The position numbers and the translations under genes are program-made. Positions 1 to 64,000 of a stretch of DNA of 64,000 nt are shown here, in pieces. How positions within the stretch are numbered: position 1 is the stretch's first letter; each line of letters begins with the position of its first letter. The DNA comes from Halichondria panicea. Lineage: Eukaryota > Porifera > Demospongiae > Suberitida > Halichondriidae. Location of the stretch: assembly GCF_963675165.1 (NCBI RefSeq), contig NC_087386.1:4408169-4472168 (forward strand), in the 5' to 3' direction. Under the pieces are notes generated by a model that saw nothing but the letters and a program-made list of their open reading frames with translations, was not told where the DNA came from and ran no database searches.

Positions 1-2360
1 TTCCACTAGACAAGATCACCGAGCTCTCACAACACGCCATCTTCCTGAGGAATGCACGCTCTACTGTTAGCCCAGAAGGGACAGACGCCGAATGGAAGAG
101 ATTTCGAGATGAGGGCATAATCACTTTAAAGTTTCTACGATTCTTCAAGAAGCATTACGTTGAAGGCACCTTTTCTCCAGAAGATATGCTGTTGATCATG
201 AAAGATCTTCTTGTGATTGCTCCCATTCCTCTAGTGGAGTCCACTACCTACCAAGCCGAGTTCTTCATGCCATCTCTACTCACATCGATCCCACCTGCTG
301 AGCTAGACAAAATCCGTTCCTCCTTCACAATATCACCCCTCGCTGTCTACTTTCCTAGTGGGTGTATTCGCTCTGGAGTATTTTGCTGTCTAGTTGTGGA
401 TGTGATCAAGAGGTTGGACTGGAAAGTTTTACTTCCTTCAGGGAAACCAATCTGTTTTGCTAAAAATTGTATCCAGCTAAGAATTCCCAAGCACCCGTAT
501 ACCGTGGCTCTGATCGACTCCTTCTCGTATATCGAAGTGTACATTGACGTCCCTTTTCCTTTACGCAATGAAATATGCCCTACGATTCGCAACGAAATTT
601 TAAGCAGCATTAAATTGTCCTGTCAAGCGTTGCATTACAACAACGACACACCCGAGACAGGCATCTTTTGCCCATGCAAGAAGAGCACTGGAAGCAAATT
701 GCACCTTGCTGATCTGAGCGAACGAAAGGACTATTGGATATGCTCCCAGGAGGCACGTGTGTATGGGAAGCTCAGTGACGAACATAGAATCTGGCTGGAC
801 AATAGCGAAGGTTTAGGTGAGTATAATAATTATAGTGGTCAGTAATATTGACATTTATGTTTCTCTATGTTAGGTGAACCATCCTCTGTTACGAGAGATG
901 TCACTGAAAGAACAAGTGATCAGCTGCAATACCCCGGTAATTACGTAACAGTATATGTAAACATTTGCAGTTCTATTAGTTTTGGAACTTAACTAGCTAG
1001 TACATAGTTACTTAATTAGCAGATTATTTGTTAAAGTTAAGTAAAATGTGTATCAAATAATTTAAAGAACGAGTGATCATCAGCCTTGTATGGTAATTGA
1101 CAAATGTACTACAAGCGTAACTGCTGTGTCTTGCTTTTCCTCAGGTAATTCTGTAATGGAAGATGTGTGCTTGAAGACTGAAGTACATGTGCATGTTCAT
1201 GATCAGCGAAATACTTCTAGTAAGCTTTGTTTTGCGTTTTTTTATTTTATAAATTTTCCCTCCTCAGACCCTGCAATGGAACATGTGGTCAATAAAACGA
1301 GTGATCAACATACCAGTAAGAAAATGTCAATTGGTCAACAAGTTATTTCGAGTTTGAAAGTTTAATTTTTTTCCTGGGCCTAATAATAACGATTTAATCT
1401 TTTACATATATCTTTTCTTCAGGTGAATTGTCCTCTGTTATAGTAATGGAAGATGTGTGCAAGGAGACTGGAGTGAGGGACCAACAACTAGATCAAGAAA
1501 TCCCTGAGAGTGACATCATTCTAATCGCGGAGAAATTTCCACACCTGCTGAGCGTGCACAAGGTAGGCAGTACTCTAAGTCATATACTGTACTTACTTAC
1601 ATAATTATCATTTTTACATTTGGTAAGGGATTGAGCATATTGTACTGGAACCCCTCAATTGTATTCCCATTTGAGTTTCCTCTGGAAGGTATTTACAAGG
1701 GGGCAACCCTCACCAAATTAAACACTGGTTGATCGTTGCTTTTGTACAGGTTTTGACAATTGACGATCTGCAACATGTTTACGAGACTCTACACACTGCA
1801 CATGCAAGTGCCAGCCCTCACTGGTTGAATCTGGGATTGGCTCTAGGTCTCAGTCATTTCATTCTCACCAATATCGATACCGGAAAGTATCGTGGCGATA
1901 ATGTGTCGTGCTTGCGTGAAATGTTGGTTAAGCTCCTGAGTACACAAGTTGTAACATGGAGTCTCCTGTCAGACGCTCTCAAAAAGCCCACAGTGGATCT
2001 CATCAATTTGGCTGACAGCATCACAGGTTTGTGCAGTTTTTATTTATTAGCCTTTGTGTTATTGATATCGATCATTAAAATATAATTTTAGTGATGCCTT
2101 TTTCTTTGCATGCAGTCAATCAATCCACAACTCCTAACCTGCTCGATCGACTCAACCTCACCCCAGCCGACCGTGATGGTGTAACTGATGTCACACGTTG
2201 TTATGGCAATCAAGCTGGAGTGGCTCATGCATTGAGAGCGTGGCAAAATGTGAATCCTTCCAGAGCTACCTTCAGGGCCTTGGTAGAAATTGCCATAGGA
2301 CTGAGAAGAGGAGACACTGCTACAGACATTTGTAGATTCATTGTAGAGAATACGAGTTGA
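1..2360 (+). CDS. Roco-like GTPase / Death-domain protein, C-terminal part (5' end outside window)
   Basis: The 5' end lies outside the window. Exons that keep phase are 1-816, 874-936, 1145-1219, 1268-1315, 1423-1562, 1750-2026 and 2116-2360 (stop TGA 2358-2360). The first exon encodes the COR-like region that follows the GTPase in this family, ending in a CPC motif and a conserved WLDN. It is nearly the same as 45106-45939 of the downstream paralogue. Short phase-1 exons form a linker rich in SDQ-type repeats. The last three exons encode Death-like helical bundles, with motifs such as LGLALGL, WSLLSDAL and NPSRATFRALVEIA. The linker exon that carries a stop in the paralogue is open here (TGC AAG at the matching site). 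The likely role is a cytosolic signalling GTPase that recruits Death-domain partners. The Roco/Death family call is solid; the function is inferred. Confidence 0.72.
874..1315 (+). repeat. Tandemly arranged short linker exons (gene 1 copy)
   Basis: Three exons of 63, 75 and 48 bp (874-936, 1145-1219, 1268-1315) are all multiples of three and bounded by phase-1 introns. They encode related peptides built around an S-V-M/T-x-D start and a T-S-D-Q-x-Y end. They resemble the four short exons at 45998-47210 of the paralogue, which suggests local exon duplication. Confidence 0.6.
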
Positions 2361-2826
2361 ACTGACCGAAACTGATTTTATACATAACGTTTTTATTGAT
2401 ACTATTTTGTCTGCAATGCTTTACTTTTCTGAACACATTTTTGGTGTCTCTGTGAGAAGTTGAACTGAGCATGCGCAGTATGCATGAACATTTAGCAACA
2501 TCCACACATTGATTGGCCTCTCTTAGCGGCCTGGAATCGAGGCTGCACATTGATTAGCCTCGACCCCAGGCTACTACACATTGATATGCCGTCACACCGC
2601 TAAGGTCAAAGTGCAGCTGTGGTAGAATTAAAGGAAAAACGTGTTTGTGAAAAATTGAAATCCAACCTTCAAGACAGAGGAGAGACTCTGTGCTTTGTTT
2701 ATCTTTCCTCCTACTATGAACAGGTTATAGCTGACAGGGTGAGTTGCAATATAATACTTATCAAATGAGTGTACAGTGCAGCACATAGAGCTAGTCTAAA
2801 GTAGAACCATTGTACAGATAGTGACA
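2361..2826. other. Intergenic gap between gene 1 and the EDEM3-like gene
   Basis: No coding exon is visible. The stretch holds fragments of the TAGCCTCGA repeat family (around 2515-2575, with GGAATCGAGGCT and TAGCCTCGACCCCAGG). The next gene is in the same orientation. Confidence 0.5.
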
Positions 2827-4967
2827 ATGGTATTGTATGTGTGGGGAGTGGTGATTGTGTGCTCCCTACTACTCACTCATCACAATGGCGCACTATCAAT
2901 GGGCCCCACTGAAAAGAAACACTACAAGTAAGTGTGTGTGTGTACACATTACCCTAGTCCTAGTAGTAGTCTAGAGGTTCCCATACTGGCCTTATTGTGT
3001 ACCTACCTCAGCCTTTATTGTGTGGGAGGAATTTTGGTTTGTATGATTTTATTTGGTTTCCAGGGACAAGGTTCTGGAGATGTTCAATCATGCCTACCGT
3101 TCATACATGGTGAGCCTATCACATGACGTGTCTATCTAATCACATGACTCTGATTTACGCTACTGACAGGACTTTGCATATCCTGCTGATGAGTTGATGC
3201 CACTGACGTGTAAGGGGCGTGTCCGGGGGGTGGAGCAAGGACGAGGGGACATTGACTTTACCCTGGGCAGGTTCTCCCTCACCCTCATAGACACACTGGA
3301 CACTCTGGCTGTGAGTCAAGTATATACATATAGTGTGTGGGTGGTCAGGGCAACCACATCCCCTGAGGCCCTATTGGAGGAGAAGCTATGTAACTTATTT
3401 AGAAGCCATTACCATGACTTAAGTAGCTACTGTATTTGTCTGGAGATGGTTTCCTGTATTAATATAGATGCTTCCACCAGAGGCTTAAAAAAAAGTACCT
3501 TGACTTCCTTCGCCTATATCTGAATCAGTACAATACACTATAGGACAGGAAGCTGTACTCTAACTGTACTGTACATGGTAGCCTGTTATTATTAAAGGGG
3601 CAGGAGCAATCTCCCCCTCCACCAATGTACATGTGTCTGTCCCCTCAGGTAATTGGTTCGGTTGATGAGTTTTCCTCGGCTGTACAAAAAGTCATGACAG
3701 ACATTAGCTTCGACAGTGACTTGGTGGTATCAGTGTTTGAGACCAACATACGTGTGCTAGGTGGTTTACTGGGAGGTCACTTTGCTGCCCTGGCTCTCAA
3801 AGAGAAGGGCTACCATCAGTTGGCTTGGTATGATGGGGGGCTGCTCAGAATGGCAGTGGAAGTGGGGAACAGATTACTGCCTGCTTTCAACACCACTACA
3901 GGTCTCCCCTATCCAAAGGTGACTGCTCTGTACTCTGAAAAATAGCCAACAGAAAATACAGTTCAAAATTTTATACCAAATTCGAAACTGGTCTTAGTCC
4001 TAAGTGTACAGTATGTCATGTGGATAATACAACCTGTACATATGTAGAAAGTGCTTTATTATAGGCAAATCTCTGTTGCAAGTGCACTGCAATCCACTGT
4101 ACTGTGCAAACTTGCCAACAGAAAATACAGTCCATTCTGTACTAAAATTGAAACTGGTAGATAATACAATCGTTACATGTGCTGTATTATATTGTGCCTC
4201 TCCTCAGATCAACCTTCGCCACGGTATGGGCTACCCTAACATGGAGAAGACAACGTGCACGGCATGTGCTGGGTCCATGATCCTTGAGTTTGCTGCCCTC
4301 AGTAGACTAACAGGTGCAGTGATTGTGTGTGTGTGTGCGTGTGCGTGCGTGCGTGCGTTGTGTGTGTGTGTACATTACCAAATGCATTTTGTAGCTCTAA
4401 GAGTTGGTTACATTTGAGCCTAAATGATATGGTCAAGCTCTCTCTCTCTCTCTCCCATCAGGTGATCCTCAGTTTGAGGTGAAAGCCCACCAAGCAATGG
4501 AGGCAATCTGGCGTAGTAGACACCGAGGGCACAATCTGGTTGGCTCAGTCATTAACGTACACAGTGCTGAGTGGACGAGAGTGGATAGCGGTGTGGGGGC
4601 GGGGATTGACTCATACTACGAGTACTGTCTCAAGTCTTACATCCTGTTTGGGGACAGGAAGTATCTGCAGAGGTTTGGGAAGGTGAGCGAGTGACGGGTT
4701 ATTGAAACACTTGGTGCTTACTGTTAGAGTTAAAATTGTGAGGTAAAGGAGTTAACGGAAACTGTGTATACAGTATAGAGCTTTAATATGTTCATGCATG
4801 GTCAGCAACTTCATTTTCTTTCTTTACCCCCTCCCCTACAGCATTATGATGCCATCAAGAGATACATCACGAATGGGCCCATGCTAGTGGAGGTGAGCAT
4901 GAATTCACCTCATCGAATGACTAGATCTTTCATGGACTCACTTCTGGCGTTCTGGCCTGGCCTACAG

Positions 4968-5008
<41 letters not shown>

Positions 5009-7517
5009 CACTGACTAAGAGAAACCACTAGCTCCCTTTAGGGGCCGTAACTTGTGTCCAATTTATTTGTAGCTCTTTGATAAAGGTACCACAAGATGGT
5101 AGACTGAGATCAACAATTGTTTTTCGTGCCGTCGTTTTCTGTTTTGCCTTAATATCTCTGAACCTCTCTAGAACGGTTTGACATAGAAAAGTACTTCTTA
5201 GAGGCCGTCCGTCTATTGTAGTATGCAGTATACATTTTTGTATATACTGTACTTACCTAACCTTCATGTTTAAAATGACGGGGTTTGTTGTATCTATCTC
5301 CAGGTTCTGTGGGGTGACGTAGACACAGCTATACACATTCACGACATGCTTTATCATGTGATGGAGAGACACAACTTCCTACCCGAGGCATTCACTCATG
5401 ACTTCAGGGTCCACTGGGGAAACCACCCTCTCAGGCCTGAGTTCATTGAGAGCACTTACTTCCTTTACAAGGTACACCGTCATGTGTGTGTGGGGTGTGT
5501 GGGTGTTTGTGTGTGGGGGGATGGGGGTGGGTGTGTGTGTGTGGGGTGGGTGGGGGTCCACGGAATTCAAGTTATGGCAGCTGAAAAGAATAATTAAATT
5601 GAGGGGGGGAGAGTTGCAGTTAATTTCAACAGCTATTAACTTTAGTACCGTTGATCGAATCTCCAAAATTTTGTGATTTTCGGAAAGCTTAGAAAATTTC
5701 CTTTCAAATGATGTATTTCAATCCAAAATTTCGACCATGGGCTATTATTCATGGTATCGCCTAATTGGCAAATATTTTTATCGTTTAAATAAGAATTTTG
5801 ATGATGCTATTTGAAAGGTGTGTTTCTAAGCTTTCAGAAAATTATATTATCGTTGAAATTGGATCCACGGAATTCAAGTTATGGCAGCTGAAAAAATTTA
5901 GGGGGGGGGGGAGAGTTGCAGTTAATTTTAATTTGGGGGTGGGTGTGTGTGTGTGGGGTGGGTGGGGGTGGGTGGGGGTGGGTGTGTGGGGGTGGGTGTG
6001 TGTGTGTGGGGGGGTGGGAGTGTGTGTGTGGGGTAGGTGTGTGTGTGTGGGGTGGGGGTGTGGGGGTGGGTGTGTGGGGGGTGGGGGTGTGTGTGTGGGG
6101 TGGGTGTGTGTGTGGGGGGGTGGGGGTGGGGGAGTGTGTTTACTCTATGCATTAGCTGTACATGTATATATCACTTTCTGTTGTTTCGAAGAAAGCATCT
6201 CAGTAATTGGAATATTTCTGTAAGTACTGTAATCGACCAAAGCTTGTGATGCTACTGCTCTACTCTACTCTCTGTATTATTTTGATGGCTAAGTAGTTAA
6301 TGAACGATTATGTTGTGTTGCTACTGCAGGCGACTGGAGATCCATACTACCTGGACGTGGGTCGATCAGTGGTGAACAACTTGAACAAGTACGCCAGAGT
6401 GAGGTGTGGCTTCGCTGCCATCAAGGACCTCAGGACCAACGCTCACGACGACAGGTGAGTCAGGGGAACCATGTGTCTGTGTATGTACTAATAGTTAGAA
6501 TTTAGTTCCCCATGTAGATCTCGCAAAAACCTATATCGGTACTTGTATGACATCACTATCCTTACCAGAATGCAAAGGTTAGATCGCAAAGTCTTAATAA
6601 ACTCATTCACAAAGGGTTTAATATTCTAGTAGTACGATATCATTTCATTGGCAATCTTCGATACTGTATAGAATGGACTCCTTCGTACTGGCTGAGACGT
6701 TCAAGTATCTGTTCTTGTTGTTTGCTGACAAGGGGGACAGTCCCCTGAACATGGATGACTTTGTGTTCACGACTGAGGCCCACCTCTTCCCCCTCTCCCT
6801 CGCCAGCGCTAACACCACCCTCAATAGAGTCGTCCAAGAGGCAGTGAGTGGGTACAATACATACACAGTGAAGCAGCCATGCTACTTTAGAATATAATAT
6901 TAGCATTTTTTAAGTACAGCTGCACATCGTAGGGGGGTAAGGCAGCTCTTTTATAGAGAGTACCTTCTTTTGAATGAGGTTATGGTAGCCTGGCTGTGTG
7001 TGAGTGTGTCATGTGGGAAGGCAGCAAAGAACAAACCAGTCGCTGACAGCTTCACTAAAGGTTCACTGAAACACACACTAGACACCATGTACAGTAGTAG
7101 CCAATAATCCCGTCTAGTCAGCACAGTTGTAGTTGTTTATAATTATACACCCCCTCACACCCACACACACACCACACACCATGAATTAAGTAGCTACTGT
7201 ATTTGTCTGTAGATGGTTTACAAACTTGTACACCTCCATCACTAACCCCCCCCCCCACACATACAGCCGTCTAGGCAAATCTCTGTTGCACTGCAATCCA
7301 CTGTACTGTGCAAACTTGCCAACAGAAAATACAGTCCTTTCTGTACTAAAATGGAAACTGGTAGATAATACAACCGTTACATGTGCTGTATTATATTGTG
7401 CCTCTCCTCAGATCAACCTTCGCCACGGTATGGGCTACCCTAACACGGAGAAGACAACGTGCACGGCATGTGCTGGGTCCATGATCCTTGAGTTTGCTGC
7501 CCTCAGTAGACTAACAG

Positions 7518-7556
<39 letters not shown>

Positions 7557-8199
7557 GCGTGTGCGTGCGTGCGTGCATGCGTTGTGTGTGTGTGTACATT
7601 ACCAAATGCATTTTGTAGCTCTAAGAGTTGTCTAGGATTAGATTGTTGGTTACATTTGAGCCTAAATGATATGGTCAAGCTCTCTCTCTCTTTCCCATCA
7701 GGTGATCCTCAGTTTGAGGTGAAAGCCCACCAAGCAATGGAGGCAATCTGGCGTAGTAGACACCGAGGGCACAATCTGGTTGGCTCAGTCATCAACGTAC
7801 ACAGTGCTGAGTGGACGAGAGTGGATAGCGGTGTGGGGGCGGGGATTGACTCATACTACGAGTACTGTCTCAAGTCTTACATCCTGTTGTGGGACAGGAA
7901 GTATCTGCAGAGGTTTGGGAAGGTGAGCGAGCGAGGGGTTATTGAAACACTTGGTGCTTACTGTTAGAGTTAAAATTGTGAGGTAAAGGAGTTAACGGAA
8001 ACTGTGTATACAGTACAATATGTACATGCAAGGTCAGCAACTTCATTTTCTTTCTTTACCCCCTCCCCTACAGCATTATGATGCCATCAAGAGATACATC
8101 ACGAATGGGCCCATGCTAGTGGAGGTGAGCATGAATTCACCTCATCGAATGACTAGATCTTTCATGGACTCACTTCTGGCGTTTTGGCCTGGTCTACAG

Positions 8200-8240
<41 letters not shown>

Positions 8241-11054
8241 CACTGACTAAGAGAAACCACTAGCTCCCTTTTAGGGGCCGTAACTTGTGTCCAATTTATT
8301 TGTAGCTCTTTGATAAAGGTACCACAAAATGGTAGACTGAGATCAACATTTGTTTTTCGTGCCGTAGTTTTCTGTTTTGCCTTAATATCTCTGAACCTCT
8401 CTAGAACGGTTTGACATAGAAAAGTACTTCTTAGAGGCCGTCCGTCTATTGTAGTCTGCAGTATACATTTTTGTATATACTGTACTTACCTAACCTTCAT
8501 GTTTAAAATGACGAGGTTTGTTGTATCTATCTCCAGGTTCTGTGGGGTGATGTAGACACAGCTATACACATTCACGACATGCTTTATCATGTGATGGAGA
8601 GACACAACTTCCTACCCGAGGCATTCACTCATGACTTCAGGGTCCACTGGGGAAACCACCCTCTCAGGCCTGAGTTCATTGAGAGCACTTACTTCCTCTA
8701 CAAGGTACACCGTCATGTGTGTGTAGGGTGTGTGGGTGTTTGTGTGTGGGGGGATGGGGGTGGGTGGGTGTGTGTGTGTGTGTGGGGTGGGTGGGGGTCC
8801 ACGGAATTCAAGTTATGGCAGCTGAAAAGAATAATTAAATTGAGGGGGGGGAGAGTTGCAGTTAATTTCAACAGCTATTAACTTTAGTACCGTTGATCGA
8901 ATCTCCAAAGTTTTGTGATTTTCGGAAAGCTTAGAAAATTTCCTTTCAAATGATGTATTTCAATCCAAAATTTCGTCAGGGCCACAATTTGTCATTTTTC
9001 GGCCTTGGACCATGGGCTATTTATTATTCATGATATCGCCAAATTGGCAAATATTTTTATCCAAAATTTCGTCGGGGCCACAATTTGTCATTTTTCGGCC
9101 TTGGACCATGGGCTATTATTCATGGTATCGCCAAATTGGCAAATACTTTTATCGTTCAAATAAGAATTTTGATGATGCTGTTTGAAAGGTGTGTTTCTAA
9201 GCTTTCAGAAAATTATATTATCGTTGAAATTGGATCCACGGAATTCAAGTTATGGCAGCTGAAAAAATTGAGGGGGGGGGGGGAGAGTTGCAGTTAATTT
9301 TAATTTGGGGGTGGGTGTGTGTGTGTGGGATGGGTGGGGGTGGGTGTGTGTGTGGGGGGGTGGGAGTGTGTGTGTGGGGTGGGTGTGTGTGTGTGGGGTG
9401 TGGGGGTGGGGGTGGGTGTGTGGGGTGGGTGTGTGTGGGGGTGGGGGTGTGTGTTTACTCTATGCATTAGCTGTACATGTATATATCACTTTCTGTTGTT
9501 TCGAAGAAAGCATCTCAGTAATTGGAATATTTCTGTAAGTACTGTAATCAACCCCTAGCGTGTGATGCTACTGCTCTACTCTACTCTCTGTATTATTTTG
9601 ATGGCTAAGTAGTTAATGAACGATTATGTTGTGTTGGTACTGCAGGCGACTGGAGATCCATACTACCTGGACGTGGGTCGATCAGTGGTGAACAACTTGA
9701 ACAAGTACGCCAGAGTGAGGTGTGGCTTCGCTGCCATCAAGGACCTCAGGACCAACGCTCACGAGGACAGGTAAGTCAGGAGAACCATTATATACTAATA
9801 GTTAGAATTTAGTTCCCATGTAGATCTCGCAATAATCGGTACTTGTATGGCATCACAATCCTTGCCAGAATGCAAAGGTTAGATCGCAAAGTCTTAATAA
9901 ACTCATTCACAAAGGGTTTAATATTCTAGTAGTACGATATCATTTCATCGGCAATCTTCGATACTGTATAGAATAGACTCCTTCGTACTGGGGCTGAGAC
10001 GTTCAAGTAGCTGTTCTTGTTGTTTACTGACGAGGGGGACAGTCCCCTGAACATGGATGACTTTGTGTTCACGACTGAGGCCCACCTCTTCCCCATCTCC
10101 CTCGCCAGCGCTAACACCACCCTCAATAGAGTCGTCCAAGAGGCAGTGAGTGGGTACAATACATACACAGTGTAGCAGCCATGCTACTTCAGAACATTTT
10201 TATGCATTTTTAGGTGCAGCTGCACATTGTAGGGGGGGGTAAGGCAGCTCTTTTATAGAGAGTACCTTCTTTTGAATGAGATTATGGTAGCCTGGCTGTG
10301 TGAGTGTGTCAGGTGTTGTTCTCTCTGTGTGTAGTTACTGGTGAAGAACACAGACCTGGTGAATATGAGCACTGTCACTGTTACCACTAGCGGACCAGAC
10401 TCTTCAGGGAAGGCAGCAAAGAACAAACCAGTCGCTGACAGCTTCACTAAAGGTTCACTGAAACACACACTAGACACCATGTACAGTAGTAGCCAATAAT
10501 CCTGTCTAGTCAGCACAGTTGTAGTTGTTTATAATTATACACCCCCTCACACCCACACACACACACACACACACACCACACACCATGAATTAAGTAGCTA
10601 CTGTATTTGTCTGGAGATGGTTTCCAAACTTGTATACCTCCATCACTAACCCCCCCCCCCCCCCCACACACACACACACACACAGGCGTCTCCTGTTCAC
10701 TGACGATTATTATACACCCCCTCACATCCACACACACACACCACGCACCATGAATTAAGTAGCTACTGTATTTGTCTGGAGATGGTTTACAAACTTCTAC
10801 ACCTCCATCACTAACCCCCCCCCCACACATACAGCCGTCTCCTGTTCACTGACGAGAGTGTCCTCCCTCACGAGGTAGGTAAAGGAGAGGCTGCTGTCAA
10901 ATAATATAAGAGGACAAAGCAAGGGAAAACTCCACCCACTCAATCAGCGGTGGATTATAACGAGCAGGGGCCCACTCATGATGTGTGTAGTTCATGGTTC
11001 ATCGAGCCAGTACAGTGGATGGAAAGCTCTCTACTGGGCAAAGTGGAGGGGAAG
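2827..11054 (+). CDS. EDEM3: EDEM3-like ER alpha-mannosidase-like protein (GH47), internally duplicated
   Basis: Family role: trims or recognises mannose on misfolded glycoproteins for ER-associated degradation. The start at 2827 gives a hydrophobic signal peptide. Shared exons are 2827-2927, 3064-3109, 3170-3310 and 3649-3918. Exons 5-10 then occur twice: 4208-4313, 4462-4682, 4842-4967, 5304-5471, 6330-6454, 6672-6843 (copy A), and 7412-7517, 7702-7922, 8074-8199, 8537-8704, 9646-9770, then a broken exon from 9972 (copy B). Exon 11 (10335-10452) is intact only after copy B. Possible last exons are 10835-10874 and 10991-11054. GH47 acidic residues are visible in [17 protein letters not shown] and RPEFIEST, plus the FTTEAH motif. 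The closest vertebrate type is EDEM3 ([31 protein letters not shown]). No protease-associated domain or KDEL tail was found, so the C-terminus looks short or lost. Confidence 0.85.
4062..7272 (+). repeat. EDEM3 internal tandem duplication, copy A
   Basis: This segment starts in the intron before exon 5 and ends in the CCGTCT that begins a later exon. It is followed directly by copy B at the junction CCGTCT|AGGCAAAT. Exons 5-10 are open. Relative to copy B it lacks about 95 bp at 6995-7020, which includes the 3' splice site and first half of exon 11. Confidence 0.85.
5936..6134. repeat. GT/G-rich minisatellite in EDEM3 intron, copy A
   Basis: About 200 bp of irregular GTGTGTGGGG-type units lie between exons 8 and 9. 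It is the source of several long low-complexity open frames in all directions, none of which is a gene. Confidence 0.85.
7273..10844 (+). repeat. EDEM3 internal tandem duplication, copy B
   Basis: This is the second copy, with exons nearly identical to copy A. It retains exon 11 (10335-10452). Exon 10 is broken: ATG becomes ATA at the exon start, two extra G bases at about 9990 shift the frame, and TAT becomes TAG at 10008. An extra block of about 100 bp is duplicated inside its intron 8 (about 8970-9120). Confidence 0.85.
9306..9452. repeat. GT/G-rich minisatellite in EDEM3 intron, copy B
   Basis: This is the equivalent of 5936-6134 in the second copy. It is about 50 bp shorter, so the two copies have diverged in unit number. 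Confidence 0.85.
10531..10857. repeat. Local tandem duplication including a 3' splice site
   Basis: Two units each hold a CACCCCCTCAC/ACACAC tract, a shared segment around CATGAATTAAGTAGCTACTG and a C-run, then a 3' splice-like AG followed by CGTCTCCTGTTCACTGACGA (10686 and about 10836). The last EDEM3 exon start is therefore present twice. Part of the unit also occurs near 3409 and 7179. Confidence 0.7.
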
Positions 11055-11965
11055 GTGAGGCTGCTACTTGTGCATTAGCTAAAAATAGATACGTATCTTG
11101 AAAGCTCGTAATTTGTGTTTTGATTGTCCAATTTCAAACTAATTGATGCATTCAAGAGCTCTCAGAATTACCTTTCCAATGGTGTGCTTAGATACATGTA
11201 CTAATTTTGTGATTAGTCAAAATCCAATTTAACAAAGACTATAATTATAGCCTTGCGTTATTTTCTAGAATTCAACTGTTTAGAATTTACTATACATTTT
11301 TCATACACACACATGCGGCAGATTCTGTGTCTCAAGTGCCCAGCTCGTTTGGGGTCATTCAACTGGTCAGGTGATCAGTGCTCGTGTGGGCAGTGGGTCA
11401 CGCCCTGCTTCCAGATACACAAGGCACGAATAGACGAAACCAGAACACTCACTAGGAGAAGTGGACAAAACTGTATAGCTAGCAAATTACTGAATTATTG
11501 TCCAAATTCAAACATTAATTTTTTTCGATCATTTGAAGGTTTATTGCTTGAACAATAAATAATGTCATACTAATTCAATGTACCATGTACGCTAAACAAA
11601 TTTTGGAGCTTTGTTAACTGCTTCTCTAGCCCATTCAAACTTTGAAAAGACTGTAGGAACGAGCTATAGCTAAACAGGATTATTAGCGCTTACTTGAATA
11701 TGTTTTTTGTACTCAAATTGAAGCGCTTTTCCAATTATGCGAAGGATATTAGTGAAAATTTAGAATTGATTCAGCCATAGATAGTGAATGCAGGGGATTC
11801 CGCTAGCCTGGCTACAATTCGTGATCCGCAGTTTACAATAATTTTATTCATAATTATAGCTATAATTATACAGTGGAACCTTCATATATATCACCAAAAC
11901 CTCCATAACGAACACCATCTATGATTCAGCTAATTTATATCTATGAGCTAGCTAGCTTGTATACA
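11055..11965. other. Intergenic, no feature recognised
   Basis: AT-rich sequence follows the last plausible EDEM3 exon. An open frame at 11253-11558 has no recognisable domain or splice context. No repeat ends were seen before the TIR element at 11966. Confidence 0.4.
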
Positions 11966-12568
11966 TAGCCTCGATTCCGGGCCGATTAAAATACGGCCTG
12001 GTACCTATTGCATGGTGATAGTGCACACGCGTTAGTTTATTGTCCAGAATCTGGGAAATCCCCTTTTTTCTTTCCCTCATCTATTTTCTATCTTTGTACA
12101 TCAGCTTAGCTCTCTATTGTGTTGTTCCAGAAGGCTTTAACACTAGTCTGAAGCCAGAAGAGGCTCTCATCTACCTCTATGACGGTTGTATGGTCAGGAT
12201 GTCTTACCTTGAATCTGTACAGGCTATGCGAAATGTATGGTGCCTCAAACTGCTACTTGCGAAGACAACCCGGCTATAGGACCATCCTATATAGACGTAG
12301 ATGAGAGACTCTTCTGTCTTAAAACTAGTGTTCAAGCCTTCTAGACCAACGTAATAGACGGCATAAGCCACAGCTTCACAGAACTCAGTCATAGAGATAA
12401 AGTATTACGGAACATATTCTTAGTAAACGGACTAATTTCCTGTGTAATTTACTAAGGTTTTACGTTCGTAGTACGATTACCCATATTCTGGGTAATTTGA
12501 AGCGCTGCGCAGTATCACCCCTGCAATACGTACCAGACCGTATTTTAATCGGCCTTGAATCGAGGCTA
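11966..12568. mobile_element. Non-autonomous TIR element, TAGCCTCGA family (about 603 bp)
   Basis: The ends are imperfect inverted repeats beginning TAGCCTCGATTC and continuing through GCCGATTAAAATACGG for about 65 bp. Flanks GCTTGTATACA and GCTTGTACA suggest a target-site duplication with a small change. A second inner inverted pair lies at about 12128-12180 and 12290-12345. No transposase frame is visible. Confidence 0.75.
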
Positions 12569-13118
12569 GCTTGTACAGTGCATGGCATAGCTGGTGATAA
12601 TTATATCCATCTGGAATGACTCTCTGGGCATATGCTGTTTGTCTGATTATGCTGAGAGAATGTGAGACAAAGATTAGGTCTTTTTGTTCCGCAGTTATTC
12701 TTGATCAATATGATTGTTTTTGTACTGAATCTGTAAAATATGAACTGTAACATAATAGAGTTGCCTTGCTTGCTCACTTTCTAGCTATAGCTTACGAGTC
12801 AGGTCTCATCACAGAGACATCCAGTTACTGGGTTGGGCTCGAAAATGACTGCATTTTAGGCGCACTCTCAAATATAAGCGTATATATATAGAGCTCTGCT
12901 ATTGACCCCATGCATGAGCTGCATGCGCTAATAATCCAGTTTCTTGTTTTTGGTATTGTTTTTGGTATGTTCTCTTTATGGCCATTCCTATAATTATTAT
13001 AGCAACTCAATTTTACATGGGTCATAATTATTTAGTGCATGCATGCATGTATCATTGTCCATTGTACCACCCTCTTTCTCTAGGTTTTGTTCAGACCATT
13101 AACTGTACTGCACTCCCA
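12569..13118. promoter_or_regulatory. Upstream region of the 2A/Death/Roco gene
   Basis: The region is non-coding apart from an open frame running into the first exon from 12978. A TATATATATA run at 12881-12890 is a possible core-promoter element. A possible 3' splice site TTTCTCTAG ends at 13083, so an upstream 5' UTR exon cannot be excluded. Confidence 0.25.
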
Positions 13119-16100
13119 ATGGAACAATATTTGTCTAAACTCTTCTCTGATCACAAGGAGAAAAAAACATGCTTTCGAATAGAGTTGAGAAAATATCGTA
13201 ACAGTAACAAACGTTGTTCAACAGATACAACCTGGATAACCGGTTTGGACAAGACACCACAAATATTGGAGGTGGATTTTTTGTTGCTGATTATAGCTGG
13301 AGATATCGAAACTAACCCTGGCCCTGTTCTTACAACACTGACACTCTCAACTCTTCATGAAGAATTAGTTGAGTTGACTAATCCACTTCTTTTTGGTAAA
13401 CACTTGGGCATTCCTCAGTTGGTATTGGACAAACTTCATCCAAATGGTATGTGCTATAATTATGCATGCACGCATTAAGTTAATGCACCTTCTCTCTAAT
13501 TATAGTAGCATATGCATGTGAGTCAGTGATAGAATGCAATTTCAGTGAATTGATGGTCGATCATTACCCACTCTTTGTGATCTGGATTCTGCCTGCATGC
13601 AGCAAAATTAATCAATGCAAACATGTTCATCATTATCTATGATGCACTTGTCAGTGAGTAGTTGGGTCCACTTAGTTGAGGGAACCCTATAATTAAGGGT
13701 GCACATACAGTGCATCCAGTCTAGAGAGTTGAATACCACAAATGTATGAGTACAGTTGTACGGTATAGACTCTAGTTAATCCGGTCACCGTTGGGACAGT
13801 ACAGCTTGGTCAGAATAGCGAGGTGGCCCCAGGAAATAACCGCGGCTAAAAAACCGACCTTACCTCGAATATAAATTTTATGCGGTTCTGCCTCGAGGAT
13901 AATTATGGTCTCAAGTGTAATCCATTGCCAAACCATACCCAAAACGTCATATCCGGCCATTATAAAATTACATGAAAACCTTGTTTGGGGCAGCCAGCAC
14001 TGACCAGTATATGGAAAAGCGAGTGGCCGCATTTCAGGATGAGTGTTGTGCAGTAAACATCTAGCTAGTATACTATTCTGTGCCAAATCAAATGGCCGAT
14101 ATATCGAGGTGGCCGTACGTACTTCAGAGAGCCGAAATAGCGACAGTCTACTGTTCTTAAAAGATTGGAATATTTCTAAGAAATTATGCTGACACCATTG
14201 TGTACGTGAATGAATAAGATACAACATTATTAAACAAAAATCTATTGTGGGAAATAATGGTGAAAGCGGGGGTGATCATATAGAAAATAATGTGTGTAAC
14301 ATCGATTATCTTCGGAAAACTAAAGTCTTTCTTTTCTGATTAAAAGTTAGACAATTATTTTATTTCAAGCTTACTATATGTGTAGCAGTGGCGGATCCAG
14401 GGGGAGATCCCAGGGTGCTCCTTTCAGTCTAGATATTGTGGCTTTACTACAGCCTACCAGCTAGTTATTTATCAGTTTTTGTAGCTATTGTCAATGATTG
14501 TACCTGTTGTTTTGATGTATCAACTGCCAAAGGAGTGTTCAGGTTAGCCTATAGGCTAGATAGTTGACTGTTTGTAGTTGGACTCCGCCCAATTAGACTG
14601 TTCGTGGCAGCTAGCTAGCTCTACGCAAGTCTATTATGGGACTTCCCCTGTGATTTTCCCTAGTCATGTGTGACCGGAAGTGGACGTAATCCCAAAAAAT
14701 TTTGCTCTGTGCGGGAATTCCACTACGCGCTCGTAGTTTGGAACCGCCCTTTCATTTTTCCTGGATCCGCCACTGTGTAGATACGTAAGCAATATCAAAC
14801 CTTGCGTAAAATAGCCAAAGTTCTATAGATGTTGTGACGAAGTCCTAAACCTTAGCCGGAATCTGTTGGTCTTTCCTCTCCCTAACCGATTAGCCATTAT
14901 TTGTAACAATTGTTTACTGTTCTATTATCACCACAAACCCACCATGCAACTTTCGTTGCTATGGAAACATTTTTAGTAGCTTATTCATTCACCTCAGAGG
15001 AGGAACGCCAGGGTCAATAGGGTCACGTTTAATTAAGGATTATTGTTCTGGGTTCTTGACCTTTGTTGCATATATATAGCAGCTTAGCGCTTCTGTTCTT
15101 TATTTGCCTGCTTGGAAAGCTTACTATACCTAGATCTATCCAGTGCAGCAAGCCAGTATACATCAAAATTTATACCCTAGCCACGGAAGGCTAATTTCCA
15201 TATCTTGTGGTTTTGAAGAATACAATAAAAGGTCAAAGGTTGCAATTAAATCCTAGATCTCCTCTCTCAAGCTGATTCCTCTGGGGCGCGATAGCTCAAC
15301 CGATTTCTGTTGTTATTATAAAGAGGATCAAGCTATTGGTGGTGTATAAACTCAGGGGCGTGAGGGTAAACTCAGTTTTACATGTAAAACATAGGGCCAC
15401 GTGGTGTTTTAATTAGTGACCTTTTGACCCTGGCATTCCTCCTCTGCATTCACCTATACAAAATGGCAGCACCATTTCTTAGAAATGTTCCAATCAAAAG
15501 ATATTAACATTTAAGTACAACTATACTCACACGTTTGTGGTGTTCTACTCTCTAGACTGGATCATGATGCACTAATGATTCTGTTTCCATCTGAACCCAT
15601 TGCCCTACCCCACTGACCCACAGACATTTGCCATCGATTGGTATAATTATAGGCAGCGACTGATCTGTATCAATAACAAAAACAAGCATCTTCCCATCAT
15701 GTCTATAAATTAATGCTTCTCTCCTAATTTCATGCAGACGTCAGTGAACAGAAAAATACCCTGCTTCAGTACATTGCTAATAACTATGAACTATACGGAT
15801 TTGATTGGGAGAAAATCGCTGATGCTCTTGATATAATTTTATTGAGAGACCTGGCCACAAAGCTGAGGTCTAAATATTGTCAACATGGTAATGATTTGTT
15901 ATGGCTATGTGATGATAAAGTTATTACATGATTGATTTCCAAATTATCTACCGGTATGTCATTGTAGATCATTCATCTTCGAGTGATGAGTATCTTTCAG
16001 CAGAAGAGCCCCCTTCAAGTGATGAGCATCATTCAGCAGAAGAGCCCCCACCGGTGCAATTATGTGAGTTTCTAATGCGCATAGTAATCATTTGTGATAT

Positions 16101-19100
16101 GTACTACCGTTCAATCATTTGTGATGTACTACCAACGGTATAGTACATATCACAAATGATTACTACTGTATACTCTTCCGAGATTACGCCCACCCCCACT
16201 TTTGAGAGAAAGTTTCTGCATTGGCTAATTTGCCTTGAGAATATGCCCACCAGAAAGTGATGCATTTATTTTGTCAGTGAGAGCAGAAAATGTTTAGCAG
16301 TTTATTGATTATAGCTCAGACAATTGTCTTGTGTGGTCGACAAAATCTAGCCCTTCGTGATCATCGTGACAGTGGTACAGATGCATGTAGAAGGTGCACA
16401 GTCGGCAAGCACAAACCATGGCAACTTTAGGGCCTTGATAAACTTACAAATTATCAGCTGGAGACACCACCCGTAGAGAACATCTCGAGAAGGCAGGTAG
16501 GAATGCCACTTAGATACATACCCTGACATACAAAACCAGATCATCAGTATCCTTGGTGACCAAATCTGTGAGAAGATTTTAAGGAAGGTTCGTAGCAGTG
16601 CCTGATAGCAGATGAGGTCACTGATTGCTCCAACAGAGAACAACTCTGGCCTGAGGTATGTTGAGCCAGGGTCTTGTTTACAATTTAACCTGGTTCACAT
16701 GGAAACCTCTATAAGAACAAAAACACAAAACTTACAAGAAGTTGACTGCCAGAGAGATTGTTCAGACTCTTTGAAAGCTTCGATCTGGGAGGCTTTGATT
16801 TCTATGATAAATTAAACATACCATGTAGATTACACCAATCCATTGTGACATACCGTAAACATCCATTAGCACGAGTATGTTGGTCATCTATCTATATAGA
16901 TCTACTCCTCTATACAGAAGTGCTTGCGCCCCAGACGATCCTGCTTGAGAGAAGCAACATTTGATGCATTTTTCAAACAAATTAGCCGCTAAAGGGTATG
17001 CATTTTGTGTACTAGCTGCTTTGCTGCCTGCATAGTATTATAGGTATATATATCAACTTTCCAAAGGCAAATAAACAATCAAAAACGGTAGCTGCTAGAT
17101 GAAAAAATACGATGCGCAGGAGTTAAGAATGTAAGACAACAATTTGGTTCATTAAAAGTGTCCCTATTGATTCCAGTGTACCTCTTCTGGGATGCAGTGA
17201 GAACAAGAACTAACAAAACACAACACAGTCCATGCAGTTAGGCTGAGGAGTTGGCAGTGTTCATCTTAATGTATCGTTGTGTTGCCACAAGCTAGTGCAT
17301 GCATGTGTGGAGATCAGTGTTTTGAGCAGAGTGAGGTATAATTATATATTGCAAATGTACAATTGTATACTGCGCCATCATCTAAACCTGTTCATATTTG
17401 TATAGCAGTGCAGACTGTTTTTTCTTCTGATACTCTAGAGCGATAGAAAGCAAGCACACACTGTATATACGTATATATAGCTTTCAGTTTCAAAACTGTT
17501 GTTGGTTGTCACTCTACTAGATCTTCTTCAAAAAAGCTGCCTTCTACAAGCTCTACTGATTTTCTATTTGTCTTTTGGCCGTCTTTTTTCTCCTAACTGG
17601 TCCTCGACTTGGAAAAATGTTTTGATGCTACACATCCTTCACATGTCGTCATGTGCAGGTTCAGTGCTGCACATCGGTTACCAACTAATATTATTATGGA
17701 TGGCAAGCACTTGCAGTTACAGTCACAGACTCCCTAGTATCATCATAATAATTAGTGTCAGGCTTTGTAAAACAATTATACATACATGCCTGTATAATAG
17801 CTCTCTCCATCCGGCACACAATAATAATCTGTAGTGCATGCATGCGTGGAACACAAAGCTGCATTGCTATAATTTATATTCTTTTGATCATAAACTTGTT
17901 TATAGATCTCTATTACCAACTGTACAGCCCTGACACCATCATCTCAAGTACAAACTCGAAAATATTATCTACGAAATGTCTCAATATTGCTGAACCACGA
18001 ATATTATGTCCTCCGAAAATTACCCGCTATATGTTTTTTTGCAATGATTATAATTAATGGTTTTATGATTAAGGGGATATAAATTATTAATTTAATAATA
18101 ATCAGGCTCAGCCATGAACCACCTCAATACTAATTAAGAATGCATGGTTTTATTTCCTAAGGTTTACTGCATGCATGGCTTTCGAATGTTTTAAGAGAGC
18201 CATTTAATTTATCATAGTTTACAAATTATAGGCTGCAGTGTATCATCATGCATGCATGAAGCTGTATATATACTTTTCAATTATACATGCAGCTGATCTG
18301 CCGAGAGTAGGACTTCAAGAACGGTTTCTAGTGCCAGACCCTGTTCCATCTCAGCAGCCTACCGAGGGTTCTCTAGTACCAACTAGGACTTCATTATCAG
18401 TAGCACTGGGTCCTCCTGGACCCTCACCAAGTATACCACCACTAGTAAATGAAAAAGGTGACTGTAATTTATATCGGCTTGAGAATACACAGTTTCAATA
18501 CTTATAATTGTACTGTATATTTGATTATTTATACATAGTTAGATGTATACATGCAGGTCAGAATCTTCACTGCAATATAAAAAAAAAAAAAAAAAATTCT
18601 AACAAAATTACATTATAATGCTAGTTAAATATGGCCTTCAGTTGGTTTTATATACTCAATTGTGTTACTCTACTACCGGAAAAATGTTATCAATTAGGCG
18701 AATTTATATAGGTGAGGTTTGCCAATTTATAAAGCGCAATGTCCTGGTAATGCGCACACATGCACACGCATGCATATACCATAGTTGCCCATGCACGTAC
18801 CTGATTTGCACAGTTGCAGGTGTGACACAGACAGAGGAGCTCTATGGATTCCTTTGAGTTTGAGAGCTGCTAGCACGCCTAGAGTATAGATGGAGTAGTA
18901 TAGGATGATCATTGATCTGCATGCAGAAAAGACATGCATACTGAAACTCAATTGAATTATGCATTCGCACCTATAATGCACATTATGTAACCTCAATATT
19001 GCCACTTTTCTGTGTCAAATTAGCAATAATAATTATAATTATTGTGTTTTTTTTCTGTGCAGGTATTATTATGCTAATGAAAAGACACAATGTTACTGAT

Positions 19101-22100
19101 AAGCAACTCAACACTGAATTACGGGAAGCTGATTTTTCCCACTTGGCTAAATATTTTGATAGGATTGAGCTCTATGTTTACGAGATGGATTTGACTCCTT
19201 CTGAACAAGGCGATGTGACACTGAAGGGAAATCACAACATTCAAGATGCAATGATTATGTGCTTGTCTTACTGGCGAAGACACAATCCTTCGAAAGCGAC
19301 ATACAAATCTCTGTTGAAGATCTTAGTGAGTCTTGACCAAGGATTGATAGCTGATAACGTGTGTCAGTACTTGGCGCAGAAAAATGGTGAGTATTACACT
19401 ATTTATAGCAAGTGTTCACTTAATTGAGTCTCATTCACACGCACATGCAGATTAATGTTAATAGTGCTTGTTAATCCTAGCTGCAAGAGTGAGAAGAGAG
19501 TTGCAAGGCAGGCTCTACTGTACTGATGCAGGAGCCATTACTATGATTTTATCTTGTAAACTTTGTACTTTTGTCAGCATCAATCATGGGCGATCATTTC
19601 CCACTCTTTGAGTTTCCCTGTGATTATATTATATGCAGCAAAATTACCTTACGAACATTATGATATCTATGTGTATTAGCCAAGGGCGTAGCCAGGGGGG
19701 TGCTAGGGGTGCTCGAGCACCCCCAACCAGCCTGAGTCAAGTATACAAATCACAGAAAAATGTATCTGATTACGGTATCCAACTGAGCACCCCTTCTCTT
19801 CCAGTTCTTGCTGCAGTTAGGCTGTTAGCTAACTAGTATAATATTATAGGCAAGGAAAACGATTCAGTCTCTAAATTGTGAGCTATTCTGGCTTAAATCG
19901 TTCTCTTTTGTGATCGTGGCCAGCTTCTCTATGCAAATAAGCGTTCAGCCACGCCCAACTTGGGAGATAAGTTAATTATGACGTCATTAATAAGAGGTGT
20001 CACCCAAATTTCGGCACTGCGCGGCGCTAAAAATTGGGCGCTTTGCGCCCTCTTTCATCTATGATAGCTCTCCAAAATCCTGGCTACGCCGCTGGTCAGT
20101 CATACAGTAACCACATTGCACAAAATGAATCATTTCTGACACAATGCTATTTTTTGTTTCTATAGAAGACCAGCCAACAAAACCCAAAGGTGAAGAGTAC
20201 TATGCACCCACTTGGTACACAAATTCTGCAATCACAATCATAATAATTATAGTCTGAATAGTTTGTTTATGAAAACTTATTTTTTATCTTCACAGTTACG
20301 CCTGAAACAACTGTAGCTCAGTTGAACCAACAGTGTTCTAATGACGCTCTTCTCCAGTTGTCTGCCAAGATTGTAGCCTCGATCCCAGGCCGAGTTTTCG
20401 CTTTTATAACGGTTAGGCGAACAACTGGGCCTGGTACTAGTTGTCTGCGCATGCGTCAAATTTTCATTGTATATTTGTGGTCGGCAAAAATATTTAATAA
20501 ATCAATAATAGAAATTTGTACACAGAAAATGCACAGAGTGAGTACACAAAAGATGCACATAGGGAGCTGCTTCACAAAGGCCTGGGGAGTTGCCAGTTGT
20601 GCTGCAGCACAATTACAGTGACCCAGGGCAACTTCAGGATGATTGAATGCCTTCAAATTACGTTTCAAAAAGATTTAGCAGGCTGCTGGACTTCTCTGAT
20701 TCTAGGCCCCAACTCGTAAACTCATTGCTTGAGAAAACGTAGATTCTCTTGATGTCTCTGAGCTACCCAGCAACGCTCGAATGAGCAGGTCATACTCCAG
20801 TCCTGTGTCTGTGAGTATAGGACAATATTAAAAGAAACCAAAGACGGTTAAACCCTTACCTCAAACTGTCCAGTCTCGTCCGTTAGTATAGCCAAGAGGA
20901 GTACTGTTGGGACAGCTGGATATTAGCCATTGCTCCTGTACAGAGAAGTAGACATTTTAAATACGTGTAGAAATTTCTCGGTTATAGTGTCATTGTCGAC
21001 GAGCTGATGATGGCAGCACCAAGTTCTCTAGCTCACACTCTTCACTTGATCCACCATATTAATGATGAAACTATAGTCTACCTACATTCTTGCCAAACAT
21101 GAACAAGACTTGATAGCATAGCCGGCCATAGGGCCCACACAAAAATATCTGACCTTAACAAGCTTGACAAAGCTTTATACCTCTTCCCTTGTTGTTCAGT
21201 CTTCAGAATAAGCTTCAGAGAAGAGAGAAGCTTCAGCTAAGAGCCATTCCAATCGATTCCAATCGATTCCAATAATGATAAAACGGGAACTGACTTCTAG
21301 TACACGATAGTACACGAATATAAATGTCACAAAAGTGAACGAGAATATCCATTCGTCAGAATCTGACGAACGACTGACGCATGCGCAGACAACTAGTACC
21401 AGGCCCAGTTGTTCGCCTAACCGTTATAAAAGCGAAAACTCGGCCTGGGATCGAGGCTACCAAGATTGCTGACTATAATGGTTTCAAAGTCAGGCTGGGC
21501 CTCAGTGATGCTGAAATTAACGCTATTGATCTGACAATTAGTGATATTCCAGGAAGGTTTTACGCTGCTCTGAAAAAGTGGAAGAGTAAAGGCATGTTTG
21601 ATTCGACAGCTACTTATGGTCGATTAGTGGAAATCGCTAGGATATTGGAGGATGGAGAGGCATTTCAGAGTATTAAACGTGCCTGTATTGAGCATACAAG
21701 TAAGTTGTATTGTACCTATAAAAGTTTGAGTTCACACTCAAACATTAAATAAACTGTACATTCTAGAGGAATAAACTTTTTGCTATAATAATTATTATAG
21801 GCCGCTGAGAGGGTATATACTTGAGGTAACAAGACATGCAGCGGACATAATTTTAACTATTATATTATTTTGCATGCTCTTCATATTTTTTCTAGTTAGT
21901 ATAAAAAAAATTATGTAACTGGACTGACTGTGTACTGACTGTATTGTAGTTATTATGCCTCGAGGCGTAGCCGCACGAGGGATACGGTAAAGCTGTCTGT
22001 GTGTCTGTCTGTGTGTCTGTGTGTCTGTGTGTCTGTTCCAGCTGTAACTGCTCAACGGTTGCAATGCGACGAAAACTAACAGCTTCTATAGGCTTCTAGC

Positions 22101-25100
22101 CACGTTCTCTTGGATTTTGATTCGTGGATTAGCAAACTAAAGCTTCTTTCTCGAGTTATGGCTAGTTTGACTCACATTGAAGGCTGTTGCAGTCTCTTTA
22201 GAATCTTTCATAGCATCATCTGTCCGCACAAACTTCTATTCAACATATGAGTTAGCCTTGCACTAGCTAAAGCGCTAGCTTTTTGTTAGCTACAAGACTC
22301 AGAAAATACCTGTTAATTAAAACAGCTAGCTAGCTAGCAGTAGCCATTTGTGAAATTGGACACACCCTTTAATTATTCCAGTGGATGTAATGCGCATGCG
22401 CGCTCATTCCCTATGTGTGATATCCAAGATCCAGATCCAGATCCTCCTGGCAGAATCATATTTTTCTTGAGGGCCTGGTAAGCCACAAAACACTACTATA
22501 ATTATAACAATATAGATAACAATATGCATGTACACAAGTCTTTTCTTCTTAGATATTATATACACTGAACTACAGATCCTGGAATAATCAATTTTCTTCT
22601 TTCTTGAGGTCCTGGTATTAAAGCCACATAATACAACAATAGATGCATGTAAATAAGTCTTTTCTTCTCAGTGACTTTATATAAATAAGCTAACTTTATG
22701 AAATAATTAAATTAATTAGTAAAATTAATTATGCACTTCGGCTTATAATTAAAATCTTCTTCTTTGTTGCTTCCTAGATCCTTGAGGTCCTGGTATAAAA
22801 TCAGCCACTAAACACAACAATGATACCATAATTATACAATTGAAGTCAGTTTTAGACAGATTATTTTATACACTTTTCCTTTTCTATACTTCCTCTTCTA
22901 TACTTCCTCTTCTATACTTTTGAGCGAAAGCAAATCATGGCGAGAGGCATTAGCACAGTGCCAGCTTGAACACTAGTTAGTTTCTGTCATGCGTGCATAT
23001 ATTACGTTATGTATTATGATGTATGCATGTGCTCACATGAGGTGATATAGTTCTATATTGAATGAACAGTGTTACATATAGTTGTGTAAAAGTTTCATAT
23101 TTTTGTGTAGTATAATAGAGACCATCTATATATAATAATTATAATAACACTATTATACGTTAATGGCTCCTATTATTATAAACATGCCATATGCCATGAG
23201 GTCAAGGCGACGTCTTCACTCACTGCATGCATAGCCACGTTACAATTCAATCAAAGTTTGAATCTAGACTGGAGGCATGCCTTTCTACGGTCCAGTGGCA
23301 TAGCCAGGGGGTGGCAAAGGGGGCAAATGCCCCCCCTTTTTCTGGATCTCTACTACTCTGCTCAAGTTATTGTATCTGATTATCTTGCTGAGCACTCCCT
23401 TTCTTTGGAATCTTGCTGCAGTTAGCTAGCTATATAGTAGGCAAGCAAAACGATTTAGTCTCTAAACTGTGAGCTATTCTGGTTTAAATCTATATATATA
23501 TAGACAGTTCTTGTTCTTTGCTAAACTAGCTTCTTCCATAGATAGTAAAGGAAAGGGATTGGAAACGCATTACGTCATACGGCTCAATCTTACTTACTGA
23601 CCTTAACCTCGATTACAGGCCCTTCATTGCGGCGTAAATTTGAGGCCAAATTGATATTGAGCATAATGAGTGCATGTGCCACAAGCTCAAGCTCAGGCTG
23701 GAGTACCTCAAGAGCTCATACTGTGGACAGTGTAGTTAAAGCATAGATTGAACTCTTCAATCTATGGTTAAAGGATAAAGGCTTCACGATGGCATCCATA
23801 TCAGCAAAAAAGCTAGATTTATTTTATCAGGAGCCCATAAATAAGAGAAGGAGCGGCTAACTTCAATGTATACTCGGGGATCACGTCTCGTAATTGCCGG
23901 TGAAACCGCACTTCCTTGTTTGGAAGCGACTAAGTGCTTGCAAACCGCAGCCCTGTATTGTGTATAACACGTGTAGGGATTCAACCACTTAAGTGACTCT
24001 GCATATATGGAAATGCGGTCATAACCACTTACGAAACGTGATCCCCGTAGTCAGCCTCTGACTATTTATGGGCTCCTGATTTTATTCATGACAAAAACGT
24101 ATTTATTCTTGACACTAATCATAAGCATGATAAGTGTATTGTACTCTAAGAATGTCATAATTATAATATTAAAGTGGTTGCACAGAGAGAATAAAAACAA
24201 AAACAGTGTATACACATATACAAGCAAAAATAAACACGTACATGCATACTTAATATGAGGTGAGGTTACTACATGTCTTATGGATGACATTGTTGAATTC
24301 ATGTCATCCTAGATGCTTTTGTTTTGTTGAGAGAGAGTGGGATCTGGTTAACGGTTGAGGAGGACTTGCACCTTTTCTTACGAGCTTTTTGCTTCACATC
24401 CTAAAAAGACAATTAATTAATCACTTTAAAAACATGATATAAAAGTTGCTGTAAATCACGAATAGATGCCCTGATCACTCCAAAATCAGTTGCATACTAC
24501 ATTCTAGCATGAGTACTACAATAATATAACACAATACAGCTAATCTGCAAAAGTATAATTGAGAAATAGCTTCCACAAAATGGTCACTATAGTACAACAT
24601 TTTTTAGATTGTAACTCACTAATCCATGCAATATGAGGCTTATGCTACATATCATACTATAGCTCTATTATGTAAGAACAAGATTCTCTCATGTAACCAA
24701 TCCATAATACCTTACATTGAGCAATAGAGCTTCTGTAAACAACTCACCCTAACTTTCAAGGTTTAAAAACACTTTTTGGGGTGCAATACACCATCCAAAC
24801 TTTATGGGACCACTACCATTGGAAAACTTATGTTTTTATGTACCCAAACAGCTTACTTGATTGGCTTGAACGCTGAAAGAATGATCTTGAAGCCCAAAAA
24901 TATAGCTCAAAAAACAACAAATGACCTTTTGCAATGAATAACATTAAAAATCGTAAGTAGGATTGTACCGTCCAACTTCTGTTGAAAACATTGGTGCACG
25001 TGATGCGTTTCCAATCCCTTTCCTATGCTTCTTCTTCAGAGGAGGTCGGACATCACTTGAACTTTCACTAATTATGACCTTTTAATGACATTCCAGGCCA

Positions 25101-28100
25101 AATTTCTTTTCGTTTTTGCTGACTCAGCAGTAGAACATGACTGGATCTAGGCGGATCTAGCTAGTATGGGTATTATGTGCTGATAGGGTTAGGTCCAGTA
25201 ACCATCACAGACACCAAACACAACTAGTTGTCAACAGAATCAGTGACAGAAACCGTGCATAAATATTGTCTCATGAATCAGTCGCCCTCTATAACATAGA
25301 CTCGCCATTAGGCCGCCCAACTTTTAGAGGGCAGCTGAAATAGAGACTAGAGCAGAAGTACAGTAGACGCTACTGCTGAGTCAACAAAAACGAAAAGCAA
25401 TTTGGTCATTAAAAGGTCATAATTAGTGAAAGTTCAAGTGATGTTCGACCTCCTCTGCTTCTTCTTATAGCCTCGATCCCAGGCCGAGTTTTCGCTTTTA
25501 TAACGGTTAGGCAAACGTAGCTTCTTCTAAAACATCAGGCCTCACCCAACTAAATAGAGAAGTCAATTATGACGTCATAATTAAGAGGCGTGGCTTCCGG
25601 TCAAAATTTCGGCACTGCGCAGCTGATAAGTTTTGCCCTCTCTTCCAAAAAATCCTGGCTACGCTCCTGTTAGCAATAGCTAGTATAGCTTTATGTTATC
25701 TAGCTTTTTGACACATCCACCGAGGCATCAGCACTTTCATTATACAAGAGGAGCTGAAAAGGCTGCAAGGCATTCCAAGTAAGCAAAGCATTATTTTGCA
25801 AATCCACGGTATGACTAGAAGCATATGAAACTTTTACTTGCACTTCATTGACCCTTGAGCAGCTATAGCAGTATACACAGACACAGACACACACACACAC
25901 ACACACGCACACACACACTACTGTATATACCTCGCTTGTACATGCACACCAAGGCGTAATAAACTCATTGAAGAGTAAACTAAGTAGGATAAAAGCTGAC
26001 TTTCTGGACATGAGTAATTGATTAGGAGGTCTGGCTTCCGGTTAACCCCCTAAAAATACGCGCCACAGGGAGTTCTGCACCCTTTAACTAATTAAGGATT
26101 ATTTTCGGATGCGTGGTAGAAATTTTTGTATCAATAGCTGGAGTACCTACAAAAAGAACTTTTCAATGTCACTATCCTGAGAAATATCGTAGTTCGTACG
26201 AAAATTTGTACTAACAATGCATGTTATCTTTACCAATCACATCAATTATCAGCGCATCCATGCACTTTATACATACATTTAATTTATGCAGTCCCTAAAC
26301 AAGAAAGTCCATCTCTTACAACAGCTGAAAGGCCAAATTTGTGCCAATCATCGGATTTTAATATGAAGCGAACGTATGTGTGTTTTGCTTGTGGCTGTGA
26401 TTGCTGCTGTTTACTGGATCGTGTACTAGGGAAAAAATGCCCTAATCAAAAACAGTATCCATTTCCTAAAATTGGTTTGAGTCAAGAGTTGTCTGACGAT
26501 GTGATGTGTGATTTAAACGAATTTAAAGAATCTCTACTGAACCAATCAAGAAGAATTCATGGTATGTTTCTTGAATTAATGACCCACACATTCGAAACTC
26601 TAAAGAAGAAGAAAGTGGATATTGAAAAGGTGAAGTATTATCTGAGATCACTATTTCCCCTTGATTGGCGTTTTCTGGCTATACTCTCTCAGGAAGAAGT
26701 AAATCTATCGGGTGATTTCAACTCTGTGCAAGATTTCTATAAACTTAGTTATTTTTTGCAAGAAAGATACTGTACTTGGTACAACTATGATTTGATAGCA
26801 CGGCTGCGGAAAAAATTTCTTTATCGTTGGAGGAAAGATTCGAAATTAGAGAATTATGAGAGTTCGTTTAAAGATATTGTCTATCGTAGATGTTTTCTTT
26901 ATTTAGACAACGGTGGTAAAACCCCCAAATATCAGACCGAAGTTGTTTGTAAGATTGATATTGATTATAAAGAATTATCACAGCCACTAATTGAACACTT
27001 AACGAGTGTGTTTGCCAACGCTATTGGTTTGGGTAAGTATCATTTGGTTTTCAAAAAAGTTATAGAAGGTTGTACTGAACTAGTGTTTCGAGCACCTCAA
27101 TACATCATGAAGCTAAAGAAATTATCACCGTATCAGGTGCGTAGCTTAAGAGAACATAACATTATTGCAGTCAGAATCAGTGATCGGTACCTCTTTAGAC
27201 ATGATCATGGCTTACTCAGCGCTTGTGAAAAAAACTTGGAACTTTTAGACAAGGTTAAAGTTGATGTATCTCCTTGCACACTGTGGACGGGTTTGCATAA
27301 TGGTCAACCATGCACTGTTTTAAAGTATGAGGCAAAAGAAACCAAATCAAGCTACACTGAGTACACTCACTACATTCTGGAAAACAAACACGAGCATGTA
27401 GTGAAAGCCGATTGCATACATTTGGATGACGAGCTTTCACATAATCCAATAATTGTACTTAGACAAGTACATTTGCAGACAATCAATGGTTATCTTTCTT
27501 CAACTCGTAGTGTCTTGTCTGAAATAGAACAGCTTTCATTTTTATTGGACATTGCTAAGGGCTTTGCTAGTCTACAGAAGGATACTTCTGCCTATTTCAG
27601 AGGAACTGAAAACTCAGTTTTTATACACGTTGAAGAAAGTATTGGCAACTTAATTGCACAGTTTTTCCCTGTGTATAAGCAATCATACTTTCCACGTGCT
27701 CAGGAGTACGCAGCCGCAGTATCTTCAGCAGATTTGATATGGCTTAGAAGAACAACAATTTTGTTAGATCGTGAAAGCAATGATGAAAAATCGGAGCTAC
27801 CCGAGAGTCATGTACTATACAACATTTTTAAGCACAAGTGGTTGTCAGATGATGAGCGTTTACGCCCTCGTGATGTATCACAAGTTGCTAAAGAGGTTGA
27901 ATACATTCGAGGTAAGTCAGCAATATTCAAGAATATTGTTCACATAATTATAACTATGTAATTTTCTCACCGTAGATTTGGAGAAGACAAGGCTAGAAAT
28001 GATTGATGTAGTAAGCAACTCGGAGTTTCAGGAAGTATCACATTTGAATATGATCCTTATCGGGCACACTGGAGTCGGAAAGACCTCAATTCGAAAGCAT

Positions 28101-31100
28101 CTACAAAACCTTTTATTTGCCAAGAATGAAACCAGTACTATCCTATTTGAACATGAGCTTCTATTTGTACAAACAGTTGAATTGTTGCCTGATACCAATA
28201 TCCCAGTTTTCCAACGTAATGATGCAGTATACAGTAGTGAGAAGGATAAGGTGTTTCTTACTTTGTGGGACACAGGGGGCCAGCCAATGTTTCAGGATCT
28301 TCTTCCTTGCTTCGCTAAATTCAGATCCATTTATGGCGTTGTGTTTCGTATCAGTGATTTTTCGAATGATTCTAACGCTGTTACAAGACCCACTTGTCCA
28401 CTTGAGAGCGAAAGTGAATCTCCATATACTTGCAAAGAGTACATTAAACGATGCCTTGCTTTTTTGGAGTTCTTTGCATTTGATATGAATCAAAGGTTTA
28501 TTCAACTACCTAATGAAGTAAAAAATGCATTGTTTCAAAATGCTGCTGATGATATAAGCCTTTTTCCTAAAGTCGCTTTAATTGGAACTTTTAAGGACAA
28601 GATGATGCAAGACAATGCCGTAAGGGGAAAGTACAATGATTTCAAGAAAAATTTGCTTCAAACTAATTTTGTTGAAAGGTCCCTTTGCCCAAGCTATGAT
28701 GACACTGTGTTTGAAGTAGACAACACTAAATCAGGAGATTCCTGTGAAGACCCTGGTATTAAAGATTTACGTGAGAAGATAATCACGGAAACGCAGCTCA
28801 CAAAGACAAAGATACCTTTGAAATGGATTGCATACAAACTTGACTTGGAAAATGAATCACGATTACAACGGCCCTGCACAGGCATTGTAACCCTTAGTAA
28901 AGCTAACGAAATAGCAAAGAAGCAGCAAATCAGCTCAAGTGCAGCTCTAAGTTATTTTCATGAACTAGGAATATTTCTGTGGTACCGTGAGACAGAATCT
29001 CTAAACAGTTATGTAATTGTGGAATCAAGACATCTGCTATCTATTCTAGGCACTCTTCTTAACCCAAAAACATTCATTAGTTTCCCTGGTGAATGGAAAA
29101 ACCTTCAGGAACATGGCATACTGAATAATGATGTCGGTTTTACGCTTCTTGACGAGACTATGAGCAGGACAGGGGTTGATCGTGAATGGATTTTTAGCTT
29201 TTTTAGAGAGCACCACCTAATAATGAACTTGTCAGCTGAAGGCTACTTCATTCCCTCTCTACTTCAAGTACTCCCGATTTGTTCAAATCCTTTCCACATT
29301 TGTGATGCAATTTGTTCTATGTGCACCCTCCTCCCACAAGCCAAAGATATGGAAGTAGCCCCATTATTTTTAGTGCCTAAGTGTAAGTGCATACCACCTG
29401 GCTTTTTCCCTCGACTAATGACAATGCTTGCTGGAATTCAAGACGGCGAGATAATTTGGAAGATATCAGTAAGCACGATGAGCTGCAAAAACGTGGTTTC
29501 ATTTATTGTAGGTGGTAACGCTTTCCTTGTTTTCACTGAATTCATTGATTGTATTCGAATCTACTGTACTTCTGTTTCTAGTGCAAGCATTTCCCAATTG
29601 CTGTGTAGAGGCATCTTGCGTCAAATAAGAGCCCAAATTGAGCGGCTCTTTTTGGAGAGTAGTAGCCTTCCAATCATAATTACATTCGCTTGTCCTTGCT
29701 CCAAGTCCCTTCATTTTTTACCTTCTGTGCTGGCTAACTCGCATGATAAAGTGATTTGTACTGAGCACCCAGGATATGTTTTTGAACCTTGTGAAAGTCA
29801 TCTGAAGTGGCTACAAAAGAAAATTACTTCAGATAGAGGTAAGTTTAAAATGTATACATGCAACAGAAATGTACATTCCTCATGTGCAGATGCTGAAGAA
29901 CAGCTCAAAATTGCCCTGGAAGAAGGAGGAGTGGACGTACTTGTATCAACAGTGCTGTTTGTGGGATCTAACTTTTCTGATCAGATTGTAATGGATGACA
30001 GAGAATCTGGTTCGACAAGTATTTCCAGGTTTTTCATTCTAGAAGACAACAACTTAAAATTATTACAATCTGAAGTTGTAGAAGCATTTTTAGCGAGTAA
30101 CGCAGCCGAGTTAAAGCAAAAGTTTCCGAGTGATCAAGATAGTTCATGTGATCCACCCAAGACTGAAGCCTCTGCAAATTATATATCAGAATCGAAAGAT
30201 TACTTGCCCAAGGCTGAAACGTCTGCAAATGATTTATCAGAATCGAACAATTTTTTGCCCAAGGCTGAAACGTCTGCAAAGGATTTATCAGAATTGAAAG
30301 ATTTCTTACCGCACAAACAACACAGTCCACTTAAGTCTTATGCTGTCAATGAACCACAGCAAATTGCTGGAGATGATGAACATCATATTACAAAACGCGA
30401 GGAACATAGCTCACCTGCATCTACATCTATGCATATCCCAACTGATCAGCTAACACATAATAAAAGTCGCATAGTCACATTAATGCAAGGTGCTAGTGAT
30501 GAGCTACAAAGTCTCCATTTAATGAATGCAATAGAGTGTAAGCATTCTCTTATCTTAACAATTTTACCATTGCTTACTCCGCAACTATCATCTTTCGGTA
30601 TTCTTGATGTTCAGTTCACAGCGGAGATGCTTGAAAAATTTCCAGATATTTCTGAAAAATGGATAGTAATAGCTCCATCATTGATGAAGACTTTAAAAAA
30701 TGAAATTGATCTCGTAGAAAACAGTCCACATAGGCATAAATTTGCTTTAAATTTTTCTGGTGGAGTTCTTTTTTCTAGTCATGAAGAAGTTTTAAAAGTG
30801 TTGAGGACTTTGCGTAGCATGAACAAAGAACAGATTCCCTATTCTTGGTTTTATCTCTGGAGTTTTGTTAAAAACACACTTCAACTAAACAATTCAAAAA
30901 TAATTACTCTTGATACTGTTATTCGCATTTCAGACACTTGTGGTATCGAGTCTGGTCAGCAGCTACAGGACGCTCTTGCATATCTACATAAATGTGGTCT
31001 GCTAATCTACTTTAAAGATATTCTCCCCAATGTTATTTTTGAAGATGTCTCCTTGCTCATGTCTTTAATGATTTCTTTGCTCAAAAACATTAAATATACT

Positions 31101-34100
31101 GGGCTACTTACAGATACTGACTTTCATGCTGTTCAAAATGTTTATGATAGTATTTTTACATATGATAATGTTTTAAAGCTACTCAAAGGGTTATGCTTAC
31201 TCTCTCAAATTAGCTCGCATCAGTTCTTAATGCCATGTGTTCTCACAACGTCTCTAAGCCCTCAAGATTTGAGTATCTATTGCAAAGGACCTTGTCTTGT
31301 AGTTCAACACCCAATGGCTACCAACGTTTTTGGATTTTTGATCTGCTTTGTAACGTCTCAAGAAAGCAGCGACTTCTGGCCATGGAAAATACTCACAAAT
31401 CCGAATACGGGAGATCCAGTTTGCATATTTTCAAACTGTGCACAGTTTTCTCTGCCTGGATATGATTGTATGATAACATTGTTTGCATCTAACTCATGTG
31501 TTAGGATTTATACTGAGTACAAGAATTATCAACCACCTTTGTTTCTGATCAAGACAGCTGTGATTCGTGGGATTGAAAAAGCATGCAAATGTTATCAATT
31601 GGAATCGCTGGCTTGTGATGTTGGGTTTAATTGCATTTGTGGTTCCACAGACATTGAGCATAATATGATTTGGCTTGAACAAAGTTTGATATGTTCTTTC
31701 AACTCGGAGCAGACTTTTAAGCTGTCACAATCACAGCAACGCTGGTTTGATGAAGGTATGTAAGTATACATTACACCATGCAAGTGTATTATGCCTCGGT
31801 GTGCATGCGCAAGCGAGGTATACTGTGCATGTTTGTGCATGTGTGTGTCTGTGTGTGTGTGTGTTTGTCTGTTTGTAGATTGCTCTAGGGATCAATGAAA
31901 TGCAAGTAAGAGTTTCTATAATTATAGGCTTCTAGTCATGTTTTCAATTCGTGGATTTGCAAAATAATGCTTTGTTCCACCAAGTTATGCCTATAGTTTT
32001 ATTTACTTGGAATGTGATTGCAGCGTTTTCAGAAGAGTGCGTAGCAAATCTTGTCCATGGAGTGTTGCTACTCTACTTAGTCTGCACTAGAATGCTAGCG
32101 ATTAGTATGGCTGCAAGAGTGAGAAGAGAGCTGCAAACTCCGTTGATGCAGCAGTCATTAATTTAGAATTGGACTTTTGGCATCGATCGTTTTTACAATC
32201 ACGTCGATCATTTCCCACTCTTCGAGTTTCCCTGTGCATGCAGCAAAATTAAAATGTTCATCATGATTAGTGTTTGTATAAGCTATTGCTAATAGCTATA
32301 GATCTAGTTAGCCTCTATACAGGCTCTCCTTTTTCTCTTTTTCTGTTCTTTATCACAATCGTTCAATAAGATAAAATACTGTATTAATCGTTCAATGAGA
32401 TAAAATACGGTATTAATTGGAGGAATAAAGAAAGAAATAGACGTAGAGTTAGAAAAAAGGATAGTCTGTATCGGGAAGTCGCGTGAGGGTAGAAGGGTGA
32501 AAATAAGCGTTGGCATGCTGAGCTAGAGATGTTGGGCTGCCCACGCAGAGATCTATGACTAATAAAGCAGCAAGCTGGACATGGACTTGGAACTGGAAGT
32601 TTGCAAGCACTATAGCTAGCTATACCTTAGGCTTAGCTATGATCTACTAGTCTAGATTGAATTTGCAATTGTTTGTTCAGATTCTATCAGACTATCACCT
32701 TTTCTTGTGTGTTTCTACATGCTATATAGTCTATAGTTAGATCAAGAATAGCTTATAGTCATCATTATCATATAGCAGGTACGTAGCTACTGCCACCAGA
32801 GCTGGCCACGCTGGTTCTCTGATCTGACTTGCAGCACAGCTTGGTGTTGTCTCAGTACAACTCTGAATACGTGGGAGAATACCTTACGTTACGGTTATGG
32901 GCTGCATATCGCCCACGTTCATAAAAATCCTCGCGATTTCCCAAACCAGGCCTTACTTTTTCTTAACTCTACGCCCATTTCTTTCTTTACTGCCTCACTA
33001 TGTCTTTCTTATGATTTATGGATGAACAGTGACAACAGCAAGAAAAAGTAAGGCCTGGGAACGAGGCTAAGAGATCTAGTTATTATAGCTTTATGTTATG
33101 TTAGCTTTGACACCTCCACCGAGGCATCAGCATCTGCGGTGGGTGCTTTCATTATACTGGCATTTGAATACCAACTTTGTATTACAGGTATTTCTTCAGA
33201 TGATGATTCCATAACAGTAAACAGAATTTTTAGAAAGTTCTTAGCTCGGTCTGAAGTGTGGTATGAAGTAGGAATGGAACTTGGTCTTGACACTCCAACA
33301 CTGTCACGAATATCATTGAGGTACCAGAATAACCCGGATCTTGCCTTAATGGAAGCTGTCCGACAGTGGTTCAAGAAAACTGATAACCCACAACTTCTCG
33401 ATGCATCTCTTGGACTTGAACAAGGTATGAATTGTGCATGTATATTAAGTATCTATAGTCATTATGGTATCATACTGCATGGCAAGACTCTTTGGTTTCT
33501 GTGCAAGTTCCTCGCATGACCGTACATTATATAATAATAGGAGTGTATGAAGAGGAGTATCCAACTGTAGCAGTTGTAGTGTAAACCATGTTGCGGTACA
33601 AGTATGTCATACCACGTCACTACCAGACCGCATCTTAAGTGGATGCGTAGGTGTAGTGGTTAATTAGTTAAAAATGATATCAGCACACACACGTGTGGTT
33701 TGTACCTCCAGCCCACGTTTAATTTTATTCATGGCTAACAGTTTACACAACTACAAGTGTTAGTGACGGATTTAGTCTGAGATTTAGAATAGAATGTGTG
33801 TGAGAGTCGCATACTCCTCTTCATACACTCTTGATAATAAATTAAAGACAACTTGGATGAAGTTGATTGCAGAAACTTTGTTTTTTGAGCAAGCTGTTCA
33901 GCATCAACGTAACAAGCTAAAATAATAACAAGTATCTCGTTGCATGCCAATTTGGTAAAAAAATATCAGGGACAAAACTTTGGGCGTTTCCCTGCGTGGT
34001 TCTTTCAGTGCAAGGACAACTTATTATTATGCCTCTTGTGGTCATCCCTGCAGTAGTATCACTCCTCACAGTGCCCAGCTCTCAAACGTGCACCATGCAC

Positions 34101-34551
34101 ATTAAACTTCCTGCACATGCACTCACTATGATCACAATTTATACATTGAGCCCCGTTCACTTATTCGATACTGATCGAGCTAGTGCGTAAAGCTGTTTTA
34201 TATCGTTATATTAGGCTTTCCCATGCTTGCTAAGCCTTATTGGAGTTTAGTAACCCAGCTCAACAGCAACCTTGAGAATCCAAAGTAAGTAGCAGCTTTC
34301 TTGCAGACAAGGGACAGGGGTACTGCCATTTCGGGACAGTTATCACATATATATAACGTTTTCTTCTGGACTCTTTTTTCTTTAGCCAGTCTGAGGTCTT
34401 ATTCTGTGAAAACAGTATCATTGACTCTAATGCTATATGCCGGGCATTAGATTTCTGCAATAACATTCTATCAAGATTGGCAAAATCTCTATCAGGATCA
34501 ACATTCGTCTTTGGAACCGACAATGTTTCTGATATCACTGCAGGGTCTTGA
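13119..34551 (+). CDS. 2A-like / multi-Death / pseudokinase / Roco-COR-COR protein
   Basis: Inferred exons: 13119-13446, 15738-15887, 15968-16063, 18293-18457, 19063-19386, 20166-20189, 20296-20373 joined to 21469-21699 across a transposon, 26292-27911, 27976-29838, 29890-31755, 33188-33424, 34215-34284 and 34386-34551 (stop 34549-34551). Nearly every exon is a multiple of three between phase-1 introns. Domain order: 68-residue leader, 2A-like motif, Death 1 split over two exons, acidic and Pro-rich linkers, Death 2, Death 3, unnamed region plus degenerate kinase, Roc GTPase (GHTGVGKTS; DTGGQPMF; IGTFKDK), COR-like module, linker repeats, second COR-like module, Death 4 and a short tail. It is probably a cytosolic sensor or scaffold. 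The first ATG is my choice. The last two exons are the least certain, and the gene could in fact be two genes. Confidence 0.6.
13299..13325 (+). other. 2A-like translational recoding motif (GDIETNPGP)
   Basis: In frame with the ATG at 13119, residues 61-69 read GDIETNPGP, preceded by the hydrophobic LLLIIA. This matches the known 2A consensus D-V/I-E-x-N-P-G-P, where the ribosome skips the Gly-Pro bond. It falls between a 68-residue basic leader and the first Death domain. In sea-urchin NLR genes, N-terminal 2A-like sequences have been described as also working as signal sequences. Activity here is inferred. Confidence 0.85.
13326..15887 (+). CDS. Death domain 1 (two exons) directly after the 2A motif
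   Basis: The second half of exon 1 (to 13446) and exon 15738-15887 join in phase 1. They give a full six-helix Death pattern: FGKHLGIPQ in helix 2-3, an acidic QKNTLLQYI stretch, DWEKIADAL in helix 5 and LATKLRSKY at the end. If the 2A motif works, this domain would start the downstream product with proline. Confidence 0.65.
14386..14775. mobile_element. 390-bp TIR element (CAGTGGCGGATCC ends)
   Basis: The ends are CAGTGGCGGATCCAGG and its inverted form CCTGGATCCGCCACTG, flanked on both sides by TGTAG. This is a small non-autonomous DNA transposon without a coding frame, in intron 1 of the large Roco gene. Confidence 0.85.
14995..15446. mobile_element. 452-bp TIR element (CAGAGGAGG ends) with 9-bp target duplication
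   Basis: The TIRs start CAGAGGAGGAA(C/T)GCCAGGG and run about 31 bp. The direct repeat CATTCACCT lies at 14986-14994 and 15447-15455. A related segment at 47530-47545 has a single CATTCACCT and no element, so it is an empty site. Confidence 0.9.
15968..16063 (+). CDS. Acidic linker exon with two copies of a 12-residue repeat
   Basis: This 96-bp exon of phase 1-1 encodes SSDEYLSAEEPP followed by SSDEHHSAEEPP. It is an unstructured acidic, proline-containing spacer between Death 1 and the next linker of the large gene. Confidence 0.6.
16078..16165. repeat. Short palindromic repeat
   Basis: GTAATCATTTGTGATATGTAC (16085 on) is mirrored by GTACATATCACAAATGATTAC ending at 16165, with a third partial copy between. 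It could form a long hairpin; no function is assigned. Confidence 0.6.
16333..16660 (+). pseudogene. Decayed hAT-type transposase fragment
   Basis: Reading across several frameshifts gives the series GRQNLALRDHRD, GNFRALI and ADEVTDCSNREQL. This is the order typical of hAT-related TTF/DUF4371 transposases found in many animals. Stops and shifts break it, so it is a relic inside an intron of the large Roco gene. Confidence 0.6.
16661..18292. other. Long intron stretch of the Roco gene, no gene recognised
   Basis: AT-rich intron sequence. Around 17935-18035 is a half copy of the palindromic TACCGTATAG family (AATATTGCTGAACCACGAAT, shared with 50510). The open frames here have no domain or splice support. 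Confidence 0.45.
18293..18457 (+). CDS. Pro-rich linker exon
   Basis: This 165-bp phase 1-1 exon has good splice sites (AG at 18291-18292, GGTGAC after 18457). It is rich in Pro and Ser (for example GPPGPSPSIPP) and has no recognised domain. It is a spacer between Death 1 and Death 2 of the large gene. Confidence 0.5.
19063..19386 (+). CDS. Death domain 2 exon
   Basis: This single 324-bp phase 1-1 exon encodes a complete Death-like domain, with DFSHLAKYFDRIE, MDLTPSEQGDV, CLSYWRRHNPSKATY and LLKILVSLDQG. The W-R-x-H-N-P-S-K-A-T-Y core is shared with the last Death exons at 2116-2360 and 48670-48914. This ties the three Roco/Death genes together. Confidence 0.7.
19678..20096. mobile_element. 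Small TIR element (GGCGTAGCCAGG ends)
   Basis: The left end near 19680 reads GGGCGTAGCCAGGGGGG, and the right end near 20076-20094 is the inverse CCTGGCTACGCCGC. No target duplication is clear. A longer relative with the same type of ends spans about 23293-25670. Confidence 0.6.
20296..21699 (+). CDS. Death domain 3 exon, split by a transposon
   Basis: The exon has good splice sites (CACAG before 20296, GTAAGT after 21699). With the insertion and one target repeat removed it is 309 bp, phase 1-1. It then reads as a Death-like domain (LLQLSAKIAD, LGLSDAEINAI, AALKKWKSKG, ATYGRLVEIARIL). With the element present the frame meets stops inside the element. The gene copy is broken here unless the element is spliced out or is heterozygous. 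Confidence 0.7.
20374..21459. mobile_element. 1086-bp TIR transposon with perfect 85-bp ends and 9-bp target duplication
   Basis: Left TIR 20374-20458 and right TIR 21375-21459 are exact inverses, beginning TAGCCTCGATCCCAGG. The 9-bp repeat CCAAGATTG flanks it at 20365-20373 and 21460-21468. Long TIRs and a 9-bp duplication recall Mutator-like elements, but no transposase is present, so the class is inference. The perfect ends suggest a recent insertion. Confidence 0.92.
21950..22982. repeat. Dispersed repeat, copy 1 (related to 34756-36050)
   Basis: It starts TTATGCCTCGAGGCGTAGCC, has a GTCT/GTGT tract, and runs through blocks ending near GCCAGCTTGAACACTAGTT. The second copy at 34756-36050 matches over most of its length but carries an extra block of about 450 bp. 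It lies in an intron of the large Roco gene. Confidence 0.7.
23827..24079. mobile_element. Palindromic MITE (about 253 bp)
   Basis: The ends TCAGGAGCCCATAAATA and its inverse TATTTATGGGCTCCTGA enclose a second inverted pair GGGGATCACGT / ACGTGATCCCC. It is non-coding and T/A-rich at the flanks. Confidence 0.75.
25037..25457. mobile_element. 421-bp TIR element (CAGAGGAGG ends) with 9-bp target duplication
   Basis: The TIRs begin CAGAGGAGGTCG and extend about 50 bp (including AACTTTCACTAATTATGACC). Flanks CTTCTTCTT at 25028-25036 and 25458-25466 are direct repeats. The first nine bases and the 9-bp duplication match the element at 14995-15446, so both probably used the same transposase. Confidence 0.85.
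26292..27911 (+). CDS. Exon with unnamed N-terminal region and degenerate protein kinase domain
   Basis: This open exon of 540 codons is phase 1-1. Residues from about 15 hold a Cys-rich stretch (CFACGCDCCCLL). The next 230 or so residues are an unnamed helical region that I recall from other sponge and cnidarian multidomain proteins. From about residue 325 there is a kinase fold: beta3 lysine in CTVLKY, helix E in LLDIAKGFASLQ, catalytic-loop remnant FRGTENSVFI, and a C-lobe end with KHKWLSDDERLRP. The HRD aspartate is Gly and no DFG is visible (AQFF at its place). It is therefore probably a pseudokinase that binds rather than phosphorylates. Confidence 0.65.
27976..31755 (+). CDS. Roc GTPase plus two COR-like modules
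   Basis: Roc domain: G1 GHTGVGKTS near the start and G3 DTGGQPMFQDL at about 28269; the usual NKxD is replaced by GTFKDK. A COR-like winged-helix region follows (FHELGIFLWYRE, VIVESRHLLSIL), ending in a CPC motif at about 29690. After linker repeats a second COR-like module begins near 30830 (WSFVKNTLQL, YLHKCGLLIYFKDILPNVIF). It ends in CICG and WFDE, like the end of the paralogues' COR (CPC then WLDN). The second module has no GTPase in front of it. A short phase-1 intron (29839-29889) probably divides the exon. Confidence 0.75.
29839..29889 (+). other. Candidate 51-bp intron that keeps the frame open
   Basis: GAG|GTAAGT at 29838 and TGTGCAG before 29890 are good splice sites with phase 1, the phase used throughout this gene. 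The length is 51 bp without a stop, so both spliced and retained forms encode protein. Confidence 0.6.
30160..30312 (+). repeat. Coding tandem repeat, three units
   Basis: Three near-copies of a 19-residue unit of the form P-K-A-E-T-S-A-N-D-L-S-E-S-N-N-F-L lie between the two COR-like modules. It is a probable flexible linker. Confidence 0.8.
31789..32250. repeat. Dispersed repeat (GCCTCGGTGYGCATGCGC start), intron copy
   Basis: It begins ATTATGCCTCGG, has a GT tract and is followed by a conserved block (CAGAAGAGYRCG, GTGTTGCTACTCTACTTAGT). Related copies are at 46530-47020 and, inverted, at about 25840-25960 and 41990-42262. No coding frame is shared between copies. Confidence 0.65.
33188..33424 (+). 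CDS. Death domain 4 exon
   Basis: This 237-bp phase 1-1 exon follows a clear TTACAG. It encodes helices with EVWYEVGMELGLD, PTLSRISLRY, LALMEAVRQWF and LLDASLGLEQ, a compact Death-like pattern. It is the C-terminal Death domain of the large Roco gene, as in its two paralogues. Confidence 0.65.
33539..33832. repeat. Inverted-repeat element (about 290 bp)
   Basis: GAGTGTATGAAGAGGAGTAT near 33541 is repeated inverted at 33811-33830. An inner pair GTGTAAACC / GTTTACAC is also present. It is a probable MITE in the intron after Death 4. Confidence 0.6.
34215..34551 (+). CDS. Candidate last two exons of the large Roco gene
   Basis: Exon 34215-34284 (after ATATTAG, ending before GTAAGT) and exon 34386-34551 (after TTTCTTTAG) keep phase and end in TGA at 34549. 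They encode about 78 residues without a recognised domain (YWSLVTQLNSN, CRALDFCNNILSRLAKSL). They are assigned to the gene by splice phase only. Confidence 0.4.
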
Positions 34552-34755
34552 ACGTAGTGGAACTCGCCGCCAGGAAAATGATCAATTAGTAACCGTTCAA
34601 TGCAAACAATAGCTGGAGAATTTTTTGCACAGCATCACAGCATCACCCTGGTCTGTTGGTTGGTACAAACAATCCATAACATCATCCTGAAAAGAAGTTG
34701 TGGTGGGGAAACAGCAATGCTTCGTTATCTAGCGCAGGCTGAGCATCTTCGCTCC

Positions 34756-36050
34756 ATTTTTATGCCTTGAGGCGTAGCCGCACAAGGGATACGGTAAAGC
34801 TGACTGTGTGTGTGTGTGTGTGTGTGTGTCTGTTCCAGCTGTAACTGCTCAACGGTTGCAATGCGACGAAAGTTAACAGCTTCTATAGGCTTCTAGCCAC
34901 GTTCTCTGGATTTTGATTCGTGGATTAGCAAACTAAAGCTTCTTTCTCGAGTTATGGCTAGTTTGACTCACATTGAAGGCTGTTGCAGTCTCTTCAGAAT
35001 CTTTCATAGCATCATCTGTCCGCACAAACTTTCTATTCAACATATGAGTTAGCCTTGCACTAAAGCGCTAGCTTTTTGTTAGCTACAATACTCAGAAAAT
35101 ATCTGTTAAAACAGCTAGCTAGCAGTACAGTAGCCATTAGAAATTGATCTCTTTGGACACACCCTTTAATTATTCCTGTGGATGTAATGCGCATGCGCGC
35201 TCATTCCCCATGTGTGAGAAAATAATATCCAAGATCATATCCAGATCCAGATCCTCCTGGTAGAATCATCTTTGTCTTGAGGGCCTGGTAAGCCACAAAA
35301 CACTACCATATAACAATATAGATAACAATATGCATGTACACAGGTCTTTTCTTCTTAGATATTATATACACTGAACTACAGATCCTGGAAGAATCAATTT
35401 TCTTCTTTCTTGAGGTCCTGGTAAGCCACATAATACATTGTTGCATTTTGAGTGGGCAGATCAAAGGAAACACTGTGCCAATATCTGCCATATGACACAG
35501 GTCAAGCCTTGAACTGTGCCAATATCTAGATACTGGCATAGTATGACTGAAGTTACCTAAAGCCCACCCCCCACCCAGTAACCTGAAACGGTCCCTTTTA
35601 TAGTACAACACTGTTAAACAGATTCAGTGGTAGGCAGAAAACGTTTTTCATGCGTCTGGTGCATTCCACAGCCACCACAAGTAGTTGAAACTAGTTGTCC
35701 TATAAAAGGAGTGATGTGTACACGGAAAGGAATGCACAAGGAATGCAACAAATCAGTTGTTACACAGCTCACTCGTGCGCACATGCCTTTTCCCTCGAGG
35801 CCTGCGGCCCTCGGGCCTAAGTCACCACTGAGCCAATATATCCCATGTGGCACTCGTGCACGTGTCACAACTATAACATAAATAACAACAATAGATGCAT
35901 GTAAATAAGTCTTTTCTTCTCAGTGACTTTATATAGATAAGCTAACTTTAATATAAAATTCATTATAGAAACTAATATAACACTCTAATACTGAAAGCAA
36001 AAACATGGTGAGAGGCATTAGCACAGCGCCAGCTTGAACACTAGTTGAAA
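34756..36050. repeat. Dispersed repeat, copy 2
   Basis: This is the second copy of the 21950-22982 repeat. It is interrupted at about 35437-35884 by a block absent from copy 1, which makes copy 1 an unoccupied comparison. Confidence 0.7.
35437..35884 (+). pseudogene. Inserted block with piggyBac-like Cys-rich remnant
   Basis: This insertion in the repeat carries a plus-strand stretch, GRKRFSCVWC then SCPIKGVMCTRKG and HKECNK. It resembles the C-terminal Cys/His finger of piggyBac-type transposases. Its left edge (TTGTTGC, GTGGGCAGATCAAAG) resembles the inverted repeat at 42287. It is a fragment without a full frame. Confidence 0.35.
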
Positions 36051-36303
36051 CATGTCTCTCATTTTTGTGCAGATGTTACACATTTGCAAAATAGATATAG
36101 ATGGTGTTTGCAAGAATGGTCCTATCACAAGCTTATCCATAATGTAGCCAGCAATAATGATTAAGGGTGCTGCCATGGTGGTTTAACAAATATTGCAGCA
36201 TGTGACCTCAGATAAAAACTCCCGCAGCGTCATAAAATAAGATGTTAATCGGTTTCCAACAAATGAAGCTAGTGGTATTTTCTGTACTCCATTATGCCTT
36301 AAA

Positions 36304-36534
36304 TACCGTATAGCGGGAAATTTTCGCGGGTGTAAATTTTCGCTAGTTGGCTTCAGAGCCCTCAGCAGAAATTTTCGTGGGTTCTAATATTCGCGGTTCA
36401 ATGCTGGGAAACCACACCCACCAATAGCTTTGCATGTGAAATTACCAGTGCGTGGGAGTTTATCCCGGTTTTAATTTTCGTGTTAACGCGAAAATGTGTA
36501 CCACACGAAAATTTCCCTCTATATAGATACGGTA
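36304..36534. mobile_element. Palindromic MITE, TACCGTATAG family (copy 1)
   Basis: The ends TACCGTATAGCGGGAAA and TAGATACGGTA, with inner GAAATTTTCGCG / CGAAAATTT blocks, mark a fold-back element. The internal segment matches 49433-49651 in opposite orientation. Confidence 0.75.
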
Positions 36535-37100
36535 TGTTCGAAAATGTGTGGAGCAGCCAGCTTGCTCAGACCCCCTATAGTAGAACGCTTTACAAGCAGT
36601 TCTGACAAGATTCCGTGTGTTCGGGAGCCCTTAGTCCCAAAGGTATTTTCCTCCTCTTCAATAGTTGATTTCAAAATCTCCTCAGCTGCTTCTGCCAATC
36701 CGACGAGTAAATGCAATCTGCAAAAAAATTGTTCATTCGAATTATCTGTTCTTTTTCTATCGTAGTACGTCATTTGTTCCCACCCAGCTACAACATCAGG
36801 GAGAATGCTGGGCTCTATAGTCGCTAAGGACGGAAGAGAACAGCTTTTCAGCAGCATGTCGATCTGACATCGCATTCTTAAGTTTCGAGACAATAAGTGA
36901 TGAAACACTTGATTCACCTAGCTCCTTCCGGATCACATCTAGATCATCCAGGATTTCAATTAGTGTATCCAGGGTATTCTGAGCCGATCCTGAAAAAAAC
37001 GTGTCTAAGACCGAGAGAAAATGTAGTGTCAGTAGTTGCAACATCAAAATAATGTTGCCCATGTTTAGTAGTTTCATCACTCTGCAAGGTATATACACAC

Positions 37101-39346
37101 TAGCCTCAAATCCATGCCGATTAAAATACGGCCTGGTGTTCATTGCAGGGGTGTTAGTGCACATGCGCTAAATTTATTGTTGATAATAAAACGGAAAATA
37201 AGAGAATACGTTATACCGCATGGTTTGTAGGAAAAATATACATTAAAACAACAGAGAGCTAGAGATGGCTACCGCAGAATCCTTATCCTGCAGGACTTTC
37301 TTGCCTTCTCATTGCATTGCAGTGTTCCTCAGATCTTACAGAGAGGCTCAGCAGAATCACAGACTTTCCAATAACTCCAGATGATGGTCTCTCCCACCAT
37401 AATTATTTGCAGGCTTTGCAACAGAAAGTTTCTGTCAGCAGAGTCATTTATAGTTCTAGCCAAGGCTAGCTATGAGAAGAGAAGGGCACTTCCACCCAGG
37501 CCTCTCACAAGTGTCACTGGCAGCCCAACGAGTACTCGGCTCCGAGAAAGATATCCAAAGACACTAGTGGGTAGGGGTTTCTCCACACACACACACACAC
37601 GTAGCAAGACCACCATTAGCTAAGCGTCAGACCGTTGGAGCCGCTGGAAGGCGACTCTGTTTCCCCGTCCAACAAGAGTAATATAAAAACAAGAGTAAGA
37701 TGAGTTTCAAAAATTACCGTTAATTAATTTTGTTAGTCACTGCTCCATGTGAACGAGATGTGCGCTGAGGGATCGGAGCAACGTTATACTCAAGCAACTT
37801 CTGTTGAGACTACCAGTACTCAGCAACCCAATGGTAGATCTCTATACCTGCAGAGTGTTATATAAAAAAAACAATAATTAAATAGCTGGAATTGAGTGCA
37901 CACTACAGACTACAAATGCCAGCACTCCTACTGACAAACAGTCCGTCAAGGTATAATTGTACGGTAATAATCATGAGTCAAACGCACACTTACAGATCTC
38001 AGTGAACTCACCAAGTAAGAGGGCGGTGTGTACAGTAGTCGTTAGTCCTGACCTGGAGAAGATGCAGGGCTGTTTTTTCTACTCCTCGTCTCAGGAATGA
38101 TGTTGTGGCTCTTGAAGGAGCATAACAGGGTGATGTGTGGAGTTCAATCTTATCTCTCGTGCACTCTCTTTTTTACCCACATCCAGAAAAAGGTCTGTGT
38201 GTTTTTGTGTGCGCCGTGTATAAAATACATAATTATGTACATTTATCACGTGGTAAGTACAGTGATTATTCAATTATTATTAATTTAGGCTTGGGCCAGG
38301 CTAAACCACATCAATGTGACCCTCAGCTACGAAGCGATACTAAAACGTGTCAAAAAGATCAGTGAGGGCCATACCAAAGTGCTAGACAAGTGGTTGAGTG
38401 AGGGGGCATTTGTAAAATCATTATACAAAACTGCGTAGACAGTAGAGCACATGTAAAGGCACTATGTTTTAACGTACAATCGTGATGTATATTGTATCTT
38501 GTGTACATTTTTTAAGGAGACCCTCCAAATATGCAACACTATCAAAGTAGCACTTGCTCAAGCTGTGTTGTTTTATATGTCTCGTTCTAAAATGATGTAG
38601 CCCCTTATTGTAATACATGTAGTTCGTATTTTAAAGTGGCCTGGAATAGAGGCTAGTGATTCCCTACAAGGACTTTTAAAAATAATGTTTCTGCCTCAAA
38701 AAGTAGCCACCCCTGGGGATTTATAATAGCATTGCCTCAAATCGAATAAATACTGTAACCACTCTTGCTTACCACTTATACGCACAGTGTGCTTCGTCAA
38801 CAGCGACTGCCACTACATAGTCACAGAGGGGACATTGAACCAGGAGCTGCTTCTATGCTTCTCTGCCAAGGAGTGCCTCGGGAGCACTATAGAAGAGAGA
38901 GAATCAACCCTCGGACACGTCACTCACACTAGCAAGGAGGTCCTTCTCGACATCTATGAAATGAAGGATCGGTGTTGACTGTAATAATGCACTAAGTTCA
39001 GGCCATTAATATCATCAGTTCCTAGATTCTATAGCTATCTAGATCTACATCTTTAATACCTTTGTTGCCAGACAATATAGCAGCAGAGACACCCCTCTTC
39101 CGGAGGCCTGAGACCTGGTCTATTATCAGAGACACTAGTGGTGACAGTACCAGCAAAACTCAACTCTTGTAGAGCTAGAGCTTGTCCGTTTCAGTGAGCA
39201 GTTGGAAGCACAAAGACTTGCCATAGCCTGTGGGGAACCAAGCAAAGACATCATGATCATCATACAGGTGGATGTGCAGCGCATGTGCACTAACACCCCT
39301 GCAATGAACACCAGGCCGTATTTTAATCGGCATGGATTCGAGGCTA
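37101..39346. mobile_element. 2246-bp TIR element carrying a RecQ-like helicase fragment
   Basis: TIRs of 68 bp (37101-37168 and 39279-39346) differ at one base and begin TAGCCTC. They share the GCCGATTAAAATACGGCCTGG-type core with 11966-12568. Flanks TATACACAC and AGTACACAC agree at 7 of 9 positions in register, fitting a 9-bp target duplication. The interior has no full transposase, only the helicase fragment and short open frames. Confidence 0.85.
39175..39270 (-). pseudogene. RecQ-like helicase N-terminal fragment
   Basis: The minus strand reads DVFAWFPTGYGKSLCFQLL and then a stop at 39175. This is the Walker A block typical of RecQ-family helicases (PTGxGKSLCxQ). It lies just inside the right TIR and no later helicase motifs were found. 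Confidence 0.7.
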
Positions 39347-40439
39347 AGTACACACCATCATCTTGAGATAACTCCTCACCAATTCGAGCTTGAGCACATG
39401 TAAGGCATTCCAACAACATATCACATACAGCTGTTTTTTGGGGTAGGCGGTCAACCTCTTTATGAGCGATGTTCCTTAAAACACTTTCAATTACCAGTTT
39501 CACATTGCTTACACTGACATTTAAGGACAATAATTCGTCACAACAGTTCGTACATCATTGGTGTACTTCCCTCTTTCAAAAGTAATAATCCTATCACTGG
39601 CATCAGATAAAATATCTTGTACTTAATTCTCTTTTAGCTTCTAGTGACTTTATTTCATGCGCATGCAGTAACTGTTCTTTGCGCTCGGCTTCTTTGCGCT
39701 CGGCTTCTTCGGAGACAGCAGCAACTTCCTCAAAATTAATATCACTTGGTTCCATGTACTTCGTTTTCCAGTATAAGGCTCTATGACGAAGACGATAAAG
39801 TTTTCCCTAAGTTCACGAATTTTTTCTTCTAACCTCATAGTTTTTTTCTGTAAACCATGTATTGTTTGCTCGTCTTCCTGAAGTTGTGTATCCTGTTCCA
39901 AAATTATTGCTTCTTTTCTTTTCAACTTATTTTGGTGATTTCTATGGACAGCATATGTTTTCACTTACGTGATTTCTCTACAAGGTCCTTTAATTCAGTA
40001 CAGGATGAGCAACTGGATTCATCTATTGGGAGACAATCACTTTACCACATGCCACAAACACATTAGGTAATTCATTATTCTGATTAAGAAAATCAGCGAT
40101 CTTAGACGACTTTTCATCACACGATGGTATTTTTTTGAGTTTGGTTAGCTTTGCTGAAAGACATACAACACTCTGACGTAGAGATTTAATAGATCGACAA
40201 CTTCCAAACAGTGAAGATACCCGTCTCCAGTGTAATGTAGTATAGGTACACGAAGAATTTCCGTTTACAAAAAATTGAATAGTTAATTCCAACATAGTTC
40301 GATTAGTCACTTTTGAGCGTGGTATATTTTCAATATCGCTACAACTGTCAGAATCACCAGCAACAGCCAAGAGAAGCTCCGGAAATAACCCCATTTCCGA
40401 CAGAGAAGGGTAGCGTTCCGAAAATGTAAGTTCTGCCAT

Positions 40440-42286
40440 TGGGTAGTGAGTCTATACGACTATATAGTGTAGCTGCAATAAAAAATAGGCACATAGAGTA
40501 AGGGGTATTTTGAGACATCAAAATTGATGACCCCTATCTTGCAGTATTCTTGAGGGAGCAAAATAGTCTACACAACCATGGTCAATAATGTAAGCAAAAA
40601 ATTCCATAATGCATACACAGGCCTACAGCTCCAAATTTCTTTTGGCTAAAGAGGTAGTGCATTAAAATAATGCAGAAAGAATAGCTGAAGTACTAATTAT
40701 CATCTCATAATTGGTACCGTCTAACAGTGCCCTCTTCTATACTCTATAAATACAAATTCTCTATTTAGCGAATCCTAAACACTACAAGGAGCTGAACAAA
40801 GCGTGCCAACCATGTGTGCTGGAATGCCTTTTGAGTATCTACTATGTTTCATTGTAAGATTAACATGTATGTTCTCTATACACGCACAAAAACATTGAAA
40901 GGACATCATTTACTAGCCTAAAACTAATGCTTCACTCATTAGTTGCTTTAAACAGAGCTCACCATTGAAATTAGCACCCCAAAGAACCCCTTATAGTCCA
41001 TCCAATCATAGCGAGATCATGCAGAACTGATGCTAAAGTGATTGTGCCACAGCTCTGTTCTTATTTACAGAGGAAAAAATTTCTGCTTCCAGAGTCGCTA
41101 CAAAGGTTGTTCCCCAATGGTATTCGTTTTATGGAGGTTCCACTGTATAAAACTGAAACAGCAAATCCAACGTGACTAGAAGCCTATAGAAGCTCTTCAT
41201 TGATCATTTAGCAGCTATAAAGCAGCCTACACACACACACACACACTACTGTATCACTTGTGCGTACACACCGAGGAATTACACAATACAGAAGTCTCAC
41301 GACTTATTATAGATTCTAATAGATTTCTAGTAGATTTAGCACAATAGGAGTAATTGCTAGCAAAGCAACTATAGTTTTATCATTGTATAGCTGTGGCTTT
41401 ATGTATATATATAGGTTACCGTATTATTATAATCTGGTTAGTAAGCGCATGTGCCTATATAGGGATAGGGTCCAGAAAGTGTCTAGTTTGTTCAAACAGC
41501 TCATTTTTGTGTCCACACACAATCACTCTATACCCCAGCTAGTCTCATGAATTAGCCGCCCTTCCATGGAGAGTTTGTCTGAGCACTTTAGTCTAGAGGT
41601 CATTGCACAATGGAATTGTCATTATGCCTCGGTGCGCATGAGCAAGGTAGACAAATATCAGACCATAGCACAAAGTGGTCAGTCATGAAGTTGAAATGTG
41701 CAGTCCTTCTCACTCTAAAAGTAGCCTCAGTATAGCTTGTCTCTCACTTTTCTTGCTGGAGCTAGCTATCATAGCATATGCATGCACTGCAAAAAATGAC
41801 TATTTCAATCAATCACATGATATTTTCCGTTTGAACATGACATTTTCCGTTTTTTATCTTATTTAAATAAGCCACGTGATAATTCTGCCCGGTCAATTTG
41901 TGACCGAACGTTGGAGTCTCTAGTCTGTCATCAAGCTATACTGATCGGTTTTTGACCAATATCCGACCGTTATAATCCTCACTGGTGTTCTAGTGCAGAG
42001 CTAACTACTAAGTAGAGTAGCAACACTCGGTAAACAAGTTTGGCTACGCACTCTTCTGAAAAGGCTGCAATGGCATTCCAAGTAAGCAAAACTAGGCATA
42101 ACTCGAGAACGAAGCATTATTTACAAATCCACGAATAAAATCCATGACTAGAAGCCTCTTGCACTTGATTGATCCTTGAGCAGCTGTAGCAGTCTTCACA
42201 CACACACACACGTAAACACACTACCATATACCTCGCTTGCGCATGCGCACCGAGGCATAATTAAGGTGCTTTGCCTGGACTAAATG
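40440..42286. other. Repeat-rich intergenic stretch
   Basis: No exon is recognised. It includes AC tracts (41230, 42198) and inverted fragments of the GCCTCGGTG repeat (41240-41290, 41625-41660, 41990-42262). The open frame at 41675-41866 has no domain. Confidence 0.4.
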
Positions 42287-42887
42287 TACTTGTTGCCCAG
42301 TGAATGAGCAGATCAAAGCAGTCCAGTGCCGCTCTGTATATGGCATGTTGCATCACTACCATAGCAACCATATATAATGCAACTGATTTGTTGTGTGGGA
42401 AAAGCATAGCTATAATGAGTTCATGCCTTCCGCATTTCTTATTTTGATACCACAAAAAAGTGAGTTGTAGGAACAATATAAAAGAGATCATTCCAACTTT
42501 TGTCCAATATGCGGTGACTTGTTAGCTTTGATGTGCCTGGCTTCACTGTGCAATATGCCATATATTTGCACTGGTTTCTTTGATCTTTTGCTCAAACATG
42601 CAACAAGTATTAGTTATTGCCCAGCCAGAGTGCAACATGCCATATATTGCACTGGAGCAATATAATGCCCGAGGGCTTTATGTCATCCAGTGCAATATAT
42701 GGCATGTTGCACGAGGGTGCCTGCAATAACTAAAGAAATCTACTGCATTTACACACAGTGCAAGTGCATATAATCCAGTGCATTATGCCATATAATGCAG
42801 TGCAATATATGGTAGCCATGGCAGTGATGCAACATGCCATATACTGAGCACTGGATTGCTTTGATCTGCCCACTCACTGGGCAACAA
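42287..42887. repeat. Inverted-repeat element, TTGTTGCCCAGTGA ends
   Basis: TTGTTGCCCAGTGAATGAGC at 42287 and its inverse ending at about 42886 match at about 37 of 40 positions (continuing GCAGATCAAAGCARTCCAGT). Between them are several copies of a CATATATTGCACTGG-type motif in both directions. A further relative follows to about 43380 (TTGGGCAACAA). Confidence 0.65.
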
Positions 42888-42949
42888 TTATAATTATGGC
42901 ATTTGCACTGTGTGTAAATGCAGTAGAATTTGTAAGACTTCGTGCAAGA

Positions 42950-43164
42950 TACCGTATATAGTGCGAAATTTTCGAGGGGCTTAATTTTCGCGGATTTCAT
43001 GGGTTAGAATCCTACACGAAAATTGAATTACCTGCTATAACATGCATAGATTTAAAGGCGTGGCTTCCGGTAAGCAGTCATTCCGTGAACATTGTGCAAC
43101 GAAATAGCTTTTAGAGGCTAATCCACGAAATATAAGTGCCTCGAAAATTTCGCGCTATACGGTA
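42950..43164. mobile_element. Palindromic MITE, TACCGTATAG family (copy 2)
   Basis: It runs from TACCGTATATAGTGCGAAA to TTTCGCGCTATACGGTA, with inner GAAATTTTCG blocks in both orientations. It is non-coding. Confidence 0.75.
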
Positions 43165-43758
43165 TCTGCTTTTGGGACCCCTACCCTCCCAGCCAATAAC
43201 TCATTTGGTTCCTTTTATAGGCTACTACCTGTTGCACTAATTATGGTAAGAATTTATTACGAATTCACTAAAATTCACACAAAACACATGTCCTACAATT
43301 AATAGGGAACAACTTGACCAATCAGAAGAGTTTGACGTCATTGGGCAACAAGTTAGTTATTGCAGGCGCCCTGCGGCAATAACTTATACATGTATATATA
43401 GTCGTGTGATTTGTATATAGGCATGCTGTACATAATTATAGTTACATACCATAAGTGGGTTTTTCGTATGGTGGATATTTTCCCATTTTTCGTATTGTAG
43501 AGCATCATACGAAAGTTAATTTAACATCACTATCGTAATCCCGAGTTGTACGATACTGGGCAGGATATACGAAAATTTACAGCAAAGAAAATAACCTTTA
43601 TATAACAAACATAGCATGTAATGATCAGTTTATCATGCACATGTATCGTTCTCTTTCGTTGGTGTGTGACATCATAATAATAACAGCCATGTTGACAGTT
43701 CTGAAGTATTACATAATTATACTAACACCACTGGCGCATATACACACATCCTGTTTAG

Positions 43759-46557
43759 AATCGAAGCGGTTGTTTGATGAGGCAATGAAGCATGGACACG
43801 TCTTGGTCAACATTGTCAACATGCTTGTGTTTGGACCGGCGGGAACAGGAAAGACCAACCTCAAGTGCCTGCTAACTGACAAGCCCCCTCCACTACAGCG
43901 AGACAGCACTCCTTGTATGGAAAAGCCAGTACGCATTCGACCAGTGTCCAACACGAAATTCAAGTCAACTGGAAGGGGCTGGGAAGAGATGTCTCAGCCA
44001 AAGTTGCTCAAACTACTAGCTCAAATCATCTCCAAGTTACCAAAAGAAAGTACTGATCAATCCACGGCCTCAAGGGTTGCGGAGAGCTTGAAAAGAATGA
44101 CCACAATAACAGAGTCAGGTTTAACTTCTGATAATGTTAAGTCAATTGATGAGTCCATATTGTCTTACTACAATCCAAGCGACACAAAATCTGATGAGAT
44201 TACCACAATAACTACTTTTTCTGATATGAACCTGTCAGCCAAAGAAGAGCCTCCATACTCGGGAAGAATGTTGGACAAAGCCATCGATGATTTGATAGCC
44301 AGTGTAGTGAGTGGTGTTGCAGAACAGCTGAAGCTAGCCACACAGGGAACTGATCAACTGTTGAGCAGAGACCAGCAAGAAGGAGAACTGTTTGATTCCA
44401 ACTGGGTATATGTTACTGATTCCGGAGGCCAACCTCAATTTCATGACATCAGTCCTCTCTTTATCAAGCACATTTCGGTGGCGTTGGTAGTGCTGCGTTT
44501 GACTGACAAACTATCCAGTTTCTCTTCTGACGAGTACTACAAGGATGGGCAGCTGGTTGGTAGTCCCCATGCATCTCACATGACCCTCGGGGAGACACTT
44601 CAGAGTATCGTTCGATCTATTGAGTCCCATACCTCACAAGACAGGAAGCCAAAGATGATCTTTGTGGGCACATTCTTGGATCAGCTGAGGAGCTCGGATA
44701 CACTTATCAAGAGGAATAAAGAAATTCTCGACATGCTGCCACCCGATATCAGGAAGCTATTGGTGTACAGAGATTTTGGATTAAACGATTTGATTTTTGG
44801 TCTCAACACAATCAGCCGAGAGGAGGATTCACTGACCACTGCCAATAGGATTAGAATTGCTATTGAGCGCTCTATTCCGCTACAAGTCAAAATGCCCATC
44901 TGGTGGTCCTTCTTGGATTCACTTCTCCAGAGTTTATCTGCCACTCTCGAGCGAGGTGTACTAAGCATTGAAGAATGTCTTCGATTAGCCACTCGATTTG
45001 GTTATGTGCTCCAAGATCTTCAAGCTGCTCTGGTCTTCTTTGACAACGTGTGTATAGCGCACTACTATCCCTCCATTCTCCCCAACACAGTGTTTGTGGA
45101 TGCCCAGATTCCACTAGACAAGATCACCGAGCTCTCACAGCACGCCATCTCCCTGAGGAATGCTGAAGTCAAATCACGCTCTACTCTAAACACAGCAATG
45201 ATCGAGGTTGAATGGAAGAGATTTCGAGACGAGGGTATAATCACTTTAGGGTTCCTACGCTTCTTCAAGAAGCATTACGTTGAAGGCATCTTTTCTCCAG
45301 AAGATATGCTGTTGATCATGAAAGATCTTCTCGTGGTTGCTCCCATTGCACTAGTGGAAGCCACTCCCCACCAAGCCGAGTTCTTCATGCCATCTCTACT
45401 CACATCGATCCAACCTGCTGAGTTAGACAAAATTCGTTCCTCCTTCACAATAGCACCCCTTGCTGTCTACTTTCGTAGTGGGTGTATTCGCTCTGGAGTC
45501 TTTTGCTGTCTAGTTGTGGACGTAATCAAGAGGCTGGGCTGGAAAGTTTTGCTCCCTTCAGGCGAAACAAGCATTTTTGCTAAAAATTGTATCCAGTACG
45601 AAATCTCTGATCTCCCGTGTACCGTGACTCTGATCGACTCCTTCTCATATATGGAAGTGTATATCGACGTCCCTGTTTCTCTTCGCAATGAAGTATGCCC
45701 TATGATTCGAAACGAAATTTTGCACAGTATTAAATTGTCCTGTGCAGTGTTGCATTATGACAACGACACACCCAAGACAGCCATCTTTTGCCCATGCAAG
45801 AAGAGCACTGGAAAATTGCACCTTGCTGATGTGATCGAACGGAGTGGCTGTAAGTTTTGGAAGTGCTCCCTTCAGACACGTGTGTGGGGAGAGCTCAGTG
45901 ATGAACATAGAATCTGGCTGGACAATAGCGAAGGTTCTGGTGAGTACAGTCGTTTTTTAAAATTGAAAGTTATCTTTTTGTTTTCCCCCTCAATTAGGTG
46001 AATCATCCTCTGTTACGGGAGACATGTGTACAAAGATGACATTGAGTGATCAGCAGCAACAATCTGGTAAGTACATGACATACATTGCTTTACTATCACT
46101 GATTAGATTACGATACTGAATAGTCATACTGTTTTTGCCTTCATGTAAATTGCAACTATAATTAAAGTTTATCGAAAGTTCTGGTAGGTGCAGTGTTCAG
46201 CAATATTTTGTTTCCCTTTGTTATAGGTGAAGCCTCCTCTGTTACGAGAGATATGGATACTAAAGGAAAGAGACATCAGCTGCAATACTCCGGTAGTTAT
46301 GTAGCACTATACGTAAATATTTGCAGCTTTTATCATAGGAAAATTATATGTACTACATAGTAACAAATTATTTGCGTATCATATTTTTGTAATTGACCTT
46401 TGTATTATCCCCCTCAGGTCCATCGTCCCCTGTAATGGAACCTGTGTGTAGAATGAGTGATCAATATACCAGTAAGGAATGTCTGTTGGGGTTCCATGTA
46501 TAGTGGATAAGTTATTTTACTTGGTCATTATGTGCAAGCGAGGTATATACGTACGGT

Positions 46558-46613
<56 letters not shown>

Positions 46614-48914
46614 TGTGTGTGTGTAGACTGCTACAGCTGCTCAAGGATCGATCCAGTGCAAGTAACAGTTTCTATAGTCATGCTCTCTTGGATTTAAATT
46701 CATGGATTTGCAAAATACTGCTTCGTTCTCGAATTATGCCTAGTTTTGCTTACTTGGAATACGATCGCAGCCTTTTCAGAAGAGCACGTATAGCCAAACT
46801 TGTTCACCGAGTGTTGCTACTCTACTTAGTAGTTAGCTTGCACTAGAACGCTAGCTATTGGTAGCTGCAAGAGTGAGAAGAGAGCTGCAAGGCTCTGCTG
46901 ATGCTGCCATTAATCTTATACTTGAACAATCGTAGTCGATGATTACCCATGCACTCTTTGAGTTTCCCTGTGATTTTGGACTCTGCTCAGGATTCTGCCT
47001 GCATGCAGCAAATTCATTAATGCTATTAGCAGCTTTATGTTATGTAGCGTTGGCACCTAGCTCCACCGAGGCATCAGCACCCGCGGTGCTTTCATTACTG
47101 TAACAATTATTATAATTATGTTTCCCTTCAATTATTAGGAAAACCATCGTCTGCTACGGGAGATACTCTTATGAAGACTGAGAGAAAGAGTGATCAGCAG
47201 CAATACTCTGGTATATGTAGCCCCTTTATCTGTAAACTTACTACAGAAATTTGAAAGCTATAATATTATAGAAGCTATTAATATTTCAGAAGTTATCACT
47301 CTAACCAAAAGTATACCTAGAAACCAGTAAATCATGAATTATATACACTGTGGACATTTGTAGACCCATAAAGGATACCTAAACCATTTAACTTATGAAG
47401 TCTGAGACCTTAGCTGTTTAAGGTTAGTCGATTATACCCACTATAACAATTTGCTGTTGTTTTTATTAATCCCCCCAAACCCACCACCTTGTGTTTCCAT
47501 AGAAACATTTTTGTAGCTTGGTCATTCACCTACACAATGGTATCAGCACCATTTCTTAGAAAGGTTTCAATCAAAAGATAATTATCAACATTAATTTAAG
47601 TACAGCCACTCACACAGTTGTGGTAACCACTCTCTATATGCTGCATGGTTGCTGCACTGTAATTGTAAGCGCCAACTCAGACTTAACAGTGTCCTAAAAA
47701 ATCTCCATTGGTTGCTGTTATGTCGCTTATAATATATAGTATTATATATGTCGCGAATAATTACTTTTTGACCCAATATTTTTACTTTCGTTATATTTTT
47801 TCTTTTCTTCAGGTGAATTGTCCTCTGTTACAGTAATGGAAGATGTGTGTTAGAAGACTGGAGTGAGGGACCAACAACTCAATCAAGAAATCCCTGAGAG
47901 TGACATCATTCTAATCGCGCAGAAATTTCCTCACCTGCTGAACGTGCACAAGGTAGGCAGTACTCTAAATCTTATATCTACTTATCCTCCTGACATTTTG
48001 GCAAGGGGAGCAAATGGTGCACGTGCATGATATTAGGGGGTTGATGACATGTATATATCTAGAGGGTTCGTGACCCCCAGGAATTCATTACTATATCTGC
48101 CCTGTTAAGAATATTGTTCACCAGAACCCCTCAATTGCCATTGAGTTTCCTCTAGAAGATATTTCCGAGGGGGAAACCCCACCAAATGAAACCCTGTTGA
48201 TTGTTGTTTTTGTACAGGCTTTGACCATCAACGATCTACAACATGTTTACAAGAAACTACATGAAAGTGCCAGCCCTCACTGGTTCAATCTGGGATTGGC
48301 TTTAGGTCTAACTCATCTTGTTCTCACCAACATCGATAGCAAGCATCGTGGAAATAATGTGTCATGCTTGCGTGAAATGTTGGCCAGGCTCCTGAGTACA
48401 CAACATGTAACATGGAGTCTCCTGTCAGACGCTCTCAAAAAGCCCACAGTGGATCTTATCAATTTGGCTGACAGCATCACAGGTAACTATTTGTGCATTT
48501 TTTTATATTCGCCATTTTAGTGAATGATATAAACTGTCAAGAAAATTGTAGGTAACTATTTTCAGTGTGCATTTTTTTTTGTTCGCCTGTGTGTCATTTT
48601 TAGAGCTTAATAGACTGTCACGAAAATTGTAAATTGTTATTTTAGTGATGTCTTTATTTCTTCATTCAGCCAATCAATCCACAACTCCTAACCTGCTTGA
48701 TCGACTCAATCTCACATCAGCCGACCTTGGTGATGTAACTGATGTCACACGTCGTTATGGCAATCAAGCTGGAGTGGCTCATGCATTGATAGTGTGGCAA
48801 AGAGTGAATCCTTCCAGAGCTACCTTCAGGGCCTTGGTGGAAATTGCCCTAGGACTGAGAAGAGGAGACATTGCTACAGACATCTGTAGGTTCATTGTAG
48901 AAAATGGCGGTTAG
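43759..48914 (+). CDS. Roco-like GTPase / Death-domain protein, paralogue of gene 1, with in-frame stop
   Basis: Exons: 43759-45939, 45998-46066, 46227-46292, 46418-46471, 47139-47210, 47813-47952, 48218-48482 and 48670-48914 (stop TAG 48912). The upstream limit is uncertain: an open frame runs from ATG 43635, but a splice-like CTGTTTAG precedes 43759. GTPase motifs: GPAGTGKT (43833-43856), DSGGQPQFHDI (about 44417) and VGTFLDQL in place of NKxD. A COR-like module then ends in CPCKKS and WLDN. Linker exons and two Death-like exons follow. In exon 47813-47952 codon 47851-47853 is TAG, where gene 1 reads an amino acid. Translation would stop before the Death domains unless this is read through, edited or an assembly error. 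Confidence 0.7.
45998..47210 (+). repeat. Four tandem linker exons (gene 43759 copy)
   Basis: Exons of 69, 66, 54 and 72 bp (45998-46066, 46227-46292, 46418-46471, 47139-47210) all sit between phase-1 introns. They encode variants of a unit beginning E-S-S-S-V-T-G/R-D and ending S-D-Q-Q-Q-Y-S. The intron before the fourth carries the dispersed repeat of 46530-47020. Confidence 0.65.
46530..47020. repeat. Dispersed repeat with GT microsatellite
   Basis: GCAAGCGAGGTATATAC is followed by a GT tract (about 46561-46625) and a block matching 31860-32250. It is an intronic, non-coding copy of the GCCTCGGTG family. Confidence 0.65.
47440..47640. repeat. Paralogous segment that is the empty site for the 14995 element
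   Basis: This stretch matches 14925-15545 on both sides of the transposon (CCCACCA, GAAACATTTTT, CATTCACCTA, GGTATCAGCACCATTTCTTAG). It has only one CATTCACCT and no element. Confidence 0.8.
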
Positions 48915-49690
48915 ATAATAGTTTTTGTACACACCCATGCACCTCCAATTATAGTTGTCAGTATTATTATACCTCGATTATTATAGTTCCTATGTTTAAT
49001 TATTTTGCTATAAAGTAAATTTAATTTGTACTCAACCTCATTACTTAGCCTCATTCTCTTCCCTCTAATTTTCCAGCGCAAGCCTCTGCTCACGTATCCA
49101 TTTAGTGATAATTGTTTCACATTCACCTATTATATACACCTCAACTTTATTCTTCACCCCAATGTACATGTGGTTCTATTATTGTTGTCACACTGAGCTA
49201 TCAGGTCGACTTGTTTGCATGATATATATATATATACCGTACATACTCTACAATAACATTTTAGAAGCATACAATTAATGTAGCTCTCAATATAAATTAC
49301 CATTGTGTAGAACCTGTTTCTCTCGACTCTATACAGCCATTCAAACAGAGCTCGAGCTCAATTAATATAATAGCTCAGTTCTTGTGAGTGAAATATTATT
49401 ATACATTGCTGTTTAATAGTATAGTACGTACGTACCGTATAGCGTGAAATTTTTGTGGGGTGCAAAATTTCGCGTTTTTTTAGGGCAGAGTAGTGAACGC
49501 GAAAATTAAAACCAGGATAAACTCCCACACATCGGTATTTCACATTCTGATGGGTGTAGTTTCCTAGCACTGAACCGCGAATATTAGAACCCACGAACAT
49601 TTCTGCTGAGGGCTCTGGAGCCAAATAGCGAACATTTCCCGCTATACAGTATAATATTGATTGAGTGGCTAATGTTTTGATAAAGACAAA
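48915..49690. other. Gap between convergent Roco and JMJD4 genes
   Basis: The two genes converge here. The stretch is AT-rich with no exon; its main content is the MITE at 49433-49651. Confidence 0.5.
49433..49651. mobile_element. Palindromic MITE, TACCGTATAG family (copy 3)
   Basis: TACCGTATAGCGTGAAAT to CCCGCTATACAGTA. The inner part is the inverse of 36304-36534 (GAACCGCGAATATTAGAACC), so the two copies are the same subfamily in opposite directions. Confidence 0.8.
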
Positions 49691-55833
<6,143 letters not shown>

Positions 55834-57276
55834 GCATGGAAGGTAAATTAATGGTAGTTTATTATATTAATTTATAAGGTAAAGATGGTTCAAATAAAAA
55901 CATAATTATTAACTTTTTTGTTGAGTTGTGCAGGGAAATCCCTAGCCACAATAGAAACATGTTTGACAGGTTTTTGGCCATTTTATAGATCACCATCAAA
56001 TCCGCCATGCATTTTTCGGGCTGATTAATACTTCAGTAAGCAAGCACGATAGCAAAGGCTTGATGAATGAGTGAAGCAAGCATTGACTTGGATATTCAGT
56101 GATCATGTACGGGTGTGCATCTACAAAGAGGTGAGGGTTGATCAAACCAAACGTTGGTACGTACGTCTAGTATAGTCTAGTAGCAAGCTAGCTAGCTATG
56201 GAGCTCGTAGCTGTCTTATGGTGGGTTTATAACAAGATGTACTGAATGTGTACTGTTGGCTCTTCCATGGTAACAGATCTATCAACTGCCCTTAGCTGTA
56301 TTATGTCATGATTATGTTAACATGAATAAAGTGACACCAACATTATGACAAAGCAAATTATTTTCCCAACATGAGATCATCATACGGGTACCCTGTCTTA
56401 AAAGTACACTCTGTGATTCCCAGTGCTCATAGTTATTGACTGCAGTTGTAGTCTGTGCAGCCGTCCCTAGCTACCGTGTAGCCCTTGTTTGTAGTATTTG
56501 CAGTACGTGTCACCGTTTGACTGAGAAGTTGTACCAATCTTATTAAGAGCGATTCGCAGCTTGTTGCATGTGAGTATAATGGTTGTGTGTAGTGTAGGTG
56601 TTAACGATACTGTCATAACATCCATTGATATCACTCCCTTGCTATGAAGATTCTTTTGTCTCCTGATCTTTGTCCGATTAGATCCTTTTGACACCACCTG
56701 CATACAAAGAGCAAGCCTTCTTTGTTGTGTCTTTATTATGTGTGAACTTTGAAATTTTTGGAAGCTAGTGACGTATTGCTGACATGTTAGCAGTTAAGTT
56801 AGCAAAACTTGACTAACTAGTTTCTGTGCATGATGTCAATTGCATTCATTGTGTTGATGTCATGGTTGTTATGTAATTCTCATCCGTTATTCATAGTGGA
56901 AGTGATAAGTATCATGTCCGTAGGTATGTTAAATCTGCATACAATTACGTTTCATCTCTCCCCACACGCACACAGGTGTGTCTACCTATCGTCTGCAGTT
57001 TTCTTGCGGATTAGATAGCTACTATCTCGTGATTTCCCCTTCCCCTACTTGTATCAAGTCACTATTTCACAACCCTACCCTACGCACAAAACGAAAAAAA
57101 CACATTTTTATCTATATAGTATTTCTATTTTGAAACGTCTGTTGATCGTTTGTCTTTGGTCGCAGTTAGTATGAACTAACATTCGTCATTGAGTGTACCT
57201 GAAGATTTCGTCTCTTTAAGTGTCTCTACAGTTGTTCTGAATTCATCTTCCGACAAAATCACACACATCACCGCCA
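55834..57276. promoter_or_regulatory. Head-to-head JMJD4 / Roquin intergenic region
   Basis: 1443 bp separate the two start codons of divergently transcribed genes, so both promoters should lie here. No clear TATA box or repeat family stands out. An open frame at 56467-56703 (-) has no recognised domain. Confidence 0.45.
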
Positions 57277-60200
57277 ATGCAGCCTCCAAGCTGGACCGAG
57301 TTCCTCCACTGCTGTGTATGCATCAGCAAGTTTGACACTCATACATCCATCCCCGTCAGCCTGAGTTGTGGACACACACTGTGCTCTAAATGCCTCGCCA
57401 AACTCAATACTCAGATATGCCCCTACGACAAGAACCCCATTGGTCCGTTAGTTGAGAGCTTACCAAAGAATTTCGCTATTCTTCAGCTTCTTGAAGATGT
57501 CCCGAGCGCACAAGACGAACGGTACACAGATCTGGACAAAGTGGGCGTGGTTGATGCCGACCGTACCAGTTTTCTGGATGCCATGGAAGCTTTGGGTAAG
57601 TGAAATACTTGCAAGCAATGTGTTGACTCCTAGCTACACTACACTGGAATGATTGCTTCCTCTAATGCTTCCTCTGCATTTATTACACCCACACAATTGC
57701 ATATAAACACTATTGTCCTATTTCCACTTCAATCCATACAACGTGCACACAAACCAGTATGTACGTCATCGCCATAACCACAACTCATCTATCCCAACAC
57801 ACACACAGACAAACTGGCCCACTTCCTGCTCCCACTCGCCGACCAGACTGCCACCAGCAATCCAGGCTCCCACCTCACCAAACCAATGCTGAGGAAGCTA
57901 GTCTCCATAGTGACCTGCCAGGCCCTTGAGAGTGAAGGGCGTGTGCGTATCCTCAGGGCTGCACGCTCTATTGCTGATAGGACTGTCACAGAGCTCCTAG
58001 TCATGCATCAGAATCAGCAACAGTTGTCTACCCAGCTCTGGACAGCTGTCAAGAACAGAGGCTGCCAGTTTCTGGGCCCTGTCATGCAGGAGGAGGCCCT
58101 CAAGCTAGTGCTCATGGTTAGGAGTCAATCTATAACACATTAAAATAACCCCCCCCCCGATAATAATGATGTGTATAGTTTTGCTACTCGTGGAGTGAAT
58201 GTGTTGTGTGGAATTTCAACTAATTAATTACTTTAAAAAGACAACGTGGTATGATGTAATAAACTTTGGTAGACTGTAGAGAGTGTGGGAAACTGTCGTT
58301 GGTGTAATGGTATGACATAATTATTATGACATTGTCAATTTGTCCCAATTTCTAATTTTCCCATGATGGTATAAATATTGCTCAGTGTTTTGTTTTATCT
58401 ATAAATTGTGTGGGCAGCATACTCACTTGACAAATCATAAGTGTACAAACATAAAATAAAAAAATAGTAGCGACTCGTGTTTTTATTCTCTTTGATCTCT
58501 AAAATCACATTGTAACACAGTTCTTATCTGTTATGCAATTGCATGGATACATGCACTCGTGTACTTGCATATCTAATCAGTGTCGTTTTCCCCTGTACTG
58601 TAGGTACTGCAGAGTGGCAAGTTCATGGCTCGCAAGACCATTGTGTTGTACGTGGTCCAGAAGTTGCTCCAGGACTTCCCTCAGGCCAGCAAGACCTCCG
58701 TGGGTCATGTTGTTCAGCTGCTGTATAGGGCCTCTTGCTTCAATGTAAGTCAGTGTACAAGTGTAATTGTAATTATGTGCTGTGTTTCATGGCATTTGTG
58801 TGCATTCTTTGTACATTTGCTTTGTCGTTTGCTTTTGAGCGCCTTACACATCAGAAGTTTAGGTTTATATTATGTAATCTGGCTGTGGGTGGAATTGGCT
58901 CGAGTTAGTGAGCATTAGGGAATTAGTGGGCATTTGTTAAGTCTACATGTAGCAGAAGACCACTTTGACACCTTGTACATGTCTGGCCCATTAATGCAGT
59001 CTGTGCTTAGAGGTTTGTCTCTAAACAGCGACAGCACTTGAATTTAAGATGTGCATGCATGAGCTGTGTGAAGGTCAAACCTAGCAAACTGCGAAGCTAT
59101 TGCTTGCAGTCTGCATGGGTATTGTCGTGGTTCATTAATTATACTTTTAGTGGTTTCAGTATCCCTTAGTAGCTTCCTGTTTGGGTAGCTATTGTTGTAC
59201 TTTTGAATGGTCATGTTTGACTGCACTACCATAGTCATTCATTTATGTACATCAGTCATGTATATTTAGAGAACATTTGATGTTTGTAGTAGGATGTAGG
59301 TCATTGGTTGCTATAGAAATGACAGTTTCCCAAGAGGACGTGTTGTGTGTAGCCTATTCATGACATATGGTAGGTAGTCTTTGTGTCCTGTTTAGGGTAG
59401 CTTCTATATATGAACTATGATGAACCTGTGGGGTGACAAGTAAGTTTCTGGGAATATGGTTGTGAACACATCACTACAGTGGATTCTGTGGCCATGACAT
59501 ACATGTACACTGTCTCTATAACTGCTTGTTTCCATGGGAGAGAGGCTCTAGAGGGAATGAATACCTAGAGGGAAGGCTATAATTGTTTTAGCATTCCCTG
59601 TGTAAAGTGAGCGTCTTAAGGTTTACACATCCACTTTACGACTGCTGCATTAGTGCTCTGAATCTAGGGAAGTAATACAGCTGCTGCATTAGTGCTCTGG
59701 TATCTAGGGAAGTAATAGGGCTGCTACAAAATTAAATTGTTTACACGTCCACTTTACGACTGCTGCATTAGTGTTCTGGTATCTAGGGAAGTAATACAGC
59801 TGCTGCATTAGTGCTCTGGTAGCTAGGGAAGTAACTAGGGCTGCTACACGCTACATTAGTGTCTGGTACATGTATCTAGGAAGTAATTTACACTAGACTA
59901 TCAGGTTACACAATTTGCTTTGTGTGACTACCTTAATGTGCCCATTACGGGAATGTGCAAGAATCGACTTTTTAAACTTTGATACCTAGTCAAGTTGGGA
60001 CTCTCTAATGTAGGGGAAACTATTTCCTAATTGTATTTTAAAGAGATCTGTTAGACAGATCAAATATCTCACAATCCCTAATTGTGGAAACTCGTACTAC
60101 CGTAAGACCTTGCTTTAAAGCGACACTTTTAATAATTACGAAGCCAGGGGTCGCTTCTTTTGGAGGTTGAAAAATTATATTGAAGTCCTGGTGTCGCATA

Positions 60201-60463
60201 TTTAGAGGGTCGCATCTAACTTTACAGAGTCTACTTGCCTCGATTTCAGGCCACTTAAAAACACTGATTTTCCAGTGGGCTACAATCGAGGCTAGGGAGT
60301 GGCTACATTTACCGCTATTTAGAACGTGACATTATAGTCAACGCAGCTAACATCTACTTTTCAAAAAATTGCTGAAGCTCCTGGGTGTCGCATATTTGGA
60401 GGGTCGCCTTAAATCGAGGTATTACGGTATTTCAACTCTAAGTGGTTCAACTTCCTCCACACA

Positions 60464-60533
<70 letters not shown>

Positions 60534-63500
60534 GTTGAAAAGAGAGAGGATGACTCATCACTGATGCAGCTGAAAGAGGAGGTGAGTTTCTAAGCTTCCT
60601 AGTAATGTATTATAATTGCTGTCACGAGCCACACCCTAAATTATGGTATGCACTCAGCATAATGATGTTTACTGCTTTTATTAATAATAAATTACAGAGG
60701 CTGCTTGGTTTTGAACAGGTAATATCTTCCTAGCAACCACTTCAGATCAATTACATGTGTAGGTGTAGCCAATAATATTATTGTTAGTTGAGTTCTGTGA
60801 AGGTATTCCATGCATGCATGTATAAAATGAGCAGCTCATGGTTGACTGAGTCACTACATGTGCGTGTGCATGCATTGTACCTTTGAAATGGGCTGACAAT
60901 TGAATACCTACATGTGTGCAGTATGGGGTGATTATAGTGTGGTTGCTTGGGAATAGTTTCGTAATGATGTGGCATATGTGATATATATACGAGTGATTCA
61001 CGGCTGCTATTTTGGGAGGTTATGATGTGCGTATGATCTCATGCTGCTGTGCTGACAGTCACATGGGTGTGTTATATTAGAAATACACACTTACTATTGC
61101 TATGTTTCCATAGCATCAATTCATGTGACCCAGCTTGTGTTTATACATGTAATTATAGCGTAGCCTCAAGTTTCATGTTGCATAGAATGACTATAACAAT
61201 ATTGATACAGTTAACCGACAGGTTGCATTATTCCCAGAAAACTTGTTTTGTACAATTTAAAAAGGTTTCTCATGCAATTTGCTCTAGTCGCCAAACATGT
61301 TACATGTATATATCAGTCACCTAAATTACCCTCCCCCACTCATACTTACAGTTTCGCTCATATGAGTTGCTCCGTCGTGAGCACGATGCCCAGATCATCC
61401 GCATGGCAATGGAGGCGGGGCTTCGTATCTCCCCAGAACAGTGGTCCAGTCTCCTCTATGGCAGCCACACGCACAAGTCCGACATGCAGTCCATCATTGA
61501 TAAGGTGAGAGTTAGAGAATGTGCTCTTGTATAGAGATGGCACATGGAGTACATGTAAGTTTCCAAAGTGAAAGAATGACTTGTGCGGTTCATTTTGGAA
61601 TACTTGCAGTTGGGGTGCTTTTAGGTTAATTGCCTTTTTTCGGTTATTGCATGCTCTACATACATGTATGAGACTCAATCACCTGTCAACATTTGTCATC
61701 ATCCTTACATGTGTACACACTGCTATACACACACCCACACACCCACACACACACACACACACACACACAGCTTATCTCTCAGGGAGCCACCTCCTCTGGG
61801 CTAAGTGAGCTGATCATCGCCATAGGGAGGTCTCAGGACCCGTACAACCTCTCAGAGAAGATAGTACCCCACCTTGAGATACTTCTCAGGAATGACATCA
61901 CCAACAACGAGAAATGTGAGCAAGAGAGCATGTTGGGGGGAGGGGGGGGGAGGCATAGCTGTACTTTTATGGGTGCGTATGACTAGCATGCTGCTGTTGG
62001 CAGATCTTCTGTAGTGGAATGGGGGTGAACCTTGTGCATTAGTAGTCATGCTTGGTCAATCCACTTTGACTGTGGCCAACAGTCACATAACCACAATGAA
62101 CAAGCCTCCAACAATATCAACTCATCCAGTGGGTCCTGTACGAGGAATGTTTTGGGTGGGTTCTTAGACGAGAAAGTACATGTATGAGTGGAGCCTCTAT
62201 TCTTGTACCTACATGTACATGTACATGTACGTTTCCTTACTTTGATATTCAAATAAAAGTTGTTATACATCCTTCTCCAGTTAAACTTTAAGAAAGCCCT
62301 TGTTGTGAATACATGGGAAGATTGTTTTGATATCACATTCTAAATTTGTGAGGAAACACTTTTATTGCCCTTTACACCTCCAGGTACAAAGTTGGCTGGC
62401 AGCTGGTCCAGTTTCAGCGAATACATGCATGCCTTGCATAACGCCCTCCAGGGATTCTCCACCTTCATGCAGGTAAGAGACACTGCAATACGTAGGTGTA
62501 GGTGTACATGTAGGTGTGTCTGAATATGAAAGTTCTGGGATGTTTTTATGGGTATGTAATTTGAAAGTATGAAATCAGTTTGTGTTGTGGAGGTGTTACT
62601 GAAACCCAGTGTTAGGGACTGTTTGCTTCCCATTAAAGTAACTTCAGTGTATACAGTGAAACCAGGTAACAGTTAGGTAATTTAAACCTCCATAGTATGT
62701 GTTTCAACCCGTTTTAGCAGGTTACATTTTCATTACGGCTGCTTTTGTCTGCTCAATAATGGTGACTGCAATAGACTATACTCAGATTGTTACCTTTAGG
62801 GAGTCTGTCCTGTCCCTCCCTATATTATCACCTAACTTTTGCATAGCTATGTCTACATGTAAAAGTATCCTTAGATGCTCGTGTACTCATGGTTTGTATG
62901 AGTTTATTCCCAGTGACTGCATACATGTACATGTACAAATGATCCCCCACACACATACAGATTCAGAGTGGTCGCTTCAAGACGGGCCTATGTCCGAACC
63001 TGAGCAGACCTGAAGGTTGCCCCAGGGGGGATAAGTGCACCTACGCACACACTGAGGAAGAGAGGGAGCTCTATCGCAGTCTATCAAAGGGAACCAAACC
63101 CCCTAAGGCACGTACCGAGCCTGTCAAAATGTGTGGGGCTTCGAGTCGTATAGGTCAAGGAACACGAGGAAGGCACTCAGGAGATTTTGGGCCACCCATA
63201 TCAGATCTACCGATGTATTCGTACATACCGTCCCAGCAAGTGGGTGTGACTCCGATAGCGAGGGAACCTCACTACTTGAGGCAGGGGAGCGGGGAGGGAT
63301 CGTTTGATTCTGGTCCCCTGTCGGGGGGATTCCCCTTCACTGGTAAGCTACATGTACATAATTATTATGTTTACAACCCCTTCGTTTTGCATGGTTTACA
63401 TCTGTATTTTTGTGATTCAGCAAATTTTGTAAATTTTGTTAGATATGTAGGTTGACGTTGAGACTTCATTAACATAACTGTATTGTTTGCAGCCTTCTAA

Positions 63501-63753
63501 TAGTGTACATTACATTCCTCAGATGGTCAGTTGCTGAGTATGCAGAGAGAGTCGGACCCGTCGCTAGGGGTGATCCAACAAGCCCCACCCACCAAGCCGG
63601 CCCAGTATTATCCACCCTCACAGATCGGATACCCCCCACCCCCTCCACAGTATCACACCATCCCTGTCGTCACAGCTCCACACCAGTACATGTATGGTGA
63701 CTCCTCGAGAGATGTGATTTCAGCTGACCAGTCATATTACCGCAATCAAGTCC
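57277..63753 (+). CDS. RC3H1: Roquin (RING, ROQ and CCCH zinc finger), 3' end outside window
   Basis: Family role: binds stem-loop elements in mRNA 3' UTRs and promotes decay; the RING acts as an E3 ligase. Exons: 57277-57595, 57809-58116, 58604-58744, 60534-60581, 61352-61504, 61771-61915, 62384-62472, 62961-63342 and 63523-63753, continuing beyond. The N-terminal C3HC4 RING ([17 protein letters not shown]) follows [10 protein letters not shown], as in vertebrate Roquin. Exons 2-7 give HEPN/ROQ ([71 protein letters not shown]). The CX8CX5CX3H finger lies near 62990-63050. Then comes a Pro-rich tail. Vertebrates have two paralogues (RC3H1, RC3H2); this is presumably the pre-duplication gene, so the symbol is approximate. 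Confidence 0.92.
59622..59886. repeat. Minisatellite, about 41-bp units with a higher-order unit
   Basis: Five units of the type CTGCTGCATTAGTGCTCTGG followed by TATCTAGGGAAGTAATACAG. A longer period includes TTTACACRTCCACTTTACGA, which occurs twice. It is non-coding, in a Roquin intron. Confidence 0.85.
60098..60429. mobile_element. TIR element (TACCGTAAGACC ends) with nested 59-bp palindrome
   Basis: TACCGTAAGACCTTG at the left and GAGGTATTACGGTA at the right are inverse. Inner GTCGCWT blocks repeat. Within it, 60238-60296 (GCCTCGATTTCAGGCCACTT to CAATCGAGGCTA) looks like a tiny member of the TAGCCTCGA family. Confidence 0.7.
60467..60530. repeat. (AC)n microsatellite adjoining a Roquin 3' splice site
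   Basis: About 30 AC units end three bases before the CCTAG that precedes exon 60534-60581. A similar AC tract precedes exon 61771. Confidence 0.9.
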
Positions 63754-64000
63754 GTAAGTTACTAATGTGTAATTTTTGTGAATTAGCATGCACAATTTTT
63801 GTTAATCACCTTAGTGGAGACATCATAGTATAAATGTCTTAGTGATGGCACCTCTTAATTGGTACTAATTACATGCAAGTATGATACACAAGTTGGAGGT
63901 GAATATTGAGTAAAATGTCTTAAAAACTATGCCAGGAATGTGAATGTGAATATGTACACACAACATGTGCTGCTTTCATATTTCACTAATCAACGCGTTT
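63754..64000. other. Roquin intron running off the window
   Basis: The sequence after the splice donor CC|GTAAGT at 63753 is AT-rich, without a further exon before the window end. Confidence 0.6.

Follow-up and report, generated by a model that had tools for sequence, protein, structure and literature searches.

A 2A-like peptide behind the leader of a tandemly duplicated Death/Roco-type gene and in several other gene architectures of one animal genome

Odon and co-workers reportedly described 2A sequences in APE-type non-LTR retrotransposons in 2013. Roco kinases of the DAPK1 type are built in the order kinase, Roc, COR and Death. For the StopGo/2A sequences of RNA viruses, a recent study states that the L-rich upstream classes end in (A/S/C)G before the Asp of the core, that one of them, motif 6, is active in vitro and that activity varies with the upstream context (Li et al. 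2026, PMC12846837). Among sea-urchin NLRs, 85 of 241 were found with a 2A-like sequence at or near the N-terminus, and a later count gave 14 of 87. The sea-urchin 2A peptide comprises 26 residues, 12 of 14 were predicted to be signal sequences, and the authors report both skipping and signal function for the sequences that they tested (Roulston et al. 2016, PMC4981915). In the sponge Amphimedon, proteins with Death and TRADD-N domains and variable C-termini are expanded (PMC8195603); the term 2A-like is absent from that paper.

The stretch of DNA analyzed here as a whole, termed the window, comprises 64,000 nucleotides (contig C10, positions 4408169–4472168) of a genome that measures 131 Mb in 39 contigs. 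As in the sea-urchin genes, a 2A-like sequence lies near the N-terminus of a Death-domain gene of immune type, with the start codon in the window being a candidate. In the sea urchin, the hosts are NACHT-LRR genes with a short, signal-like leader, whereas the window gene encodes Roc and COR-A and has a longer leader that is not signal-like; unlike in the sea urchin, 2A sequences of the studied genome also precede NACHT, ankyrin, sacsin-like and GTPase-type ORFs. With the viral sequences, the window shares the core D(V/I)ExNPGP, preceded by an L-rich hexapeptide that ends in (A/S/C)G, but the viral elements separate parts of a polyprotein, while the window 2A follows the leader of a cellular gene. 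The 2A sequences of APE-type retrotransposons have the same motif, and such ORFs are present in the studied genome; however, no PHD, endonuclease or reverse transcriptase (RT) domain lies beside the window exon, which is spliced to Death exons. The Amphimedon proteins resemble the window gene in having one to three Death-like domains, a TRADD-N-like region and a variable part, but in the window the TRADD-N match is weak and Roc-COR forms the variable part. The order kinase-like, Roc, COR and possibly Death is that of the DAPK1 type, from which the window gene differs in its weak kinase-like part and in its additional N-terminal Death domains and 2A leader. Among the matches listed, no report described 2A sequences in a Roco gene, in a sponge or spread over several receptor architectures within the same genome, with the survey of eukaryotic and viral 2As by Rao et al. 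2025 lying outside the comparison. As far as the literature was searched, both a host gene of the Death/kinase-like/Roco type and the occurrence of 2A in several architectures are new. The term undescribed system, used in the earlier note, was too strong, since N-terminal 2A sequences on sea-urchin NLR genes have been published (PMC4981915).

The peptide GDIETNPGP was placed by translation at residues 61–69 (13299–13325, plus strand), in frame with ATG 13119 and directly preceded by LLLIIA, as had been noted before. Its core octapeptide DIETNPGP (13302–13325, plus strand; motif as defined in PMC12846837 and PMC4981915) has the form of the StopGo/2A core (D/G/C/N)(V/I)ExNPGP. The preceding hexapeptide LLIIAG matches, by eye, the L-rich classes 2 and 6 in PMC12846837. 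The bond predicted to be skipped lies between Gly68 (codon end at 13322) and Pro69 on the plus strand. When all six frames were scanned, D(V/I)ExNPGP occurred only once in the window. The strict motif was counted 116 times in the whole genome, the reversed pattern was not found at all, and 0.09 occurrences per genome (4e-5 per window) were expected from base composition. Thus, a chance origin of the motif was rejected.

Exon 1 as known extends from 13119 to 13446 on the plus strand and encodes the leader, the 2A and the first half of a Death domain; it ends with AATG/GTATGT, i.e., with the donor G/GTATGT in phase 1. Residues 1–47 of the leader (13119–13259, plus strand) are not reliably alignable between lineages. 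The start codon is a candidate only, and an upstream exon is possible, because an acceptor-like site (ctctttctctag) upstream of ATG 13119 ends at 13083. The 2A block, residues 48–69 (QILEVDFLLLIIAG-DIETNPGP; 13260–13325, plus strand), showed the lowest dN/dS of exon 1. The first half of the Death domain (13326–13446, plus strand) is continued, after an intron of 2,291 bases, by exon 2 (15738–15887, plus strand; borders read from the sequence). Exon 3 (15968–16063, plus strand) encodes an acidic/serine-rich linker (..EYLSAEE..) and exon 4 (19063–19386, plus strand) a second Death-type domain with a Pfam Death E-value of 0.0033, under the cut-off; both are kept in paralogs. Exon 5 (21409–21699, plus strand) encodes a Death domain (Pfam E-value 5.7e-6, match 21378–21752), and its 5' border at 21409 is proposed only, since it sits in a repeat. 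Exons 1–3 have GT/AG borders in phase 1, the junctions of exons 1–4 are in phase 1 with the frame kept, and exon 5 can be joined in frame at 21409. The gene model comprises exons 1–5 up to 21699 and resumes at ORF 26138, with the stretch between left out. The repeat overlapping the start of the Death exon (21378–21470; also 20360–20455, minus strand) recurs in loci L045 and L047, and a mobile element may be the source of the exon 5 border.

For the domain encoded by exons 1 and 2, Pfam gave no match. A profile of the spliced post-2A region from the five sequences of the family returned chains of the Fas death domain as the three best PDB matches (E-values of 0.018, 0.022 and 0.076), followed by two unrelated matches (0.59 and 1.4). 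The same domain, interrupted at the same residue, was also found in genes on contig C13, where an array of NACHT genes occupies the same regions. Taken together, the part after the 2A and exon 2 therefore plausibly encode a Death domain split over two exons, in agreement with the earlier note. Downstream, a region common to other 2A genes (26690–27217, plus strand) is weakly TRADD-N-like; TRADD-N (PF20694) was matched in two of five aligned members (best E-value 0.00088), the window member not being among the two. The adjoining kinase-like region (27200–27911, plus strand) is possibly a pseudokinase. Its Pfam matches, with E-values of 0.0033 for a sub-region and 0.013 for a longer region, are both under the cut-off, and no match was obtained against PDB; the pseudokinase part proposed earlier thus stands as a weak kinase-like likeness. 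The Roco core is clear, with Roc (Pfam E-value 1.4e-9) followed by COR-A (1.1e-17) at 27976–31763 (plus strand), and the assignment of the host gene to the Roco type was upheld. A Death-like domain 3' of this core (33052–33516, plus strand) matched profile A4 with an E-value of 1e-8, while Pfam Death was not found in the ORF; it may form the C-terminal end of the Roco gene.

With the whole 109-residue exon as a query, rather than the motif, at least nine places were found in the genome, the window included: four in tandem on C10, of which the window is one, two on C12, one on C6 and two on C10 at about 1.2 Mb. D(V/I)ETNPGP was kept at all nine places (eight were read, the ninth by motif position). 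The tandem copies (C10:4273791, 4324135, 4383805 and 4421470) span about 150 kb and are up to 99.5% identical. Compared to 3.3 kb of the window, two copies showed 99.5% and 99.1% identity over the whole length and the third 89.8% over 969 bases. Intron 1 measures 2.3–2.4 kb in all four, and in two of the tandem copies the Roc or kinase-like ORF carries a stop. The paralog exons are 42–46% identical to the window exon, and the exon-1 donor, the phase and the exon-2 acceptor were kept in each of the four paralogs read (two on C12, one on C6 and one on C10 at 1.2 Mb), with an intron 1 of 48–65 bases. The Roc-COR ORF as a query yielded at least 11 long loci (37 of 209 candidates scored), and in seven of these 11 a 2A exon lies 4–15 kb upstream on the same strand. 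At the other four loci (two on C1, one on C4 and one on C28), the searches yielded neither the exon nor any of the listed motifs, and at one of the C1 loci exon 3 is present, while exons 1 and 2 were searched for and not found. The leader-2A module is thus dispensable, since four of 11 Roco loci are without the exon and the C1 locus retains only exon 3 of exons 1–3. The 2A exons at C12:5109224/5112012 and at C10:1211819/1224148 form pairs, each of which precedes apparently one Roc-COR locus.

Selective constraint was estimated as dN/dS (Nei–Gojobori) between the window lineage and the paralogs. The 2A block (residues 48–69) had values of 0.10–0.27, as compared to 0.51–0.68 for the post-2A part, with up to 0.75 from the tandem copy L004. 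Leader residues 1–47 were mostly saturated between lineages, with values of 0.33 for the window against L004 and 0.41–0.90 among paralogs. When 22 codons were drawn at random from residues 48–109, 124 of 20000 sets had an equally low share of amino-acid changes. Within the core octapeptide, V/I was the sole amino-acid change, next to several synonymous codon changes. Within exon 1, constraint is strongest on the 2A block. For six host sets found through the motif, pooled pN/pS was 0.15–0.72 over the last 18 residues and 0.39–1.31 over the rest, a contrast that is weak evidence, since the last eight residues belong to the search pattern. The C14 set of three sequences showed no contrast (0.36 at the 2A end, 0.39 over the rest), and a like contrast was seen in the retrotransposon set (0.26 versus 0.73).

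The peptide W-R-A-R-I-G opens many 2A leaders of different families on C4, C5, C6, C10–C13 and C15 (e.g., L033:1228 and L052:1192). Its pattern was found at 31 places, and its reversed control at five. A strict 2A lies within 430 bases of 25 of the 31 places. From the six places without 2A, C1:6241435 was dropped as a probable chance match, and the five that were read were all frame-broken and without a strict core. In comparison, all 11 distinct copies with 2A that were read had an open leader frame; these comprise ten of the 25 pattern places and L050, which the pattern missed through one codon.

The positions of 107 of the 116 genomic motif places are known. Contig C14 holds 33 of these, C2 15, C5 12, C10 11, C11 six, C6 five and C1 four; three each lie on C4, C7, C12, C13 and C15, and two each on C3, C16 and C17. 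Loci were read as 38 short and 18 long stretches. Among the long stretches, three belong to the Roco family (L054–L056), in eight the next ORF is Death-like (L041–L045, L050, L052 and L053), in four it is weakly CARD-like (L046, L048, L049 and L051), one is a retrotransposon (L047) and two are of no clear type (L039 and L040). Further downstream, Pfam identified NACHT in L041, L051 and L052, ankyrin in L044, sacsin in L053 and a dynamin-type GTPase in L046, with only a weak P-loop in L049; by eye, L042, L043 and L045 resemble their neighbours. The 2A is followed by retrotransposon domains at four loci, namely PHD and endonuclease in L012 and L014, PHD in L016, and PHD, endonuclease and RT in L047; L028 resembles the 2A retrotransposons by eye. 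A profile was built from 11 Death-like ORFs, namely the eight mentioned, the second domains of L048 and L049, and one window ORF without 2A. Its best matches were death domains, mostly FADD, with E-values from 1.2e-4; one engineered repeat protein was among the matches, and ferritins ranked far lower. Pfam Death matched six of the 11 members. The CARD-like profile (A5) gave weak, mixed matches, and alignment A3 gave a single, unrelated PDB match (E-value 0.48). For 11 of the 102 NACHT matches that were scored (from 265 candidates), a listed 2A lies upstream at a distance of up to 6 kb and in the same orientation, and for none of the 102 does a listed 2A lie downstream or on the opposite strand. 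Thus, the 2A belongs to some families only, since the other 91 are without a listed 2A. Gly precedes the Asp of the core in 44 of 45 distinct contexts, retrotransposons included; the sole exception, L039:1518 (C17:4071217), lies in decayed-looking surroundings. At L040:1183–2031, the 2A sits within a 283-residue ORF with a coiled-coil-like end; this ORF is no clear transposon and no Death gene either. At the Death-sacsin-type locus L053 on C4, the 2A leader is preceded by a run of N, either a gap or a withheld stretch.

In this genome, the leader-2A exon behaves like a module, with a phase-1 donor-like site no more than 11 bases after NPGP in 26 of the 45 distinct contexts. The other 19 contexts comprise six of the Roco family, five retrotransposon-like ones, three of no clear type and five with a less canonical GT by eye (L009, L013, L030, L031 and L046). 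In the C13 genes with the same Death domain, an AG acceptor-like site lies just before the Death exon, at most about three codons from Val70, in each of the five copies read, and none of these contains NPGP in any of six frames. Judged from these sequences, the Roco lineage probably lost the intron between the leader-2A exon and the Death exon, fusing both. The window 2A and the NLR-type 2As on C1 share 85% of the DNA sequence over 47 bases and 82.5% over 40, and a common origin is unproven, because this likeness is too short.

With the motif, frame, splice borders, conservation, recurrence and domain context as observed, exon 1 is likely a real coding exon of a tandemly duplicated Death/kinase-like/Roc-COR gene that bears a working 2A (StopGo). 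During translation, the ribosome would mostly fail to join the bond between Gly68 and Pro69, and the leader ending in ...NPG would be released. Translation would continue into a cytosolic receptor-like protein starting with Pro-Val, followed by the Death domain. The likely purpose would be to free a Death-domain receptor of its leader, while unskipped translation would supply a second form; this form could be membrane-anchored or exported in several other families, and probably not in the window copy. The makeup of the released leader is tentative, since ATG 13119 is a candidate start and residues 1–47 are not reliably alignable with the paralogs.

Dual targeting as in the sea urchin, by which the unskipped leader would act as a signal sequence and one mRNA would yield cytosolic and exported forms, is a rather unlikely account. 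For the window gene, it would require a signal-like leader. It has the sea-urchin precedent (PMC4981915), and in the paralogs on C6, C12 and C10 at 1.2 Mb a possible start Met lies 32 residues ahead of the Pro, followed by basic residues and an L-rich stretch. Leader types on C2, C3, C5 and C15 reach a hydropathy over 19 residues of 2.19–2.92 at or near the 2A, and the C14 leader reaches 1.51 at best. In contrast, the window leader reaches 1.09, as compared to 2.3–2.9 in three other 2A families of the genome, contains an Asp within the hydrophobic run and measures 68 residues from ATG 13119, and the paralogs reach only 1.25–1.71 from the inner Met. Since 2.19–2.92 stands against 1.09, dual targeting is a plausible reading of other families but a weak one of the window copy, where the differently targeted fused form envisaged in the earlier note is weak as well. 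Transmembrane domains have been reported in NLRs of the sponge Dysidea avara, having first been seen in Amphimedon (PMC12909245). It might be speculated that leaders of this kind, as unskipped versions, underlie such sponge transmembrane NLRs.

It is improbable that the motif is kept for another reason, e.g., as a binding or structural motif or as a ribosome-slowing arrest peptide at the start of the Death domain. Conservation alone is no proof of skipping, given that activity depends on the upstream context (PMC12846837), but the sole core change is one that 2A permits, and the Gly before Asp is nearly invariant. That exon 1 is a 5' remnant outside the mRNA, with the gene starting at a downstream exon, is highly improbable: four of 11 Roco loci do without the exon and intron 1 of the tandem copies is long, but donor, acceptor, phase and frame are kept on three contigs, and the paralog intron is short. 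Slighter still is the probability that the motif is an inactive relic left in the exon by an ORF of a retrotransposon or virus, for which the 2A-bearing retrotransposon ORFs put a source at hand, but the whole-exon query matched its own family only, no relative of the exon was found in prokaryotic (162 pattern matches) or viral (52) contigs, the 2A block is constrained, and 2A was lost from W-R-A-R-I-G leaders only in broken copies. By the exon search, Pfam on neighbouring ORFs and the prokaryotic and viral scans, a retrotransposon or viral origin was rejected for the present exon, as distinct from a remote origin. The exon also did not prove to be part of a non-LTR retrotransposon ORF1, a possibility raised at the outset, since Pfam found no PHD/zinc finger, endonuclease or RT in the spliced N-terminal part or the downstream ORFs, and the exon is spliced to the Death exons.

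Beyond the probable 2A activity of exon 1, a shuffled leader-2A exon may tentatively, and with somewhat less than even confidence, be regarded as a layer of translational control general to the innate-immune repertoire of this animal, comprising Death-NACHT, Death-Roco, Death-ankyrin, Death-sacsin-like and CARD-like-GTPase genes. A single skipping event per protein would then decide between a leader-free cytosolic and a leader-bearing form, the latter membrane-linked in several families. The use of 2A in cellular organisms has been called rare or absent (PMC12846837, 2026), a view with which 116 strict motifs in one animal genome contrast. Most long stretches that were read are innate-immune-type host genes of several architectures, and the element is under constraint in the families that were tested without motif bias. 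If skipping were confirmed, immune gene expression in an animal would regularly involve a virus-like recoding device, and its reach across gene families would surprise specialists. It could then be tested why a Death-domain receptor sheds its leader on the ribosome and not by a protease or splicing.

Elsewhere in the window, two Death-like ORFs without 2A (1675–2085 and 48074–48520) are about 70% identical and of the type found after 2A in other families. A large ORF at 43539–46001, which by eye has a GTPase-like P-loop and which partially matches the Roc ORF, is possibly a second Roco-like gene. A long (GA/CT)n microsatellite at 53937–54549 gives false ORFs on both strands. By eye, the ORF at 57241–57603 is of the RING type and that at 62943–63455 of the CCCH zinc-finger type.
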